IMG/VR virus record: IMGVR_UViG_3300031539_000043
Coordinates: 1 to 53,354 of that record
Length of the DNA: 53,354 nt
DNA from: a virus
Reading direction: 5' to 3' (one strand)
The position numbers and the translations under genes are program-made. This document shows, in pieces, positions 1 through 53,354 of the stretch (within the stretch, counting starts at the first letter, position 1; every line of letters begins with the position of its first letter). The notes under the pieces were generated by a model. That model did not search any database. It was not told the origin of the DNA and saw nothing but the letters and a program-made list of their open reading frames with translations.

Positions 1-818
1 CATTATTAGAGCAAGCATATTCAGGTATTACTGATGATACTATATTAGATCCTGAATCAATTTATTTTACACTTGTTTATGACGCCGGATATCCAGCAGA
101 TGTTAAAACTGCTATAAGCACTTTATGTCAAACGAGACGTGACTGTGTTGGTATTTTAGATAACGGTGATAATGCAACAGTAAACGCTGCATTAGCTACT
201 AGAAATAATACTAATACATTTAATAATTATTTTGTTTCTCTTTATGAACCATTCAATAAAGTATCAGATCCATTTACAGGGGCAGACGTTTGGTTTTCTC
301 CAGTATATCATATGTCATATTTATTACCAAGAAATGATAATGTTGCTGAATTGTGGTTTGCTGCTGCAGGATTCAATAGAGGTGCAATTGATTCAATTAA
401 AGAAATGAGATACAACCCTAGATTGGGTCAACGAGATCAAATGTACTTAAAGCAATTAAATCCAATTGTTAAATTTGCTCAAGGACATGTAGTGTGGGGG
501 CAGTTAACTAGTCAGGCTAAAGCTTCAGCACTTCAAGATCTAAATATTGTAAGACTTGTTTTATATGCTAAAAGAGCTTTAGAACAATTTTGTAGATTTT
601 TTGTTTTCGAACAAAATGATGAAATTACATGGGGTCAAGTTGCAGGTAGTATTGTTGATTTCCTAGAAGTGATTAAACAAAATAGAGGATTAGATTCATA
701 TGAGGTAGATGTGGGTGCAACCGAATACGAAAGAAAAACAAAGATATTTCATGTTGACGTTACTTTACAACCTACACGAGTTGTAGAAAAAATTGAACTA
801 AACTTCTTCATTAAATAA
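1..818 (+). CDS. Tail sheath protein, C-terminal part (5' end outside window)
   Basis: The frame is open from the left edge (first full codon at base 3) to a TAA at 816-818, giving about 271 residues. The C-terminal half has the features of contractile tail sheath proteins: a segment on controlling Cys-rich 'TLCQTRRDCVGILD', then 'WFSPVYHMSYLLPRND', the stretch 'VAELWFAAAGFNRG', and a C-terminal domain ending in beta-strand sequence 'VTLQPTRVVEKIELNF'. In this family the C-terminal arm links subunits into the contracting helix around the tail tube. The ATG at 310-314 is internal and not the start, because sheath-like coding continues upstream of it. The tube gene lies about 5.7 kb downstream on the same strand, separated by an oppositely oriented block. 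Sheath identity is a confident family recognition; the N-terminus cannot be described. Confidence 0.93.
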   Translation, partial: LLEQAYSGITDDTILDPESIYFTLVYDAGYPADVKTAISTLCQTRRDCVGILDNGDNATVNAALATRNNTNTFNNYFVSLYEPFNKVSDPFTGADVWFSPVYHMSYLLPRNDNVAELWFAAAGFNRGAIDSIKEMRYNPRLGQRDQMYLKQLNPIVKFAQGHVVWGQLTSQAKASALQDLNIVRLVLYAKRALEQFCRFFVFEQNDEITWGQVAGSIVDFLEVIKQNRGLDSYEVDVGATEYERKTKIFHVDVTLQPTRVVEKIELNFFIK

Positions 819-822
819 GCAA

Positions 823-865
823 AAAAATAACGGGGAAACATTTACTTAATTTCCCCGTTATTTTT
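823..865. terminator. Bidirectional intrinsic terminator
   Basis: A 16-bp perfect inverted repeat (left arm 823-838, right arm 850-865) with GC core CGGGG/CCCCG, flanked by an A tract on the left and a T tract on the right, and an 11-nt loop. It sits between the convergent sheath gene (stop 818) and the minus-strand gene ending at 869, so it can stop transcription from both sides. Confidence 0.93.
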
Positions 866-868
866 CCG

Positions 869-1300
869 TCATTTTACCAACTGAAGTAAAGCTTCATCTG
901 ACATCCCATACTCGTCTAACTCAACCATTCTTTTTAATGCCTTTCCATAATTTTTCAATTGATTTACTAGATATAAATTAAAACATATAAACGTGGTCAT
1001 ATATACCTCTTTATCATTATACATAAAAGTATTTGGATTAAAGTGATGATCAATGCGGGTTTCAATACATAATCCCAGATCAGTTATCACTTGGTTGATT
1101 TTGTCAAATGTATGATGGTGAATTAAAGCATCTGGGAGGACAGTTAATGGAGTAGTCTTAATTGATTCCATAACCATTCTAAGATATTCAATGTTACAAT
1201 GTCTAAATTCATCATCAAAAAATCCAGAAGCTTCTCTTATTGAAAGAACATTATCCAGTTCAAAAGTTAATGGTAATGCTACGAACATTAAAGTTAACAT
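869..1300 (-). CDS. Hypothetical protein (143 aa)
   Basis: I do not recognise this protein. It is a mostly helical-looking soluble protein of 143 residues. There are short hydrophobic stretches at the N-terminus (LTLMFVALPLTFEL), but the acidic residues that follow make a signal peptide doubtful. It contains a His-rich patch 'LIHHHTFDK' and a later 'RIDHHFNPN', which could bind metal, though no known motif is formed. The start codon at 1298-1300 overlaps the end of the 57-aa gene at 1294-1467 by 7 bases, which suggests translational coupling. It is the last gene of the minus-strand group 5880-869 and ends directly at the bidirectional terminator. Confidence 0.7.
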   Translation of the reverse strand: MLTLMFVALPLTFELDNVLSIREASGFFDDEFRHCNIEYLRMVMESIKTTPLTVLPDALIHHHTFDKINQVITDLGLCIETRIDHHFNPNTFMYNDKEVYMTTFICFNLYLVNQLKNYGKALKRMVELDEYGMSDEALLQLVK

Positions 1301-1467
1301 TTTTTTTTATCCTTTATATTTTTGTATTTAGATGTTAATTTTGATATACACTGAACTCCTTCGGTAATCAATATAAGTTCTTCACCACAATCAATACATT
1401 TTATTACAAACCTATGATATTTAATTGGTTCTTTTTTAATATTTTTTCTTTTTAATATATTAAACAT
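1294..1467 (-). CDS. Small Cys-containing protein (57 aa)
   Basis: A short gene with ATG at 1465-1467 preceded by a strong ribosome binding site (GTAAGGAGATAAT-ATG) and a TAA at 1294-1296. The product begins MFNILKRKNIKKEP and is lysine-rich. It has a 'CIDCGEEL' knuckle followed by another Cys (VQC) and a Cys at the end, which looks like a small zinc-binding ribbon. Its stop overlaps the start of the next gene by 7 bases. No function can be assigned. The good ribosome binding site and its tight position between genes are the reasons for calling it real. Confidence 0.65.
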   Translation of the reverse strand: MFNILKRKNIKKEPIKYHRFVIKCIDCGEELILITEGVQCISKLTSKYKNIKDKKKC

Positions 1468-1479
1468 ATTATCTCCTTA

Positions 1480-2001
1480 CTAGTGATAACTGAATTGTAT
1501 ATGAGGTAAATTTTTAAAAGTATTTCCATGTTCAATCATACTCTCAAATGAACTATTTTCATCACAATAAACAAGGCGATAAATATAACCTTCCCCATAC
1601 TTTGTTAATAAAAATTTAATATATTCTTTAGCTTCTTGAAATCTAATGTCATATTGATAGTTCATCCACTTTTTAGCTTCTCCAGAAATTTTATGTATAT
1701 CATACATATCACCAGTCCACCCTTCTTCAAGTTCCTCACTAGATTTAAATAAAAGCTTTTTATCAATTACAATATCCTCAAAGAGATGCCCCTCTTCTAG
1801 ATCAGTTAAGTATACTACATGAGCATCTTTAGCTGACAGTAAGGTAGGCATTTGATGTAAATCATCTTTTAAAACTCGGTGACAAACATCAACTCTATTT
1901 ATATGTTGAAACACATCATCAAATTCTAAAACTCTTTTTGGAAACATAACAATAAATGATGATGAAGAACTGTTGGTGACAAAATCTGTTTTTATTTTCA
2001 T
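1480..2001 (-). CDS. NSSS-motif protein 1 (173 aa), next to a radical SAM enzyme
   Basis: It starts MKIKTDFVTNSSSSSFIV, a motif shared almost exactly by three other proteins in this window (44461-45153, 48370-48765, 48765-49121) whose remaining sequences differ. I recall similar FVxNSSSSSF starts on uncharacterised bacterial and phage proteins, without a known function. The rest is acidic, soluble and probably alpha/beta. It has a 'WTGDMYDIHK' segment and a C-terminal part (VYCDENSSFESMIEHG ... PHIQFSYH) with an interesting run of Asn/Ser/His. Its ATG abuts the stop codon of the radical SAM gene (TAG-ATG, no gap), so the two are translationally coupled. By inference it may be a substrate or partner of that enzyme. 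Confidence 0.85.
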   Translation of the reverse strand: MKIKTDFVTNSSSSSFIVMFPKRVLEFDDVFQHINRVDVCHRVLKDDLHQMPTLLSAKDAHVVYLTDLEEGHLFEDIVIDKKLLFKSSEELEEGWTGDMYDIHKISGEAKKWMNYQYDIRFQEAKEYIKFLLTKYGEGYIYRLVYCDENSSFESMIEHGNTFKNLPHIQFSYH

Positions 2002-3051
2002 CTAGAATCCAGCTGGACATGTGTATGGATTTTTCTTTAAGATTTTTCTAAATCTTTCAAATTCAGGTGCATTATTCCAAACTTTAAAGATAGACTTTTT
2101 CTTTAAAGAAACACCACATTTTTTATGGTCTGCAAAACTACATGGAATTAGATGCATACTTGGAGAAATATATACAGACATTCTAGAACTTTCACATGAG
2201 TCAACAGACATCTTCTGTAGATCATTCATTTCTACATATTGAAGAACATGATTTACAAGGCAAGAATCCATACCAACCTTCATTTTACAAGAAGATTCTA
2301 TAATCCTTTCTGAAAAAGTTTTTAACTGATATGGGGTTGGGGTAAAATCAATGAGATCCAACGCCTGACCTTGTGGTTTAAACAATAGAAATACTATAGC
2401 ATTCAACTTATTTATGTCAAACAATGTTGATTGATTTCCATTTGTTCTCCATGGATTGTATCCAAAAATAATTTTTATAGCGTCTTCGTATGTATGTCTG
2501 GTTAATATAAAATGAATATTAGTTTTAATTTTGGCATTAGTTAATCTTTGTAAAGCTGAATATGAATAATCTTTTCTATAATCTGACACTGCTACAGCAC
2601 CCGCATATTTTTTGGATATTTCAATATGTTCATCTGTTAATCCATTTCCACTTGTAGTGTAGTTTGGAACAACATTATTTTCCCGACAATATTCAAGAAT
2701 CTCTTTAAAGTTTTCATGAAGATTGGGGTCACCTCTTCCACCCAGAGCTACTTGGTTTACATGGTATTTTGCTTCATCTATTATTTTTTTGAAATTGTCA
2801 AGGGTCATGTTATCTTCATATTCACGACCCTGGTAACAAATTTCACAATTGTTTATACAATGTCCCATGATTCCAACATCTAACATAGATGGAAATTCCA
2901 ACTGAAAGGGGTCTGGATGCCCGTTGATGCCTCTTAAGACTTCAATCCCAGTGTTGGTGTTAAACAAAAGTTCGTATTCATCATTAGAGAATTGTTTGTC
3001 AAATTCTCCAACCATAAAAGTATTATCTGACATTTTCAATAATTTCTTCAT
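2002..3051 (-). CDS. Radical SAM/SPASM-like protein 1
   Basis: Counting from the ATG at 3051, C65, C69 and C72 form the CxxxCxxC motif (GHCINNCEICYQ) that binds the radical SAM [4Fe-4S] cluster. A glycine-rich 'ALGGRGDPNLH' segment follows, matching the GGE-type SAM-contact region. The last 60 residues (SCESSRMSVYISPS ... LIPCSFAD ... YTCPAGF) have the cysteine pattern of SPASM or twitch domains, which carry auxiliary Fe-S clusters and are common in enzymes that modify peptides. The start is uncertain: ATGs at 3111, 3051 and 3033 are possible and none has an ideal ribosome binding site. It overlaps the upstream membrane-protein gene and abuts NSSS-motif protein 1, its likely partner. It is not obviously QueE, which is shorter. 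Confidence 0.85.
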   Translation of the reverse strand: MKKLLKMSDNTFMVGEFDKQFSNDEYELLFNTNTGIEVLRGINGHPDPFQLEFPSMLDVGIMGHCINNCEICYQGREYEDNMTLDNFKKIIDEAKYHVNQVALGGRGDPNLHENFKEILEYCRENNVVPNYTTSGNGLTDEHIEISKKYAGAVAVSDYRKDYSYSALQRLTNAKIKTNIHFILTRHTYEDAIKIIFGYNPWRTNGNQSTLFDINKLNAIVFLLFKPQGQALDLIDFTPTPYQLKTFSERIIESSCKMKVGMDSCLVNHVLQYVEMNDLQKMSVDSCESSRMSVYISPSMHLIPCSFADHKKCGVSLKKKSIFKVWNNAPEFERFRKILKKNPYTCPAGF

Positions 3052-3289
3052 CTTTGATTTTGTTTTCCTCTTCACTAATAACCTCCAATCTTTTAAGAAT
3101 GTCAAATTCATATATAGATCTTAAAGCAAATACTAATAACATAACCATAAGAGCAGAGACTTTACCAAAGCCAAGTGTAAAAATAAATATCGCTATTAAT
3201 ATCATATCTCCAAAATTTGATCTTTTATAATCAAAATTTGTCTTATAAATAAATTTTAAGAGTTTTGTTACTAAAATTTTTTTGTTCAT
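3023..3289 (-). CDS. Small membrane protein (88 aa)
   Basis: Two hydrophobic segments are visible, about residues 29-42 (MILIAIFIFTLGFG) and 44-60 (VSALMVMLLVFALRSIY). A basic N-terminus (MNKKILVTKLLKFIYK) and an acidic C-terminal tail follow the usual inside-positive pattern, predicting a two-pass inner membrane protein with both ends in the cytoplasm. Its start overlaps the RlaP-like gene by 4 bases (ATGA) and its end overlaps the radical SAM gene, so it is translationally coupled on both sides. No family is recognised. A two-pass phage membrane protein could be a lysis or exclusion factor, but nothing in the sequence supports one over the other. Confidence 0.75.
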   Translation of the reverse strand: MNKKILVTKLLKFIYKTNFDYKRSNFGDMILIAIFIFTLGFGKVSALMVMLLVFALRSIYEFDILKRLEVISEEENKIKDEEIIENVR

Positions 3290-4359
3290 GTTGTTGTTTT
3301 CTCCTTTATTTGTTTTATATGTTGTTCAATAATTTTAATACATAAATCATCAACTTTTATTAATTGAGGTTTTTTTGGAAGAATACTATTTTTATATATT
3401 TCTTCTAGTTCATCATTTACTTTGTCAAATTTTTCCATGAGTTGTTCAAAAGAATATAACCCATTTTTAATAGCTAATAAATGTTCTCTATCTGGTCTTG
3501 GTAAAGTAATTTTTCCGGTTGTTAATAATTCCTGGCATTCTTCCACCAGACGATAAAGATGCATTGCATGTTTTGTATCATAATTAAACTTTGCTTCTAG
3601 TTTTGCTCTAGCAGGATTCCTATTTTTTAACCAATTTTGATATTGAGTCCAATGTATAAGAGCGGATGAATATGCTTTTTCTCTTTCAAGGGCATACATT
3701 ATATTATCACTTAAAGGAACAATTGTACCAATTGCTTTAAAATCAAGTTTACTTGTATTTTCAATAATGGCTTTATAGTTATGAACTTCTTCCATTTCAA
3801 GAAGACTATCTTTTAACTCATGATATGTACCAATTTGTTTTAAGTAATTTGCAATGATTTCATTAAATGCTCCAATCTTATCTCTGGATAAAAGAGATTT
3901 ATGAGGGGGTAAATCAAAATCTTTTCTTTCAGGTTTTTTCTTTGGAGGAGTTAATAACCAAGATCTATGGTTTTTAATTTTTTTCATTTGTGAAAATGCA
4001 TAACCTGTAAAAGTATGTTTAGCTTTACTTGATATAAATAAATCTTTATTTTCAATAATTATATCCCATTCTTTAGATGAAATTATCATCTGTGAAGATG
4101 GAATAAAAAAATATTCAATAATATTCGGATTACATTTTAAAGCAAGTTTAAAAAAATGTTTGATATTATAATATTCTGTATCAGTTACTTTATCTGAAAA
4201 TCTTTCAGCTTGTCTGGCAAACCCTAGCACATTTTCTCTGGGTGGAAGGAATACCCCTCTTGTATCTATATCTGAATCAGGGGTATTCGTTCCATAGAGA
4301 TTACTGCCAGTTATAAATGCTGATATTAGTTTACTTCCTTTTGGCAGTTTAATCGACAC
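3286..4359 (-). CDS. RlaP-like predicted nucleotidyltransferase
   Basis: The N-terminus has the DNA polymerase beta superfamily signature: 'ITGSNLYGTNTPDSDIDTRGV', with GS at residues 18-19 and the metal-binding carboxylates D30 and D32, followed by the 'FLPPRENVLG' segment. This arrangement matches the RlaP family (RNA repair pathway DNA polymerase beta). Those proteins are predicted nucleotidyltransferases, often encoded with RNA ligases or other repair enzymes. The remaining 250 residues are helical and contain the family's typical central region. The gene overlaps the CCA-adding enzyme gene by 11 bases, so two nucleotidyltransferases are co-expressed. By inference both act in repair of host or phage tRNA cut during infection. 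The substrate of RlaP proteins is not established. Confidence 0.8.
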   Translation of the reverse strand: MSIKLPKGSKLISAFITGSNLYGTNTPDSDIDTRGVFLPPRENVLGFARQAERFSDKVTDTEYYNIKHFFKLALKCNPNIIEYFFIPSSQMIISSKEWDIIIENKDLFISSKAKHTFTGYAFSQMKKIKNHRSWLLTPPKKKPERKDFDLPPHKSLLSRDKIGAFNEIIANYLKQIGTYHELKDSLLEMEEVHNYKAIIENTSKLDFKAIGTIVPLSDNIMYALEREKAYSSALIHWTQYQNWLKNRNPARAKLEAKFNYDTKHAMHLYRLVEECQELLTTGKITLPRPDREHLLAIKNGLYSFEQLMEKFDKVNDELEEIYKNSILPKKPQLIKVDDLCIKIIEQHIKQIKEKTTT

Positions 4360-5704
4360 TTATTATATTCCTCCTCTCCATAAAATCTGTTATTATTTTT
4401 GTTAAATTATCTTTATTGTTTAAATTAGGATCATCTAATATACTCTCCAATAAAAGATTTTTTAATTGACCTATTTGTGGTCCTGGTTTTAATCCTGTTA
4501 TTTCCATAATATCTTTTCCATTAATAGCCAATTCATCAAATCTATTTTCACTTCTAGGTTCTAAAGCTTTCTTGATTCTTTCAAAATCTGCTCTAATGGT
4601 TTGATATGGATATGGCCCTTTTATAATATTAGCTTTTGTGTCTGCAAGTTTTAATCTATACAGATCCATTAAATCAATATCATGCTCACCCAATTTATGA
4701 GCAAGTTTTCTTATTGATTTCTCAGATGAAAAAGTATTCATATGAAGTCTAACAAGAGTTGTAATATATTCAATCTCTTTACTTGAAAAAGTTAAATGTT
4801 TTAATTCCTCTAAAAGCAAATATTTGCCATCAACGTCATGAGAAGTAAATTTAACATCTTTAGTTTTTACATTATATTGACATGCTGGAGGTTTCCCAAC
4901 ATCATGTAAATATGTAGCTAACTTTATTAATGGATACTTTGATGATATGTTATCACCAGCCAATAGAGAGTGTGTAATAATTGACTCTCTATGATGTATT
5001 CCATGAACATCAAAATAATAACAGCAATCCAATGATGGAAAGATATATTGTAAAACATCAATCTCATGCAACGCATTAAAGAATACACTTGCATATCGAG
5101 CTTTCATTGCTTTCAAAACTTCGATTCGGATTCTTTCTGGAGCAACGTAATCCTGAACCAAATGAGCCATTTCTTTTAATGCCTTTTTTGTTTCCGGATC
5201 AAATATTCCGTCAATAACTGCTAAGAACCTACATGCTCTTACGATTCTATTCGGGTCTTCATATATTCGATCTTTTGCATTCCCAACAAATTTGATTCTT
5301 CTTTTCTTGAGATCATTTAATCCTTTATATGGATCAAGAATATCTCCAGTAAATTGACATAATGCCAGTGAGTTAATGGTTAGATCTCTTCTTGCTAAAT
5401 CCTCAAGAATATTTTTTGCTTGTACAACTTGAACATCTTTATCATTTAACCCTTTATATACATCTTTTCTAAATGTAGCTACTTCAATTCCGTCAACAAA
5501 AATAACTTTAAAATAGGTTCCTCCGGTTGCTATTTTATGTCCTTTAAATAATTTCTCAATTTGTTCTGAGGTTGCTGAAGTTGCAATATCTATATCTGCT
5601 GGATTTTTTCCATCTAATAAATCTCTAACAGCACCACCCACGATATAGGTATCGTATCCGAAATCACATAATCTATTTATAATATAAGTCGCTGTAGCTT
5701 TCAT
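4349..5704 (-). CDS. cca: CCA-adding enzyme / tRNA nucleotidyltransferase with HD domain
   Basis: Class II tRNA nucleotidyltransferase of 451 residues, the usual length for the HD-containing bacterial type. The catalytic motif 'YIVGGAVRDLLDG' (GG at 23-24) is followed by the metal-binding D37-I-D39. Then come the 'RRDLTINSLAL' motif, 'GLNDLKKRRIKFVG', 'EDPNRIVRACRFL' and a head/neck domain. A C-terminal HD phosphohydrolase motif is present (ATYLHDVGKPP). The enzyme adds or restores CCA at tRNA 3' ends. A phage copy is consistent with maintaining tRNA when the host degrades it or when the phage carries its own tRNAs; none are in this window. It lies in a minus-strand operon with the RlaP-like gene. 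Confidence 0.95.
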   Translation of the reverse strand: MKATATYIINRLCDFGYDTYIVGGAVRDLLDGKNPADIDIATSATSEQIEKLFKGHKIATGGTYFKVIFVDGIEVATFRKDVYKGLNDKDVQVVQAKNILEDLARRDLTINSLALCQFTGDILDPYKGLNDLKKRRIKFVGNAKDRIYEDPNRIVRACRFLAVIDGIFDPETKKALKEMAHLVQDYVAPERIRIEVLKAMKARYASVFFNALHEIDVLQYIFPSLDCCYYFDVHGIHHRESIITHSLLAGDNISSKYPLIKLATYLHDVGKPPACQYNVKTKDVKFTSHDVDGKYLLLEELKHLTFSSKEIEYITTLVRLHMNTFSSEKSIRKLAHKLGEHDIDLMDLYRLKLADTKANIIKGPYPYQTIRADFERIKKALEPRSENRFDELAINGKDIMEITGLKPGPQIGQLKNLLLESILDDPNLNNKDNLTKIITDFMERRNIISVD

Positions 5705-5709
5705 GTAAA

Positions 5710-5880
5710 TTATTCTCCTTTAAGTTTCCAGACATTCATAACGTCTTGCATAAAAAATGTATGTACTCCAACTCCTTCTGATGTTACTGCTATAGTTCGT
5801 ATTATCCACCCACCGTAAACTCTCAATCTACTTGTATCATCATCTATTTTCTCAAATTTTTTAGAATATTCAATAGCCAT
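5710..5880 (-). CDS. Small hypothetical protein (56 aa)
   Basis: ATG at 5878-5880 preceded by AAAGGAGATAAAA, a strong ribosome binding site; TAA at 5710-5712, five bases before the cca start. The product begins MAIEYSKKFEKIDDD and contains 'LRVYGGWIIRTIAVTSEGVG' then 'HTFFMQDVMNVWKL'. The Trp/aromatic pattern resembles small, compact single-domain beta-rich phage proteins, but I do not recognise a family. It is the first gene of the minus-strand operon that runs to the terminator near 865. Confidence 0.65.
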   Translation of the reverse strand: MAIEYSKKFEKIDDDTSRLRVYGGWIIRTIAVTSEGVGVHTFFMQDVMNVWKLKGE

Positions 5881-6007
5881 TTTTATCTCCTTTATTATAA
5901 GTTTAAAAAATCCTTTTCATTTATTAATATATATAGAAATAACTTTCTTAATGAAACCAACCTTCTTAAAAATATAGAACAAAATATAAATTGGAGAATA
6001 AATTAAT
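5881..6007. promoter_or_regulatory. Divergent intergenic region, probable promoters both ways
   Basis: 127 bases of very AT-rich sequence between the divergent starts at 5880 (-) and 6008 (+). On the minus strand a TATAAT sits just before the ribosome binding site of the 56-aa gene. On the plus strand an AAAATATAAATTGGAG stretch precedes the HAD gene. Both lie unusually close to the start codons, and no convincing -35 partner is seen. Promoters are inferred from the divergent layout more than from a consensus. Confidence 0.35.
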
Positions 6008-6502
6008 ATGAATATAATTAACTCTTTTTTAGAAAAATTACACACTGATGAATCAATGTTCTCAATGGATAATTATGCAACTGACGAAGAAGAAGATGAA
6101 AAAATTATATCAGAACAGAAAAATGGATCTGATAAAAAAAGAATAATGATAGATTTAGATGGAACTATTCATAAATATTCTAAAGGATGGAATGGTGGAG
6201 ATATATATGATCCCCCTTTTGAAGGCTCTATAGATGCAATTAAATGGTTGAAGAGCCAGGGGTTTGAAATTATAATATTTACAACTAGAGCATCTAAAGC
6301 TAATAATGAGGAAATGGGTGGAGATTATTTAGATCAATTAAAGAAAATCAAAGAATGGTTAGATGAATATAATGTTCCATATGATGGAATTACAGCTGAT
6401 AAGTTATCAGCTGAATTTTATATTGACGATAAAGCTATTCATATCCCAAATGGAAATTGGGATTTTGTAGTTCAGACTATTCAAAAAAGAATGAGCGTGT
6501 AA
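6008..6502 (+). CDS. HAD-superfamily phosphatase-like protein
   Basis: After an acidic N-terminal extension of about 43 residues, the HAD fold begins with 'IMIDLDGTIH', where D49 and D51 are the nucleophile and acid/base pair. Motif II is 'IIIFTTRA' and the acidic motif IV is 'FYIDDKAIH'. The single compact domain (164 aa in all) has a short cap, as in the phage HAD proteins related to polynucleotide 3'-phosphatases and 5'(3')-nucleotidases. No kinase P-loop is present, so it is not a full T4 Pnkp. It has a GGAG ribosome binding site and opens the plus-strand group, but it is separated by only 52 bases from the tail tube gene, so it is probably co-transcribed with the tail module. The substrate is unknown. 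Confidence 0.82.
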   Translation: MNIINSFLEKLHTDESMFSMDNYATDEEEDEKIISEQKNGSDKKRIMIDLDGTIHKYSKGWNGGDIYDPPFEGSIDAIKWLKSQGFEIIIFTTRASKANNEEMGGDYLDQLKKIKEWLDEYNVPYDGITADKLSAEFYIDDKAIHIPNGNWDFVVQTIQKRMSV

Positions 6503-6554
6503 TATGCCAAAAAGAGATATTATTCAATAACATATTTTCGGGAGGAAAATTAAA

Positions 6555-7277
6555 ATGGCAATCAAGAATTCTTTTGTTAATGCAACAACCAATCGGTTAA
6601 GTCGTAATTTTGGAGGGACAGTTGCAGGTGTGGCTGACCCATATTTAACCGGGTATCATTTTATATACTTTGCAAAACTTCCAGCATCGTTAATTAAATA
6701 CTCTGGTGGAATTAAGGATGGAGAAATTAAAAGTCTTTTAGCTGGCGCATGTTTATCAGTTACACCACCAGGTGGAACTCTTAACAAGGTAGAATATACT
6801 GGATTAGGTGGGATTAAATTTGCTGTGCCTGGTAATATTGATTATGGTAATAGTGTTTCTGTTAAATTTTTAGAGTTTAATAAATTACCAGTGTTTAATA
6901 TTATGCATGGATGGGTTAAAATGATTAGAGATTATAGAACAGGTGTTTCTAACTTAGTAGAAACAGAAGATGGGATGGGTTATTCAAAATCAACTTATGC
7001 AGGGTTGATGTATTATTGGACAACAGCTCCAGATGCAAAAACTGTTGAATATTATGCATGTTATGATGGTCTGTTTCCAACCAAAGACCCTCAAGATTTA
7101 TTTACAAGTGACGTTGAAACCGTTGGAAGGTTAGATATCGAGATTGAATTCAATGTTGATTATATATGGCATGAAGATTGGGTTAAGAAAAAATGTCAAG
7201 ATTATGCAGATAATATTTTTGCTATTAAAGCGGGCGTTGTAGAACAGTATGGTAATGCTATTTCATCAGCATCATAA
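6555..7277 (+). CDS. Tail tube protein (T4 gp19-like)
   Basis: 240 residues with the pattern of myovirus tail tube subunits. An N-terminal segment contains 'GYHFIYFAKLP', followed by 'GLGGIKFAVPGNIDYGNSVSVKFLE', then 'VFNIMHGWVKMIRDYRTGV'; the last resembles the helix and beta-hairpin part of gp19-like tube proteins. The C-terminal half has an added segment (YYACYDGLFP ... RLDIEIEFNVDYIW) typical of larger tube proteins. It polymerises as hexameric rings to form the DNA channel inside the sheath. The ribosome binding site is GGGAGGAAAATTAAA-ATG. Its placement downstream of the sheath gene, on the same strand and before baseplate genes, supports the call. Confidence 0.82.
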   Translation: MAIKNSFVNATTNRLSRNFGGTVAGVADPYLTGYHFIYFAKLPASLIKYSGGIKDGEIKSLLAGACLSVTPPGGTLNKVEYTGLGGIKFAVPGNIDYGNSVSVKFLEFNKLPVFNIMHGWVKMIRDYRTGVSNLVETEDGMGYSKSTYAGLMYYWTTAPDAKTVEYYACYDGLFPTKDPQDLFTSDVETVGRLDIEIEFNVDYIWHEDWVKKKCQDYADNIFAIKAGVVEQYGNAISSAS

Positions 7278-7307
7278 AATAAAAAATTATTAGGAGGATG
7301 AGTTATT

Positions 7308-8396
7308 ATGTTTATCACAGAAAATCAAAATATTGCTGAATCAATTTTATTCTTACTTTCAGCACGAGAGTCATTATCTTATATAGTTGAAGGATCTTCA
7401 GTTGACCATAAAGACAAACTGAAAAATTTTTTAATGAATGAAGCATCAGATTATGAGATTATGTATATGTTAATGCATGAAGAAATGCCAAATGAGAAAT
7501 ATGATTTTGCTAATGAAGTTAGACTTTTTAGTAAGTTGAAGGAACAAGTCTTAATTAATTATAAGATTTTGAATAAATATATTGGAGAAAGTGTTCAAAC
7601 ATTTGTTAATGAAGTTGACACAGTTAATCCGTATTATTCTTCAGCTGCTCCACTTTTTGAATTTCAACGTGCATCTAAAAATACTTTAAATGAAGTTTTC
7701 GATAAAGAAGGTGTTGGGTTGCAAAAAGCAATTGATTGGGTTACAAAAAAACGTGAATTTCAACCAATTGATATTGGCAAGTTACAAAAAACTGTTGCGA
7801 ATGCTATTGGATCTACAGGAAGGAAAGCTCTTGCTATGCAAAAGAAAGAGGTTGCTATTAATAACCTGATTCGTAAAGGAGTTGATCCCAGTGTAGCTCG
7901 AAAACTAGTTACTCACCAAATACCTTATATAAAGAATGTTGGTAGTGCTGGTTATGTTAAAGGTGGAGATGCATTATTAAAACAAGGTACCACGGGTGCT
8001 GCCCGAGCAGCTGATCCTGTTGGATTTATAGCAGCTCTTAAATTGAAAGCTCAAGCTGCTGCTCCAGCATTACAAAAAGCAGTAACAAGTCAAGCTGGTA
8101 TGGCTATAGGTGGGGCTGCTCTTGCAGCATTAGCCTTATATGCTTCAGTTAAACTTTATAAAAGATTTATGAGTAAAGCAGCTAAATCATGCGCTGGACA
8201 GTCAGGAAGTGCCAAAACTGTATGTATGAAAAAATATCAACATGGTGCTATAGCTGCTCAAGTAAAAGATTTAGGAGCAGCTATGAATGCTTGTGCTAAA
8301 TCTAAGTCACCAGAAAAATGTAAAATTCCAATTCAAAAGAAAATTTCAAATTTACAAGTTAAAATGCAAAAAATGAAAGCTCAAATATCAGCATAG
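7308..8396 (+). CDS. Paralogous Cys-helix protein A (362 aa)
   Basis: First of three related neighbouring genes. The N-terminal domain (about 1-100: AESILFLLSARESL ... NEASDYEIMYML) aligns well with the next protein. A low-complexity middle follows (Ala/Lys-rich). There is one hydrophobic membrane-like segment near residue 265 (AIGGAALAALALYASVKLYKRF). The C-terminal domain has four cysteines spaced C-x10-C-x22-C-x8-C, on amphipathic helices. The same spacing is kept in both paralogs. The function is unknown. Its position between tube and baseplate genes suggests a virion or tail-assembly protein; the hydrophobic segment and possible disulfides would suit a protein that contacts the host envelope, which is inference. 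Strong ribosome binding site (TAGGAGGATGAGTTATT). Confidence 0.85.
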   Translation: MFITENQNIAESILFLLSARESLSYIVEGSSVDHKDKLKNFLMNEASDYEIMYMLMHEEMPNEKYDFANEVRLFSKLKEQVLINYKILNKYIGESVQTFVNEVDTVNPYYSSAAPLFEFQRASKNTLNEVFDKEGVGLQKAIDWVTKKREFQPIDIGKLQKTVANAIGSTGRKALAMQKKEVAINNLIRKGVDPSVARKLVTHQIPYIKNVGSAGYVKGGDALLKQGTTGAARAADPVGFIAALKLKAQAAAPALQKAVTSQAGMAIGGAALAALALYASVKLYKRFMSKAAKSCAGQSGSAKTVCMKKYQHGAIAAQVKDLGAAMNACAKSKSPEKCKIPIQKKISNLQVKMQKMKAQISA

Positions 8397-8406
8397 AGGA
8401 TATTAT

Positions 8407-9462
8407 ATGATATTAGCAGAGAACTTTAAATTAAAAGAGTCTCTTTTATTTTTATTATCAATGAGAGAGACTCTTTGTTTATTAATAGATGAATCCAATA
8501 TCTCATATAGAAAAGAATTGAAGTCATTTATAATAAATGAAGCATCTGATTATCAAATAGTGTCTTTAATATTAGATGGTGAACTTCCGTTAAATGAAAC
8601 TCACCATTTTAATGAACTGGTTTTATTTGAAAGAATAAGAATAGAAGTTAAAGAAAATAAAAATCTTGTTTGTGAAATGTTTGGACTTGATATTTTTGAT
8701 GATGTTTCTAAAAAAGTTGATTCCGTTAGTCCGAAATTTTCTACAAGGAAACCTTTATTAGAAGTAGATGATGATAATCCATATAGTATAAAGAATATGC
8801 TAAAGAATGCTGGAAAACCATCAACTAAAGTCATGCCAAGCAAATATAAAATAGATCCTAAAATAAAAGATATGTTAGATTCTGCTAAAAAAGAAGTAGA
8901 TAAGCATCACGCTTCTTTTGATTTAAAACCTAAAGCTGATATAAGTAGTGTCTCAAAGACAATTCCAAAGATAATACCACAACAAACAAGATCAATGCCA
9001 TTAGTGAAAGGAGATGTTAATATAATACCACAACGAATAAAATCAACACCAGCACCTACCCATGATATAGTTAAGAAAACTGTTGGTTTGAGAGCTCAAA
9101 TTACCAAATCATTTAACGATCTTAAACATCAAGCAACATCAGCTACTAATGCAACAACATCGTTTGTTAAAGCTCATCCAGCTGAAATTGCTGGAGTTAT
9201 GTTAGCAGTATTAGCTATTTATGCAAGTGTTAAAATATATAAAAGATTTTATAGTCAAGCTGCTAGATCATGTTCTATATATAAGGGACAGAAAAAAACA
9301 ATTTGTATGAAAAAATTTCAACTTACAGGATATAAAGCACAACTTATGGATTTAAAGAAAGCATCTACTAAATGTGGTTTGACTAAAGATCCTGAAAAAT
9401 GTGTAAGAACAATAAAGAATAAAATGGATAAAATTAATAAAAAAATAAGTAAGGCTGTTTAG
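8407..9462 (+). CDS. Paralogous Cys-helix protein B (351 aa)
   Basis: A paralog of the preceding protein. The N-terminal 100 residues share 'ESLLFLLSMRETL' and 'INEASDYQIVSLIL'. A Pro/Lys-rich linker follows, with a near-repeat 'IIPQQTRSMP' and 'IIPQRIKSTP' (about 212-236 region). Then comes a hydrophobic segment (AGVMLAVLAIYASVKIYKRF), almost identical in design to the one in protein A. The C-terminal domain again has C-x10-C-x22-C-x8-C, including the shared 'CMKKFQ' and 'DPEKC'. The gene starts 10 bases after protein A with GAGGATATTAT-ATG. No known family is recognised. The duplication is old, because linkers are unrelated while both end domains are conserved. Confidence 0.85.
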   Translation: MILAENFKLKESLLFLLSMRETLCLLIDESNISYRKELKSFIINEASDYQIVSLILDGELPLNETHHFNELVLFERIRIEVKENKNLVCEMFGLDIFDDVSKKVDSVSPKFSTRKPLLEVDDDNPYSIKNMLKNAGKPSTKVMPSKYKIDPKIKDMLDSAKKEVDKHHASFDLKPKADISSVSKTIPKIIPQQTRSMPLVKGDVNIIPQRIKSTPAPTHDIVKKTVGLRAQITKSFNDLKHQATSATNATTSFVKAHPAEIAGVMLAVLAIYASVKIYKRFYSQAARSCSIYKGQKKTICMKKFQLTGYKAQLMDLKKASTKCGLTKDPEKCVRTIKNKMDKINKKISKAV

Positions 9463-9473
9463 AGGATAATACC

Positions 9474-9959
9474 GTGATTGGATTAAAAACAATCTGCACA
9501 GTTCTTGTGCATGAAAATAAAAATATTTCAAAAAATCAAAAGATAAATATATTGAAATATATTAAAGAAACATCTGATAGTGAAATTGAATCTCTATTTA
9601 AACCAGAAATGATAGAACAGATTGTTAAAGAAGATGTTACGGCACAAGCATTGGGAGCTTTATTAGGAGGGCCTTTTTGGGTATTGTGGAGAGCAATAGG
9701 AGCTACAATAAGTAAGAAAAGACGCTTATGTGGAACCCTTAGAATTAGTAACCAAAGAACAATGTGTATTCAAAGAGTTGCAATAGATGAGTTAAAGAAA
9801 AAGATTAATATGCTTTCTTCAGCTCTTGCTACTTGTAGAAAAACAGAAGATCCTGGTTTATGTAAAGATAGGGTAAATAATGCTATGCAGTCATTGAAAG
9901 AAAGACTTGATAAAAAAGAAGAAAAATTTAAATATAAATGGGGAAGTCAAAATAAATAA
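9474..9959 (+). CDS. Paralogous Cys-helix protein C (161 aa, GTG start)
   Basis: A shortened member of the same family. It starts with GTG at 9474, preceded by GAGGATAATACC. The N-terminal domain is reduced to about 50 residues and keeps the 'ETSDSEIESLF' match to 'NEASDYEIMYML' of protein A. A hydrophobic stretch follows (ALGALLGGPFWVLWRAIGA), then the four-cysteine tail C-x11-C-x22-C-x8-C with 'EDPGLC' matching 'DPEKC'. The long linker found in A and B is absent. Tandem location and matched cysteine spacing show common descent. The function is unknown. It may form hetero-oligomers with A and B. Confidence 0.8.
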   Translation: MIGLKTICTVLVHENKNISKNQKINILKYIKETSDSEIESLFKPEMIEQIVKEDVTAQALGALLGGPFWVLWRAIGATISKKRRLCGTLRISNQRTMCIQRVAIDELKKKINMLSSALATCRKTEDPGLCKDRVNNAMQSLKERLDKKEEKFKYKWGSQNK

Positions 9960-9991
9960 ATAATTAGATTTGAAAAGAAAGGAGATTTATT

Positions 9992-10780
9992 ATGTTTACA
10001 TCATTTGTTGATTTAAAGTATCCGGAATATGAAGTCATCACGCCTCAAACACATGATTCATATCACACCAAAACACTTAATGTTCAAGAGGAAGAACGAT
10101 TAAAAGCTAGTTTTTTAACACCATCAAAAATTACAGAACATTTAAATAAATGTATTTATGAATCATTAGTTAAAAAACCTGCTAAGATTAAAAATTATGA
10201 TGATTTTTTAAGGAATGTTACTTTAAAAGATCGGGATGCTCTTCTATATGGTTTATATCACATTACATATGAAGACATTAGAAATTATGAAATTAAATGT
10301 GGTGAATGTGGGAAAAATTATCAGGTATCAGTTAAAGCATCTGAAACCTTTAATTCACAATCTTACCCTGATAAAGATGTATTAAAGAAGAAAGTTGAAG
10401 TTACTTTACCTCTTTCAAAAGGCGTCACTGCAACAATTAAACAACCAACAATGTTTGATGAATTATTGGCATTTAAAACATTAGGAATGCAGCCAAATGC
10501 AAGTATTGATATTATAACAGAAACACTTGTTATAGATGATTTTAAACAACTTCCGGAAAATGGAGATATAATTGTTTGGAATGAACCCGGAGATATTATT
10601 GATGCTTATCTATCACTTCCTTCTAAAGATAAAAGAGCAATACACTCACAATATAGAAATACATTTGGTAAATATGGAATTGCATTAAAGATGAGAAGTG
10701 CATGTATTCATTGTGGACAAGAGGAGGACGTGGACCTTGATTTGGTCCAGAACTTTTTTCGTATGGTGTACTCAGTCTAA
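9992..10780 (+). CDS. Baseplate hub/assembly protein, T4 gp26-like, with two zinc knuckles
   Basis: 262 residues. The architecture resembles the T4-type baseplate protein family that includes gp26: an N-terminal segment with 'TPSKITEHLNKCIYESL', a zinc knuckle 'IKCGECGKNYQ' near residue 103, a central 'TIKQPTMFDELLAF' segment and a second knuckle 'ACIHCGQEEDVDLD' near 239, followed by 'VQNFFRMVYS'. The two CxxC pairs together could bind one zinc. In T4 the corresponding protein acts in hub assembly. It lies directly upstream of the gp25 gene, as expected for a baseplate cluster. The C-terminus ends abruptly at a TAA, while coding-like sequence continues in the +1 frame (see the next entry), so the full product may be a frameshift fusion. 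The family call is moderate. Confidence 0.55.
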   Translation: MFTSFVDLKYPEYEVITPQTHDSYHTKTLNVQEEERLKASFLTPSKITEHLNKCIYESLVKKPAKIKNYDDFLRNVTLKDRDALLYGLYHITYEDIRNYEIKCGECGKNYQVSVKASETFNSQSYPDKDVLKKKVEVTLPLSKGVTATIKQPTMFDELLAFKTLGMQPNASIDIITETLVIDDFKQLPENGDIIVWNEPGDIIDAYLSLPSKDKRAIHSQYRNTFGKYGIALKMRSACIHCGQEEDVDLDLVQNFFRMVYSV

Positions 10781-10970
10781 TTTACAAAATAAATTTCGAG
10801 AAGAGTTAGAGGAAAATATTTTTGCATGTATGGAAATGAGTCATCAATCATATTATCATGTTTCTTTGATGCCTCTTCAGCGTTTTTATAATTATCTTAA
10901 GTGGAAATCAAAACTTGAAGAAGATAGAAGAAAAACTATAGAAGAGCATGTTGGAAATCTAGGAGGTTAA
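10698..10970 (+). CDS. Downstream reading frame, possibly expressed by +1 frameshift from the gp26-like gene
   Basis: This frame is open from an ATG at 10698, but the first 27 codons look like a shadow of the overlapping gene. Protein-like sequence begins at about 10773 (QSNLQNKFREELEEN) and includes 'MEMSHQSYYHVSLMP', 'RFYNYLKWKSKLEED' and a charged tail. It runs to 10970, four bases before the gp25 start. No ribosome binding site is near an internal ATG (10830). The frame is +1 relative to the upstream gene, and a TTT-TTT-CGT run sits in the overlap. Separate translation, a programmed +1 frameshift, or a one-base change that split a longer gene are all possible. The acidic, helical product is reminiscent of tail assembly chaperone extensions. 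Confidence 0.5.
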   Translation: MHVFIVDKRRTWTLIWSRTFFVWCTQSNLQNKFREELEENIFACMEMSHQSYYHVSLMPLQRFYNYLKWKSKLEEDRRKTIEEHVGNLGG

Positions 10971-10974
10971 TTAA

Positions 10975-11412
10975 ATGGCAAATTTGTTAGATAGATTTAA
11001 AAATAGCGTTATTGGATCTGACAATAAGATTCGAGATTATTTGCCAAATATTGAAGCAAAAGGAGATTTTCAATCTACTGTAGATCTTAATGTTATAATT
11101 AATTCATGGAGAAACATTTTATTAACTCCACGAAGGAATTATCCATTTGATCCTGAATATGGTAGTGATTTGTATAAAATGGTTTTTGACCCATTAGATG
11201 AGGTAACCATTCAAAGAATTGAGGAGGAAATATATAATTCTATTCAAATATATGATAATAGAGCTTTTATTGAAGATGTAGATATAAAATATTTAAAATT
11301 TGAAAAGGGAGTTTCCATTGATATATATGTTGATTATAAAGGAGATAAAGGAATCTTATCTATTATATTAAATGAGCAAATATTTTCTGGTCTTCTAACT
11401 GCGGAGGGGTAG
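10975..11412 (+). CDS. Baseplate wedge protein, gp25-like
   Basis: 145 residues, the typical size of gp25/gpW-family baseplate proteins. The family core is clear: 'INSWRNILLTPRRNYPFDPEYGSDL' (about residues 41-65), followed by 'YKMVFDPLDEVTIQRIEEEI' and a C-terminal beta-strand region (VSIDIYVDYKGD). In T4, gp25 is a lysozyme-like wedge protein that joins gp6 and gp53 and initiates sheath assembly at the baseplate. It follows the gp26-like gene and is preceded by GGAGGTTAATTAA, a strong ribosome binding site. It precedes the gp6-like gene with one gene between, as in many contractile tail clusters. Confidence 0.9.
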   Translation: MANLLDRFKNSVIGSDNKIRDYLPNIEAKGDFQSTVDLNVIINSWRNILLTPRRNYPFDPEYGSDLYKMVFDPLDEVTIQRIEEEIYNSIQIYDNRAFIEDVDIKYLKFEKGVSIDIYVDYKGDKGILSIILNEQIFSGLLTAEG

Positions 11413-11416
11413 TTTA

Positions 11417-12079
11417 TTGAGTTTAGATACAATACAAAAATATCAACGAGTGTATGAATATATATCCGATTATCATAGACTTCTGTATGATTTTTATAGT
11501 AAGCATGCTGTTTCATTTTTAGTTACATACTATCATCTTAATATTGATGAAACTATTTGGGATGATAATAAATTACTTGGCGGATCTTATGAAGACTTTG
11601 GAACATTATCGGGAGTGAAGTATGATAAGATATTATTATTGCCAGTGTATTTTATGGAAGATGTAGCAACTGCTTTTGATGGTCAGGAAATTGGATATGT
11701 TAAAGATGGAAATACATCATTAACTATTCCGAGCACTTATGGGTTTGTGCCATATCCTGGAGATATAATAAAATTTGATCAAACATTTTTAAGGCAAACA
11801 AATGATACATATCCCCTTTTTAGAATAGAAGGAATTGAAAAATCAGTTAATACTGATTATACATTTTGGAAATTAACAGCCCATAAATATCAAAGTCGTA
11901 CTACAACAAATATTGAGGAACAACAACTAAATAGAGTTTTAACATTTTTAGATTATGATAAAAAGATCCATTTGTTAGATGATAGTTCATATCTTACTAG
12001 ATTGCTTGTTAAGAATGAAAGTCTCAGAGCAACTTTAAAAAATTTATATGATGATAACAGTGGACTTTACTTTATTTAA
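11417..12079 (+). CDS. Probable baseplate/tail structural protein (220 aa, TTG start)
   Basis: Starts with TTG at 11417, four bases after the gp25 stop, with GGAGGGG just upstream. The protein has an N-terminal helical part (IQKYQRVYEYISDYHRLLYDF) and a beta-rich centre with 'GFVPYPGDIIKFDQTF' and 'YTFWKLTAHKYQSRT'. It ends 'YDDNSGLYFI'. I do not recognise the family. It does not look like T4 gp53. Its position between gp25 and gp6 genes makes a structural role in the baseplate wedge or tail the best inference. Confidence 0.75.
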   Translation: MSLDTIQKYQRVYEYISDYHRLLYDFYSKHAVSFLVTYYHLNIDETIWDDNKLLGGSYEDFGTLSGVKYDKILLLPVYFMEDVATAFDGQEIGYVKDGNTSLTIPSTYGFVPYPGDIIKFDQTFLRQTNDTYPLFRIEGIEKSVNTDYTFWKLTAHKYQSRTTTNIEEQQLNRVLTFLDYDKKIHLLDDSSYLTRLLVKNESLRATLKNLYDDNSGLYFI

Positions 12080-12096
12080 TTAAGGAAATATAACAT

Positions 12097-14553
12097 ATGA
12101 CTGATACAAGTTTATCAAATCAAATTTTTCTTTCAAGAAATGAGATAAAGAATCAAATTATAACTTTTTTACAATCCTACCTTGAATTAGAGAATGTTGA
12201 TTTGGTTAAATCATCATTTCTTTCTTTTCTTATTGAGGTTTTAGCGATTTTAACAAGTAACACTTTATTTTATCAAATATCAACATACAAAGAATTTTTC
12301 CTTACCAAAGCTCAATTACCGGAATCTATTTTAAATCTATCCTCATTTTTAGGTTATACTGCAAATGAGGCTACTCCAGCAACAGTAAATATTTTAATCA
12401 CAATGCCATTTGGTTTTACAGATTCACCTACAGAATTTACAATTCCAGAAGGAGCTGTTTTTAAAAGTTCAGATATAGAATTTAAAACATATTATATAAC
12501 AACAATTACAGTAACTGATAATTTAACTGTTTCTATTAATATTCAAGAAGGAAACAAAACATATAACTTACCTATTAGCATTGATACTGTTGAAGATAAC
12601 TTTTCATTTTTATTACCTGTAAAGCAAGTTAAAGTTGATATTCAGGAATTTCAAGTTGATGCTGATTTACAAACTTATCAATTTTATGATCAAGAAGTTG
12701 AATTGGATGGTCAAATGTCAAGTTTACTTGTTGAAGTTCAGGAAGCATCTTCTACATCTTGGACTACATATACAAAATTTAATAGTTTATTTTTGATGGA
12801 TAATAATGATCTAGGTTATGTTTCTTCTAGAAGTGATACTGGTCTTAGAATATCATTTGGTAATGGTCTTAATGGAGTTCAACCTCCACCAGGTGGTAGA
12901 ATAAGAGTAACCACTAATTTAACAAAAGGATTAGATGGGAATGTAATTGCTGGAGCAATTACAAGCGGAGATAGAATTTATAATACAACTTTAGCAGGAA
13001 TAACACAACTTGTTAGTTATACTGTTCTTAATATATCAGCAGCAGTTAATGGGGCAGATGAAGAATCATTAGAATCAATAAGATCAAATGCAATTATTAA
13101 TTTAACAGCTTTAAGTAGAGTTGTTTCTGGAGGTGATTTTACAAATATTGATACTATTATTCAAGATTCAACTCTTGGAGCAAACTCTTTGCCTATATTA
13201 AAACGATCGGATCTTAAAGTAAATGAAATTAGTTTATTTACAACATTGTTTTTCAATGGTTCTATTGTACCTACCAGAGATGCCTTTCAAGAATTTACCT
13301 CAACATATATTCCAAGGCAAACTATTGTAACTGTCAATGGAACTCAATTTTATACTATTTTTGATATGGCTATTGATCCTTTAAATTCTGTAGCAAATTA
13401 TGATTATATTTTATTTGAACTTGAACTAATTCCTAGTTTAACTACTACATTTGATACTGATTATGATATGCAAGCAACTAAATTAGTTTCTAAACGAGAA
13501 GGTCAAAAAGCTATATATGAACTTACTTATACTTCAACAGAAGTAGATGTTGGAACAACAACCTGTGAAATGGAAATTGTTGAAGTTGGTGCAAAATATT
13601 CAATGATTAATGATACAACTGGAGCGTTTGTTTTTGAATTTGCAAATTATGTAATTGTTCCTGCTGGAGAATTAACATATAGATTTCATATTTCAAATTC
13701 GTTAGGATTAGTATCTACATATTCAACACAATTTACATTTAGAAAATCTTTAAGAGATTTTACTATGTCGGATGTTGTGGTTCAGGATTCCACTGGATAT
13801 ATTGTATATGATATACCAGTGGTAAAAAAGAGTTATTACGATGGTATTAATCAACGTGATTTTGAATTACAAGTTCTACAAGAATTAATGAATAAAGCTA
13901 CGTTTGAAGATTATAGAATGTTGACAGATTTTATTAGTTTAAAGTTCGGTAATACAACTGGAAGTATGACTAATATGCAATTAAACACAACTAATAAAAC
14001 AATTGTATCTATACTTTCAGACCCACCTTCTTTATGCAATACTGGTGACATATATATTGTAGGAAGGGGTACTGGAGCTTGGAATGGATATAATAATTAT
14101 TTTGCAACCTGTGTAGATTCAACTGCAGGTACATGGTCTTTTCTAGAACCTAATCCAGATCAAATGGTTCTAATTCAAAGTGATAGTAATAAGTATATTT
14201 TTTCAGAATCTGGATGGGTTATTCCTAATTATACTATTCCTCTTGAGATTGAGGTTGATGTTTTTAAAGATTCATCTTATAGTGGGTCTCTTGGAGATTT
14301 AACAAGTGCTATAAGAAATGCTATATATAGTGCATTTTCCAATAGGTTTGGTATTAACGTTAATATTTTTAGATCTGAAATTATTGATGTTATTCAAGAA
14401 GTTACTGGAGTTGAAAGATGTAGAATAGTAAAACCAAAATCTTCTATCTTTTTTGATTATGATATTAACAATTTCACACAAACACAATTATTAGAATTTT
14501 CTCCAGAATATATTTATTTTACATCATCAAATATTTCTGTTAGGGTTTTTTAA
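12097..14553 (+). CDS. Baseplate wedge protein, gp6/baseplate J-like (818 aa)
   Basis: Large wedge protein. The N-terminal domain has the gp6 hallmark: a helical region (SSFLSFLIEVLAILTSNTLFYQ) followed by 'KEFFLTKAQLPESILNLSSFLGYTANEATPA', then beta-sandwich domains including 'FTIPEGAVFKSSDIEFKTYY'. The middle has 'ISFGNGLNGVQPPPGGRIRV' and 'GADEESLESIRSNA', shared with baseplate J proteins. The C-terminal third includes an 'AIRNAIYSAFSNRFGINVNIFRSEIIDVIQEVTGVERCRI' helix pair, as in gp6. In T4 dimers of gp6 form the ring that holds the wedges together. Strand-rich insertions make it longer than T4 gp6 (660 aa). The ribosome binding site AAGGAAATATAAC-ATG is adequate. Confidence 0.9.
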   Translation: MTDTSLSNQIFLSRNEIKNQIITFLQSYLELENVDLVKSSFLSFLIEVLAILTSNTLFYQISTYKEFFLTKAQLPESILNLSSFLGYTANEATPATVNILITMPFGFTDSPTEFTIPEGAVFKSSDIEFKTYYITTITVTDNLTVSINIQEGNKTYNLPISIDTVEDNFSFLLPVKQVKVDIQEFQVDADLQTYQFYDQEVELDGQMSSLLVEVQEASSTSWTTYTKFNSLFLMDNNDLGYVSSRSDTGLRISFGNGLNGVQPPPGGRIRVTTNLTKGLDGNVIAGAITSGDRIYNTTLAGITQLVSYTVLNISAAVNGADEESLESIRSNAIINLTALSRVVSGGDFTNIDTIIQDSTLGANSLPILKRSDLKVNEISLFTTLFFNGSIVPTRDAFQEFTSTYIPRQTIVTVNGTQFYTIFDMAIDPLNSVANYDYILFELELIPSLTTTFDTDYDMQATKLVSKREGQKAIYELTYTSTEVDVGTTTCEMEIVEVGAKYSMINDTTGAFVFEFANYVIVPAGELTYRFHISNSLGLVSTYSTQFTFRKSLRDFTMSDVVVQDSTGYIVYDIPVVKKSYYDGINQRDFELQVLQELMNKATFEDYRMLTDFISLKFGNTTGSMTNMQLNTTNKTIVSILSDPPSLCNTGDIYIVGRGTGAWNGYNNYFATCVDSTAGTWSFLEPNPDQMVLIQSDSNKYIFSESGWVIPNYTIPLEIEVDVFKDSSYSGSLGDLTSAIRNAIYSAFSNRFGINVNIFRSEIIDVIQEVTGVERCRIVKPKSSIFFDYDINNFTQTQLLEFSPEYIYFTSSNISVRVF

Positions 14554-14556
14554 ATT

Positions 14557-15669
14557 ATGCATATACTTTTAAAAGAAGCAAAAGTTGACAAATCAAAATT
14601 AAAAAGATTAATTACTCAATTAGCTGCTGGGGAATTATCTAAATTATCAGAACCATGTTATTACTCACCATTAAAGGGACCTTATTTCCAATTATTATCT
14701 GCAGCTGGTTTAACTGAAAAACAAGTAAAAAAGTTTATTGAAAGATTTTATAAAGATCATCCAGCAAGAAAATGGAAAACACAAACTGTTGTTCCCACCA
14801 ATCTACTATTATTTATTATGTATTATTTTTTAAAGGAAAGAGACCAGGCTGGATATTCTATGACGTTGACATATCTTTTAATAAGATACTATTCTAATTT
14901 AATGAATAAACATATTAAATATTGTAATCCCAATGTTTTTAGATATACCCTTGAACATCTAACTAAAACACATTTATTTATAAGAGAAAAAACTATTGCC
15001 AACGGACTTTATTTTCTATCTAACCAGATTCAATTAAGATGGACTAAATATATAAGGGATTGTGCAGAAGTGAATAGTATTGTTAGATTTATTGGTGAAG
15101 CAAGACATAGAGTTGCTCAAAGTGTTAGAAGTTTTGCACAAAATTATTATAAAGCAAGTAAAGAAGGTGGGTCTATTAAAACACAACTTGAACCAACTGA
15201 AGATGATGGTATGTTTCAATATAAAGTTTTAGAAAAAGGTAAGAGAGCTATTGAAGAAGTAACGAAGAAGATATGTATATATAAATTTGTAGATAAGAAA
15301 GCGATTGAGGATGCTAAGAAATTAACAAAAATAAGATCTTCGATTGCAGTATTAATTTCTAATTCAATTACTGATTTAAAATACAATGAAGATATTAAAA
15401 TGATATTACATTTATTTATTAAAGATCTTGATAATGTTAATTCTTTATGTGGTTCAGGGTTTGTTAAATATGTTAGAAAATTAATGGCAATCAAGAGAAC
15501 TAAATCTAATGTATATTTTAAACAACAAATTAATCTTTTATTAGAAAAGGTTTTAAATGATATTAAATATCAAGAATGGTATTCAGGTTTAACAAATCAA
15601 ACTAGATTTATAGTTAATTCATATTTTGCATTCTATTTAACTATGCTATTACGAAATAATATTTGTTAA
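14557..15669 (+). CDS. Hypothetical protein, probably tail/virion-associated (370 aa)
   Basis: Begins 4 bases after the gp6-like stop (ATG at 14557). The protein is basic and almost entirely helical: 'LKRLITQLAAGELSKLSEPCYYSPL', then 'LTEKQVKKFIERFYKDHPARKW', 'LTYLLIRYYSNLMNKHIKYC', and repeated Lys/Ile-rich helices to the C-terminus. The hydrophobic C-terminal end (FIVNSYFAFYLTMLLRNNIC) could associate with a membrane or another protein. I do not recognise a family. It is the last gene of the plus-strand tail group, and its stop codon overlaps that of the convergent gene on the other strand. Confidence 0.8.
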   Translation: MHILLKEAKVDKSKLKRLITQLAAGELSKLSEPCYYSPLKGPYFQLLSAAGLTEKQVKKFIERFYKDHPARKWKTQTVVPTNLLLFIMYYFLKERDQAGYSMTLTYLLIRYYSNLMNKHIKYCNPNVFRYTLEHLTKTHLFIREKTIANGLYFLSNQIQLRWTKYIRDCAEVNSIVRFIGEARHRVAQSVRSFAQNYYKASKEGGSIKTQLEPTEDDGMFQYKVLEKGKRAIEEVTKKICIYKFVDKKAIEDAKKLTKIRSSIAVLISNSITDLKYNEDIKMILHLFIKDLDNVNSLCGSGFVKYVRKLMAIKRTKSNVYFKQQINLLLEKVLNDIKYQEWYSGLTNQTRFIVNSYFAFYLTMLLRNNIC

Positions 15670-16826
15670 ATATTTGGATAATCAATCATTAAAGTATCAG
15701 CTATATTTTTTTTATCTGGATCAACTCTTGCTTGACGTGAGCCAGTTTCATAATCTGTAGCAGTGCCTGCAAGTTTTGAAGTTGAAGATTTTCTAGTTGT
15801 ATTTGTTACTGATTCTCCTAAACGATCATAAACTGGTTTCTTTTCACCCTGCATTATTTTAAGATATTTTCTCAATGTTGGTCTTGCTGGGTTTGCACTA
15901 TGACTTGCAAGCATACTATTATATAAACTTCCAAAATCAATTCTAACATCAACCATTGCCAATCTTTGATTATATGCTATACTTTGTTGATCCCCACCTT
16001 TAATAATTGTAATACCGGCAATATATGCAGGATCTAAATCAAAAATTCCAGGTGCTTTAACTTTATGTAAAAGTGGCCAATTATATGATGCCCCATCTTC
16101 TGAAATTGGAATTCCTAATAACATAAGTGCAGCAATAGGACCAACTATATATTTATTTGTATCTATTCCACTTTTTGGATTTGGATTATATAAACGTATG
16201 GTCATTGTATATGAGGGAGTAAATGAACTTGTTTTCCAAACTTGAGGAAAGTCAATTCTTGCTCCAGCAGCTAAACGATCTACTAAATTTATCCCACTAA
16301 CTATACTTTTCCCCCCTGACATTCCTTGAAGAGCCCCCATTAAATCTTTTGCCCATCCTCCAGCCATGCCCATACCAGATCCGATAGCTCCAGCGACGCC
16401 ACCTTTACCTTTTAGTTTCTTTTGAATTTTACCAAAAGATTCAGTTGCAGATCTAGACCCCATGAATTGATTTAGAGCAGCGGCACCTTCTGAAACAACA
16501 TCTGTCATTTTTTGTAAAAAATTTTCTCCATATTCATTTTGAAATGTATCAGTTGGAAAACTATCAGCTAGAAAAGCAACTTTAAGGGATTTTGTTCCAG
16601 TTTCAAAATCAAAACCATGAGAATTTAAAAGACTTTTATATTGAGCCCACGCATCACCTAATGTGTATATATCAAGTCCTGCTTGGAATGACGGAATTGA
16701 AGGTCTAATGTCTGCAATTGGCATAGCGTTGAGCATTACAGCATTTGTCCGAGGTTCTAAATTCAAAGGAGGCATTCCTATAATATTTGGTATTTTTATT
16801 AAAGCATTGTTTGATTGTTTTGCCAT
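15666..16826 (-). CDS. Baseplate/tail-tube initiator-like protein (gp48/gp54-like)
   Basis: 386 residues. The C-terminal half has features of T4 gp48/gp54-type proteins that cap the baseplate and start tube polymerisation: 'YTMTIRLYNPNP', 'YIVGPIAALMLLGIP', 'PGIFDLDPAYIAGITIIKGG' and 'NQRLAMVDVRIDFGSLYNSML'. The N-terminal part has a Gly/Ala-rich stretch (GGVAGAIGSGMGMAGG) that could be a flexible or membrane-facing segment. The gene is preceded by GAGGATATATAA-ATG. It lies downstream of the tape measure gene, with a T4-late-like promoter motif between. Its stop overlaps the stop of the convergent gene at 15666-15669. The family call rests on pattern recognition and is moderate. Confidence 0.6.
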   Translation of the reverse strand: MAKQSNNALIKIPNIIGMPPLNLEPRTNAVMLNAMPIADIRPSIPSFQAGLDIYTLGDAWAQYKSLLNSHGFDFETGTKSLKVAFLADSFPTDTFQNEYGENFLQKMTDVVSEGAAALNQFMGSRSATESFGKIQKKLKGKGGVAGAIGSGMGMAGGWAKDLMGALQGMSGGKSIVSGINLVDRLAAGARIDFPQVWKTSSFTPSYTMTIRLYNPNPKSGIDTNKYIVGPIAALMLLGIPISEDGASYNWPLLHKVKAPGIFDLDPAYIAGITIIKGGDQQSIAYNQRLAMVDVRIDFGSLYNSMLASHSANPARPTLRKYLKIMQGEKKPVYDRLGESVTNTTRKSSTSKLAGTATDYETGSRQARVDPDKKNIADTLMIDYPNI

Positions 16827-16935
16827 TTATATATCCTCTAATGTTTGATTTAAAAATTTTTATAATTCTGTAATACAGACTATTTTACTAGCTTGCCTGT
16901 TGAATGTCTATATTTATAATGACATTTTCATATCA
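16827..16935 (-). promoter_or_regulatory. Promoter region with T4-late-like TATAAATA and inverted repeats
   Basis: Minus-strand leader of the gp48/gp54-like gene. The octamer TATAAATA lies at 16911-16918 on the minus strand, identical to the T4 late-promoter consensus, and is framed by an inverted repeat AATGTC/GACATT (16903-16908 and 16921-16926). A second perfect short palindrome (TCTGT/ACAGA) lies at 16867-16879. Whether host or phage RNA polymerase uses this is unknown. Confidence 0.45.
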
Positions 16936-19584
16936 TTAATTTATCATGCCTGTTACAATTTTACTATTGTAGTAATCTTTAGCTTGACTTAGAGCTTTTC
17001 TACCACCTTGAACTGAAGAAGATGATTGATTTTGTATGCTATTAGCTACACTATTGGATATGTTATTTACAGCTACTACTGATTCTTGTGTGCCTTCTTG
17101 AATCATACTACCTACTTTTGTTAATCCTTTTTCAAGATTTTTTGTGTAAGCAGTCATTTCTACTATTTTATCTTTTGCTTGATTTATTGCTAAAGTTGTT
17201 CCTTCTACAACTTTACTACCAACTTCTTGTACTTTATCTTTAGCCATCATTCCTTTGTCATATAATGTTGATTCTATAGCTGTAAATTTTCCATGTTTTT
17301 TAACATACTCTAAGAATGCTGCTTCTCTTCTAGCTCCATATTTTTCTGGGTTCATCCCGATTAATGCAATTTCACGGAAACCACCTTGATTCAACCATTC
17401 ACCTCTTAATTGAGTTAAATGGTCTGGATCATATTTCATGTATTCATTCAAATTTTTATTTGCATATTCTACTTGCGCTTTCTGAATTCGTTCACGATTA
17501 ATGCTCCATCCTCCAACATCTTGGTCTCGTTTCTTCTTAAATGTTCCATATATATCTTTCGTAGTCCTCAATCCTACTTGTCCTTCTCTTCTCTCTGCTC
17601 CAGTTTTGCCAGTTCTAGCTTTTTCTAACTGTGTTTTTCGTATTTCATCCATTGATTTTCTGCCTTCTCTGGTTATATCGTCAACATGTTTAAACCACTT
17701 TTCTCTGGCGGGAGCAATAAGATATTTATTTATAATAGTTCCTAAACCATAACCCAATGCACCAGCGGCCAAAACTGCAGAAGCTGGACCTAAAAATTTA
17801 GCTAACCCAGCCCCTGTTCCTATTTTGGAAAGAAATGGAGCAAGTCTACTAATACCATTTAGACCACCCATTAATCCACCGAACATACTTTTTAATGTGC
17901 TCATAAGGAATCCACCAACAGTCATTAATATACTTAGAAAGTTTTTTGATCTCAATCTTCTTTTTACTTTAACTAATGATTCGGTTTGATCCTTATTATA
18001 TGCTAGCATTTTTTTATCTCGTTTATTATCTACTTGTTTTTCTTTTCGTTCAACTTTACAACAATTTATCATAGTATCATAAAACGTAAGTTCTTTTTTT
18101 CCTTTCTGTTCTTCAGCAGTTGCTGATAATCCACCATAAATTCCTTCTAATTTACGAGCGTTTTTTCCTTTCAATGATGGTATATCTCTTTCTTTTGTTA
18201 AAAGTTCAGCTAAAGATTCATGACCTTTTCCAATAAGAACTTCGCGAATTACATTTTCAATTCCTTTTGTTCCCTTGTGCCATGCCCACATAAATGGTTT
18301 AGTAATTAAATTACTAAGACGCCATATACCAGTTGAAACCCCTTCTAATTTACCGTATGATTTCCCCGTAACAAATGCTGATAAATCTCTTGTTGCTTCA
18401 GCAGTAGCTTTGGTATATAGAACAAGATTATCTAATCTCCACATACCTTCACTATACACGAGGCCTATATTTGTTGCTGTTGCGATCATTGGATTTTTAT
18501 TTCTAGATAGATGAGAGACATATCCACCTCTGGCTTTAAATATTCGATATATCGCTTTAAATGGCATTCCGATAGTTTTATTGATAGTTTTTGCTAAAAA
18601 TATAATTTGTCTAAACATTGGATGTTCAATAAGCATTTTTTGCCATACTTGACGCCATGTCCCAATTTGAGCTCCAAGTGCATCTTGAATTGCCAATAAA
18701 GCTCTTAATTGTCTTTTAGAATCTGGCTCCAAATATTGAGTATTAACTTCCCCCCATGCTCTAATAAAACCTTTTACTAAACCAACTTTTTGTTTTTCTC
18801 CATGAACTGAAACAAATGTTCTCATATTTGTCATACTCTTTAACTGTTCTTTTCTATAAATATTAATCATTGATTCAAATGTACCTAATCGGTCATCTAC
18901 ATTTGCTAGAACTTTTTCAATTGGCATTACAACTTCTGCTGGGTGCAATTGAGCGACACCCCCTTTAGAAACGTATCCACCATGTTGCATTTTAGGAATT
19001 GGTGTATCAGTTAGACTTTTTTCACTGATCGAACTAATATCAGCTTTCTTACTTTTTCGACTTTTTACTTTGTCTATAATATTACCAAATCCTTCTTTAA
19101 ACTTTGTAGTAACACTTCCAAGAACATTTCCAAAACCTTCTCTAAGTTTTGCAGCAGCTGTTCTAAACACATCAGTCTCCATAAATTTAGCTGCAAAATA
19201 TCCAAAGAGCGGAGTGCTTCTTGCCATAGCCATTGCTATAACATTTTTTTTATTAAAACTAATATCTTCTGATACTGCTTTACCATACTGAGAAATCGCA
19301 TCTTTTGTAGCAGAAGCAGAACTAATAGTTACCTTTTTTATACCTGTACTAAAAGATCCAATGGTTTGACTCAGTTTCTTTAAAACTCCAATCATAGATG
19401 ATTGTACTTTTTCAATATCCTCTGAATCATCAATCATCTGTTCTGTTTCTTCAATTTCTTGATATACATCTTTTTGCATTCCATCAACTGTTTTATTTAC
19501 ATTACTTATATTTGCAATTCTCTCATCCATAGCATCGTTTGTTTGTGTAATACTACCAGGAGTTTTGTCATTTTTTATTGCCAT
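16936..19584 (-). CDS. Tail tape measure protein (882 aa)
   Basis: Long, mostly helical protein. A heptad-rich N-terminus (residues 20-110) is followed by the sequence 'MQHGGYVSKGGVAQLHPAEVVMPI' near residue 200, a motif often seen in phage tape measure proteins. Hydrophobic stretches lie near residues 550-620 (FLSILMTVGGFLMSTLKSMFGGLMGGLNG; LGPASAVLAAGALGYGLGTIINKYL), as expected for the part that inserts into the host envelope during DNA ejection. Coiled-coil sequence with Ser/Asn/Gln repeats closes the protein. Tail length scales with this protein's length in the family, and 882 residues would suit a tail of about 130 nm by the usual rule. It starts after the metallopeptidase gene and precedes the baseplate protein gene. 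Confidence 0.85.
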   Translation of the reverse strand: MAIKNDKTPGSITQTNDAMDERIANISNVNKTVDGMQKDVYQEIEETEQMIDDSEDIEKVQSSMIGVLKKLSQTIGSFSTGIKKVTISSASATKDAISQYGKAVSEDISFNKKNVIAMAMARSTPLFGYFAAKFMETDVFRTAAAKLREGFGNVLGSVTTKFKEGFGNIIDKVKSRKSKKADISSISEKSLTDTPIPKMQHGGYVSKGGVAQLHPAEVVMPIEKVLANVDDRLGTFESMINIYRKEQLKSMTNMRTFVSVHGEKQKVGLVKGFIRAWGEVNTQYLEPDSKRQLRALLAIQDALGAQIGTWRQVWQKMLIEHPMFRQIIFLAKTINKTIGMPFKAIYRIFKARGGYVSHLSRNKNPMIATATNIGLVYSEGMWRLDNLVLYTKATAEATRDLSAFVTGKSYGKLEGVSTGIWRLSNLITKPFMWAWHKGTKGIENVIREVLIGKGHESLAELLTKERDIPSLKGKNARKLEGIYGGLSATAEEQKGKKELTFYDTMINCCKVERKEKQVDNKRDKKMLAYNKDQTESLVKVKRRLRSKNFLSILMTVGGFLMSTLKSMFGGLMGGLNGISRLAPFLSKIGTGAGLAKFLGPASAVLAAGALGYGLGTIINKYLIAPAREKWFKHVDDITREGRKSMDEIRKTQLEKARTGKTGAERREGQVGLRTTKDIYGTFKKKRDQDVGGWSINRERIQKAQVEYANKNLNEYMKYDPDHLTQLRGEWLNQGGFREIALIGMNPEKYGARREAAFLEYVKKHGKFTAIESTLYDKGMMAKDKVQEVGSKVVEGTTLAINQAKDKIVEMTAYTKNLEKGLTKVGSMIQEGTQESVVAVNNISNSVANSIQNQSSSSVQGGRKALSQAKDYYNSKIVTGMIN

Positions 19585-19595
19585 AAGTTAATCCT

Positions 19596-20477
19596 CTAAT
19601 CCATTAATTTAAATGCCTTTCTTATTATTGAAGTAGTTGGTGCCATTTCTGATAACACACATATTACTTCAGATGGGGAATATAATTCTTGAAATACCGT
19701 AGTATATTTATTTTTTTTTCCAAAAGTTTGTTCATATGATTTATGTAAAGGTCCGAAAATATGAACATATTTTCTATACACTTTTGCAAACACTGGAAAA
19801 CTAGCTATTGATATTTTTATAGAAACAATATAATCTGTTAAAACTTTTCTAAACTCTTCCTCATTAAGAGAAGTTATATCTTTCATCTCTTTTTCTAGTA
19901 GTCTAAAATAATCAGATAACTCTTTATTAATAACCTTTGGATTATCATCTTCAAATCTAATAATAAAGTTTATTATTTTTTCAGTGTCTACTGGAGATTT
20001 TAATTTAAATATTCCTGTGAAGGTATTTTCATAAAATTTCTTTAATACAGGTTTAAATAATGATAAAAATTCTCGTCTAAATCTTCCGGCACATAAATGC
20101 ATACATTCGTGCATAGTGGTAGATACAATTAGATCATTTGAAGCAGAACCAAATGTATTAATATTATTATCAATTAAAACATATACTCTTTTGTTATGTA
20201 AATAATAGAATCCCATAATTGTTTTATTATTTCCGCCAGTCATCTTATGTTTAAATAATCGAAACAAATTTTTACTTAGATAACATGGTGTTATTAAATT
20301 ATTACCTACCATTTTTTCAATACTAGAATAAATTGGTTCGCCTCTACCTGACTTTGAAAATGAGAATAGAAATGATTTTTTTAATTTTTCGGATGAATAT
20401 AGTTTCATCCCTTCAATATTAGCAACCTCTTTTAATCCAATTGGGAGCGAAAATAACTCTTGAATATTTTTTTTCAT
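19596..20477 (-). CDS. Putative zinc metallopeptidase (HExxH)
   Basis: 293 residues. The motif 'STTMHECMHLCAG' gives H123-E124-C-M-H127, the HExxH zinc-binding and catalytic signature of metallopeptidases. A downstream Glu about 130 residues further (ELYSPSEVICVLSEM) or earlier helical Glu residues could be the third ligand, but this cannot be decided from sequence. No signal peptide is seen, so it would act inside the cell. It lies 4 bases after the terminase gene and before the tape measure gene, so by inference it may process virion or assembly proteins. T4 and most myophages use a serine-type prohead protease instead. The protein may instead be an inactive structural relative. Confidence 0.6.
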   Translation of the reverse strand: MKKNIQELFSLPIGLKEVANIEGMKLYSSEKLKKSFLFSFSKSGRGEPIYSSIEKMVGNNLITPCYLSKNLFRLFKHKMTGGNNKTIMGFYYLHNKRVYVLIDNNINTFGSASNDLIVSTTMHECMHLCAGRFRREFLSLFKPVLKKFYENTFTGIFKLKSPVDTEKIINFIIRFEDDNPKVINKELSDYFRLLEKEMKDITSLNEEEFRKVLTDYIVSIKISIASFPVFAKVYRKYVHIFGPLHKSYEQTFGKKNKYTTVFQELYSPSEVICVLSEMAPTTSIIRKAFKLMD

Positions 20478-20481
20478 ATTT

Positions 20482-22152
20482 TTAATCCCTACTATACATA
20501 CTCATTATATCAATAAATCCACCTTGTAGTTCCTCAATATTTTCTTTAACATTTTTCATAATATTTTCATTAGTTAAATCTCGTACATTTGTTAATGACC
20601 CGCCCTCAATATTTCCATTTATTATATCTTTAATTTCTTCAGATATACCCACAAATGTGGATCTATCAATTAGGACAGGAGGATCGTATTTTCTAACATA
20701 AAAACAACATGCTGCAGATAATGCTATATCATCTTGACACCCAGTATCAGCTTCAATTTTGCCATTCTTTTTTGAGACAAGTCCTGTTAATTCTAAAGCT
20801 AACCTTTCTGATTTAACATTTTCAGGAAACTCTGTCATATAAGAATATAAAGCATCAATCATTAATGGTCTTGTTTTTAAGTTATTTGATAATCCAGGAA
20901 CTGTAACGTTTTCTCCTCTCTTTTCTCTATATAGCATTGAGGAGAATTCGCTTCTTCCTAGATGTTCTACAACTTGATTTCCATATGAATTTGATTCTAC
21001 AACAATTATACCAGGATATTCTCTGGCTGCAACTTGAACAACTTTAATAAAATCAAGAACTTTACATTTTCCTTGGTATTCCCAAACCTGTTCAAGAGTT
21101 TCGTAATCCCAAACCGTGATTGCAGATTTATCCATACCGTGTTCAGGAGCTGTATCGACCCCAATTATATAATATCTATAAGGAATAGGTATTTGAAATC
21201 TCCAGATTTCACCATTAAATATTTTTAATTTTTCAATAGGTTTTATAGATGCTGCTTGCATCCTTTCAACTGTTTCCGCTTCAAAGAATGCTCCCTCTGC
21301 TGGTAAGAATTTTAACTCCAATTCCTGAGCAATTTTTCTTGGGTTATGATCAAAAAGTTCGCATTGAGTTTTGTACCAATGTGAATCTTCTGCTAATTGT
21401 GGAATCATTTTCCAGTGAATAATAAAAGGAGTAAATATATCACTACTCGTTGTGATTGCTTTTTTGTATTTTTCAAAATACCATTTACCAGTTCCAATTG
21501 TTTTATTTGGGGTTGAAAGAATGACAGTTCCATATGGAACTCCTGCTTTTTTTGCCTGCATTTGGTTAGTAGATAATGCCGGTACCATTGAAGTCCAAGC
21601 TTCATCGATATGATTAATAAATGCTGCCTCATCTATTACTAATAATGTTATAGCTTTACCACGAAGAGTTTTTTCTGGTGCAGTTGGGTTAACAGGTGAA
21701 GCATATATTTTTGAACCATTTGTTAAAATAAATGATTGTTCTGTACGTTTTGCAAATCCTCTCCCCTGAACCCCCTTAGGAGGTTTCATCCAATCGGGAA
21801 GTTTTTCAACCATTCCTCTCATTGTTCTTGCAAAGTCTGTGGCTTCTTTAAAGTCTTTTGAAATAATTCCAATTACAGCATTGTTATAAAATACTGCTAA
21901 CCATGCAGAATACGCTTGTATAATAGTTGATATTCCTATTTGTCTACTTTTTAAAACAAGAACATATTTATTTTTTTCAATTGTATAGATCAATTCTGAT
22001 TGTTTTTTATATGGATTTATGAGTTGGTCTCTGCCAGGATATTCTATTTTTATATAATTTTTACAACAATAATCAAAGTTGCTTTTACACTTAAGATATT
22101 CACTTATATACTTATCAGCCATACTTTGCATTTGTTGTTGGTTTATTCCCAT
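20482..22152 (-). CDS. Terminase large subunit
   Basis: 556 residues with both domains of a T4 gp17-type packaging motor. The ATPase has a Walker A-like 'LKSRQIGIST' at residues 68-76, a Walker B 'LLVIDEAAFI' near residue 170 with the catalytic Glu, and the coupling segment 'VILSTPNK'. The RNase H-like nuclease begins with 'YYIIGVDTAPEHGMDKSAI' near residue 322 and continues with 'IIVVESNSYGNQVVEHL' and 'DDIALSAACCFYV', giving the expected acidic metal ligands. It cuts and pumps DNA into the prohead together with the portal, which lies outside this window. The ribosome binding site is GAGGATATCAAA. Confidence 0.95.
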   Translation of the reverse strand: MGINQQQMQSMADKYISEYLKCKSNFDYCCKNYIKIEYPGRDQLINPYKKQSELIYTIEKNKYVLVLKSRQIGISTIIQAYSAWLAVFYNNAVIGIISKDFKEATDFARTMRGMVEKLPDWMKPPKGVQGRGFAKRTEQSFILTNGSKIYASPVNPTAPEKTLRGKAITLLVIDEAAFINHIDEAWTSMVPALSTNQMQAKKAGVPYGTVILSTPNKTIGTGKWYFEKYKKAITTSSDIFTPFIIHWKMIPQLAEDSHWYKTQCELFDHNPRKIAQELELKFLPAEGAFFEAETVERMQAASIKPIEKLKIFNGEIWRFQIPIPYRYYIIGVDTAPEHGMDKSAITVWDYETLEQVWEYQGKCKVLDFIKVVQVAAREYPGIIVVESNSYGNQVVEHLGRSEFSSMLYREKRGENVTVPGLSNNLKTRPLMIDALYSYMTEFPENVKSERLALELTGLVSKKNGKIEADTGCQDDIALSAACCFYVRKYDPPVLIDRSTFVGISEEIKDIINGNIEGGSLTNVRDLTNENIMKNVKENIEELQGGFIDIMSMYSRD

Positions 22153-22190
22153 TTTGATATCCTCATTAGTTTTTTGTTCTAAAAAATTAA

Positions 22191-23438
22191 CTATATTAAT
22201 GATTTATTAGTTCTAATTAAATTTATATCTACATAAACTTCCCAATCTCTGAGACGTTCAAATGATAACTCGCTTGATTTTAAAATATATTTTCCAGTTA
22301 ATTGAGTATAATCTGATACCTTTGAATTAAATTTAACAGATTCTCCAACATACATTAAATTTAATAATGAAATATTTTTACTATTTAGACTAATACGTAC
22401 TAATGACATTTCAGCTATTTCTTTGGATAAGTTTGCATTAATAAATGATTCTGTTTTTTCATATCCTGTATGATTATTATATATTCTTTGTCTGTTGCTT
22501 CCCAGAGCCTCAGTATCAAAAAATATCTTTTTATTCTTTGATATTATTCCATATTTAGAAGAAAAATTATTCATGTTAATATCAATTGTATGAGATAGAG
22601 TGTCTTTGGGTTTAACTATATATTTTAATATTGGTGCAGTTACAGCTATTATAGAATTTCCCATATATGTTGTTTCTACATTTTGATATGTATAGAATGT
22701 TTTACCATCAATTGGTGATGATACAATAGTTGGTTTTTTGGAATCTGTTGTTAATTGGTGTATTGTGAAAGTATGAGATGTTATTGGTTTCTTAGTTAGA
22801 TTTTTTAAGTATATTGTATTATCCCATAAACAAAAAAATCCAAGCAAACCATTATACACTCCAAAGTAATGATCTAAATAACGAACAGCTTGATGAAAGG
22901 TAGTTGGTGGGATTAATATTTGATCAATTTTTTCAGTATTCATTCCTTGATTATCATATTTTAAATTAGCACCTGTAGTAATTCTTTTATCAACTAAGTT
23001 ATTTATAATAGATTGTATATCTGAATCATAATATAAACTATTTACAATAGTAGTCATTGTCCGAAAAGGTTTTCTACAAATAGTGATTACTTCAACTTTA
23101 TTTCTATCTTTCATAGTTTTTTGAGGATTTGAAGATTTCATTAATAAATCATAATTTGAATCTACATACATAAGATCCATTTCTATTTGCTCAACGGTGA
23201 TTCCGGTTGAACCTAAAAGACGAATGTTTAATTTAATTGGATCTTGACCATATATTTTATCAAGAATCATATCATTAGTATCAATAAAAAACTCGAAAAT
23301 TATAGTTTGCCAAGGAGCTGTGATTGACGTTGCAATACTTACTCTTTGTAAATCTGGTGTATAGTCTTTATCCTTTATAAAAAGCTGAAAATCATAAGTT
23401 CGACTTGGAGACCAATACCTTGTTTTACCTGATGCCAT
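22191..23438 (-). CDS. Baseplate hub-like tail protein (415 aa)
   Basis: A beta-rich protein. The N-terminus (YWSPSRTYDFQLFIKDKDYTPDLQRVSIATSITAPWQTIIFEF) has the look of the first tube-like domain of baseplate hub proteins (gpD or T4 gp27 type), and 'IPPTTFHQAVRYLDHYFGVYNGLLGFFCLWDNTIYL' matches the hub region that makes the central barrel. 'LVRISLNSKNISLLNLMYVGESVKF' near the C-terminus resembles the last tube domain. The gene starts with AGGAGGATTGTATGT-ATG, directly after a transcription terminator, so it has its own promoter, and leads a unit that continues with terminase. Assignment as hub is moderate; a virion beta-structural protein is the alternative. Confidence 0.6.
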   Translation of the reverse strand: MASGKTRYWSPSRTYDFQLFIKDKDYTPDLQRVSIATSITAPWQTIIFEFFIDTNDMILDKIYGQDPIKLNIRLLGSTGITVEQIEMDLMYVDSNYDLLMKSSNPQKTMKDRNKVEVITICRKPFRTMTTIVNSLYYDSDIQSIINNLVDKRITTGANLKYDNQGMNTEKIDQILIPPTTFHQAVRYLDHYFGVYNGLLGFFCLWDNTIYLKNLTKKPITSHTFTIHQLTTDSKKPTIVSSPIDGKTFYTYQNVETTYMGNSIIAVTAPILKYIVKPKDTLSHTIDINMNNFSSKYGIISKNKKIFFDTEALGSNRQRIYNNHTGYEKTESFINANLSKEIAEMSLVRISLNSKNISLLNLMYVGESVKFNSKVSDYTQLTGKYILKSSELSFERLRDWEVYVDINLIRTNKSLI

Positions 23439-23470
23439 ACATACAATCCTCCTTTATATTTTGTTCTAAA

Positions 23471-23510
23471 AAAAGAAAAAAAAAGAAACGGGGGAAAAAA
23501 GTTCCCCCAT
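23471..23510 (-). terminator. Intrinsic terminator
   Basis: On the minus strand, GGGGGAA and TTCCCCC (23502-23508 and 23490-23496) form a 7-bp stem with a short loop, followed by a U-rich tract (complement of the A run at 23471-23487). It lies just after the stop codon of the 307-aa DUF932-like gene (23515) and ends the transcription unit that includes RNA polymerase and the genes below it. Confidence 0.88.
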
Positions 23511-23514
23511 CGCT

Positions 23515-24438
23515 TTAATCATTAATCTTTTCCAATACATCCATCATTCTAACTGGAATCACCAAGACACTTTCGGCGGCATTTTCAAGAAGACTTTTGG
23601 CATTAAGATTGGGTTCAAAACTACTATATCTTGTTACAGCAAGAAACACTTGCCAAGCGGTTGGAAGCGGTGGAGTTTGTCCATCTGGTACTTCTGGAGC
23701 TAGTTCAGTTAAAAGTTTAGAAACTTCCTCTCTTCTTTTTTTACCAATCTCGCCCACTACGTCAAGAGTCATAAATAATTGTTCTTCAGTTAATGTATGA
23801 TTAAAACTAGCATTAATCATATCAAGAATACTCTCTGTGAATACTTCCATATATTCACCAACGTCAGATGATAGAGTCGTTGAGGCGCCATCTATATGAA
23901 TTTGTTTCATTTCTCCAAGTTTAAAACCAAATGAAAGAACTTCGTTGTTATAATTCATACTTAAACCAAATTGTATGGATTGTGATTTAGATCCATTATA
24001 GCTATTGTTTACAATCATAACTGGAAGAATATCCCCATGCTGTAAACTGTTTGCTCCATTTTGAATAACAATTTCATTTCTCATTCTGGTTAAATCATAA
24101 GATATAATTGTATTTTCTCGAATGATTGGAAGTCCAATTCCCAGAATAGATTGTCGTACTTGTTCATTAAGAACTTCATTCCCAACAAACTTATAAATTT
24201 TTGATACAATACCACAATAATGCCAGTGAGCATCATCCCCATTTCTTTTTGTAAATAGAGATAAATAAGGTATTTTAAATCCATCTGTTTCGCCTGGTGG
24301 ATCTTCTATTGATGGAATAAATTTAGTTTGATTTGTTCTATATATTACTCTACCATGAGTATCCACATAACTATATATACCCTTTTCTTCATTACATACG
24401 AGCCCCATTTCTGCAGCTCGATCTTCAAATTTTATCAT
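23515..24438 (-). CDS. DUF932-like protein (307 aa)
   Basis: The protein has the pattern of DUF932/phage-plasmid-like proteins: an N-terminal 'GRVIYRTNQTKF', a central 'HWHYCGIVSKIYKFVGNEVLNE', 'LGIGLPIIRENTIISYDLTRMRNE' and 'HGDILPVMIVNNSYNGSKSQSIQFGLSM'. Members of that family are conserved in plasmids and phages and are of unknown function. No catalytic motif is obvious. It overlaps the upstream 105-aa gene by 14 bases and is followed by an intrinsic terminator, so it ends the long minus-strand operon. The assignment rests on short pattern matches and is moderate. Confidence 0.5.
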   Translation of the reverse strand: MIKFEDRAAEMGLVCNEEKGIYSYVDTHGRVIYRTNQTKFIPSIEDPPGETDGFKIPYLSLFTKRNGDDAHWHYCGIVSKIYKFVGNEVLNEQVRQSILGIGLPIIRENTIISYDLTRMRNEIVIQNGANSLQHGDILPVMIVNNSYNGSKSQSIQFGLSMNYNNEVLSFGFKLGEMKQIHIDGASTTLSSDVGEYMEVFTESILDMINASFNHTLTEEQLFMTLDVVGEIGKKRREEVSKLLTELAPEVPDGQTPPLPTAWQVFLAVTRYSSFEPNLNAKSLLENAAESVLVIPVRMMDVLEKIND

Positions 24439-24742
24439 TTTCTTCTCCTTTTAAAACTTTATGAAAATCTAATAATTTATATATATCTTTCTTTAAAGAT
24501 TCTTGGAACATAATACATGTATCATTAAATACAGCTCTTGCTAATAAATTTATTAAAGTTTCAACTCCTTCCCCACTAGTTATCATTCCAGTTTTACCAT
24601 ATCTATTTTTTCCTATTTCTACTACACCATCTGAAGATACAAATAAAACTACACTAGCTCTTTCCATTCTTTGTAATGCTGAAGGTTCGCGGGGTCTTTT
24701 TGAATATGGTTTTGTTGTGGAAAAAGAATTTAATCCATTCAT
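24425..24742 (-). CDS. Hypothetical protein (105 aa)
   Basis: Unrecognised. The N-terminus (NSFSTTKPYSKRPREPSALQRM) is basic and Ser/Pro-rich and looks disordered. The rest has 'ASVVLFVSSDGVVEIGKNRYGK' followed by helices. It is coupled on both sides: its start overlaps the upstream gene by 4 bases (ATGA) and its end overlaps the DUF932-like gene by 14. Nothing in the context points to a function. Confidence 0.7.
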   Translation of the reverse strand: MNGLNSFSTTKPYSKRPREPSALQRMERASVVLFVSSDGVVEIGKNRYGKTGMITSGEGVETLINLLARAVFNDTCIMFQESLKKDIYKLLDFHKVLKGEENDKI

Positions 24743-25320
24743 AATCTCTCTATAATCGCCCGGATATAAATATCTCTTCCATCGAAATCAAAATTATTAT
24801 TTATATCTATTAATTTAAATCGCCCTTCTAATTCCCAGAAATATTTCATTCTATCAGGAGTCCAAATTGTTGCGTGTGGATCAGGGGGTTGATTAAGTAA
24901 TTCTGTGGTTAAAAGAATATTATGTTCTTCAAAGTCTTTATCACCTGGAAAATCTTTTGATATAATCATTTTTGCTAAAGTTTCATAGTTTGGAACTATA
25001 ACATCAATTTTAGAATTTTTAGTAGTTATTGTTGATATAAGATATATAAAATAAGTTAATTTATCCAATGAAACATGCTCAAGAAATCTATAAATACATA
25101 CATTATTAAAAAATATTTTAGTTCTTTCCATAAATTCATAAATATCTGATTTACAATAATGAAGTTTGTTTATTGATTTATCCCATTCTAACCATTCTTT
25201 TTCAATAATATCTGGTAAAGTACTATGATAATACATTATATCAGTGTTAATTAAAAAATATATTTTAGGTAAATTCAAAGGAAGTTGTTTTCCAGCAGCA
25301 ATATTTAAGATTGTATTCAT
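24739..25320 (-). CDS. Hypothetical protein (193 aa)
   Basis: The start is placed at the ATG at 25318-25320 because it is preceded by AAGGAGAAATAAGT; an in-frame ATG further upstream (25362) lies within the endonuclease gene and would add an unlikely Met-rich tail. The product starts MNTILNIAAGKQLPLNLPKIYF and is alpha/beta with 'YLISTITTKNSKIDVIVPNYE' and a Trp/Asp-rich C-terminal part (ATIWTPDRMKYFWELEGRF). The family is not recognised. With the intact reading frame of the adjoining HNH gene restored, the two genes would be separated by only 2 bases, as expected of a gene beside an inserted homing endonuclease. Confidence 0.75.
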   Translation of the reverse strand: MNTILNIAAGKQLPLNLPKIYFLINTDIMYYHSTLPDIIEKEWLEWDKSINKLHYCKSDIYEFMERTKIFFNNVCIYRFLEHVSLDKLTYFIYLISTITTKNSKIDVIVPNYETLAKMIISKDFPGDKDFEEHNILLTTELLNQPPDPHATIWTPDRMKYFWELEGRFKLIDINNNFDFDGRDIYIRAIIERL

Positions 25321-25333
25321 ACTTATTTCTCCT

Positions 25334-26023
25334 TTATGGTCTGACATTTCCATCCGTACCAAGTTTTATTAGTGCCGAATGATCTATGGTTGATTTTATT
25401 TTTAGAGCAAAATTTAGCAAGGTCATTAGTAATAAAAATTTTTCCTTCTGGATTGATGATTTTCCATGTTTTGATGATGGATTATTTTTACCAATTAATT
25501 TTCCTTTAACTGCTTTTTTTATTTTTAGTCTGGTATCTTCTGATCTTTTCTTTCCAAAATTTGGATTTTTAATCCCTCGTTTTCCAAACATATGATTTTT
25601 TTCCCCAAGTTGTTTATTCCCAATCTTACGTTTAGTTTTTTCGGATAAAGTCACTCCAGTTCGAGTACCTGGTTTACCATACATTGCGTTATTCTCACCA
25701 GCATTAACTTCAGATATTGCCATGTCGCTCATATTATCTTTGTGTGTTCCAAGATATAAATGTTTTGGATTTATACATTTTGGGTTATCTTTTTTATGAT
25801 CTATATTACATTTATGTAAAACCATTAATCCCTTTGGGATATTTCCAATAAATAAGTAATAACTAGCTCTATGGGCACTATAAAATTTTATTCCATTTAT
25901 TATTCTTCTAAACTCTCCATATGTTTGAGATGGAGTATCTTGATAAACCCAACATCCATTTTCATCAATCTTAATTTTACTTAATAATTCTTTTTTAAAT
26001 TTTTGATTTATTTTAGTTTCCAT
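25334..26023 (-). CDS. HNH homing endonuclease with NUMOD3 repeats, C-terminus frameshifted
   Basis: The HNH fold is clear: 'HRASYYLFIGNIPKGLMVLHKCNID' and 'CINPKHLYLGTHKDNMSDM' give the zinc/catalytic His, Asn and His pattern. NUMOD3 DNA-binding repeats follow (NAMYGKPG, NHMFGKRG, NPNFGKKR, then 'NNPSSK'). After the repeats the open frame changes to sequence unlike the family. In the neighbouring frame from about 25471 the expected family C-terminus appears: 'TWKIINPEGKIF', 'TNDLAKFCSKN' and 'NHRSFGTNKTWYGWKCQ', ending at a TAA at 25323-25325. A single missing A in the A-run 25469-25472 explains the shift. The gene stands between two unrelated genes and is an invasive element. Confidence 0.85.
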   Translation of the reverse strand: METKINQKFKKELLSKIKIDENGCWVYQDTPSQTYGEFRRIINGIKFYSAHRASYYLFIGNIPKGLMVLHKCNIDHKKDNPKCINPKHLYLGTHKDNMSDMAISEVNAGENNAMYGKPGTRTGVTLSEKTKRKIGNKQLGEKNHMFGKRGIKNPNFGKKRSEDTRLKIKKAVKGKLIGKNNPSSKHGKSSIQKEKFLLLMTLLNFALKIKSTIDHSALIKLGTDGNVRP

Positions 26024-26024
26024 T

Positions 26025-26759
26025 TCAACTCCTTACAAATTCCGCCACGATACTTTTAGTAAAGGGCTCAATATAAAATTTAAAATATCGTTCTCGGTCA
26101 ATATCATCTATATCCATTATCCTTAAAGCGGATTTTGAAATTTCAATTTCTCCATACTCTTTTAAAAATATATTTACTTTTTTATCATTGATAGGAATAC
26201 CAAATAAATTGGGATTATATTCTTTCATAAATTTATCTTTTATCCTTTGAAGAGATTTAAAAATTGAAGTTTTATTTGCATAGTTAATTTTACAAATTTG
26301 TTCATAAATTCTATCTATTGGTTCATACCGAAAAGGAACACCTTTAATGATTATATCAAAGTTACTTGCTCGAGCAATATACATTTTTTTATCAAATGAG
26401 CATATGAAAATTTCAAAATGATGACGATAATCTAAGGGCATATTATTCAAGTCGGTTGTGGATAAAACTTTTGTTGTAATTATACCATCATACTGCCTTA
26501 ATATAATTTCGTCTTCTTTTATTTCATTAACTATAATATATTCATCAATTAATGAGTTTGTAGTATTTCTTAAAAGAGATGTTATCCTGGGATTATCCCG
26601 CATCATCTTCCCTATTTGAATATTTCTTTTTTCTTTATTATCTTTTTCTAAATGAGATGTGTTTATGTTATGTTTTCTTAAGATATTATAATGACATGCT
26701 GATATATCATAAGAGTAAACGTCTCTTAGAACTAATCTATAAATGGTGTTTATTTTCAT
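26025..26759 (-). CDS. Conserved phage protein with polymerase-palm-like motifs (244 aa)
   Basis: The start, ATG at 26757-26759, has no visible ribosome binding site; a 12-bp RNA stem ends 11 bases before it. The N-terminal half includes 'YSYDISACHYNIL' and, about 75 residues later, 'EIILRQYDGIITTKVL'. The Asp-x-Ser/Asn and Tyr-Asp patterns are reminiscent of the palm-domain motifs A and C of family B polymerases, but the protein is far too short to be a polymerase. The C-terminus ('GIPINDKKVNIFLKEYGEIEISKS' then 'YFKFYIEPFTKSIV') looks conserved and globular. I cannot assign a function. It lies in the operon between a 266-aa protein gene and an HNH endonuclease gene, which may have inserted beside it. 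Confidence 0.65.
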   Translation of the reverse strand: MKINTIYRLVLRDVYSYDISACHYNILRKHNINTSHLEKDNKEKRNIQIGKMMRDNPRITSLLRNTTNSLIDEYIIVNEIKEDEIILRQYDGIITTKVLSTTDLNNMPLDYRHHFEIFICSFDKKMYIARASNFDIIIKGVPFRYEPIDRIYEQICKINYANKTSIFKSLQRIKDKFMKEYNPNLFGIPINDKKVNIFLKEYGEIEISKSALRIMDIDDIDRERYFKFYIEPFTKSIVAEFVRS

Positions 26760-26770
26760 GTTAAGTTATA

Positions 26771-26851
26771 GGGTAGATATAGAAGAGAAGAGAATTATAT
26801 CTGCGCAGTGCGACTTACGTGTTTTTGACTTTCATTCTCCTATATCTACCC
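26771..26851 (-). other. 81-nt RNA structure with perfect 12-bp closing stem
   Basis: GGGTAGATATAG at 26771-26782 is perfectly complementary to CTATATCTACCC at 26840-26851, with a 57-nt inside. On the minus-strand transcript the stem ends about 11 nt before the ATG of the 244-aa gene, which lacks a ribosome binding site. An inner CGC-ACT-GCG hairpin is possible. It is not a canonical tRNA (no T-loop, no clear cloverleaf) and not an intrinsic terminator (no U tract). It is the only intergenic gap of about 100 bases in the operon between 24.4 and 43.4 kb. Confidence 0.7.
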
Positions 26852-26859
26852 ATTCTCCC

Positions 26860-27660
26860 TTATGAAAGAATTGTTGTAATTACGCTATCAATTTGTAAGT
26901 GGTGATTAATATCCGTAATTGATTCTTGTCTGCTAATTAACCAATCAATTACACTTTGCTTACTTGTAAAATCATCAATAACTTTAGTAGTTTGTTTATA
27001 CAGAAGTTGTAGTGATTCTTTATCCAATTCTGCTGCTAAATTTACTACTACCTCGTTTGCATCTTTAAATTTAAGGACTAATAAATCATCATCTTTCCCT
27101 AATTTTACCTGATCATATGGTAATAACTGGTCATTTATTCTGTTACAAAATGCTACAATAAGACCGGTTTTTATTCCATATGCTTTAAGAAATACATTTT
27201 CTGAATATTGATAAACAATTCTAAAACCATTGTTATAAACATTCATAGAAATTGCTGGAAGATTTATAACTTTTTGTTCGTCAGCTTTCTTAAATAATTC
27301 AACTTTCTTTTTTAGAGTACCATCTTCCATCGCTTCATTAGACTCATGAGGAAGTACAACAATAATATCTGATCTTGGATCCAATCCCCTGATTTTGGTT
27401 TTCAATTGTTTTATATCAGGTTCAAATATACTTCCATACTGTTCAAACCAATCTGATAAATAAGAAGTTTCAACAGTAATTTCTCCTGTATCTGGTCCCT
27501 CAATTCCACCAGTAACATCTCCTGTAGCAGAATGAGTTATTTCTTCTGCCTCTCCAGTTGCATATTCTGTTTTTTTGGTAGGTAAATCAAGATCAGCTTC
27601 TGAAAATATTTCTGGTGTTGGTTCATCTGATTGAACCATTTCGGTTAAATTTTCGTTCAT
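26860..27660 (-). CDS. Hypothetical protein (266 aa)
   Basis: Unrecognised. The first 80 residues are acidic and Thr/Gly-rich (TPEIFSEADLDLP ... HSATGDVTGGIEGPDTGE) and likely disordered. The rest is alpha/beta and acidic, with 'SDIIVVLPHESNEAMEDG', 'YNNGFRIVYQYSENVFLKAYG' and 'DDLLVLKFKDANEVVVNLAAELDKES'. A low pI and disordered start are seen in several phage regulatory or DNA-mimic proteins, but nothing here proves that. It lies 4 bases after the upstream gene's stop and before the 81-nt structure. Confidence 0.72.
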   Translation of the reverse strand: MNENLTEMVQSDEPTPEIFSEADLDLPTKKTEYATGEAEEITHSATGDVTGGIEGPDTGEITVETSYLSDWFEQYGSIFEPDIKQLKTKIRGLDPRSDIIVVLPHESNEAMEDGTLKKKVELFKKADEQKVINLPAISMNVYNNGFRIVYQYSENVFLKAYGIKTGLIVAFCNRINDQLLPYDQVKLGKDDDLLVLKFKDANEVVVNLAAELDKESLQLLYKQTTKVIDDFTSKQSVIDWLISRQESITDINHHLQIDSVITTILS

Positions 27661-27664
27661 TTTT

Positions 27665-28045
27665 TTAAAATTCTCCTTGTGTTTTATTTTTACTCCATTT
27701 TTTACTATCTAGTTCTGGATTTCTTCTCCATGAGTCAACATCAATTTCTGCATATGCCTCTAAAGCTGCTCCAGCTAATGCCATTAATTTAATAAGATTT
27801 TCATATGCTTCTATTGGACCGTTTCCTCCATTCTTCGATTCATCTGTATTTTTTAACCAGTCAGGAAACTTTTCTTTTGAAGACCATACTCCAGTGTATG
27901 CTTGTTCTACTCTATTCAAATAGATTTTTAAGAAAGTTATAAAACTGGCAAGATTGAGAGTTGGATCATTTTTATAATCTCCAAATACACATGTCTCATA
28001 ATCTCGTTCTTTAATGAATAATTTTATTATATCGGACTGTTCCAA
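27665..28045 (-). CDS. Conserved phage protein (126 aa, TTG start)
   Basis: The best start is a TTG at 28043-28045, one base after the stop of the upstream gene, with AAAGGAGG nine bases before it; an ATG inside that ribosome binding site is less likely. The product begins (M)EQSDIIKLFIKERDYE and contains 'GDYKNDPTLNLASFITFLKIYL', 'AYTGVW', 'WLKN' and 'PIEAYENLIKLMALAGAALEAYAEIDVDSWR'. I recall this layout from many phage hypothetical proteins. The helical shape with a conserved 'GAALEAY' helix could be a dUTPase/MazG-like all-alpha NTP pyrophosphatase relative, though the metal-binding motifs are not clear. Function therefore open. Confidence 0.75.
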   Translation of the reverse strand: MEQSDIIKLFIKERDYETCVFGDYKNDPTLNLASFITFLKIYLNRVEQAYTGVWSSKEKFPDWLKNTDESKNGGNGPIEAYENLIKLMALAGAALEAYAEIDVDSWRRNPELDSKKWSKNKTQGEF

Positions 28046-28046
28046 A

Positions 28047-28643
28047 TTATACAGACCTCCTTTCATGTATTTTATTTTGAACTGTTTCAATAAATAAACT
28101 TCTTGCTTCCTCTGTATTACCATACTTTGAATATAAATCTTTTGCTAAATTTATAATTCCTAACTTTAAAAAGAGTTTTGTTACTCCTTTATTTATATGA
28201 AAGTATGGAAACTGACCACATAGGGTATAGGGGGTAGCTGGGCATCTTTGGTAATATCTTCTTAGATGACCAGGTTTTGATCCTGATATGAACATTACAT
28301 GACTTCCATAATCTGTAAAGATCTTATATTTCTCTCTGGTTATTTTATATCTACACATTAATATAGCATATTGATTCCTTGCATATTTGGGAATGTTTGG
28401 TATTTTACTCCAGTATTTCATTTTATCTTTTCGAGTTTTTAGGAACCATTCTTTCCAATCAGTAAATTTTGTTTCATTATATCCAGAACCAAATTTATAA
28501 ATATCTCCTCTTTTATGGGTAGTGTTTATATCAGAGACTGGTTCTCTTGTGCAATGAACTAAACCTTGCCTACCCATTTTTCTTCCACGATAATATTCAT
28601 ATTGATAATGTTTTGGTTCAAGTTCCCAAGGTCGAATAATCAT
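28047..28643 (-). CDS. Hypothetical protein (198 aa)
   Basis: Unrecognised. A basic, aromatic-rich protein: 'YQYEYYRGRKMGRQG', 'WKEWFLKTRKDKMKYWSK', 'YARNQYAILMCRYKITREKYKIFTDY', then a 'GSKPGHLRRYYQRCP' segment and a helical C-terminus. Basic charge and Tyr/Trp content suggest a nucleic-acid-associated role, which is inference. It has a GGAAATTTAT ribosome binding site of modest quality and is followed by the TTG-started gene with 1 base between. Confidence 0.7.
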   Translation of the reverse strand: MIIRPWELEPKHYQYEYYRGRKMGRQGLVHCTREPVSDINTTHKRGDIYKFGSGYNETKFTDWKEWFLKTRKDKMKYWSKIPNIPKYARNQYAILMCRYKITREKYKIFTDYGSHVMFISGSKPGHLRRYYQRCPATPYTLCGQFPYFHINKGVTKLFLKLGIINLAKDLYSKYGNTEEARSLFIETVQNKIHERRSV

Positions 28644-28658
28644 ATAAATTTCCTTTTA

Positions 28659-29021
28659 TTAGAGATTTATTTCTGGGTCAAAATTGCCCATTAATTCATT
28701 ATCATCACCCCAACCTTGATTTGGATCATCCTTTGATCGTTCGGAAGGGAGTTCATCTTTATAACATTTGGAATGAATTGCTGCTATTCCATTATCTCTT
28801 TTTTTACGAAACATTAAATCACAGACATCCCCCCATTCCATTTCCCATTTAATAGATTCTTTATTTTTATCAAAAACTCTTCCGTAAGAATCATATTCTC
28901 CTTCCATTTGTTCAATAATATTACCATCTTTTAAAAGAAATAACTTAACGGGTTGTCCAGAAAAACTATTTGATAAAATCGGTTTGTCGCACTTTTGACA
29001 CATAAAACTAAAACATCCCAT
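28659..29021 (-). CDS. Small zinc-binding protein (120 aa)
   Basis: The start is set at the ATG at 29019-29021, preceded by AAAGGAGACATCAA; an earlier in-frame ATG at 29063 would overlap FolE2. The N-terminus has 'FMCQKCDKPILSNS' and a later 'IHSKCYKDEL', so a CxxC with two further potential ligands could bind one zinc. The central part is acidic and Trp-rich (IKWEMEWGDVCDLMF). It follows the FolE2 gene by 13 bases. The family is not recognised. Confidence 0.72.
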   Translation of the reverse strand: MGCFSFMCQKCDKPILSNSFSGQPVKLFLLKDGNIIEQMEGEYDSYGRVFDKNKESIKWEMEWGDVCDLMFRKKRDNGIAAIHSKCYKDELPSERSKDDPNQGWGDDNELMGNFDPEINL

Positions 29022-29034
29022 TTGATGTCTCCTT

Positions 29035-29889
29035 TTATATAAATCTTTTTCCATCAAATCCACCTTCTATCCCTTTCCAATTTACAGCAATAGCTTCAGA
29101 TGTATGGATGGATTCTTCATGGCTACATTTAATAATCCAATCATGAACTCCCGGAATATTATTTATTACAACAGATATATTACGCATTGCATCTTCAACA
29201 AACATAAGATTTTTTCCTGCGTTTTCAGCAATTGCTTGTTCGTCTTCCCTTTTTATAATTGGATAAGGTAAAACCTTAACACTTGATTCTACTGCTTCAA
29301 TAATATCTTCCAACCAAATATAGTGTGGTTCTCTTGTTTCAACTAAAATATTAGCAAAAGATCTTTGATTATGAGGAAACCCAGTTCTTCCTTGGCTTTC
29401 TAAATGATTGCATAATTCAGCAGAACATGGACAATAAGAAGCATATTGAATTATAACTCCCTGGTAGAAATCAAAATTACTAGGTAGATCTAGGTTATAT
29501 AACTGTCCTTCAAATCTACATTTATAATAAAGAGGAAACTCATTATTTGATTTAATTGATTTTTTTATTATTGGAAATCTAAATTCAAACTTCATAAAAC
29601 TGGAAGTCCCTCCAACATTTTTTCTAATATCCTCTAAAATTAATTTAATTAATTTATGCTTTAATGGAAGATCAAGATATGGTTTTAAGGTCCTTATTAG
29701 TCTAGACATTGAGATTCCTTTTGTATTTTTATCTAGGTTAGTCCTCATTGAAACATTAGCTATTAGCTGATGAAACCCACCATATTTAGATTCTAATTTA
29801 AAAGGAACCTCAACATTTTCAACTCCAACTTGACTTATTGGAATTTTAATATTTGGTTTATTTTTTTGAATATCTGGTAAGTTTATCAT
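29035..29889 (-). CDS. folE2: GTP cyclohydrolase FolE2 (type IB)
   Basis: 284 residues, the usual length. Family marks: 'IQKNKPNIKIPISQVGVENVEVPF' at the start, 'GFHQLIANVSMRTNLDKNTKGISMSRL', the metal-ligand segment 'ASYCPCSAEL' with catalytic Cys residues, and 'GFPHNQRSFANI'. The C-terminal half contains 'EDAMRNISVVINN'. FolE2 opens GTP to dihydroneopterin triphosphate, the first step of folate and of 7-deazaguanine (queuosine, preQ0) synthesis. QueD is encoded at 50539-50931. Together they suggest either tRNA modification or 7-deazaguanine DNA modification by the phage, although QueE and QueC are not in this window. Confidence 0.92.
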   Translation of the reverse strand: MINLPDIQKNKPNIKIPISQVGVENVEVPFKLESKYGGFHQLIANVSMRTNLDKNTKGISMSRLIRTLKPYLDLPLKHKLIKLILEDIRKNVGGTSSFMKFEFRFPIIKKSIKSNNEFPLYYKCRFEGQLYNLDLPSNFDFYQGVIIQYASYCPCSAELCNHLESQGRTGFPHNQRSFANILVETREPHYIWLEDIIEAVESSVKVLPYPIIKREDEQAIAENAGKNLMFVEDAMRNISVVINNIPGVHDWIIKCSHEESIHTSEAIAVNWKGIEGGFDGKRFI

Positions 29890-30161
29890 ATAACAAGACC
29901 CTCTAATATTAATATTTTAACAATAGTTATTTTATAATCTTTTTTCCAGTTTATAAATTCATCTAAACTATCAAGAGCTTTAATATCATCTTCCATATCG
30001 TCTGAACAATGAAAATGAAAATGAGGTTGCATGTCATGTATTGTATCTTCATTAGTATCACGAACCACATTATCATTTTCATCTTGGTAGAAATATAAAT
30101 TTGGTTTTTTATATGTACAGGCAATTGGAGATTTACATACTGGACAGAAAAATTGTTTCAT
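29886..30161 (-). CDS. Small zinc-ribbon protein (91 aa)
   Basis: N-terminal 'FFCPVCKSPIACTYK' with CxxC and then an acidic segment 'DMQPHFHFHCSDDMEDD' supplying more His and Cys ligands. The domain looks like a small zinc-binding protein. The tail is hydrophobic (ITIVKILILEGLVI). Its last codons overlap the FolE2 start by 4 bases, so they are translationally coupled. A role in pterin synthesis is possible from context only. Confidence 0.7.
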   Translation of the reverse strand: MKQFFCPVCKSPIACTYKKPNLYFYQDENDNVVRDTNEDTIHDMQPHFHFHCSDDMEDDIKALDSLDEFINWKKDYKITIVKILILEGLVI

Positions 30162-30344
30162 CTATCCCTCCTTTAAAACTAAATCTTTAATATCAAACAT
30201 ATAAATCTCTTTTTTTTCAGGTAAGATATTTAAAGGTTTTATTTTTTTAACTTCTGTAGTTGTTTTATTAATTTCATAAAAATAACTGAATCTATCACAA
30301 ATAGTAGATCTTGTATATGTTCCATTTGATGGTGATGCACTCAT
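30162..30344 (-). CDS. Small hypothetical protein (60 aa)
   Basis: Starts at an ATG that overlaps the beta subunit's stop codon (ATGA), the same arrangement as between beta' and beta, which supports translation. The product begins MSASPSNGTYTRSTICDRF and contains 'VKKIKPLNILPEKKEIYMFDI'. No family is recognised. It could be a small RNA polymerase-associated factor by position only. Confidence 0.6.
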   Translation of the reverse strand: MSASPSNGTYTRSTICDRFSYFYEINKTTTEVKKIKPLNILPEKKEIYMFDIKDLVLKEG

Positions 30345-33340
30345 TTATGTTCTACCCCCAAAACCGTTAGATATGAGTTAAATAATTTAACTGCTTCTGG
30401 AGTTATATCTATCTTTTTCTTTTCATCATCCAGATCAAATTCAATTAAACTCCTAATATAACGATTTTTTAAATCAATACAATCTGATTTTGTAGTAAAG
30501 AACTCAAATAGATTATTCGGAGCATCATGACCTACAATACATGCCATTTCCATTTCACCTATTCTTTGTCCTCCTTTATTTTTCCTTCCTCCTAATGGTT
30601 GAAGTGTTCTTTTTGCATATGTACCAATTCCTCTAGCAGCTATTTTCTCTTCTGCAATATGAACCATTCTAAAGAAATACATATATCCAACTGCAATTGG
30701 ATTTACTAAAAACGTCTTTGATAATGGGTCATATAATTCTTGTTTAAATAAACTGGCAGAATATTCTAAAGCTTTTTCAAGTTCTTCAATTTTTATAGAT
30801 TCAAAAGGAGGTTGAATTAAATATAAATCTTCAATAAATTTAGAATCAATGGTATCAGTCAACTGTTCTTCAAATTGTTTATAATACCAATTATCTTTTG
30901 TGTTATCCACAATTTTTATAAAATTTAACAAATATTCTTTTAACTGTGGTTGTTCTATATTATTATTTAACATTTCTATCATTTTAATTTTTATACCCTC
31001 TAATGCTATAGAAAGATGAAGTTCGTATAGTTGCCCAATATTCATTCTTGAGATTATACTCAAAGGATTTATACAAATATCCAAATGTCTTCCATCTTTT
31101 AATTGTGGCATTTTTTCATGTTCTACAATTCTTGATACAACACCTTTATTTCCATGACGGTTTCCTAGTTTATCTCCAACTTTAATTTTTCTAAAATGGA
31201 CTCCAATCATTTCAATATATATACCATTTATTCTCTCTCTTTTATTTTTATACTTTCCAACAAATGAAAATAAATCTAAACTGTTTTCTTTAATAAATTT
31301 ATCAGCTTCTACTTTTGATAATTTATCTTTGATTATTTTTTTAAGATAATTTTCATTTTCTTTTTGATTATGAATTCGTTCTTCAACCCATTTTTTAAAT
31401 TCTGGAATATCAGAATTCCATTCATTTGCATAAACATTTACTTCTGATATAATAAACTTCTTTTCTGCGTCTAATGTAGTTGTTTCTCTAAAAACAGAAT
31501 AATAATCATCAGAATTTAAATTCTTAATTTTAGCATATGGTTCCCCAACTTGAATTACACTGTATTCATCTGGAAGTGGTTTATATTTGTTTTTATCTAA
31601 ACTTAATAGAACTTTATTTGGTGGTATTTTAAATGATAGATCTCTATAGTGAACAGATGTTAAAATATCTTCACTAACTAAACGATCTGAAATCACAATA
31701 CCATCTTCATAATTGTTTCCATAATAAATCATAACTCCTGTTAAAAGATTTTTACCAAAGTTTATTTTTCCGCCTTTACAGAAATTACTTTCTGCTAACA
31801 CTTCTCCTTTCTTAAATTTATCACCAGGTTTAACATAGATATGCATAAAATCCATATGTTCAACATAAATTTTTCTATATGATATATCAAACACTTTAAC
31901 TTCTCCGGTTATATATTGAACCATTAAATATTTTTTATCAATATAAACAACTTCTCCATCATCTTTAGCTATTTTTACAAATTGTGTATATTTACTAAAT
32001 AATCCTTCACACCCAGATGAGATCATTGGTCTATCAAACTTTTTTAACATGATTGATTGTCTCATTTGTGAAGATGACATTTGTAGTCTGGTTTGGTCAT
32101 CATGTTCTAAAAATGGGACCATAGTTACAGGAATTGAGATTGGAAATTCGTTTTGTTTATTTGTAAATTTTAAATTATCATCCAAATCAACATTAGGAAC
32201 CAGATTTTGTAACACTCCACAATTATCCCTATCTGGAGTATCAACTGGGCATATTCTTCCAAACATTGTTGGACATATATCCCTTAAATGACTTGGAATG
32301 TTTTCTCTTTTAAATCCACCAGGACCTAAAAGACTAATCCTTGATAATTTAGTTAATTCTTCAATGGGATTTATTGAGAAATCAAATTGAACTATATCAG
32401 AAACATTACAATCAGAAATTACTTGGTTTGAATTAATATTAAATTTTGGTTGTCTGGCAGTTCTGTTTGAAAAACATAGGTCAAAAACATTTTTGGATAA
32501 TTTTGAATAAATTACATACTCAAAACATCTAACCCTTTTATTTGTAAATAAAGTATCATCTATATATTGGATTTTAATTGCTTCAATTAATTCTTCAATG
32601 ATTGTTGGTTTAGTTAAAAACTTTGCTGTTAGAACATCAACTTTTGGTATTAGATCTAAAGCATATATAATATCTTCCCCTTTTGATTTAGCATTGTATC
32701 TTGAGTATGTTTTTCCCAATTCAACTATAAAATCATCTTGTGTATAACCTTTTGATTCAGTATAATATTCCTTTAAATCATTAAGTAATAATTCATAAAG
32801 ATTAGTAGAGTTTTCATCTGTTGTTATATTATTAAGATTATACTTGTTTACCAATGTATTAGAATTATAGTAGGCAAACATTAATAGTGCTAGTGGAATT
32901 TTCTTTCCCAAGAAACTTACTTTAATATTTGGAATTATTTTATCTTTGAAAATCATAAGGGTTGCAACATTAGTTCTTAACTTAATAGATTCTCCCCTTG
33001 TTACAACTGGAATATCAAATAATTGAAACAGGGGAATCTTTTTTCGACCATTTATCATAATATAATTCCCATTAATTAACTTAGGAATAAACATACTAAG
33101 ATCTATTTTTGCTGGTCCTTTTTGAAGTAGTATGGATAAAGTTTGTTTTATAGTTTTTGATAATTCTCCGGATGTAAACCTGGAATCTTTTAAACCTATT
33201 TCTGTTATATCAAAACCAATTTCTTTAACTGGTTGTAATATTTCTGTAACTGTATCCAGTAGTTTATTGTAATCATTTTGTCTTATTCCGAAAATACTAT
33301 CGTCTGCATTGATTTTGTAATTAGGATTTATAATGTTCAT
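30341..33340 (-). CDS. Phage RNA polymerase beta subunit-like protein (999 aa)
   Basis: One intact chain. Signatures: 'SLLGPGGFKRENIPSHLRDICPTMFGRICPVDTPD' (the rifampicin-region and fork-loop sequence, with 'PVDTPD' near residue 360), 'NNYEDGIVISDRLV', 'GDKLGNRHGNKGVVSRI' (active-site lysines), 'LDICINPLSIISRMNIGQLYE' and 'GGRKNKGGQRIGEMEMACIVGHDA'. It is shorter than bacterial beta (about 1,150-1,340 aa), mainly in the N-terminal lobes. With beta' it would make a phage-encoded transcription machine. Unlike in phiKZ-type phages, the subunit is not split. The start overlaps the beta' stop by 4 bases. Phage RNA polymerases of this class transcribe middle or late genes in relatives; that role here is inferred. 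Confidence 0.93.
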   Translation of the reverse strand: MNIINPNYKINADDSIFGIRQNDYNKLLDTVTEILQPVKEIGFDITEIGLKDSRFTSGELSKTIKQTLSILLQKGPAKIDLSMFIPKLINGNYIMINGRKKIPLFQLFDIPVVTRGESIKLRTNVATLMIFKDKIIPNIKVSFLGKKIPLALLMFAYYNSNTLVNKYNLNNITTDENSTNLYELLLNDLKEYYTESKGYTQDDFIVELGKTYSRYNAKSKGEDIIYALDLIPKVDVLTAKFLTKPTIIEELIEAIKIQYIDDTLFTNKRVRCFEYVIYSKLSKNVFDLCFSNRTARQPKFNINSNQVISDCNVSDIVQFDFSINPIEELTKLSRISLLGPGGFKRENIPSHLRDICPTMFGRICPVDTPDRDNCGVLQNLVPNVDLDDNLKFTNKQNEFPISIPVTMVPFLEHDDQTRLQMSSSQMRQSIMLKKFDRPMISSGCEGLFSKYTQFVKIAKDDGEVVYIDKKYLMVQYITGEVKVFDISYRKIYVEHMDFMHIYVKPGDKFKKGEVLAESNFCKGGKINFGKNLLTGVMIYYGNNYEDGIVISDRLVSEDILTSVHYRDLSFKIPPNKVLLSLDKNKYKPLPDEYSVIQVGEPYAKIKNLNSDDYYSVFRETTTLDAEKKFIISEVNVYANEWNSDIPEFKKWVEERIHNQKENENYLKKIIKDKLSKVEADKFIKENSLDLFSFVGKYKNKRERINGIYIEMIGVHFRKIKVGDKLGNRHGNKGVVSRIVEHEKMPQLKDGRHLDICINPLSIISRMNIGQLYELHLSIALEGIKIKMIEMLNNNIEQPQLKEYLLNFIKIVDNTKDNWYYKQFEEQLTDTIDSKFIEDLYLIQPPFESIKIEELEKALEYSASLFKQELYDPLSKTFLVNPIAVGYMYFFRMVHIAEEKIAARGIGTYAKRTLQPLGGRKNKGGQRIGEMEMACIVGHDAPNNLFEFFTTKSDCIDLKNRYIRSLIEFDLDDEKKKIDITPEAVKLFNSYLTVLGVEHK

Positions 33341-36048
33341 TCGATTTTTTCTCCTTTTAGTATTTTATCCATAACTCCAGAATATATTCCTTCATACAAT
33401 ATACCCTGTCGAATACTTCGTTTGGGATTTGAAAAAGCCATAGCAAGTATCCAAGACTCTTTATTTGGAGTAGATTGAATACTAAAATATTCTGGCTGGA
33501 CTGTTTCACGATTAGGCAATAGTCTCCATTTTTTATGTCCAACCCACATAAGTTGGGATACAACACATTCATAATGAACATGATAAATACTTTTATCATA
33601 TACATGAAATAGCTCTTCAACTATTTGAGTATAATTCTTGTTAATAAATTTATGTAATATTCCTGTAATAAAACTAAGATCTCCAACTATATCTTGCTGT
33701 TTCATATCATTATCATGATTATCATCTTGTTCATCTTTTATAACTGCAGAACCAGATGTATGAAACGTTCTAAGAACTAATTGTGTAGATCTTTCTCCGA
33801 GAGTTTGAGCAGCTATTATTCCAATAAATCTACTGTTAAGAGTTTTATATAATTCGCCATAACATTTATGACAAATCTTTGAATTTTTACAAAGAATTGG
33901 ACTTCTAATAAGAATTCTTTTTCCCAATAGTGGCATACAATTATCTTTTTGAATAAGAGTATGACTTCCATCTTCTTGTTTCATCCAACGACCCACTAAC
34001 ATATATGCTTTTCTTTTGGTATTAACATCTACTTCTAAATGGTCAGTAGTACCACAATCTTCTAAGGTTGTACTAAGTTGAAGGTTTGTACATGTGAATA
34101 TTAATTTTCTTGATAAATATCCGCTTGTGCCTGTATTTAAAGCAATATCAAGTAGTCCTTTCCTACAACCATATGTTGAATAAAAGAATTCTTGTTGATC
34201 TAAACCATCAATTAGATTCCGTTTAATTGGTAATGGTAATATTTCACCATCAAAATTTGAGATAAATCCTCTTGTCAAAATTAACTGTTTAACTTGATCC
34301 CAACTACCTCGTGCTCCAGAATCAATCATATATGAATATTTAAAATGCTTTCTTAATTCATCTGTTAGATTCTTACTAGAAAAGCTAACTAACTGGTCTC
34401 TTATGTCACCTTTATATATATCATCTCTAAATTTTTGTGAATCTTCAAATTTACAATCATTTAACGACATGGTGCAACCAAATAAAGTTGCGTATTTAAA
34501 ACCAATCATTTTTATTTTGTCAAGAATTTCAATAACATCCGAGCTTTTATATTTATCTTTAATATCATTTAATATTGCCATTAATGTTTTTTTATTAACT
34601 ACTGTGTCAATAACTGGATAATCTTCAGGCAAACATGAGTTAAAAACCTGTTGACCTTTACTTATTTTATGATTTTTATACTCAACAATTTCTTTAAGAT
34701 TATCGAAACTATCATTTGTTAAAGAGTATATACCCAGAATAATATCTTGACTTGGTATTGTTGATAAATCTTCATTTGCTGGGCTATGTAGATTTTCTGT
34801 TATAAATATTTTCTTTATTATTTCTTGTTTTGATACTTCGGTAATGGGAATATATACTGCCATTTGGTCACCATCAAAATCAGCATTAAATGGAGAACAT
34901 ACCAAAGGATGTATTTTAATAACCATATCTAATGTTAACTTTATCTTAAAACCTAGCATACTAAGTCTATGAAGAGATGGTTGTCTATTAAGAATACAAA
35001 CTTCCCCTTTTATAACATCTTCACAAACTCGGTATAAAACATTAGATTTTAATTTAATACATTTATCAACAAAGTCAATAGCATTATTTAATAACTTGAA
35101 TTTTCCCATCTCAATTATTTTTTTGGATATTTGTAATTTATATATTTCAAGAATCATAAAATAAGGCAAAGCACATTCATCTAATTTAAGGGTTGGATCA
35201 GGAACAATAACAGCTCGCCCTGAAAAATCAATTCTTTTTCCAAGAATATTCCCTCTTATTAATCCTTCTTTTTTTGCCATTTTTTCTAATATTCTGGTAT
35301 ATAGTTCATTAACATCTTTTTGAATTTGTTTAAAATAAGTATAATATAGATCCTTATCCCTATGAATATTAAGAATTGTTTCTCGTATGATTTCTTTCTT
35401 GGTTAAAATTTGAGTATAATACCTATTTATTTTATCCATTAATTGTTTATTCTTTCCCCCTGCCAACATAGTAGGTCTTAATTCTGGTGGGAGAACTATA
35501 ACATGATTAATTAAAAGGCTATCAATATTTTCTAAAACCAACTTCCATTCTTCAACTTCATAACCAGCTTCACGTTCAGCAACAAAATGAATTAGCTTTT
35601 TTATAGCATCCGTCTTTTCCCAGGTTTGAGTCCCCTTTGGAATATATTCAGGATTAACGGTAACAACCATATCATCCCCATCTTGATATAAGACACTTTT
35701 TTCCATTTTCATTAAATCGTCAATTCCAGTCTTTAAAGTTTTTCCGCCAATATGTACAAGTAGATCATAGAATAGTGGATTAACTACAGGCATTGGTAAT
35801 ACTATTTTTGCAAATCTTGTTCTACGAACATTACTATTTACTATGTCTACTTTACACAAATCACACTGGCCGCCGGATTTAGAAACACCATAATATGTTC
35901 CACATTGACAGGTATAGTTTTTTAAGGGTCCAAATATTTGTTCAGAAAACAAACCTTGTGGGTGAAAATATTTTTTTCCAATGATTTTTATGGACGTGAC
36001 TTCTGGTAGGTCTTCACAGAATTCTTGGTAGTTCAATATTTTTGGCAT
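33337..36048 (-). CDS. Phage RNA polymerase beta' subunit-like protein (903 aa)
   Basis: N-terminal zinc-binding domain 'YTCQCGTYYGVSKSGGQCDLCKVDI', then 'LGKRIDFSGRAVIVPDPTLK', 'LNRQPSLHRLSML' and the catalytic Mg-binding loop 'NADFDGDQM' at about residues 388-396 (three Asp). The second zinc region 'CKNSKICHKCYG' is followed by 'IIAAQTLGERSTQLVLRTFHTSG', the bridge helix/trigger loop. The C-terminal third is short, missing much of the bacterial insert and tail. All catalytic residues are present, so it should be active. The single continuous chain and its zinc regions are closer to bacterial enzymes than to the split phiKZ proteins. Its start lies 2 bases after the 69-aa gene. Confidence 0.95.
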   Translation of the reverse strand: MPKILNYQEFCEDLPEVTSIKIIGKKYFHPQGLFSEQIFGPLKNYTCQCGTYYGVSKSGGQCDLCKVDIVNSNVRRTRFAKIVLPMPVVNPLFYDLLVHIGGKTLKTGIDDLMKMEKSVLYQDGDDMVVTVNPEYIPKGTQTWEKTDAIKKLIHFVAEREAGYEVEEWKLVLENIDSLLINHVIVLPPELRPTMLAGGKNKQLMDKINRYYTQILTKKEIIRETILNIHRDKDLYYTYFKQIQKDVNELYTRILEKMAKKEGLIRGNILGKRIDFSGRAVIVPDPTLKLDECALPYFMILEIYKLQISKKIIEMGKFKLLNNAIDFVDKCIKLKSNVLYRVCEDVIKGEVCILNRQPSLHRLSMLGFKIKLTLDMVIKIHPLVCSPFNADFDGDQMAVYIPITEVSKQEIIKKIFITENLHSPANEDLSTIPSQDIILGIYSLTNDSFDNLKEIVEYKNHKISKGQQVFNSCLPEDYPVIDTVVNKKTLMAILNDIKDKYKSSDVIEILDKIKMIGFKYATLFGCTMSLNDCKFEDSQKFRDDIYKGDIRDQLVSFSSKNLTDELRKHFKYSYMIDSGARGSWDQVKQLILTRGFISNFDGEILPLPIKRNLIDGLDQQEFFYSTYGCRKGLLDIALNTGTSGYLSRKLIFTCTNLQLSTTLEDCGTTDHLEVDVNTKRKAYMLVGRWMKQEDGSHTLIQKDNCMPLLGKRILIRSPILCKNSKICHKCYGELYKTLNSRFIGIIAAQTLGERSTQLVLRTFHTSGSAVIKDEQDDNHDNDMKQQDIVGDLSFITGILHKFINKNYTQIVEELFHVYDKSIYHVHYECVVSQLMWVGHKKWRLLPNRETVQPEYFSIQSTPNKESWILAMAFSNPKRSIRQGILYEGIYSGVMDKILKGEKIE

Positions 36049-36050
36049 GT

Positions 36051-36260
36051 TTACTCCTTTGAGTTAAATTTTTCTAAAATGTGTTTCGCCAAACTACGAA
36101 AATGTTCTTTAATTATTTCAGATACTAATTTATTAATTTTGGGCATGATAACTTTTACAATTTCATTTACATCTTTCTTTGCAATAATTTTTTCATTCTC
36201 TCGTACTTTTTTCAATATAATTTTATTCAACTGTCTTTCAAATGGACTCGGGGAGATCAT
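36051..36260 (-). CDS. Small helical protein upstream of RNA polymerase beta' (69 aa)
   Basis: A start at 36258-36260 is supported by AGGAGG eleven bases before the ATG. The product (MISPSPFERQLNKIILKK...) is one long, basic, amphipathic helix-rich chain (DVNEIVKVIMPKINKLVSEIIKEHF). It overlaps the E2-like gene by 23 bases and ends 2 bases before beta'. The family is not recognised. It could be an RNA polymerase accessory factor (omega-like) or part of the conjugation cassette; nothing proves either. Confidence 0.7.
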   Translation of the reverse strand: MISPSPFERQLNKIILKKVRENEKIIAKKDVNEIVKVIMPKINKLVSEIIKEHFRSLAKHILEKFNSKE

Positions 36261-36714
36261 GGGCAGTTATACCTCCTATTTTTGATATCTCTTTTATTTT
36301 GTAATGTTTGGGATCTGGTTTTCTAAAACAATTATTTAAGTGCCAAGTTTCAACCATAGAAATTATCATAAATAAATAACTCATATCAAATTCTTTATTT
36401 TTTAGTTTTTCATCTATACAATATTCTCTTGTCTTTGGATCCATGTTTGGGTGACTTCCATTCATGATTTTTATAGATTGAACCTTATTATCTTTTGTTA
36501 TAAATGTTAACCCATTGATTTTAAAATTATTATTACAATCTTTAATTTTAAATAATTTATTTTCTTTAAATATATGTGTTGGGTAGATTTCTAAGGGGAA
36601 TAAAGATATTTCTCCTCTACCACGATTAACTTTATTTCTTGTAATCCATGAGTTCATTTTTATAAGGGTAGTTTCTACATCATGCTGCCCCAGTTTCTCT
36701 AATGAGTAAAACAC
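36238..36714 (-). CDS. E2 ubiquitin-conjugating-like protein (158 aa)
   Basis: The core 'NGSHPNMDPKTREYCIDEKL' contains H88-P89-N90 and C99, the order and spacing of the HPN motif and catalytic cysteine of E2 enzymes (8 residues from Asn to Cys in UBE2D; 9 here). It is followed by a helix 'FDMSYLFMIISMVETWHLNNCF' that matches E2's post-catalytic helix, and preceded by beta strands (FKINGLTFITKDN; VQSIKIMNG). E2 enzymes receive a ubiquitin-like protein from E1 as a thioester and pass it on. The start is a GTG at 36712-36714 with AAAGGATTA before it; a downstream ATG (36657) has no ribosome binding site. The gene overlaps the E1-like gene by 35 bases. Confidence 0.82.
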   Translation of the reverse strand: MFYSLEKLGQHDVETTLIKMNSWITRNKVNRGRGEISLFPLEIYPTHIFKENKLFKIKDCNNNFKINGLTFITKDNKVQSIKIMNGSHPNMDPKTREYCIDEKLKNKEFDMSYLFMIISMVETWHLNNCFRKPDPKHYKIKEISKIGGITAHDLPESI

Positions 36715-37612
36715 TAATCCTTTCCCCCTTTGAAGATAGGCTCATTGAATATTCTAAATCTTCTTTTTGTTTCGATATTAGATCAGCTATTACTTCTAAG
36801 ACTTTTGATGTGTCACTTCCTTTTGGAATGATAGCATATTCTGGAGAAGTTGTAAATGACATACTAAATTTTTTCCAAAGATGTTCTTCACCAACAAAAA
36901 CATCAATATCTTTTGTTTTTGCTTCTTGAACAGTTGTGTTGATATAATCTTCAAATGAATGAATTTTTTCTAATCCTTTATGAGTTTCGTATACTAAATC
37001 ATTAGAATTCTTTAATTTAATATCTTGAAATATATTGGATATTGTTTCATCAATATTTAAAGATTGAAGGACTTTATTGTTTATCATTTTATTTAAAATT
37101 TTTGGAGTTGAAATTAATTTATATGCTATAAATGCTGCTTCCCTAATTTCGCTTTTCTTTAAAATCATAAAATAACTACCTAAATGAGATTTTCTATGAA
37201 CAAATTGTCTACAGTCAATTACTAAACTTCTTTCATCAATATAAAATTTAACATCAATTTCTTGCTTTCTACTGCATATAAAATCTCGACAATCTATAAC
37301 TAAATCACATGGAGGTAGTTTTGTTGTTCCTTCATTGTATTCACTTTGGAATATTTGTGTCCTTGTGTATAATGGATCTACTCTATTAAGCAAACATTCA
37401 ACTTTTGGTTTTCCAATATCACTTTTTTTGAAGAATGAGCTATCTAAATTATTTTTTTCTACTATCTGTGGGTCAATTAATATCAATTTCTTAATATTTT
37501 CATTATAAGAAAGATGTTTATATAAAAAGCTTCCCAAACTACCTAAACCAATTATACATACATTTTGATAACATAATTCTGTCTTAGATTTTTTTGAATT
37601 CATATAATACAT
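36680..37612 (-). CDS. E1/ThiF-like adenylating enzyme A (310 aa)
   Basis: Rossmann-type nucleotide-binding 'VCIIGLGSLGSFLYKHL' (GxGxxG at 22-27), then 'LILIDPQIVEKNNLDSSFFKKSDIGKPKVECL', typical of the ATP- and Arg/Lys-binding part of ThiF/E1 proteins. A 'LVIDCRDFICSRKQ' segment follows. Family members adenylate the C-terminal glycine of a ubiquitin-like protein. The C-terminal 170 residues are unusual and lack a clear catalytic Cys domain; 'VLLIRETGAA' closes it. The start ATG has AAGGACTGTAACGA ahead. It sits downstream of the Ubl gene, after a hairpin, and overlaps the E2-like gene, so it is the likely E1 for this pair. Confidence 0.85.
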   Translation of the reverse strand: MYYMNSKKSKTELCYQNVCIIGLGSLGSFLYKHLSYNENIKKLILIDPQIVEKNNLDSSFFKKSDIGKPKVECLLNRVDPLYTRTQIFQSEYNEGTTKLPPCDLVIDCRDFICSRKQEIDVKFYIDERSLVIDCRQFVHRKSHLGSYFMILKKSEIREAAFIAYKLISTPKILNKMINNKVLQSLNIDETISNIFQDIKLKNSNDLVYETHKGLEKIHSFEDYINTTVQEAKTKDIDVFVGEEHLWKKFSMSFTTSPEYAIIPKGSDTSKVLEVIADLISKQKEDLEYSMSLSSKGERISVLLIRETGAA

Positions 37613-37629
37613 TCGTTACAGTCCTTGGG

Positions 37630-37659
37630 ATTGCTGAGGAACTTTCGCCCCCCAGCAAT
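37630..37659. other. RNA hairpin between Ubl and E1 genes
   Basis: ATTGCTG (37630-37636) and CAGCAAT (37653-37659) pair perfectly, and G-C and G-T pairs can extend the stem to about 12 bp around a six-base loop. No U-tract follows on the minus strand, so it is not a standard terminator. It lies in the only gap of the conjugation cassette larger than about 40 bases. It may stabilise or process the Ubl message or attenuate downstream transcription. Confidence 0.55.
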
Positions 37660-37676
37660 TTATTTAACTCCGCTTT

Positions 37677-38156
37677 TTATCCCTTTGACCCAGCTGGTTT
37701 CAGGAATTCTAACTCGTCACCATCTTTTAGAGTATAGGTTCCTTCAACATCTTTTCCGTTGACTAGACCTGGAGACATTTTTTCAATATTAAGAACTTCT
37801 CTGAGGAAGTCAGCAACCTCAGCAACTGAACGACCGGCAACTGGAAAGTTACCAGATGAAGCTCCACTGGATACACGAATAGTAGTAGAACATTTATCAC
37901 CTTTTTTCGCTGATGGTTTTGTAAGAACAGATGTAGCACAAAACTCAATAGCGTTCATTGCTTTGATGGCAGCTGCAGGAGCAATTGATGCTGTTGCAGC
38001 TTTTGGGGCTAATGGTCCTTGACTTTGTAATATTGCTTCGATGACAACAGCTTTAGTTTTTTTGGAAAGTCCTACAAGACCCATTTCTACTGCCAATGGT
38101 TTTAAATCATTTTTTACGTTCATGTTTTCAAGTTCTTCTCTTAAGTAAATCGGCAT
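37677..38156 (-). CDS. Ubiquitin-like protein with N-terminal SAP/Rho-N-like domain (159 aa)
   Basis: Three parts are visible. Residues about 17-43 (NDLKPLAVEMGLVGLSKKTKA) look like a helix-extended-helix SAP/Rho-N nucleic-acid-binding motif. Residues about 45-70 are an Ala/Pro-rich linker. Residues about 88-159 form a beta-grasp domain, with 'VAEVADFLREVL' as the helix and 'VNGKDVEGTYTLKDGDELEFLKP' as the last strands, very like MoaD/ThiS. The chain ends 'PAGSKG', a terminal glycine as needed for adenylation; I recall a similar GTKG ending in PRTRC-C Ubls. Ribosome binding site AAAGGAG. It is the central protein of the cassette. Attachment to targets, with the SAP-like part staying on, is inferred. 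Confidence 0.8.
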   Translation of the reverse strand: MPIYLREELENMNVKNDLKPLAVEMGLVGLSKKTKAVVIEAILQSQGPLAPKAATASIAPAAAIKAMNAIEFCATSVLTKPSAKKGDKCSTTIRVSSGASSGNFPVAGRSVAEVADFLREVLNIEKMSPGLVNGKDVEGTYTLKDGDELEFLKPAGSKG

Positions 38157-38193
38157 AATTCTTTATTTCTCCTTTGTTTTGTTTTTTGTGAAA

Positions 38194-38871
38194 TCATTTC
38201 ACGATTCGAGTTTTTGCATCAACGACCATCCTTGACATATCAAAATAAATTTCGGATGCGTTAATGTTTTGTTGAACAACGACGTTATAATATGCCCAAC
38301 ACATAATTGTAGCCACACTTAAATTAGTAAAATATAACTGCGGTTCTGATTTTGATAATTCTTCGCAAGACATTTCATCTGGGGATCTATCATCAGGCGT
38401 TGCAATTTCGGGATGATATGTACATAGATCTGGTGTTATATTAACACCCCCCTTTCTGATAAAAATTTGTACATTGCCATCTGTAAGTTCATTACCTCCA
38501 GAGATTAAAATAACATCATTTAATGTCTTACAATAGTTAGATACAACCATTCGAGTTTTGTGATTATCAACACAGAGAAAAACTATATCTTTCTCACCTA
38601 TGCCTCTAGTTATTGTATCTACAGTAATATATTCTGTAATGTATTCTATAATTAAATTTAAATATTTAATTTTAAGTTCACTTGCTTTAATTTCAGCTTT
38701 ATTACCTAACCTTATAAACTCTTGACGTTCAAGATTTTTATCTTCGTATTCATCACCATCAATTAAAGTTATAACAAAGCTAGTGTCAACTTGAGAATAA
38801 TTTAAAAATCTACATAGTCTTTCAATTAAAATACTTCCAACACCACCTAATCCAATTATTTTAATATTCAT
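38194..38871 (-). CDS. E1/ThiF-like adenylating enzyme B (225 aa)
   Basis: 'IKIIGLGGVGSILIERL' (GxGxxG at 7-13) is followed by 'LIDGDEYEDKNLERQEF' and 'CVDNHKTRMVV' (100-110), the usual ThiF/E1 positions for nucleotide and ATP contacts. 'PDEMSCEELSKSEPQLYFTNLSVA' then gives C169 as a candidate catalytic cysteine, placed as in PRTRC-type ThiF proteins. Unlike E1 protein A it has no added C-terminal domain. The start lies one base after the JAB gene's stop (AAAAGGACTATATAAA-ATG). Two E1-like proteins with one Ubl could form a heterodimer (as SAE1/UBA2) or act at different steps; sequence alone does not decide. Confidence 0.87.
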   Translation of the reverse strand: MNIKIIGLGGVGSILIERLCRFLNYSQVDTSFVITLIDGDEYEDKNLERQEFIRLGNKAEIKASELKIKYLNLIIEYITEYITVDTITRGIGEKDIVFLCVDNHKTRMVVSNYCKTLNDVILISGGNELTDGNVQIFIRKGGVNITPDLCTYHPEIATPDDRSPDEMSCEELSKSEPQLYFTNLSVATIMCWAYYNVVVQQNINASEIYFDMSRMVVDAKTRIVK

Positions 38872-38872
38872 T

Positions 38873-40198
38873 TTATATAGTCCTTTTTAAGAATTTTGTA
38901 ACCTTTGAGAATGGAGTTGTGGGATTGCCATCTGGCGTAGGAATTAAAACTTTATTTTCATGTTCATGTAAATAAGCTTCACTCCGTAACTGTTCCTCTA
39001 CTAAATCCTCAGGGGTTTGGGGGAATTCTTGTTTGAGATCATAAGCTAATGATCCATCATCTTTTTCCATACATTCTGTTTCGTCTAATATAAAATTATT
39101 AGTTTCAGGTAAATCTTCATCTGGATCTATACTAGTTTCTAAAATTTCATATGCATATTCTAGTTTAGAATCTTTGAATATACAATTTCGACATGGGTTA
39201 TATTCATCAAGATTACCAGAATCTTCAAAATCTTCAAAATCTCCATGATCTGGAAATTTGATACCATCTTTAACTGGTCCAACATTTAATATATTTTTAG
39301 TATTACCCATTTTTCCTTTATTAATCATCCATTCTGTAAGGGAATCATAACCACTTCCGAAAAAGTCAAAGAATTCATAATCCATATAATTCTGATTACG
39401 AGCAGCGTATGTTTTGGAAGTCCATACTTTTCTAGAAACTTTCTTTAACCACTTTTTGTTAAATTGTCTTTGATTTTCAGAAACTTGAATCTCAAACCTT
39501 TTATCATATCTAATAGGAGGTTTTACAATTGTTTCAGGTTCAACCAAAGTCATTTTCCCATCAATATATTTATATATCTTTGTATTATTATAGGAATTGT
39601 ATGTATATGAATTTCGAGGAACTTCAACTGATACACATTTGTCAATATAATCACATGGATCTACAATGACACGATACCCATTGACAACAATTGATACTGA
39701 AAGACTTTGATAATCATCTGTTAAATGACCAACTGTAATATGAAGTCCGTCAAAATGTTTCTCATCTTTATCATCAGTTGGAGAATGAAATGCAGACATT
39801 CTAGCATGACTATGGATTGTTCCTATCAGATTATATCCAGGAATGCCGGTTCCTTCTTCATAAGCAAGAGATGCTGCAGTTACTTCTTGTTTTGGCACAC
39901 CCAAAGTATATTTATTTTTTTCTTCACTATAATATAAAAAGACATTGGCTTCTCCACTATAAGTTTCTACAACCGCTTTAAAAAATGATATTACTTTGGC
40001 CATTTGCGGGCCTGAAATTTTAGGCAGGTCCATTTTGGCCCATGGTTTTAATTCATTAAGTATTGAGATTTTATCAACCTTTGTTACACTTTCAACTAAT
40101 CCTACTTTCTTTTTTAGAAAAATACCTTGTTTTGCAATTAAATAACATATTTCATCTGCTGGTAGTTCTCCACCTTTATACAGGTATATTGGAAACAT
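38873..40198 (-). CDS. JAB/MPN (JAMM) isopeptidase-like protein with C-terminal extension (441 aa)
   Basis: The JAMM motif is intact: in 'NLIGTIHSHARMSAFHSPTDDKDEKH', H129 and H131 with S139 and D142 fit HxH-x7-S-x2-D, with the conserved Glu upstream. The surrounding 'DGLHITVGHL' matches PRTRC-A-like JAB proteins. JAMM metalloproteases remove or mature ubiquitin-like proteins. The C-terminal half (about 240-441) is unlike the family: basic, then an acidic region (DFEDFEDSGNLDEYNPCRNC) with a CxxC. The start overlaps the 852-aa gene by 23 bases and has GAAAGGAGAATTTTAA ahead. It is the likely deconjugase or processing enzyme of the cassette. Confidence 0.9.
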   Translation of the reverse strand: MFPIYLYKGGELPADEICYLIAKQGIFLKKKVGLVESVTKVDKISILNELKPWAKMDLPKISGPQMAKVISFFKAVVETYSGEANVFLYYSEEKNKYTLGVPKQEVTAASLAYEEGTGIPGYNLIGTIHSHARMSAFHSPTDDKDEKHFDGLHITVGHLTDDYQSLSVSIVVNGYRVIVDPCDYIDKCVSVEVPRNSYTYNSYNNTKIYKYIDGKMTLVEPETIVKPPIRYDKRFEIQVSENQRQFNKKWLKKVSRKVWTSKTYAARNQNYMDYEFFDFFGSGYDSLTEWMINKGKMGNTKNILNVGPVKDGIKFPDHGDFEDFEDSGNLDEYNPCRNCIFKDSKLEYAYEILETSIDPDEDLPETNNFILDETECMEKDDGSLAYDLKQEFPQTPEDLVEEQLRSEAYLHEHENKVLIPTPDGNPTTPFSKVTKFLKRTI

Positions 40199-42734
40199 TT
40201 AAAATTCTCCTTTCTTCTACTGGATAACTCATACAAACGTCTGGGTTAATGGTATACATACCATGGAAATTGGGGTATGCTCTTACAAATGGTTGTACTT
40301 TTAATTGAGTTTGGGAATATCTAGGGGTTAAGAATCCTATTCTATCAACCACTGTTTTTAATTCTGGGTAAAAATATCCATTTGAATAAGGATTTATAGC
40401 ATCTTCTCCGCTTAGATATTGAGTGACCAATCTATCCCCCACAAGTTGAAGACATAATAAATTTTGTAAATTCCGATTTTCAGAATATGGAATTGTAGTC
40501 ATATCCCCAGGTTGATATTTAAATTTTTTTTGATATATCATCGGAATATGTTTGAGCGATTTCCATTTTTTATTATTCATGCTAATTAAGTTAAAATTTT
40601 CTTTCAGTTCATCAGCCCAAAGTGTTGCACCATTTGAACATAATGCTAATGGAACATCTCCACCAGTATCTGTTAAGAAACCAACAATTATGTTTACATC
40701 TTTCATTGGAAAATTAAAGATTTGAGGTTTCTTTGCTTGAATTTTAAGACCAGATGTCATCCCATCATACTCTTTTTCAATATGTCTTAATGTACCAACA
40801 TTAACTGTAAAATCAGATGAACTTTTATTTAGATATATATGTTCAGATTTATTTCCATGTTGATCTTCTAATAATATATTAAGATTATTATCTTTAGATA
40901 GAAAACCTGTTATAGTTTTAACTTTTAGCATTTCAATTGGATTTATCCAATTAGATGTAACAACTTTATCTCCAACTTTAAATGATAAGTCCATATCAAA
41001 ACTTTCAATAAATAAATGTTCTTTATCTTTAAATATAACATTCATAGTCTCATTATAATCAGGTTTATAAATATTGTGTTCATCTATAAACAGGTAATTT
41101 TGTGCATAAGAGTTAGTCTTTATATGTAGATTAGCGATCATTGTCGTTCCTAATCTACATATAGAAGGAAGTTTTCTAAACCCCTTAGGATTAATAAGTC
41201 TTTTATTTAAGTCATCAGAAGTTATCCAATAATTTTTATCCCCTTTCATTTCTTCGAATAGTGTTGTCATTTTACCGCCAGGTAAAATATCTAAATCATT
41301 GAATCTTAATTTTTTGATAATTTTAACAGGCGCTGAAGCTCTACTGTAACAGTTTTTATAATCAAATAGAATATCATATATTTTATTTTTAGTTAATTTA
41401 ATTCCATTTATCAATATCTTTTTCATATTCATGACTTTTATATTTTTTATATCTTCTAGAGCTATTAAAGAAGATTTAATTCTAGCTTCAATTTTTCCAT
41501 CAATTCCATATCTCATATATAAAATTTTATTATAAATTTCATTACCATGTATATTAGTAGATTTTATTATAGATCCTTGTTTAACGACTGACCCATCTTT
41601 TAAAGTTATGGATTGAATAAATCTTTCTTTCATAATACTTTCTCTCAAGTAATTCTCGAATAATTTTGTTAATTTATATATTATAATCTTTTTATTACTA
41701 TCCTCTAGTTTTATATGGGTAAGTCTACTTGCTCCTCCTGGAGACATAAATGATCTCACGAAATATTTTTTATTTTTTATCATAAAAGAATCATTTACAA
41801 ATATTGGTATTCTTTCAATATTAATAGAATCCGCCATATTATCATATATACGAGTTTTTGTTTTTTCATCTATTTTAGTTGTTAGAGTTGGTTCATAAAA
41901 GATTTTTTCTACTAATTTTTGAAATCCATTATCTTCACACTTATCAAAACGAGTATTTGAGTTTTCAACTTTATTAATTACATTACCAATTGTATCATAA
42001 GGAATCCATTCAACATTATAGATAAACATAGGATCAACTTTACTATAATATTGCCATGTTAAATAATCACAAACAAATGGTATATCATTATAAGATTGTA
42101 CGTTATATATATAATCTTTGTTAAATACATTTCCCCAAAATGTCTTTATAACACCATTGATAGCAGAGGATACAGTTTTGTTAGAATAACTAGATGTTAT
42201 CGTTCCTGTACAAACTCTTTGATTCTTATTGATATTCATTAAAGGAATTATACATAAATAATCTCCAAAACTATTAAGAGGGGTAACCCTTGAAAAAACT
42301 TTTAATTCTTTAAAGTTATTAAATTGGTCTACTAAAATTATATAAATTAAATATGGAAATGCTAAATAAAATTTATATGGTTTTTGATTTTCTTTAAACC
42401 AGTTTTCATAACCGAATTTTTTGAGATCTCCAGTTGCTTTTAATTCTGCAACAGTCATTGACATATCATAATTAAGGAACATTGTTCTCATTTGTGGTGG
42501 TTCTTCAATTACAAATAATTTATAACTATTATGATTTATATTAATAGAATATCTACAGTTTGCTGGCAATATATAAGATATTTCTTTCTTCTCTTTAATT
42601 TTATCAAAAAACATATTAATTGGCAGTTGTTTTTTTCTTTCTAGTGTGCCTTCTCGTTCTTTTTCAATATCAACATAATGATTATCAAAATAACTAACGT
42701 TCCATTTATCAAGAATTAATTCTCGCTTTACCAT
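40176..42734 (-). CDS. Large cassette protein (852 aa), PRTRC-B/E2-like N-terminal region
   Basis: Residues about 118-230 (YKFYLAFPYLIYIILVDQ; FKELKVFSRVTPLNSF; NINKNQRVCTGTITSS; SAINGVIKTFWGNVFNKDY) follow the order of strand, 'TPL', and 'VCxG' seen in the prokaryotic E2-like (PRTRC-B) family. C175 would be the conjugating-cysteine counterpart. The large rest (about 620 aa) is beta-rich and contains no motif that I know; it has several Lys/Ile-rich repeats and 'VGDKVVTSNWINP'-type strands. It sits first in the conjugation cassette, overlapping the JAB gene by 23 bases. It may be a scaffold, a substrate-selecting E2/E3-like protein or an unrelated factor. The E2-like reading is a fold-level guess. 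Confidence 0.5.
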   Translation of the reverse strand: MVKRELILDKWNVSYFDNHYVDIEKEREGTLERKKQLPINMFFDKIKEKKEISYILPANCRYSININHNSYKLFVIEEPPQMRTMFLNYDMSMTVAELKATGDLKKFGYENWFKENQKPYKFYLAFPYLIYIILVDQFNNFKELKVFSRVTPLNSFGDYLCIIPLMNINKNQRVCTGTITSSYSNKTVSSAINGVIKTFWGNVFNKDYIYNVQSYNDIPFVCDYLTWQYYSKVDPMFIYNVEWIPYDTIGNVINKVENSNTRFDKCEDNGFQKLVEKIFYEPTLTTKIDEKTKTRIYDNMADSINIERIPIFVNDSFMIKNKKYFVRSFMSPGGASRLTHIKLEDSNKKIIIYKLTKLFENYLRESIMKERFIQSITLKDGSVVKQGSIIKSTNIHGNEIYNKILYMRYGIDGKIEARIKSSLIALEDIKNIKVMNMKKILINGIKLTKNKIYDILFDYKNCYSRASAPVKIIKKLRFNDLDILPGGKMTTLFEEMKGDKNYWITSDDLNKRLINPKGFRKLPSICRLGTTMIANLHIKTNSYAQNYLFIDEHNIYKPDYNETMNVIFKDKEHLFIESFDMDLSFKVGDKVVTSNWINPIEMLKVKTITGFLSKDNNLNILLEDQHGNKSEHIYLNKSSSDFTVNVGTLRHIEKEYDGMTSGLKIQAKKPQIFNFPMKDVNIIVGFLTDTGGDVPLALCSNGATLWADELKENFNLISMNNKKWKSLKHIPMIYQKKFKYQPGDMTTIPYSENRNLQNLLCLQLVGDRLVTQYLSGEDAINPYSNGYFYPELKTVVDRIGFLTPRYSQTQLKVQPFVRAYPNFHGMYTINPDVCMSYPVEERRILNVSNIPV

Positions 42735-43105
42735 TATTCACCTCTTAGAAATTTTACGGTTTTTGCAAAGTTGATTAAAATTTTCTCTGCTTTGTTTTCA
42801 TTTATTTGCCAAACTTTTATCTTTTTTAAATTCTTAGATTCATCAACATAAAACTTATTATACAAACTCCACAATACTGTTAGATATTCTTCCTCTCCCT
42901 CTCTTTCTAAAGATAGATAAGAAACTTCATTTTTTTTAATTCCAGGAACTTCAATTGTTAGAAAAGTATTTGGTCCAGTTGGTAGTCTTTCCGGATGTTT
43001 GCAATTTTTTATTTCTTCTAATTCTATCCTTTCACACATTTTTTTAACTTGTAAGGTTAAATCCTTTTCGCCAAGTTCTTTGATTATATCCCCTAATATT
43101 GTCAT
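42734..43105 (-). CDS. Hypothetical protein (123 aa)
   Basis: Unrecognised. An acidic alpha/beta protein: 'TILGDIIKELGEKDLTLQVKKMCERIELEEIKNC', then strands 'TFLTIEVPGIKKNEVSYLSL' and a C-terminal helix. The end shares one base with the start of the 852-aa gene (overlap at 42734), so they are coupled. The start has GGAGGTTTA nearby. It may belong to the conjugation cassette, but nothing in the sequence proves this. Confidence 0.7.
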   Translation of the reverse strand: MTILGDIIKELGEKDLTLQVKKMCERIELEEIKNCKHPERLPTGPNTFLTIEVPGIKKNEVSYLSLEREGEEEYLTVLWSLYNKFYVDESKNLKKIKVWQINENKAEKILINFAKTVKFLRGE

Positions 43106-43114
43106 TAAACCTCC

Positions 43115-43435
43115 TTAATTTGTTTTAATTTTATATGTTTTATTTATAGTCTTTAAATATTCAACTTTATCAAAAGGAACTGATCTCCATCCTTTTTTCT
43201 CTAAATCATAAACATGAATAATTTTACTTTTTTGCATTAACTTGAGAATTTTTGGAATATTAATATTTTTGTCTGGATAATCTTTTTTAGGAATTAATGA
43301 AAAATCTAAAGTACATTTCATTATCCTCGTTGAACCATCAGATTTTTTTTCAAACTTTACAGTTACAACTTTTTCATCCCTAATAATATTCCAAAATTCT
43401 ATTGCATTATCTATAATAGTTGGGTCGACCGCCAT
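43115..43435 (-). CDS. DUF2693-like small protein (106 aa)
   Basis: The pattern 'VVTVKFEKKSDGSTRIMKCTLDFSLIP' followed by 'IIHVYDLEKKGWRSVPFDKVEYL' matches a family of small phage proteins (DUF2693 type) of unknown function. The end is a beta-rich, basic domain, possibly an RNA- or DNA-binding SH3-like barrel. It follows the radical SAM gene by 4 bases and precedes the 123-aa gene by 9. The family call is from memory of the pattern, so moderate. Confidence 0.6.
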   Translation of the reverse strand: MAVDPTIIDNAIEFWNIIRDEKVVTVKFEKKSDGSTRIMKCTLDFSLIPKKDYPDKNINIPKILKLMQKSKIIHVYDLEKKGWRSVPFDKVEYLKTINKTYKIKTN

Positions 43436-43439
43436 AGTT

Positions 43440-44468
43440 TTATCCTCCTTGCCTTATTTTTTTATGGACTAATTCATCCACATTGTCTCCGTACTTACTC
43501 ATGAGTAAACACGTATGATTACATAATTTACAAAACATTTTTTTATCTTTAATTATACATTGTTTAGTATAAGGATTAACTTCCATATCTTTTGTAAATA
43601 GATTATTTATGGAAACACTGTTAGGAGTATAATGTCCTCTAATACGAGTACATAATCTAATTGAACCATCAGCATCAACAGAAATATTATGTAAATCTTT
43701 TTCAATACCACAATCCATATTAGATGGCAATATATTCCAAATAGCAGGGAGTAAGAATTCCTTCATATGAATATTCAAACTTTTATCATCACATATTCTT
43801 TGAAATTGCTCTGCCAATTCGGGGGATATATGAACCAATTTCCATGGTTCTGTAACATTTGAAAAATCATAATATTCGCTTTTTGCAGTATCAATAAAAG
43901 TTATATCACTGTTAATTCCGTACCCAGTTAATTCTTTAATAAGATCATAAAGATATGGAATGTTTTCTCGCATAACAGTAATTTCAGCTACTAAATCTTT
44001 TACTATATATTTACGTTTTAAAAGATTTGTTAATCCACTGGTACTTTTCTTTACTCGATCAGATCCATCTTTTTGATTGAATACAGGATCTACTGATGAA
44101 GTAAAACCGCGTATATCCCCTCCCGTTTTTTCAAATAGTCGCTCGGTTAATGGTTGAATCTCAGGAGTGTTATTTGTAATGATTGTATAATTAATATTTT
44201 CTTTGTTGCAGAAATTAATAATATCAGGCAAGTCTTTTCTTAACAGTGGCTCACCTCCATATATGATTATGAAAATATCTGGATTATGAGCTTTGAATTT
44301 ACCTAATAATTCTATTACATACTCCGTGGACATTTCATTTTCATAATAATGTTTCATATCAGGATATATACTTGGTTTGTTTTTATAATTTCTTGTAATA
44401 CCACAGTATGAACATTTGAGATTACACCTTCTTGTTATAAATAAGTTGACTATTTTTATTTTATTCAT
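43440..44468 (-). CDS. Radical SAM/SPASM-like protein 2 (342 aa)
   Basis: C15, C19 and C22 form CxxxCxxC (RRCNLKCSYCGI), and 'YGGEPLLRKDL' is the SAM-contact GGE motif. The C-terminal part, 'DADGSIRLCTRIRG' and 'TKQCIIKDKKMFCKLCNHTC', fits a SPASM domain with two auxiliary clusters, as in peptide-modifying enzymes. It overlaps the upstream NSSS-motif protein 2 gene by 8 bases, so the pair is translationally coupled. This matches the other radical SAM/NSSS pair at 1480-3051. Peptide modification is inferred. Confidence 0.9.
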   Translation of the reverse strand: MNKIKIVNLFITRRCNLKCSYCGITRNYKNKPSIYPDMKHYYENEMSTEYVIELLGKFKAHNPDIFIIIYGGEPLLRKDLPDIINFCNKENINYTIITNNTPEIQPLTERLFEKTGGDIRGFTSSVDPVFNQKDGSDRVKKSTSGLTNLLKRKYIVKDLVAEITVMRENIPYLYDLIKELTGYGINSDITFIDTAKSEYYDFSNVTEPWKLVHISPELAEQFQRICDDKSLNIHMKEFLLPAIWNILPSNMDCGIEKDLHNISVDADGSIRLCTRIRGHYTPNSVSINNLFTKDMEVNPYTKQCIIKDKKMFCKLCNHTCLLMSKYGDNVDELVHKKIRQGG

Positions 44469-45153
44469 CGGGTCTCCCTATCATCACACCTTTATTAAAC
44501 ACATCTTTAATACTATTTATTATATGAAAAGCATCTTTTGGTCCTGATAGTTCACTTACTATTTTATTATTTATTATAAAAATGTTTCCAACTTTTGTTT
44601 CATGTATAGCAAGTTCAGGAGTTGTTGTATATTTTCCTGTTGGATCTCCACCATCCCACCCACCACTCCCAGTACTTTCAGGGATACATGTGTAAATCAA
44701 TGAACAAAAAGGAATGTTTACATCTTTTATAATTATCTTTAATAGATCTTCAATTACCTCATTAATGGGGTCAACATGAATTATAGTGTGTGGTTTAGTA
44801 TCTATATTTAATATTGTTTTTACACACTTTACTTCTTCATCTGAGTCAATCCATTCATTACTATTTACCATATGTAAAGTTATTTCTAAAGTTTCTGGAT
44901 AGTCAAAATTTTTTTCATATTCAGAATTGGTTAAAACCAACCAGGTAGAATTATATGAGTATGTACCAGTTTTTATAGTGTATTTACTTCCTTTAAATAG
45001 ATTAGTAATCATATTTTGTGTTATTTCTTTTTGAGCTAGATACCCATGACCTTGTTCAGAAAAATATTTAACAGGTAAAAATCCAGTACATTTGGTATGC
45101 AAAACAAATGATGTACTGGAACTATTGGTTACAAAGTCTGTTTTAATTTTCAT
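44461..45153 (-). CDS. NSSS-motif protein 2 (230 aa)
   Basis: Starts MKIKTDFVTNSSSTSFVL. The following sequence differs from the other motif proteins: beta-rich, with 'YSYNSTWLVLTNSEYEKNFDYPETLEITLHMV', 'PHTIIHVDPINEVIEDLLKIII', a Gly-rich 'STGSGGWDGGDPTGKYTT' loop and 'VGNIFIINNKIVSELSG'. The loop is unusual for the group and could be a modification site. It lies just upstream of and overlaps the second radical SAM gene by 8 bases. As with motif protein 1 it could be a substrate or partner. Confidence 0.85.
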   Translation of the reverse strand: MKIKTDFVTNSSSTSFVLHTKCTGFLPVKYFSEQGHGYLAQKEITQNMITNLFKGSKYTIKTGTYSYNSTWLVLTNSEYEKNFDYPETLEITLHMVNSNEWIDSDEEVKCVKTILNIDTKPHTIIHVDPINEVIEDLLKIIIKDVNIPFCSLIYTCIPESTGSGGWDGGDPTGKYTTTPELAIHETKVGNIFIINNKIVSELSGPKDAFHIINSIKDVFNKGVMIGRPDE

Positions 45154-45162
45154 ATATATCTC

Positions 45163-47355
45163 CTAACTAAAATTGTAAACATCATCTGCTTCAAGTTGAT
45201 CAACATGTTTATGAGAAATAACAAATACAGATCTATCATCAGTTAATATTCGTAATACTTTTGATACAAATTCTACGTTAGTATCATCTAAACTATCGAA
45301 AATTTCATCAAATAATAGTATATTAAATGATACTTCTTGTACTTTAGATTGTAAATCTCCTAAAGTTAAAATTGTTGCAATATCAATTAGACGTGTTTGT
45401 CCTCCTGATAATTGAACTCTTTTATTAGCTTTTGTTTGTGTATCAACAACTTTAACAGAAATTTTATCTCTAAATTCTCCGCTTTTTGTTTCGTCAAGAG
45501 TATCAAATGAAACTATATATCTTCCATTTGAAATCTTATCTAAATATTCTGAAACTTTTTTATTCATAAAAGGTATTGAATCATCAATTAACATAGATGG
45601 AATACCCCTTGAAGAAAATCCTTCTTTCCAAAATGTAATTACTTTATGAAGTTTTTCTAATTCAAGAATATTATTATTCATTGTAGTAACCAAATTATTT
45701 AAATCAACAATTCTTTGTTTTGCAGCATTTAATATTGTTAAGTCAAATTCTGATTTTTGAATACGATCAATATCTCGATTTATTTGAATTATATCATTTT
45801 GAATATCTTTAATTGTGGTTTCTATTTGGTGTATTTCTTGAAGAGAATTTTCAATTGATGTTTTATTACCTTTTAATTTTTGAAGGTTTGCTTTCATATT
45901 TATTAACTTATCAGCAAACTTTTTTACTATTTCTTCTTCTAAACCCTTAATAATTTCTTGAATTTGAGCAAGAGAATTATTTAATTTATTTTGACATTCA
46001 TTTTTCTTTTTTTCTTCATCAGTTTTACATTGTTTTATTTTTACATCGAATTCCTGTGAACTTTTATCAGACTCTTCTAAGAAATTGGTTATTTGTGTGT
46101 TTACTTCTATTTCTTTCTTATTTTCTATTTCAATATTATTTAACACTTTAGTTTTTTGATTGATTAATATTTCACGTTTTTTCAATAGAAGATTACGAGT
46201 TTCTTCTGTGATTTTTTGTTCGCATGTTGGACAGGTAGTAAGCTCAGCAGATAAAACTGAATTTGCCATCTCATTAATTGATTCTTGTAATGCCATTTCA
46301 CTAGCTTTAAGAGCCATAATATTTTCTCTAATGTTAGATCTGTCATCTATTAATAATAAATGTTTTTCTGTTATTTTCTTTTTTTCCTCATCTTTTCCTT
46401 GTTGAAAAAAATCGACCATTTTTTTAAAATTATTTATAATCTCTATTTTAAATTTGTTAGCTTGATCTTTTATTTCTGATTCTTTCTTAAGTGCTTCCGC
46501 TCGAATTTTTTCTTTTTCATTTTCAAGACCAGAACCAATATTTTTTAATTCGTTGGTGACCGTTGCAATTTTAGTCAAAATAGATTCCAAATTGGTATCA
46601 TTTTTCTTTAATTTATTAATAGAATCCGCCCATTGTTTAAGAAGTGTATTATTAACTTGTTTTTTCTTTTCAAATTTATTTAACTGATCTTGTTTATTTT
46701 GTTCAAATTGTTTATTTAATAATTTTTGATCTTTAATTTGATTTTCTGCATCCTTTGTTAAAGTAAGATTAACTACTATATCATTCTTTAATTTTTCAAA
46801 ATCTTTATCAATTTGATCTAATTCTTTTTTTGCATTATTATAATATAGAACATATTCTTCAAGTTTCAAAACTTTTCTAAAAATATCTTTTTTGTCTACA
46901 TCCCCAAGATCTGTAAAGAAGTCTTTTACTTTTTGACCAAACATAATAGTATTCATAAACAATTGTCTAGGTAGAACCAATCTTTCGATTTCAGGTAAAA
47001 CTTCTTTTTGACCTTTCTTATAAGGTGCTTCTCCATTTTTAGAAAGTAAGACTGTATTACTATATTTACTATGTTTGTGATATCTATTTATAGAATATTT
47101 ATCATTATCAATTTTAAAGTCTACCCAAGTATGACAATTTTTCTCAATTATATTATTTACTACATCATCACCTCTAGCGCCCTTAGTTGTTATTCCATAG
47201 AAAGTATATGGGATAGCATCGAGTGACATTGTTTTGCCGATACCATTGGGGCCTGTAATAAGCGTAAGGATTCCATCTTTTATTTCAAATTCTAAGGGAT
47301 CTATATAAGGCCCAAAGTTTTTCATTCCGACTTTTTCAAATATTATTTTTCTCAT
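45163..47355 (-). CDS. Recombination ATPase, gp46/SbcC/Rad50-like (730 aa)
   Basis: The ABC ATPase has Walker A 'GPNGIGKTMSLD' (35-42), Q-loop residues near 'FGQKVKDFF', a long coiled coil split by a zinc-hook 'CPTCEQKI' at about residue 371, the signature 'LSGGQTRLIDIATIL' and Walker B/D-loop 'ILLFDEIFDSLDDT'. With the nuclease gp47 it processes DNA ends for recombination-dependent replication. The start codon lies 2 bases before the nuclease gene's stop end. It is a very good family match to T4 gp46. Confidence 0.95.
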   Translation of the reverse strand: MRKIIFEKVGMKNFGPYIDPLEFEIKDGILTLITGPNGIGKTMSLDAIPYTFYGITTKGARGDDVVNNIIEKNCHTWVDFKIDNDKYSINRYHKHSKYSNTVLLSKNGEAPYKKGQKEVLPEIERLVLPRQLFMNTIMFGQKVKDFFTDLGDVDKKDIFRKVLKLEEYVLYYNNAKKELDQIDKDFEKLKNDIVVNLTLTKDAENQIKDQKLLNKQFEQNKQDQLNKFEKKKQVNNTLLKQWADSINKLKKNDTNLESILTKIATVTNELKNIGSGLENEKEKIRAEALKKESEIKDQANKFKIEIINNFKKMVDFFQQGKDEEKKKITEKHLLLIDDRSNIRENIMALKASEMALQESINEMANSVLSAELTTCPTCEQKITEETRNLLLKKREILINQKTKVLNNIEIENKKEIEVNTQITNFLEESDKSSQEFDVKIKQCKTDEEKKKNECQNKLNNSLAQIQEIIKGLEEEIVKKFADKLINMKANLQKLKGNKTSIENSLQEIHQIETTIKDIQNDIIQINRDIDRIQKSEFDLTILNAAKQRIVDLNNLVTTMNNNILELEKLHKVITFWKEGFSSRGIPSMLIDDSIPFMNKKVSEYLDKISNGRYIVSFDTLDETKSGEFRDKISVKVVDTQTKANKRVQLSGGQTRLIDIATILTLGDLQSKVQEVSFNILLFDEIFDSLDDTNVEFVSKVLRILTDDRSVFVISHKHVDQLEADDVYNFS

Positions 47356-47356
47356 A

Positions 47357-48373
47357 TTATACCCCTTCTATTAGTTGAGTTGCTACCTTTAGATAATTTT
47401 CAATTTCATTTTCAGGAATTTCTTTAGCTTCTACATAACGTTTAAATATATCAGCTTTTGACATACTTGAACTAATTCCTCTGTTTGTTATATCTACCTC
47501 AGACTTATCAATTATTTGAAGATCATCTATATCGTTGCCTAGATCAATCTTGTCTTTCTTTACAATTTTAACATAAGATCCGCACTCTTGTTCTTTGCGA
47601 GCTCTTTCAATAATTTCTTGTTTATTCTCTTCGGTAATTTCGTATTCAAGATATTTTTTATATCCAGTAGTTGGTATACTTTCAACTTTTAACGTTTCTG
47701 TATCAACAACCAGAAATCGTTTATCTTCATTTTTCTCGCCCCAATCTAATTGAATGGGGGAACCTACATAGTATAAACTAATGTTATCATTAATAATTTG
47801 CTGTGGCTTATGATAATGTCCAAGGAGAACTAACTTATATTTTCCAATTAAATCTTTTAAACCAATATCAGCAATAATACTTATACCACTATTTAAAATT
47901 CCTTCATTCAATCCAAAATGAGATATTAAAATATCAGCTTTATATTCTTTAATTGTTTTAATCATGTCATATGAATATGGCACAAATAATATATTTTTAT
48001 TATCACCATATCCTGAAAATTGAGTAATCCATTCTACATTTGGAACATGTTGAAGAGGCCTTAGTGATGAAATTGATTCTGATCCTTTACTAGATAGGTC
48101 ATGATTACCATCAATAACCCAAAATTCTAAATCTTTATATGTGTCAAAGAAATCTAACAGGATTTCTTGAGCAATTGAATAAATAATTGATTTGTTATGT
48201 AGAAGATCTCCACCAATTATAAATGTTCTTATATCATTATTACAACAATAATCAGCTATATTATAAACTGTCTTTTTTATACTATGTAATCTTTCTGGTA
48301 AACTACTGGTTTGTTCAATAGTATCTTGCCCATATTTTGATAAATGAATATCAGCTGTATATACAAATTTCAT
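47357..48373 (-). CDS. Recombination nuclease, gp47/SbcD/Mre11-like (338 aa)
   Basis: Metallophosphoesterase motifs in order: 'YTADIHLSKYG' (D8, H10), 'FIIGGDLLHNKS', 'WVIDGNHDL', 'LISHFGLNEG' and 'VLLGHYHKPQ'. The C-terminal 90 residues form the capping/ATPase-binding part. It pairs with the gp46-like ATPase encoded 2 bases downstream. The start overlaps NSSS-motif protein 3 by 4 bases. Role: DNA end resection in phage recombination and repair. Confidence 0.95.
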   Translation of the reverse strand: MKFVYTADIHLSKYGQDTIEQTSSLPERLHSIKKTVYNIADYCCNNDIRTFIIGGDLLHNKSIIYSIAQEILLDFFDTYKDLEFWVIDGNHDLSSKGSESISSLRPLQHVPNVEWITQFSGYGDNKNILFVPYSYDMIKTIKEYKADILISHFGLNEGILNSGISIIADIGLKDLIGKYKLVLLGHYHKPQQIINDNISLYYVGSPIQLDWGEKNEDKRFLVVDTETLKVESIPTTGYKKYLEYEITEENKQEIIERARKEQECGSYVKIVKKDKIDLGNDIDDLQIIDKSEVDITNRGISSSMSKADIFKRYVEAKEIPENEIENYLKVATQLIEGV

Positions 48374-48765
48374 CTGTCTATTAACTCCTTTATTTCTTGA
48401 AGGTTACAAATTGATAAGAATGTTTTTTCAATTACTTCTGGTTTTACTCCTGTCATACTATCCACTCCTTTCTCCCCAGATTCAATCTGAGCTATAATTA
48501 TTCCTTTTTTTATTAAAAGATTTTTAAGAGCATAAAATGAATTCTCATTTATATCTTCAGGATTGACGGTAAAACCATTTTTAAGTGAATCAATACCATC
48601 AAGAGTAGACTCAAAGAAATAACTTTCTTCACCCTCTTCTTCATTATCTAGTTCCCAATCTAATAAGCTCTCCAATTCTTCTTTAGTAGTTTCAAAATTT
48701 GGAGGTATTACAACTATATAAGCAGTAGATGAGCTATTTGTTACAAAATCTGTTTTTATTTTCAT
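48370..48765 (-). CDS. NSSS-motif protein 3 (131 aa)
   Basis: Starts MKIKTDFVTNSSSTAYIV. The rest is acidic (about a third of residues around 30-60 are Glu/Asp: 'LDWELDNEEEGEESYF') and helical in the second half. No other motif is recognised. Its start shares one base with the stop of NSSS-motif protein 4 (TAATG) and its end overlaps gp47 by 4 bases. Unlike proteins 1 and 2, no radical SAM gene is adjacent, though one lies about 3.9 kb downstream in the same operon. Confidence 0.83.
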   Translation of the reverse strand: MKIKTDFVTNSSSTAYIVVIPPNFETTKEELESLLDWELDNEEEGEESYFFESTLDGIDSLKNGFTVNPEDINENSFYALKNLLIKKGIIIAQIESGEKGVDSMTGVKPEVIEKTFLSICNLQEIKELIDR

Positions 48766-49121
48766 TAGTTATCCATCCAACACCCTGAAATATGGACCGG
48801 TTCAACTTCTATACCAAAAGAATCCATAATTTGTTTTTTAACTCTAATTTTAAATTCTGCTAATGTTTCATCATCTTTCATTCTGGTATATTCAATACCA
48901 ACCATTACTTGTCCGTTATAATCATATCCGGTTGATGTTTCGAGTTCATTTCCTCTGGTAAAAACGTCAAGATTATACTGTATATCATCGAGATCTATAT
49001 CTTCTTTTTCTTGAATCTCTGTCATAATATTTTGTGGTATTTTATCAATTTCTATATTACCACCCATTACTACGAATGATGAAGAACTACTGTTTGTTAC
49101 AAAGTCTATTTTAATTTTCAT
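48765..49121 (-). CDS. NSSS-motif protein 4 (118 aa)
   Basis: Starts MKIKIDFVTNSSSSSFVV. After the motif the protein is acidic and beta-rich: 'PQNIMTEIQEKEDIDLDDIQYNL', 'STGYDYNGQVMVGIEYTRM', 'VEPVHISGCWMDN'. The codons used for the Ser run differ from those of proteins 1 to 3, so the motif is kept at protein level. Its start overlaps the helicase gene's stop by 4 bases (ATGA), and it is followed directly by motif protein 3. Confidence 0.83.
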   Translation of the reverse strand: MKIKIDFVTNSSSSSFVVMGGNIEIDKIPQNIMTEIQEKEDIDLDDIQYNLDVFTRGNELETSTGYDYNGQVMVGIEYTRMKDDETLAEFKIRVKKQIMDSFGIEVEPVHISGCWMDN

Positions 49122-50524
49122 GATACACTTTCTCCTCTTATAATATTGATTGCTTTTTGTTCATCAATATTGTATAATATGTTATTTTTTAACAAGATAT
49201 AATTAACTTGCCATTTCTTCTTCTTGTAATATTCATTTCTATTTCTAAAAGTATTTGAAATATAAGTACACCCATAATCAACCATATCAATAACAATTGG
49301 AGTTTTCTTGCCATCTATTGCTCTAGTAACCCGGCCAGTTAATTGTTCAATATTAGATATCGGCGAAGACATTATTAAACAATCTTTTTTAGGGGCGTCA
49401 ATTCCATCTCTACATTTTCCAGGAGTTGTAAAAGTTATTTGTGAATCAAGAGCATCTAATTTTGCAGAACCACAGAATTTAGATTTACTCTTATGGTCTA
49501 ACCAATTATATAAGTCATCAATTAATTTTATTCTCTCAAGCATCACTATCATATTTTTATCTTTTTTCAATCTTTTTAAAAGACCTTTTATTGCTAGAAG
49601 AAAAGGTTTTGATTTTTTTATTAAATTTAGATATCTGGATCGTTGAAACTCTCCTCCCCAATGAATATATTTCCATCTTGCTGCAGTATCTATTTGATAA
49701 TCAACAAGTAATACAGTAACGTTTGCAGGCATAGTTCCTTTTATATCATCATCAGAAAATATTTTTCCCAAGTGATATTCAATTATGTCACCATTACCAT
49801 CATATCTATACGGTGTTGCACTAAGACCATATGTATATTTCGCTGGAATATGAATTGAACATTCTGAAAAAGTCGGAGCACCAACCGACGTATGAACTTC
49901 ATCAGCTATAAATACTCCAATATTTGCGTCATTTAATGCATAGAGAAACTCTTTTCGATTTCGTTTTAATAAAGATATAAAGGTTTGAACCGTTGAAATG
50001 ACTATTGGTTTTTTTAGATCTTCTTTAAAAGTTGTGGATGAAATCCTTGCAATATCATCTTTATTAAGATTTGTAAATTGTAAAAATCTATCACGCCATT
50101 GATCTCCAAGACTATCTCTATGCACTAAAATAAAAGATTTCTTTTTTCTTTCAGCAATCATATAAATGGATATAACAGTTTTTCCCACACCAGGCAATAA
50201 TTGCAAGATAGCACTATCATTATCCATCATATGTTTTATTGCTAATTTTTGAGTTTCACTTCTTAGTATTATGTTGTGAGATATATTAATATCATCTCCT
50301 TTATTTTGACGATTATCAATTTTACAAAATTGATATTTATCTATTGGAAACATTCTGGGTATAAGAAGAAAGTTTTCCGATTCAAGAAAAAATTCATTAA
50401 CTATATAATTTGATGTTTGATATGCTTGACTTCTTCTGGTTAATTCTTCTACAATTTTTTGATAGAATTCTTTATCCTTGTGTGTTTTTGAAATTAATAA
50501 CCCAGATCTTTTTATAATATCCAT
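49118..50524 (-). CDS. SF2 DNA helicase, UvsW-like (468 aa)
   Basis: Superfamily 2 helicase. 'LLPGVGKTVISIYMIAERKKKSFILV' (motif I, 111-116), 'VISTVQTFISLL', 'VFIADEVHTSVGAP' (DEVH), 'YGLSATPYRYDG' (motif III) and 'IEQLTGRVTRAIDGKKTPIVID' (motif VI) are all present. T4 UvsW is a recombination and stalled-fork helicase of the same type. An additional N-terminal domain (about 90 aa) precedes the ATPase. It sits with gp46/gp47 and topoisomerase genes in a replication-recombination block. UvsW identity is by family likeness; a related SF2 helicase would look similar. Confidence 0.88.
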   Translation of the reverse strand: MDIIKRSGLLISKTHKDKEFYQKIVEELTRRSQAYQTSNYIVNEFFLESENFLLIPRMFPIDKYQFCKIDNRQNKGDDINISHNIILRSETQKLAIKHMMDNDSAILQLLPGVGKTVISIYMIAERKKKSFILVHRDSLGDQWRDRFLQFTNLNKDDIARISSTTFKEDLKKPIVISTVQTFISLLKRNRKEFLYALNDANIGVFIADEVHTSVGAPTFSECSIHIPAKYTYGLSATPYRYDGNGDIIEYHLGKIFSDDDIKGTMPANVTVLLVDYQIDTAARWKYIHWGGEFQRSRYLNLIKKSKPFLLAIKGLLKRLKKDKNMIVMLERIKLIDDLYNWLDHKSKSKFCGSAKLDALDSQITFTTPGKCRDGIDAPKKDCLIMSSPISNIEQLTGRVTRAIDGKKTPIVIDMVDYGCTYISNTFRNRNEYYKKKKWQVNYILLKNNILYNIDEQKAINIIRGESVS

Positions 50525-50538
50525 TATTTATATACCAT

Positions 50539-50931
50539 TTACTCCACTAACATATCCTCTGCTATAATGGTTGCAAATGAATTAGGAGTTTCCCATAATC
50601 TTATTTTACTCAATAGTTCACCAATTGGCTCTTTTTCTAATTGTTTCCATATCCAACATAACATATTTTCGGCAGTAGGATTAATATCCATCACATCATT
50701 TAAATAAACATGATCTATTTTCTCTAAAATTAATTCAGAAATAGTTTTATTCAATTCTCCAAAATCTATAACCATACCTGTTTCAGGATCAATTCTTCTT
50801 TTTAAAGAAATTTGAAGGTGGTATGTATGTCCGTGAAGATTGGCACATTTTCCATCATAGTTTAACAACTTATGACTTGAATCAAAAGTAAACTCTCTTG
50901 TAATTTCGACTGGATAAGTAAATTTAATCAT
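50539..50931 (-). CDS. queD: 6-pyruvoyl-tetrahydropterin synthase/QueD-like
   Basis: 130 residues with 'TREFTFDSSHKLLNYDGKCANLHGHTYHL': zinc-binding H20, H33 and H35 and the catalytic C29. 'MVIDFGELNKTISEL', 'DHVYLNDVMDINPTAENML' and 'ETPNSFATI' complete the family signature. QueD converts dihydroneopterin triphosphate to 6-carboxytetrahydropterin, the second step toward preQ0. With FolE2 at 29035-29889 it forms a deazaguanine precursor pathway. It lies 14 bases before the helicase gene in the same operon. Confidence 0.93.
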   Translation of the reverse strand: MIKFTYPVEITREFTFDSSHKLLNYDGKCANLHGHTYHLQISLKRRIDPETGMVIDFGELNKTISELILEKIDHVYLNDVMDINPTAENMLCWIWKQLEKEPIGELLSKIRLWETPNSFATIIAEDMLVE

Positions 50932-50947
50932 TGGATATTCCTCCTTA

Positions 50948-52261
50948 TTATTGTTTATTAGAAATTAGCTCTTGATAGTCTTCTAAAACATGATTCTTAA
51001 GATTATCTAATTTTAATTTGACCTCTAAACTTTCATCTTTCAAATATTTTGTATCAAAATCTATAGTCAATAATTTTTTAATCCTATATTTTTCAAATAA
51101 ATTTTGAACAATTTCCTTCTTGATTGTGGACTTACTAGATATTTCATTTACTGTAGAATCTATATCATATTGTTTCTTTAAACAATCACTTAACAATGGT
51201 CGTATAATTTGCAGTATTTTTAACTCGTCAATTTTTTGTTGTATTTTATTTATCTTATCTGTTAAAAAATCCTTTTCAGATTTTATATAAATTTCAAATG
51301 TTTCTACTAACATTTCGTCAAGAGATTTAATCTCAACCTTTTTGTTTTGATTTATGACAGTTGTTTCAAATGATATACTGCCTTGAATTGCATTTTTTAA
51401 TTTTTTAACAAAGTTGTTATATATTACATCTCTGTTTCTTTCTCTTAAAACTTTAAACATAATCATAGTTGTATCAACAGATAAGTCTGAAAATCCAATA
51501 GCTCCTGAATCTAATTCTTTTTGAAATTTTTTCAAAATAGATTCAAACTTTTTTCCAGGAGGCCATGATTTTAATATAACAGTGCTATTTCTGGGGATTT
51601 CTTCAATAATTCCCTCGACATTTATTTTTGCTTTTCCAGTTGTCAGTAATTGCTCAAGGTCTTTATTTGAAGCTGTAATTGTACAGTCGGTAATTGGCTG
51701 GATAGTAATTTTATTTTTTCTTTCCCCTATAAGCCATTGTAGTCTTTTATATAAATCCTCAATTTTATAACATGGAATATATGATCTATACCCAAATCCA
51801 ATTGCCTGTGTGTAAGTATTTCCAATTAAACATAAGGGAAACATACTGGGTAAATATAAAGGTTCTTTTTGATCAAGATCATTTACTATCCATGGAACAA
51901 ACTCTAGATTTTTAAATACCAAGTTTATTACAAATGGTAATAATTTAACTTCTGTATAACGTGACGCTGCTGGTCCAATTGGTTCTACTCCAACATTACA
52001 ACCAAAATTTCCTTGACCTTCTAGAAATCCTTGTCTAACTAATTGAACAATTGAACCATATACAGATCCATGTGGATGATAATTACCTATAACATGTCCG
52101 TCAACCCTAGCAGATTTTGTTAATTTGCTTCTAGCCATTTGAAGAGTTGAAAATAATATTCTTCTTTCAACTGGTTTAAGACCATCTTTAGAATATGGAA
52201 AATTTCTCCAGTTTGAATATTCTCCATATTCTCTATATAGTTTTGGTAATATATTGTCCAT
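50948..52261 (-). CDS. Type IIA topoisomerase, DNA-cleavage subunit (T4 gp52-like, 437 aa)
   Basis: 'GLKPVERRILFSTLQMARSK', 'GNYHPHGSVYGSIVQLVRQGF' and 'EGQGNFGCNVGVEPIGPAASRYTEVKL', with catalytic Arg101-Tyr102, are the GyrA/ParC/gp52 signatures. The length is almost that of T4 gp52 (442 aa), with no C-terminal beta-pinwheel, so it is the T4 medium-subunit type. The start is ATG at 52259-52261, overlapping the upstream stop (TAATG), with GGAG ten bases ahead; a TTG upstream was discarded. The ATPase subunit is not in this window. Confidence 0.95.
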   Translation of the reverse strand: MDNILPKLYREYGEYSNWRNFPYSKDGLKPVERRILFSTLQMARSKLTKSARVDGHVIGNYHPHGSVYGSIVQLVRQGFLEGQGNFGCNVGVEPIGPAASRYTEVKLLPFVINLVFKNLEFVPWIVNDLDQKEPLYLPSMFPLCLIGNTYTQAIGFGYRSYIPCYKIEDLYKRLQWLIGERKNKITIQPITDCTITASNKDLEQLLTTGKAKINVEGIIEEIPRNSTVILKSWPPGKKFESILKKFQKELDSGAIGFSDLSVDTTMIMFKVLRERNRDVIYNNFVKKLKNAIQGSISFETTVINQNKKVEIKSLDEMLVETFEIYIKSEKDFLTDKINKIQQKIDELKILQIIRPLLSDCLKKQYDIDSTVNEISSKSTIKKEIVQNLFEKYRIKKLLTIDFDTKYLKDESLEVKLKLDNLKNHVLEDYQELISNKQ

Positions 52262-52689
52262 TATTTGAATACTCCACAATGGGTTTTATTTAGATCTATT
52301 GGAGTTATAAAAGGCGCTATCATAAAAGGATATTCAACTTTAATCCTTGGTGCATATTTTTCTGCGGCAATTAGATCTTCACCACCAATAATAACAAGAG
52401 GGTCAAATAATTGACCTCCCATCATTGAACACCAAACCTTACCATTAAATAAATGATATGAATAATTGGTCATTTGACTGTCTTGCCATAAATGTGGCCA
52501 TCCATCTTCAGGTTTAACACCATAATATAATTCTTCTAATAGTTCAGTGAATAATTCTTCATAGTCAACTGGATTTGTCATTAAAAGAAATCTCGGTATA
52601 ACAATACTTACAGGATCTCCATATTTTAACAAGCTCCCTATCCATTTTGCATCTTTATCTATACCGATGTAGAAATCAGCTTTATTCAT
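52261..52689 (-). CDS. Conserved phage hypothetical protein (142 aa)
   Basis: Begins MNKADFYIGIDKDAKWIGSLL, a start I recall from many phage hypothetical proteins of unknown role. It contains 'DGWPHLWQDSQMTNYSYHLFNGKVW', rich in Trp, and 'YAPRIKVEYPFMI'. The gene overlaps the topoisomerase start by one base and the upstream zinc-ribbon gene by 8. It is a family of unknown function. Confidence 0.75.
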   Translation of the reverse strand: MNKADFYIGIDKDAKWIGSLLKYGDPVSIVIPRFLLMTNPVDYEELFTELLEELYYGVKPEDGWPHLWQDSQMTNYSYHLFNGKVWCSMMGGQLFDPLVIIGGEDLIAAEKYAPRIKVEYPFMIAPFITPIDLNKTHCGVFK

Positions 52690-52921
52690 TTTCAGCTCCT
52701 AACATTTTATTAAATTTTCGCTTTAAATTTTCTGGAAGACCAATTCCACTAAATTCATAGTCTCCTCTGCTTATTGAATCCATAACGGCCTCTCTTGCTT
52801 TTTCAAACTGGGGATGCTCTATTTCTAATATCTGACAATCTTGACAAATATTGTCATTATTAAACATACTCTTTCTTTGAATATGAGTTTTTTTATCACA
52901 TCTATCGCAATGAAAGCTCAT
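52682..52921 (-). CDS. Small zinc-ribbon protein (79 aa)
   Basis: The start is set at the ATG 52919-52921, with GGAGTTATATC before it; a longer frame upstream lacks a good ribosome binding site and overlaps the previous gene fully. The product begins MSFHCDRCDKKTHIQ and has 'ICQDCQILEIEHP', so two CxxC pairs form a four-cysteine zinc ribbon. A helical tail follows. It overlaps the neighbouring genes by 20 and 8 bases. Confidence 0.75.
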   Translation of the reverse strand: MSFHCDRCDKKTHIQRKSMFNNDNICQDCQILEIEHPQFEKAREAVMDSISRGDYEFSGIGLPENLKRKFNKMLGAENE

Positions 52922-53180
52922 GATATAACTCCAGATCGCCATTTTCCCTAATCTTTTGATCTTCATGAGGACCAAGCAATCTTCTTTTTATTTCATCAGC
53001 AGCGTCGACTAATGACGAAGCAGCTGATGAAATATTTGTATATGATTTACCATGATTTTTAATATATTTTAATGCTAATACTGTAACACAATAATTTAAA
53101 TCCCCTTTATTTATTGTGTTGGGAAATTCATTAAGAGATTTATCAAAATTAAATCGATCTGCTTTTCTTATGTATGGCAT
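52902..53180 (-). CDS. DUF6899-like small protein (92 aa)
   Basis: Begins MPYIRKADRFNF and contains 'GDLNYCVTVLALKYIKNHGKSY' and 'DAADEIKRRLLGPHEDQKIRENGDLELY'. This pattern (MPYI-K start, GDLNY, and a C-terminal 'YE/DQKI-ENGDL') matches a widespread small family found in phages and bacteria, of unknown function. Ribosome binding site AAAAGGAGAAAGAAGG. A short gene overlaps its start. Confidence 0.78.
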   Translation of the reverse strand: MPYIRKADRFNFDKSLNEFPNTINKGDLNYCVTVLALKYIKNHGKSYTNISSAASSLVDAADEIKRRLLGPHEDQKIRENGDLELYHELSLR

Positions 53181-53262
53181 CCTTCTTTCTCCTTTTAAAA
53201 AGATTCTTAAGCAATTCTATAAGGAATCTTCTTTTTATTTTCTTTTCACCTTTATATACCAT
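53149..53262 (-). CDS. Possible small basic peptide (37 aa)
   Basis: ATG at 53260-53262 is preceded by AAAGAGGAAATAGTT and the frame ends at TAA 53149-53151. The product (MVYKGEKKIKRRFLIELLKN...) is strongly basic, with 17 Lys/Arg of 37 residues. It overlaps the next gene by 32 bases. It may be a real small protein or a coupling peptide for the next gene; a chance frame is possible. Confidence 0.4.
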   Translation of the reverse strand: MVYKGEKKIKRRFLIELLKNLFKRRKKDAIHKKSRSI

Positions 53263-53264
53263 AA

Positions 53265-53354
53265 CTATTTCCTCTTTAATGTACAACTTATAGCTTTCTT
53301 TCGTTTTCGATTGGTTAAAATTTTTATAACTTTAGAGTTACCCCAGTTGCATAC
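53265..53354 (-). CDS. C-terminal end of an unknown protein (partial)
   Basis: From the right edge a minus-strand frame is open for 29 codons to a TAG at 53265-53267. The visible part begins VCNWGNSKVIKILTNRKRKK and is very basic. It ends 2 bases before the ATG of the 37-aa frame, which suggests a coupled gene. The identity cannot be judged from so little sequence. Confidence 0.5.
   Translation of the reverse strand, partial: VCNWGNSKVIKILTNRKRKKAISCTLKRK

Follow-up and report, generated by a model that had tools for sequence, protein, structure and literature searches.

Does a bacterial virus own a complete pathway for ubiquitin-like (Ubl) conjugation, and if so, is that pathway part of its own infection cycle? 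This question is raised by a locus in a 53,354-bp virus record, analysed over its full length (hereafter the window), in which T4-type terminase, tail, topoisomerase and rpoB/rpoC genes are present. Six minus-strand genes at 36238-42734, named here Ubl, E1a, E1b, JAMM, E2D and E2h, are housed in the replication/transcription gene block, not in the tail block. The preliminary description had claimed six adjoining minus-strand genes that overlap or nearly abut, and this held when ORFs, strand and coordinates were verified; a Shine-Dalgarno-like sequence precedes every one of the six. We consider it likely that they constitute a phage pathway of Ubl conjugation and deconjugation acting in the infection cycle, with the reservation that catalysis and conjugation are inferred and no conjugate has been shown. 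The cassette and its neighbours are as follows.

30341..33340, minus strand: RNA polymerase beta subunit (Rpb2_6 1e-51; synteny)
33337..36048, minus strand: rpoC, RNA polymerase beta', directly downstream of the cassette on the same strand (tblastn to phage rpoC; synteny)
36051..36260, minus strand: conserved small protein of 69 aa, function unknown, between E2h and rpoC, with orthologues in the same place in most relatives
36238..36714, minus strand: E2h, small UBC-type E2-like protein, 158 aa from a GTG start, H88-P-N90-x8-C99
36680..37612, minus strand: E1b, second E1-like protein, Rossmann/ThiF domain (ThiF 2.6e-12), C-terminal ~75 aa predicted E-E-H-E-E, ending -TGAA
37630..37659, minus strand: 13-bp hairpin immediately after the stop codon of Ubl (MFE -23.1 for 37612-37680)
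37677..38156, minus strand: Ubl, 159 aa, Rho_N/SAP-like domain (~8-46), Ala/Pro-rich linker, C-terminal beta-grasp (~85-159), end A-G-S-K-G
38194..38871, minus strand: E1a, 225-aa ThiF/E1 adenylating enzyme of PRTRC type (ThiF 3.8e-17; PRTRC_ThiF 2.8e-11 over nearly full length)
38873..40198, minus strand: JAMM metalloprotease, PRTRC-A-like, E83...H129-S-H131-x7-S139-x2-D142 (PRTRC_A 7e-10, Prok-JAB 2.3e-4)
40176..42734, minus strand: E2D, 852 aa, N-terminal ~1-260 E2 family D/PRTRC-B-like with N167-x7-C175, and a ~590-aa C-terminal extension of unknown function
42734..43105, minus strand: conserved 123-aa protein upstream of E2D, function unknown, syntenic in most relatives
43115..43435, minus strand: WYL_2 (Sm-like SH3) small protein, conserved syntenic neighbour (PF10902 1.8e-8)
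43440..44468, minus strand: radical SAM protein, conserved syntenic neighbour upstream of the cassette (PF04055 8.7e-14)

The 123-aa protein had no family match in family-profile searches. FolE2 and QueD genes are also found elsewhere in the window, not adjacent to the cassette.

The pathway reading rests mainly on residue conservation, since the catalytic residues of all four enzyme classes (E1a R49/D102/C169, JAMM, E2D and E2h) are invariant in strongly diverged orthologues. In E1a the ThiF/E1 set is complete, comprising the nucleotide-binding glycines, the NxxR arginine, Lys, Asp and the acceptor Cys; among 67 sequences G7/G9/G10/G12, R49, D102, N103, R107 and C169 are 100% conserved and K58 99%, Cys169 being the candidate catalytic cysteine. 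E1b has the fold and the glycines without the full catalytic set, its NLxR arginine being replaced, with G22/G24/G27, D47, D107 and C108 conserved at 97-98% and K70 at 100% (n=66). Its structure model (pLDDT 78.0) retrieved Cap2/UBA5/ThiF from the PDB by Foldseek at E ~3e-8, and it matches PADLOC 'E1-E2' models at 6.6e-10. E1b is probably a pseudo-E1 or one half of a pair, and may be catalytically incomplete instead of being a full E1 in its own right. Profile comparison of its C-terminal domain with Ubl detected no sequence similarity, leaving kinship between the two unsupported. The conserved TGAA codons of E1b may double as a ribosome binding site for E2h.

For the protease, all five zinc/catalytic residues (E83, H129, H131, S139, D142) are 100% conserved in 79 sequences. 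E2D matches Prok-E2_D (PF14460) only weakly, at 0.0037 and below the gathering score (2e-5 for the relative L018), and aligns with homologues from Arash, D69 and fecal phages; N167 and C175 are found in 100% of its 56 orthologues.

The case for E2h is more delicate. Its 59 diverse orthologues have a mean column identity of 13%, and yet H88 and C99 never vary, while P89 and N90 are kept in >=90%, so that the HPN/C99 motif is not a matter of chance. A PDB profile search gave two Pex4 E2s as the sole matches, at the HPN..C motif, and the top 22 Foldseek hits in the PDB were all E2s, but with E 0.06-0.7 and TM ~0.3, while the best two viral structures were giant-virus E2s. UQ_con was matched by only 2 of the 59 members (best 0.0059), a bridge through the relative L111 reaching 2.2e-4. 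Several independent lines, each weak, point one way, and a tie between E2h and true E2s is likely on sequence and predicted structure. Comparison of the E2h and E2D profiles gave no significant match.

The putative tag is itself unusual. Taken alone, Ubl matches ThiS in Pfam at no better than 0.002, and of its 53 orthologues 41 match Rho_N (best 3.4e-15), 37 TGS and 30 ThiS. G98, G134, D147, K158 and G159 are invariant, and nearly all orthologues end in GxKG, many with a single Cys trailing. The Rho_N/SAP-like N-terminal domain is a new feature for a Ubl, and its nucleic-acid-binding type is inferred from the sequence only. Equally new, and directly shown, is the strong hairpin right behind the Ubl stop, which is specific to this 3' end: z<-2 was obtained after Ubl in 53 of 64 distinct relatives (median -3.3), compared with 4-8 of 52-76 after seven other genes. 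It could possibly act as an attenuator or mRNA-stabilising element.

Most of what the preliminary description had assigned to single proteins is upheld by these results. The JAMM protease held on its family matches and invariant motif, as did HPN and C99 at 36238-36714 (n=59). The E2-like VCxG segment claimed for the large protein also held, weakly by Prok-E2_D but with Cys175 invariant in 56 sequences. For the E2 fold that it had proposed to check by structure, the top 22 were all E2s, at marginal E values only (>0.05). Two ThiF/E1 proteins had been claimed, which is right for E1a and partly so for E1b (ThiF fold, NLxR arginine missing), and the beta-grasp protein ending in glycine was confirmed, with the refinement that the tail is G-x-K-G, not GG.

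How widely is the cassette kept? Relatives were found by E1a alignment and by an rpoC scan of viral contigs, and the count was made on 60 IMG/VR viral contigs with a related rpoC and >=8 kb upstream of it, a few of those counted as core being nearly identical (e.g., L071/L072, L076/L107). All six genes are present in 54 of the 60, beside rpoC-rpoB and in conserved order. Pairwise distances of the cassette genes track rpoC distances (r 0.62-0.86), and E1a of the phage clade forms one supported group. In this family of large phages, which encode an RNA polymerase of their own, the cassette is a core component. There are exceptions. Two divergent relatives split the set: L101 is without E1b/E2h, and L091 has E1b-E2h but, on its 92-kb contig, no PRTRC part. 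In L111, E1b/E2h lie next to rpoC, accompanied by a different set of E2, E1 and JAMM. Ubl, E1a, JAMM and E2D are regarded as a divergent PRTRC-type core, and E1b and E2h as an added pair seen only in this phage clade. Tandem Ubls are encoded by some relatives, every repeat closing with G-x-K-G, a pattern that fits precursors cut by a protease; such poly-Ubl systems occur in other phages, some of them cultured. No cellular source of the E1b/E2h pair emerged: when a genome collection was scanned with E1b, the matches were confined to ThiF-like proteins that align with its N-terminal part, and none of these loci had an E2h. Viral contigs scanned with JAMM, Ubl or E2h as single sequences returned no matches, and one tblastn search with E2h gave nothing in plasmids and chance-level matches only in known phages.

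The closest relatives had been named as PRTRC and Ubl/E1/E2/JAB operons, and this was borne out. Operon type 6d / PRTRC, comprising Ubl (PRTRC-C), E2 family D (PRTRC-B), JAB with JAB-N (PRTRC-A) and ThiF, sits on plasmids and mobile elements (Iyer, Burroughs and Aravind 2006, PMC1779556). The cassette shares with it the gene order E2D-JAMM-ThiF, a GTKG-like Ubl tail with a single conserved C-terminal glycine, and an E2 without the usual active-site His. It differs in the Rho_N-fused Ubl, the ~590-aa E2D extension, the extra E1b and HPN-type E2h, and its core, rpoC-linked position in phages. Scores against the curated models remain low: E1a reaches 43.2 bits (E=2.8e-11) on TIGR03736 with a cut-off of 144.75, L024/L033 (1.8e-31/7.8e-29) being also below it, and JAMM reaches 38.8 bits (E=7e-10) on TIGR03735 PRTRC_A with a cut-off of 101.8 (Arash homologue 1.8e-21). 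TIGR03738 PRTRC_C is unmatched by the window Ubl and its 52 aligned relatives, and is passed by the poly-Ubl of L025 (53.9 bits vs 45.95). None of nine proteins, those of the cassette and of its adjoining genes, matches a ParB family, a result that does not extend to other parts of the window.

PRTRC-like loci also occur in cultured phages, namely Salmonella phage Arash, Vibrio phages D69/D148/D181 and Bacillus phage vB_BauM_KLEB27-3. These resemble the cassette in their JAMM-ThiF genes (E2D ahead in Arash and D69) and a Ubl or poly-Ubl ending GTKG, whereas no E1b/E2h was found beside them, the Ubl is without the Rho_N part, and rpoC is not adjacent. Arash is a distant relative, with an E1a homologue 35% identical. 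Mass spectrometry of its particles found Gp246 (E1), Gp247 (JAMM) and Gp248 (E2D) homologues together with RNA polymerase beta and beta', in a proteome of 116 proteins that includes clearly non-structural enzymes and may contain carry-over; the paper makes no mention of ubiquitin or ThiF (PMC10585845).

Other systems are further removed. The antiviral system Bil (BilABCD) has a like set of Ubl, E1, E2 and JAB (PMC11354881), but its E1, BilD, joins an inactive and an active adenylation half in a single chain and its BilB E2 has a CEHH motif, whereas the phage-encoded cassette has two separate E1-like proteins, two E2s (E2h with HPN-C) and a PRTRC-like Ubl. Type II CBASS provides, in Cap2, the closest PDB structure to the E1b model. 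In that system E1 and E2 are fused in Cap2, and Cap3 is a JAB protease. The cassette, by contrast, has separate E1 and E2 and a stand-alone Ubl, and no CD-NTase was found among the adjoining genes. Membership in Bil or CBASS was rejected, as PADLOC shows E1 domain similarity only. Among eukaryotic UBC E2s (Pex4, Ubc9), E2h has the HPN-x8-C spacing of Pex4, but it is shorter, ~10% identical, and gives marginal scores only. Lambda tail proteins I/K are a phage-encoded Ubl and JAB (PMC1779556), but in a tail operon without E1 or E2.

Novelty had been placed in both the phage setting and the gene composition. The composition held; the setting alone is not unique, because the PRTRC-like core also occurs in cultured Arash, D69 and KLEB27-3. 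The new elements are the combination of six genes, its core status next to rpoC and the fusion of Ubl to a Rho_N domain. The open-access literature searched gave no account of an operon for Ubl conjugation in a phage; subscription papers and preprints were outside this search, and novelty is provisional.

How might the pathway run? The cassette would share its operon direction with rpoC/rpoB, and the hairpin that follows Ubl probably sets the dosage of the tag. JAMM would expose or free the Ubl C-terminal glycine in trailing-Cys or poly-Ubl forms, and would also strip conjugates. E1a with ATP would adenylate this glycine and then hold Ubl as a thioester on Cys169, from which it would pass to the cysteine of an E2 (C99 in E2h, C175 in E2D, or both) and on to a target protein. 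E1b may either form half of a two-subunit E1 or act as a further E1 that supplies E2h, and the target or effect of the tag may lie at nucleic acid or the transcription apparatus, as the Rho_N-type domain suggests. Catalysis, order of transfer, dosage role and target are all inferred here. A candidate for every step of conjugation and removal had been claimed beforehand, which stands at the level of sequence and conservation; conjugation itself is inferred. No conjugate, thioester or protease assay exists for the cassette, nor, in the open-access literature searched, for any PRTRC system. The Arash homologues found in purified particles count in favour of the pathway, with the reservation on carry-over. 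Against the pathway stand family scores under the curated PRTRC and Prok-E2_D cut-offs, the marginal Foldseek values of E2h, the missing NLxR arginine of E1b, the partial sets of L101 and L091, and the sulfur-carrier use of Ubl, which is not excluded.

A bolder version, for which we hold little expectation, is a eukaryote-like two-subunit E1, with E1a as the active half bearing the catalytic Cys and E1b as an inactive adenylation half whose ubiquitin-fold-type C-terminal domain recruits the UBC-type E2h. Together with E2D and JAMM, this E1 would put the nucleic-acid-binding Rho_N Ubl tag on phage/host RNA polymerase or on proteins bound to DNA or RNA, and the phage cycle would depend on this step.

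Among the rival explanations, the one that survives best, while still unlikely, splits the cassette into two independent systems. Ubl, E1a, E2D and JAMM would make up a PRTRC-type pathway, and E1b and E2h another one, with the C-terminal domain of E1b serving either as the modifier or as a ubiquitin-fold domain that recruits an E2. For this split speak L091 with E1b-E2h alone, L101 with the PRTRC part alone, the different set in L111, and the conserved E1b C-terminus with its predicted E-E-H-E-E structure. However, profile comparison finds no sequence similarity of this domain to Ubl, its TGAA codons may also serve for E2h translation, and both parts occur together in 54/60 contigs.

Also improbable is a virion-associated role, in which structural proteins or packaged ones (e.g., RNA polymerase) would be tagged or matured by the Ubl system, itself partly carried in the particle. 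The Arash homologues in purified particles with abundant RNA polymerase subunits favour this (PMC10585845), as does the pairing of Ubl with JAB protease in lambda-type tail genes (PMC1779556). On the other hand, the cassette is not in the tail block, and Arash is distant, with non-structural enzymes in its proteome.

We regard as very unlikely that E1a makes a Ubl thiocarboxylate (as for ThiS, MoaD, CysO) for cofactor, tRNA or base modification, with JAMM processing the carrier, the E2-like proteins not being ligases, and radical SAM and FolE2/QueD as consumers. In its favour, Ubl is nearest ThiS/TGS by Pfam and E1a nearest ThiF/MoeB and PRTRC_ThiF, and the window holds these consumer genes, radical SAM in conserved synteny. 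It is opposed by two separate E2-like proteins with 100% conserved Cys, by poly-Ubl precursors in related systems, by the fact that FolE2/QueD do not adjoin the cassette, and by family searches of the cassette genes, in which no rhodanese, cysteine desulfurase or cysteine synthase was noticed. Weakest is counter-defence, in which mainly E1b/E2h and JAMM would remove or outcompete host Ubl of Bil/CBASS: Bil and type II CBASS do use E1/E2/JAMM and conjugate Ubl or CD-NTase (PMC10097602, PMC11354881), E1b matches the PADLOC models, and Borg elements have many JAMM proteases of proposed anti-defence role (PMC12660748), but such genes are usually patchy, whereas the cassette stays at one place and diverges with rpoC, includes its own Ubl and E1 rather than a protease alone, and has a PRTRC-like, not Bil-like, GxKG tail.

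The conjugation pathway of the phage itself remains the preferred reading. What is known of Ubl conjugation in bacteria has so far come chiefly from the antiviral defence of hosts or from operon predictions that are untested. A survey of 224 jumbo phages, whose authors had predicted the prokaryotic ubiquitin systems, has no E1, JAB or Ubl finding (PMC7824862). With related cores in the cultured phages Arash, D69 and KLEB27-3, the long-open role of PRTRC systems becomes directly testable. Here a bacterial virus appears to own the whole Ubl pathway and to keep it as a core function beside its RNA polymerase, and the Rho_N/SAP-like-fused tag suggests that the modification may be aimed at transcription or nucleic acid.

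The window, a virus record of 53,354 bp, also encodes terminase, tail, SbcC-like, helicase, topoisomerase, FolE2 and QueD proteins and RNA polymerase beta and beta'. The preliminary description had claimed six adjoining minus-strand genes that overlap or nearly abut, and this held. The run lies between a WYL_2/radical SAM pair and rpoC, and each gene is preceded by a Shine-Dalgarno-like sequence, a strong one for E2h, which starts with GTG.

40176-42734, minus strand: E2D, E2 family D-like protein (852 aa)
38873-40198, minus strand: JAMM metalloprotease
38194-38871, minus strand: E1a, ThiF/E1 protein
37677-38156, minus strand: Ubl, beta-grasp tag
36680-37612, minus strand: E1b, second E1-like protein
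36238-36714, minus strand: E2h, small HPN-Cys E2-like protein (158 aa)

Family search returned ThiF-type matches for E1a (3.8e-17) and E1b (2.6e-12), Prok-JAB for JAMM (2.3e-4), ThiS for Ubl (0.002) and, weakly, Prok-E2_D for E2D (0.0037). The nucleotide glycines, R49, D102, N103, R107 and C169 of E1a are present in 67/67 sequences (K58 in 99%), E83, H129, H131, S139 and D142 of JAMM in 79/79, and N167 and C175 of E2D in 56/56, with the Asn-to-Cys spacing (N-x7-C) of many classical E2s. Ubl keeps G98, G134, D147, K158 and G159 invariant (n=53); its tail is GxKG in nearly all orthologues, many with one extra Cys. The cassette probably works like a ubiquitin-like conjugation pathway, catalysis and conjugation being inferred, with no conjugate shown.

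As a single sequence E2h matched nothing in Pfam, PHROGs or NCBIfam, and mean column identity is 13%, yet H88 and C99 occur in 59/59 sequences and P89/N90 in at least 90%. Its AlphaFold2 model (pLDDT 77.6) retrieved only E2s among the first 22 Foldseek matches in PDB, but at E 0.06-0.7 and TM about 0.3; giant-virus E2s were the first two among viral models. The 59-sequence profile, searched to E=10, matched only two PDB sequences; both are Pex4-type E2s (0.12 and 0.6), aligned at HPN..C. A divergent relative (L111:44-3440) carries, upstream of its SbcCD-like genes, a second set comprising a ThiF protein, a JAMM-like protein and a third protein of 591 aa. This last one shows a clear UBC motif (HPNVSSDGSVCLGD; HPNVSSDGSVC) and matches UQ_con (2.2e-4) and, in a one-target test, the E2h profile (1.9e-7). 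Since these lines, each weak alone, agree with the invariant motif, E2h is likely a UBC-type E2.

E1b retains its glycines, D47, K70, D107 and C108 in 97-100% of 66 aligned sequences; the NLxR arginine is missing, suggesting a possible inactive partner half, by analogy with the two-subunit E1s of eukaryotes or with the half of the BilD E1 that is inactive (PMC11354881). Cap2, UBA5 and ThiF are nearest to its model (E about 3e-8). The last 75 or so residues are predicted as E-E-H-E-E, compatible with beta-grasp, but profile comparison of this part with Ubl found no similarity, so a ubiquitin-fold domain remains only a suggestion. The C-terminus is -TGAA/-GGA in most orthologues, a conserved end that may partly reflect the E2h ribosome binding site.

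Rho_N occurs in 41/53 Ubl relatives (best 3.4e-15), TGS in 37/53 and ThiS in 30/53; more distant Ubls (L016-L018, L021) lack the Rho_N part. Directly 3' of the Ubl stop lies a hairpin (37630-37659), found (z<-2) in 53/64 distinct relatives versus 4-8 of 52-76 after seven other genes. At 40%, the GC content of the Ubl gene is above that of the adjacent genes (24-31%); this and the hairpin could both fit a product needed in excess. Other phages (L003, L018, L024-L028, L031, L034, L036) carry poly-Ubl genes, whose beta-grasp repeats each close with G-x-K-G, resembling polyubiquitin precursors and implying protease processing; one such array passed the PRTRC_C cut-off.

L025:1722-2840, tandem repeats
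L031:5592-6698, tandem repeats
L034:6245-6640, tandem repeats
L036:6140-6613, tandem repeats
L018:6936-7568, tandem repeats
L003:5304-6095, tandem repeats

Among known systems, the core (Ubl, E1a, JAMM, E2D) is a divergent version of the PRTRC/6d operon (PMC1779556). By the curated models the cassette does not count as a PRTRC member: in NCBIfam, E1a matched PRTRC_ThiF (2.8e-11) and JAMM PRTRC_A (7e-10), both under the curated cut-offs. Bil and CBASS membership were both rejected. The six-gene composition, Rho_N-Ubl, hairpin and core status in RNA-polymerase phages have no description in the searchable literature (excluding preprints and subscription papers), nor does a jumbo-phage survey (PMC7824862) report a comparable finding; they are likely new, provisionally.

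Scanning with the E1a alignment gave 32 loci, and the order radical SAM-WYL-123 aa-E2D-JAMM-E1a-Ubl-E1b-E2h-69 aa-rpoC-rpoB was recognisable in 13 (L005-L015, L019, L020); in several of these, individual members are absent, have diverged too far for that search or fall past the contig end. A second scan, run independently with rpoC as query, yielded 80 contigs. Of the 60 that extend 8 kb or more upstream of rpoC, 54 carry all six genes in that region. L101 lacks E1b/E2h; L091 has them, but its 92-kb contig shows no PRTRC part; L096 and L112 have none of the six; and L111 and L116 are divergent. For the six proteins, pairwise distances track those of rpoC (r 0.62-0.86), and in the tree of phage PRTRC-like E1s the clade's E1a sequences fall into a single supported group. 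The cassette is therefore a core, inherited part of these genomes, in contrast to accessory anti-defence genes of the usual kind.

Some observations stand apart. L005 and L091 share a conserved ORF (RGxSICSxxDxFR...GRAxKALVRK) whose function is unknown. At L005:11189-11755 it separates Ubl from E1b, and at L091:7921-8316 it sits upstream of E1b; it is absent from the corresponding place in the window. One contig (L017) has three E2D-like genes, two just upstream of JAMM-E1a (6252-6875, 7464-8636) and one further downstream (12130-13098), perhaps a duplication of an E2 or substrate-side component. FolE2 (29035-29889, 6.1e-65) and QueD/PTPS (50539-50931, 1e-35) represent pieces of a 7-deazaguanine-type pathway that may serve DNA or tRNA modification. 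The near-identical N-terminal sequence MKIKTDFVTNSSS(S/T)(S/A) opens four otherwise unlike small proteins (1480-2001, 44461-45153, 48370-48765, 48765-49121) and may be a tag or leader that they share.

PRTRC-like cores also occur in cultured phages: Salmonella phage Arash (L002), Vibrio phage D69 (L003) and Bacillus phage vB_BauM_KLEB27-3 (L202). Purified Arash particles are reported to contain Gp246, Gp247 and Gp248, homologues of E1, JAMM and E2D, along with RNA polymerase subunits (PMC10585845); that paper mentions neither ubiquitin nor ThiF. Arash (OQ632216.1) encodes a 66-aa Ubl ending RRTGTKG at L002:107-304; in the record this gene was missed, and a frame that overlaps it (gp251) is annotated in its place. 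KLEB27-3 has PRTRC_A and ThiF, and its gp199 (235 aa) matches the poly-Ubl of L025.

In the proposed mechanism, JAMM would mature Ubl and reverse tagging, E1a would activate Ubl, and E2D and/or E2h would transfer it to a target that is unknown. Since the cassette shares a gene block with rpoC, includes a Rho_N domain and has a WYL_2 gene as neighbour, transcription or nucleic-acid-bound proteins would be the first candidates, although this inference falls short of an even bet. The cultured Bacillus phage vB_BauM_KLEB27-3 provides a practical test system.
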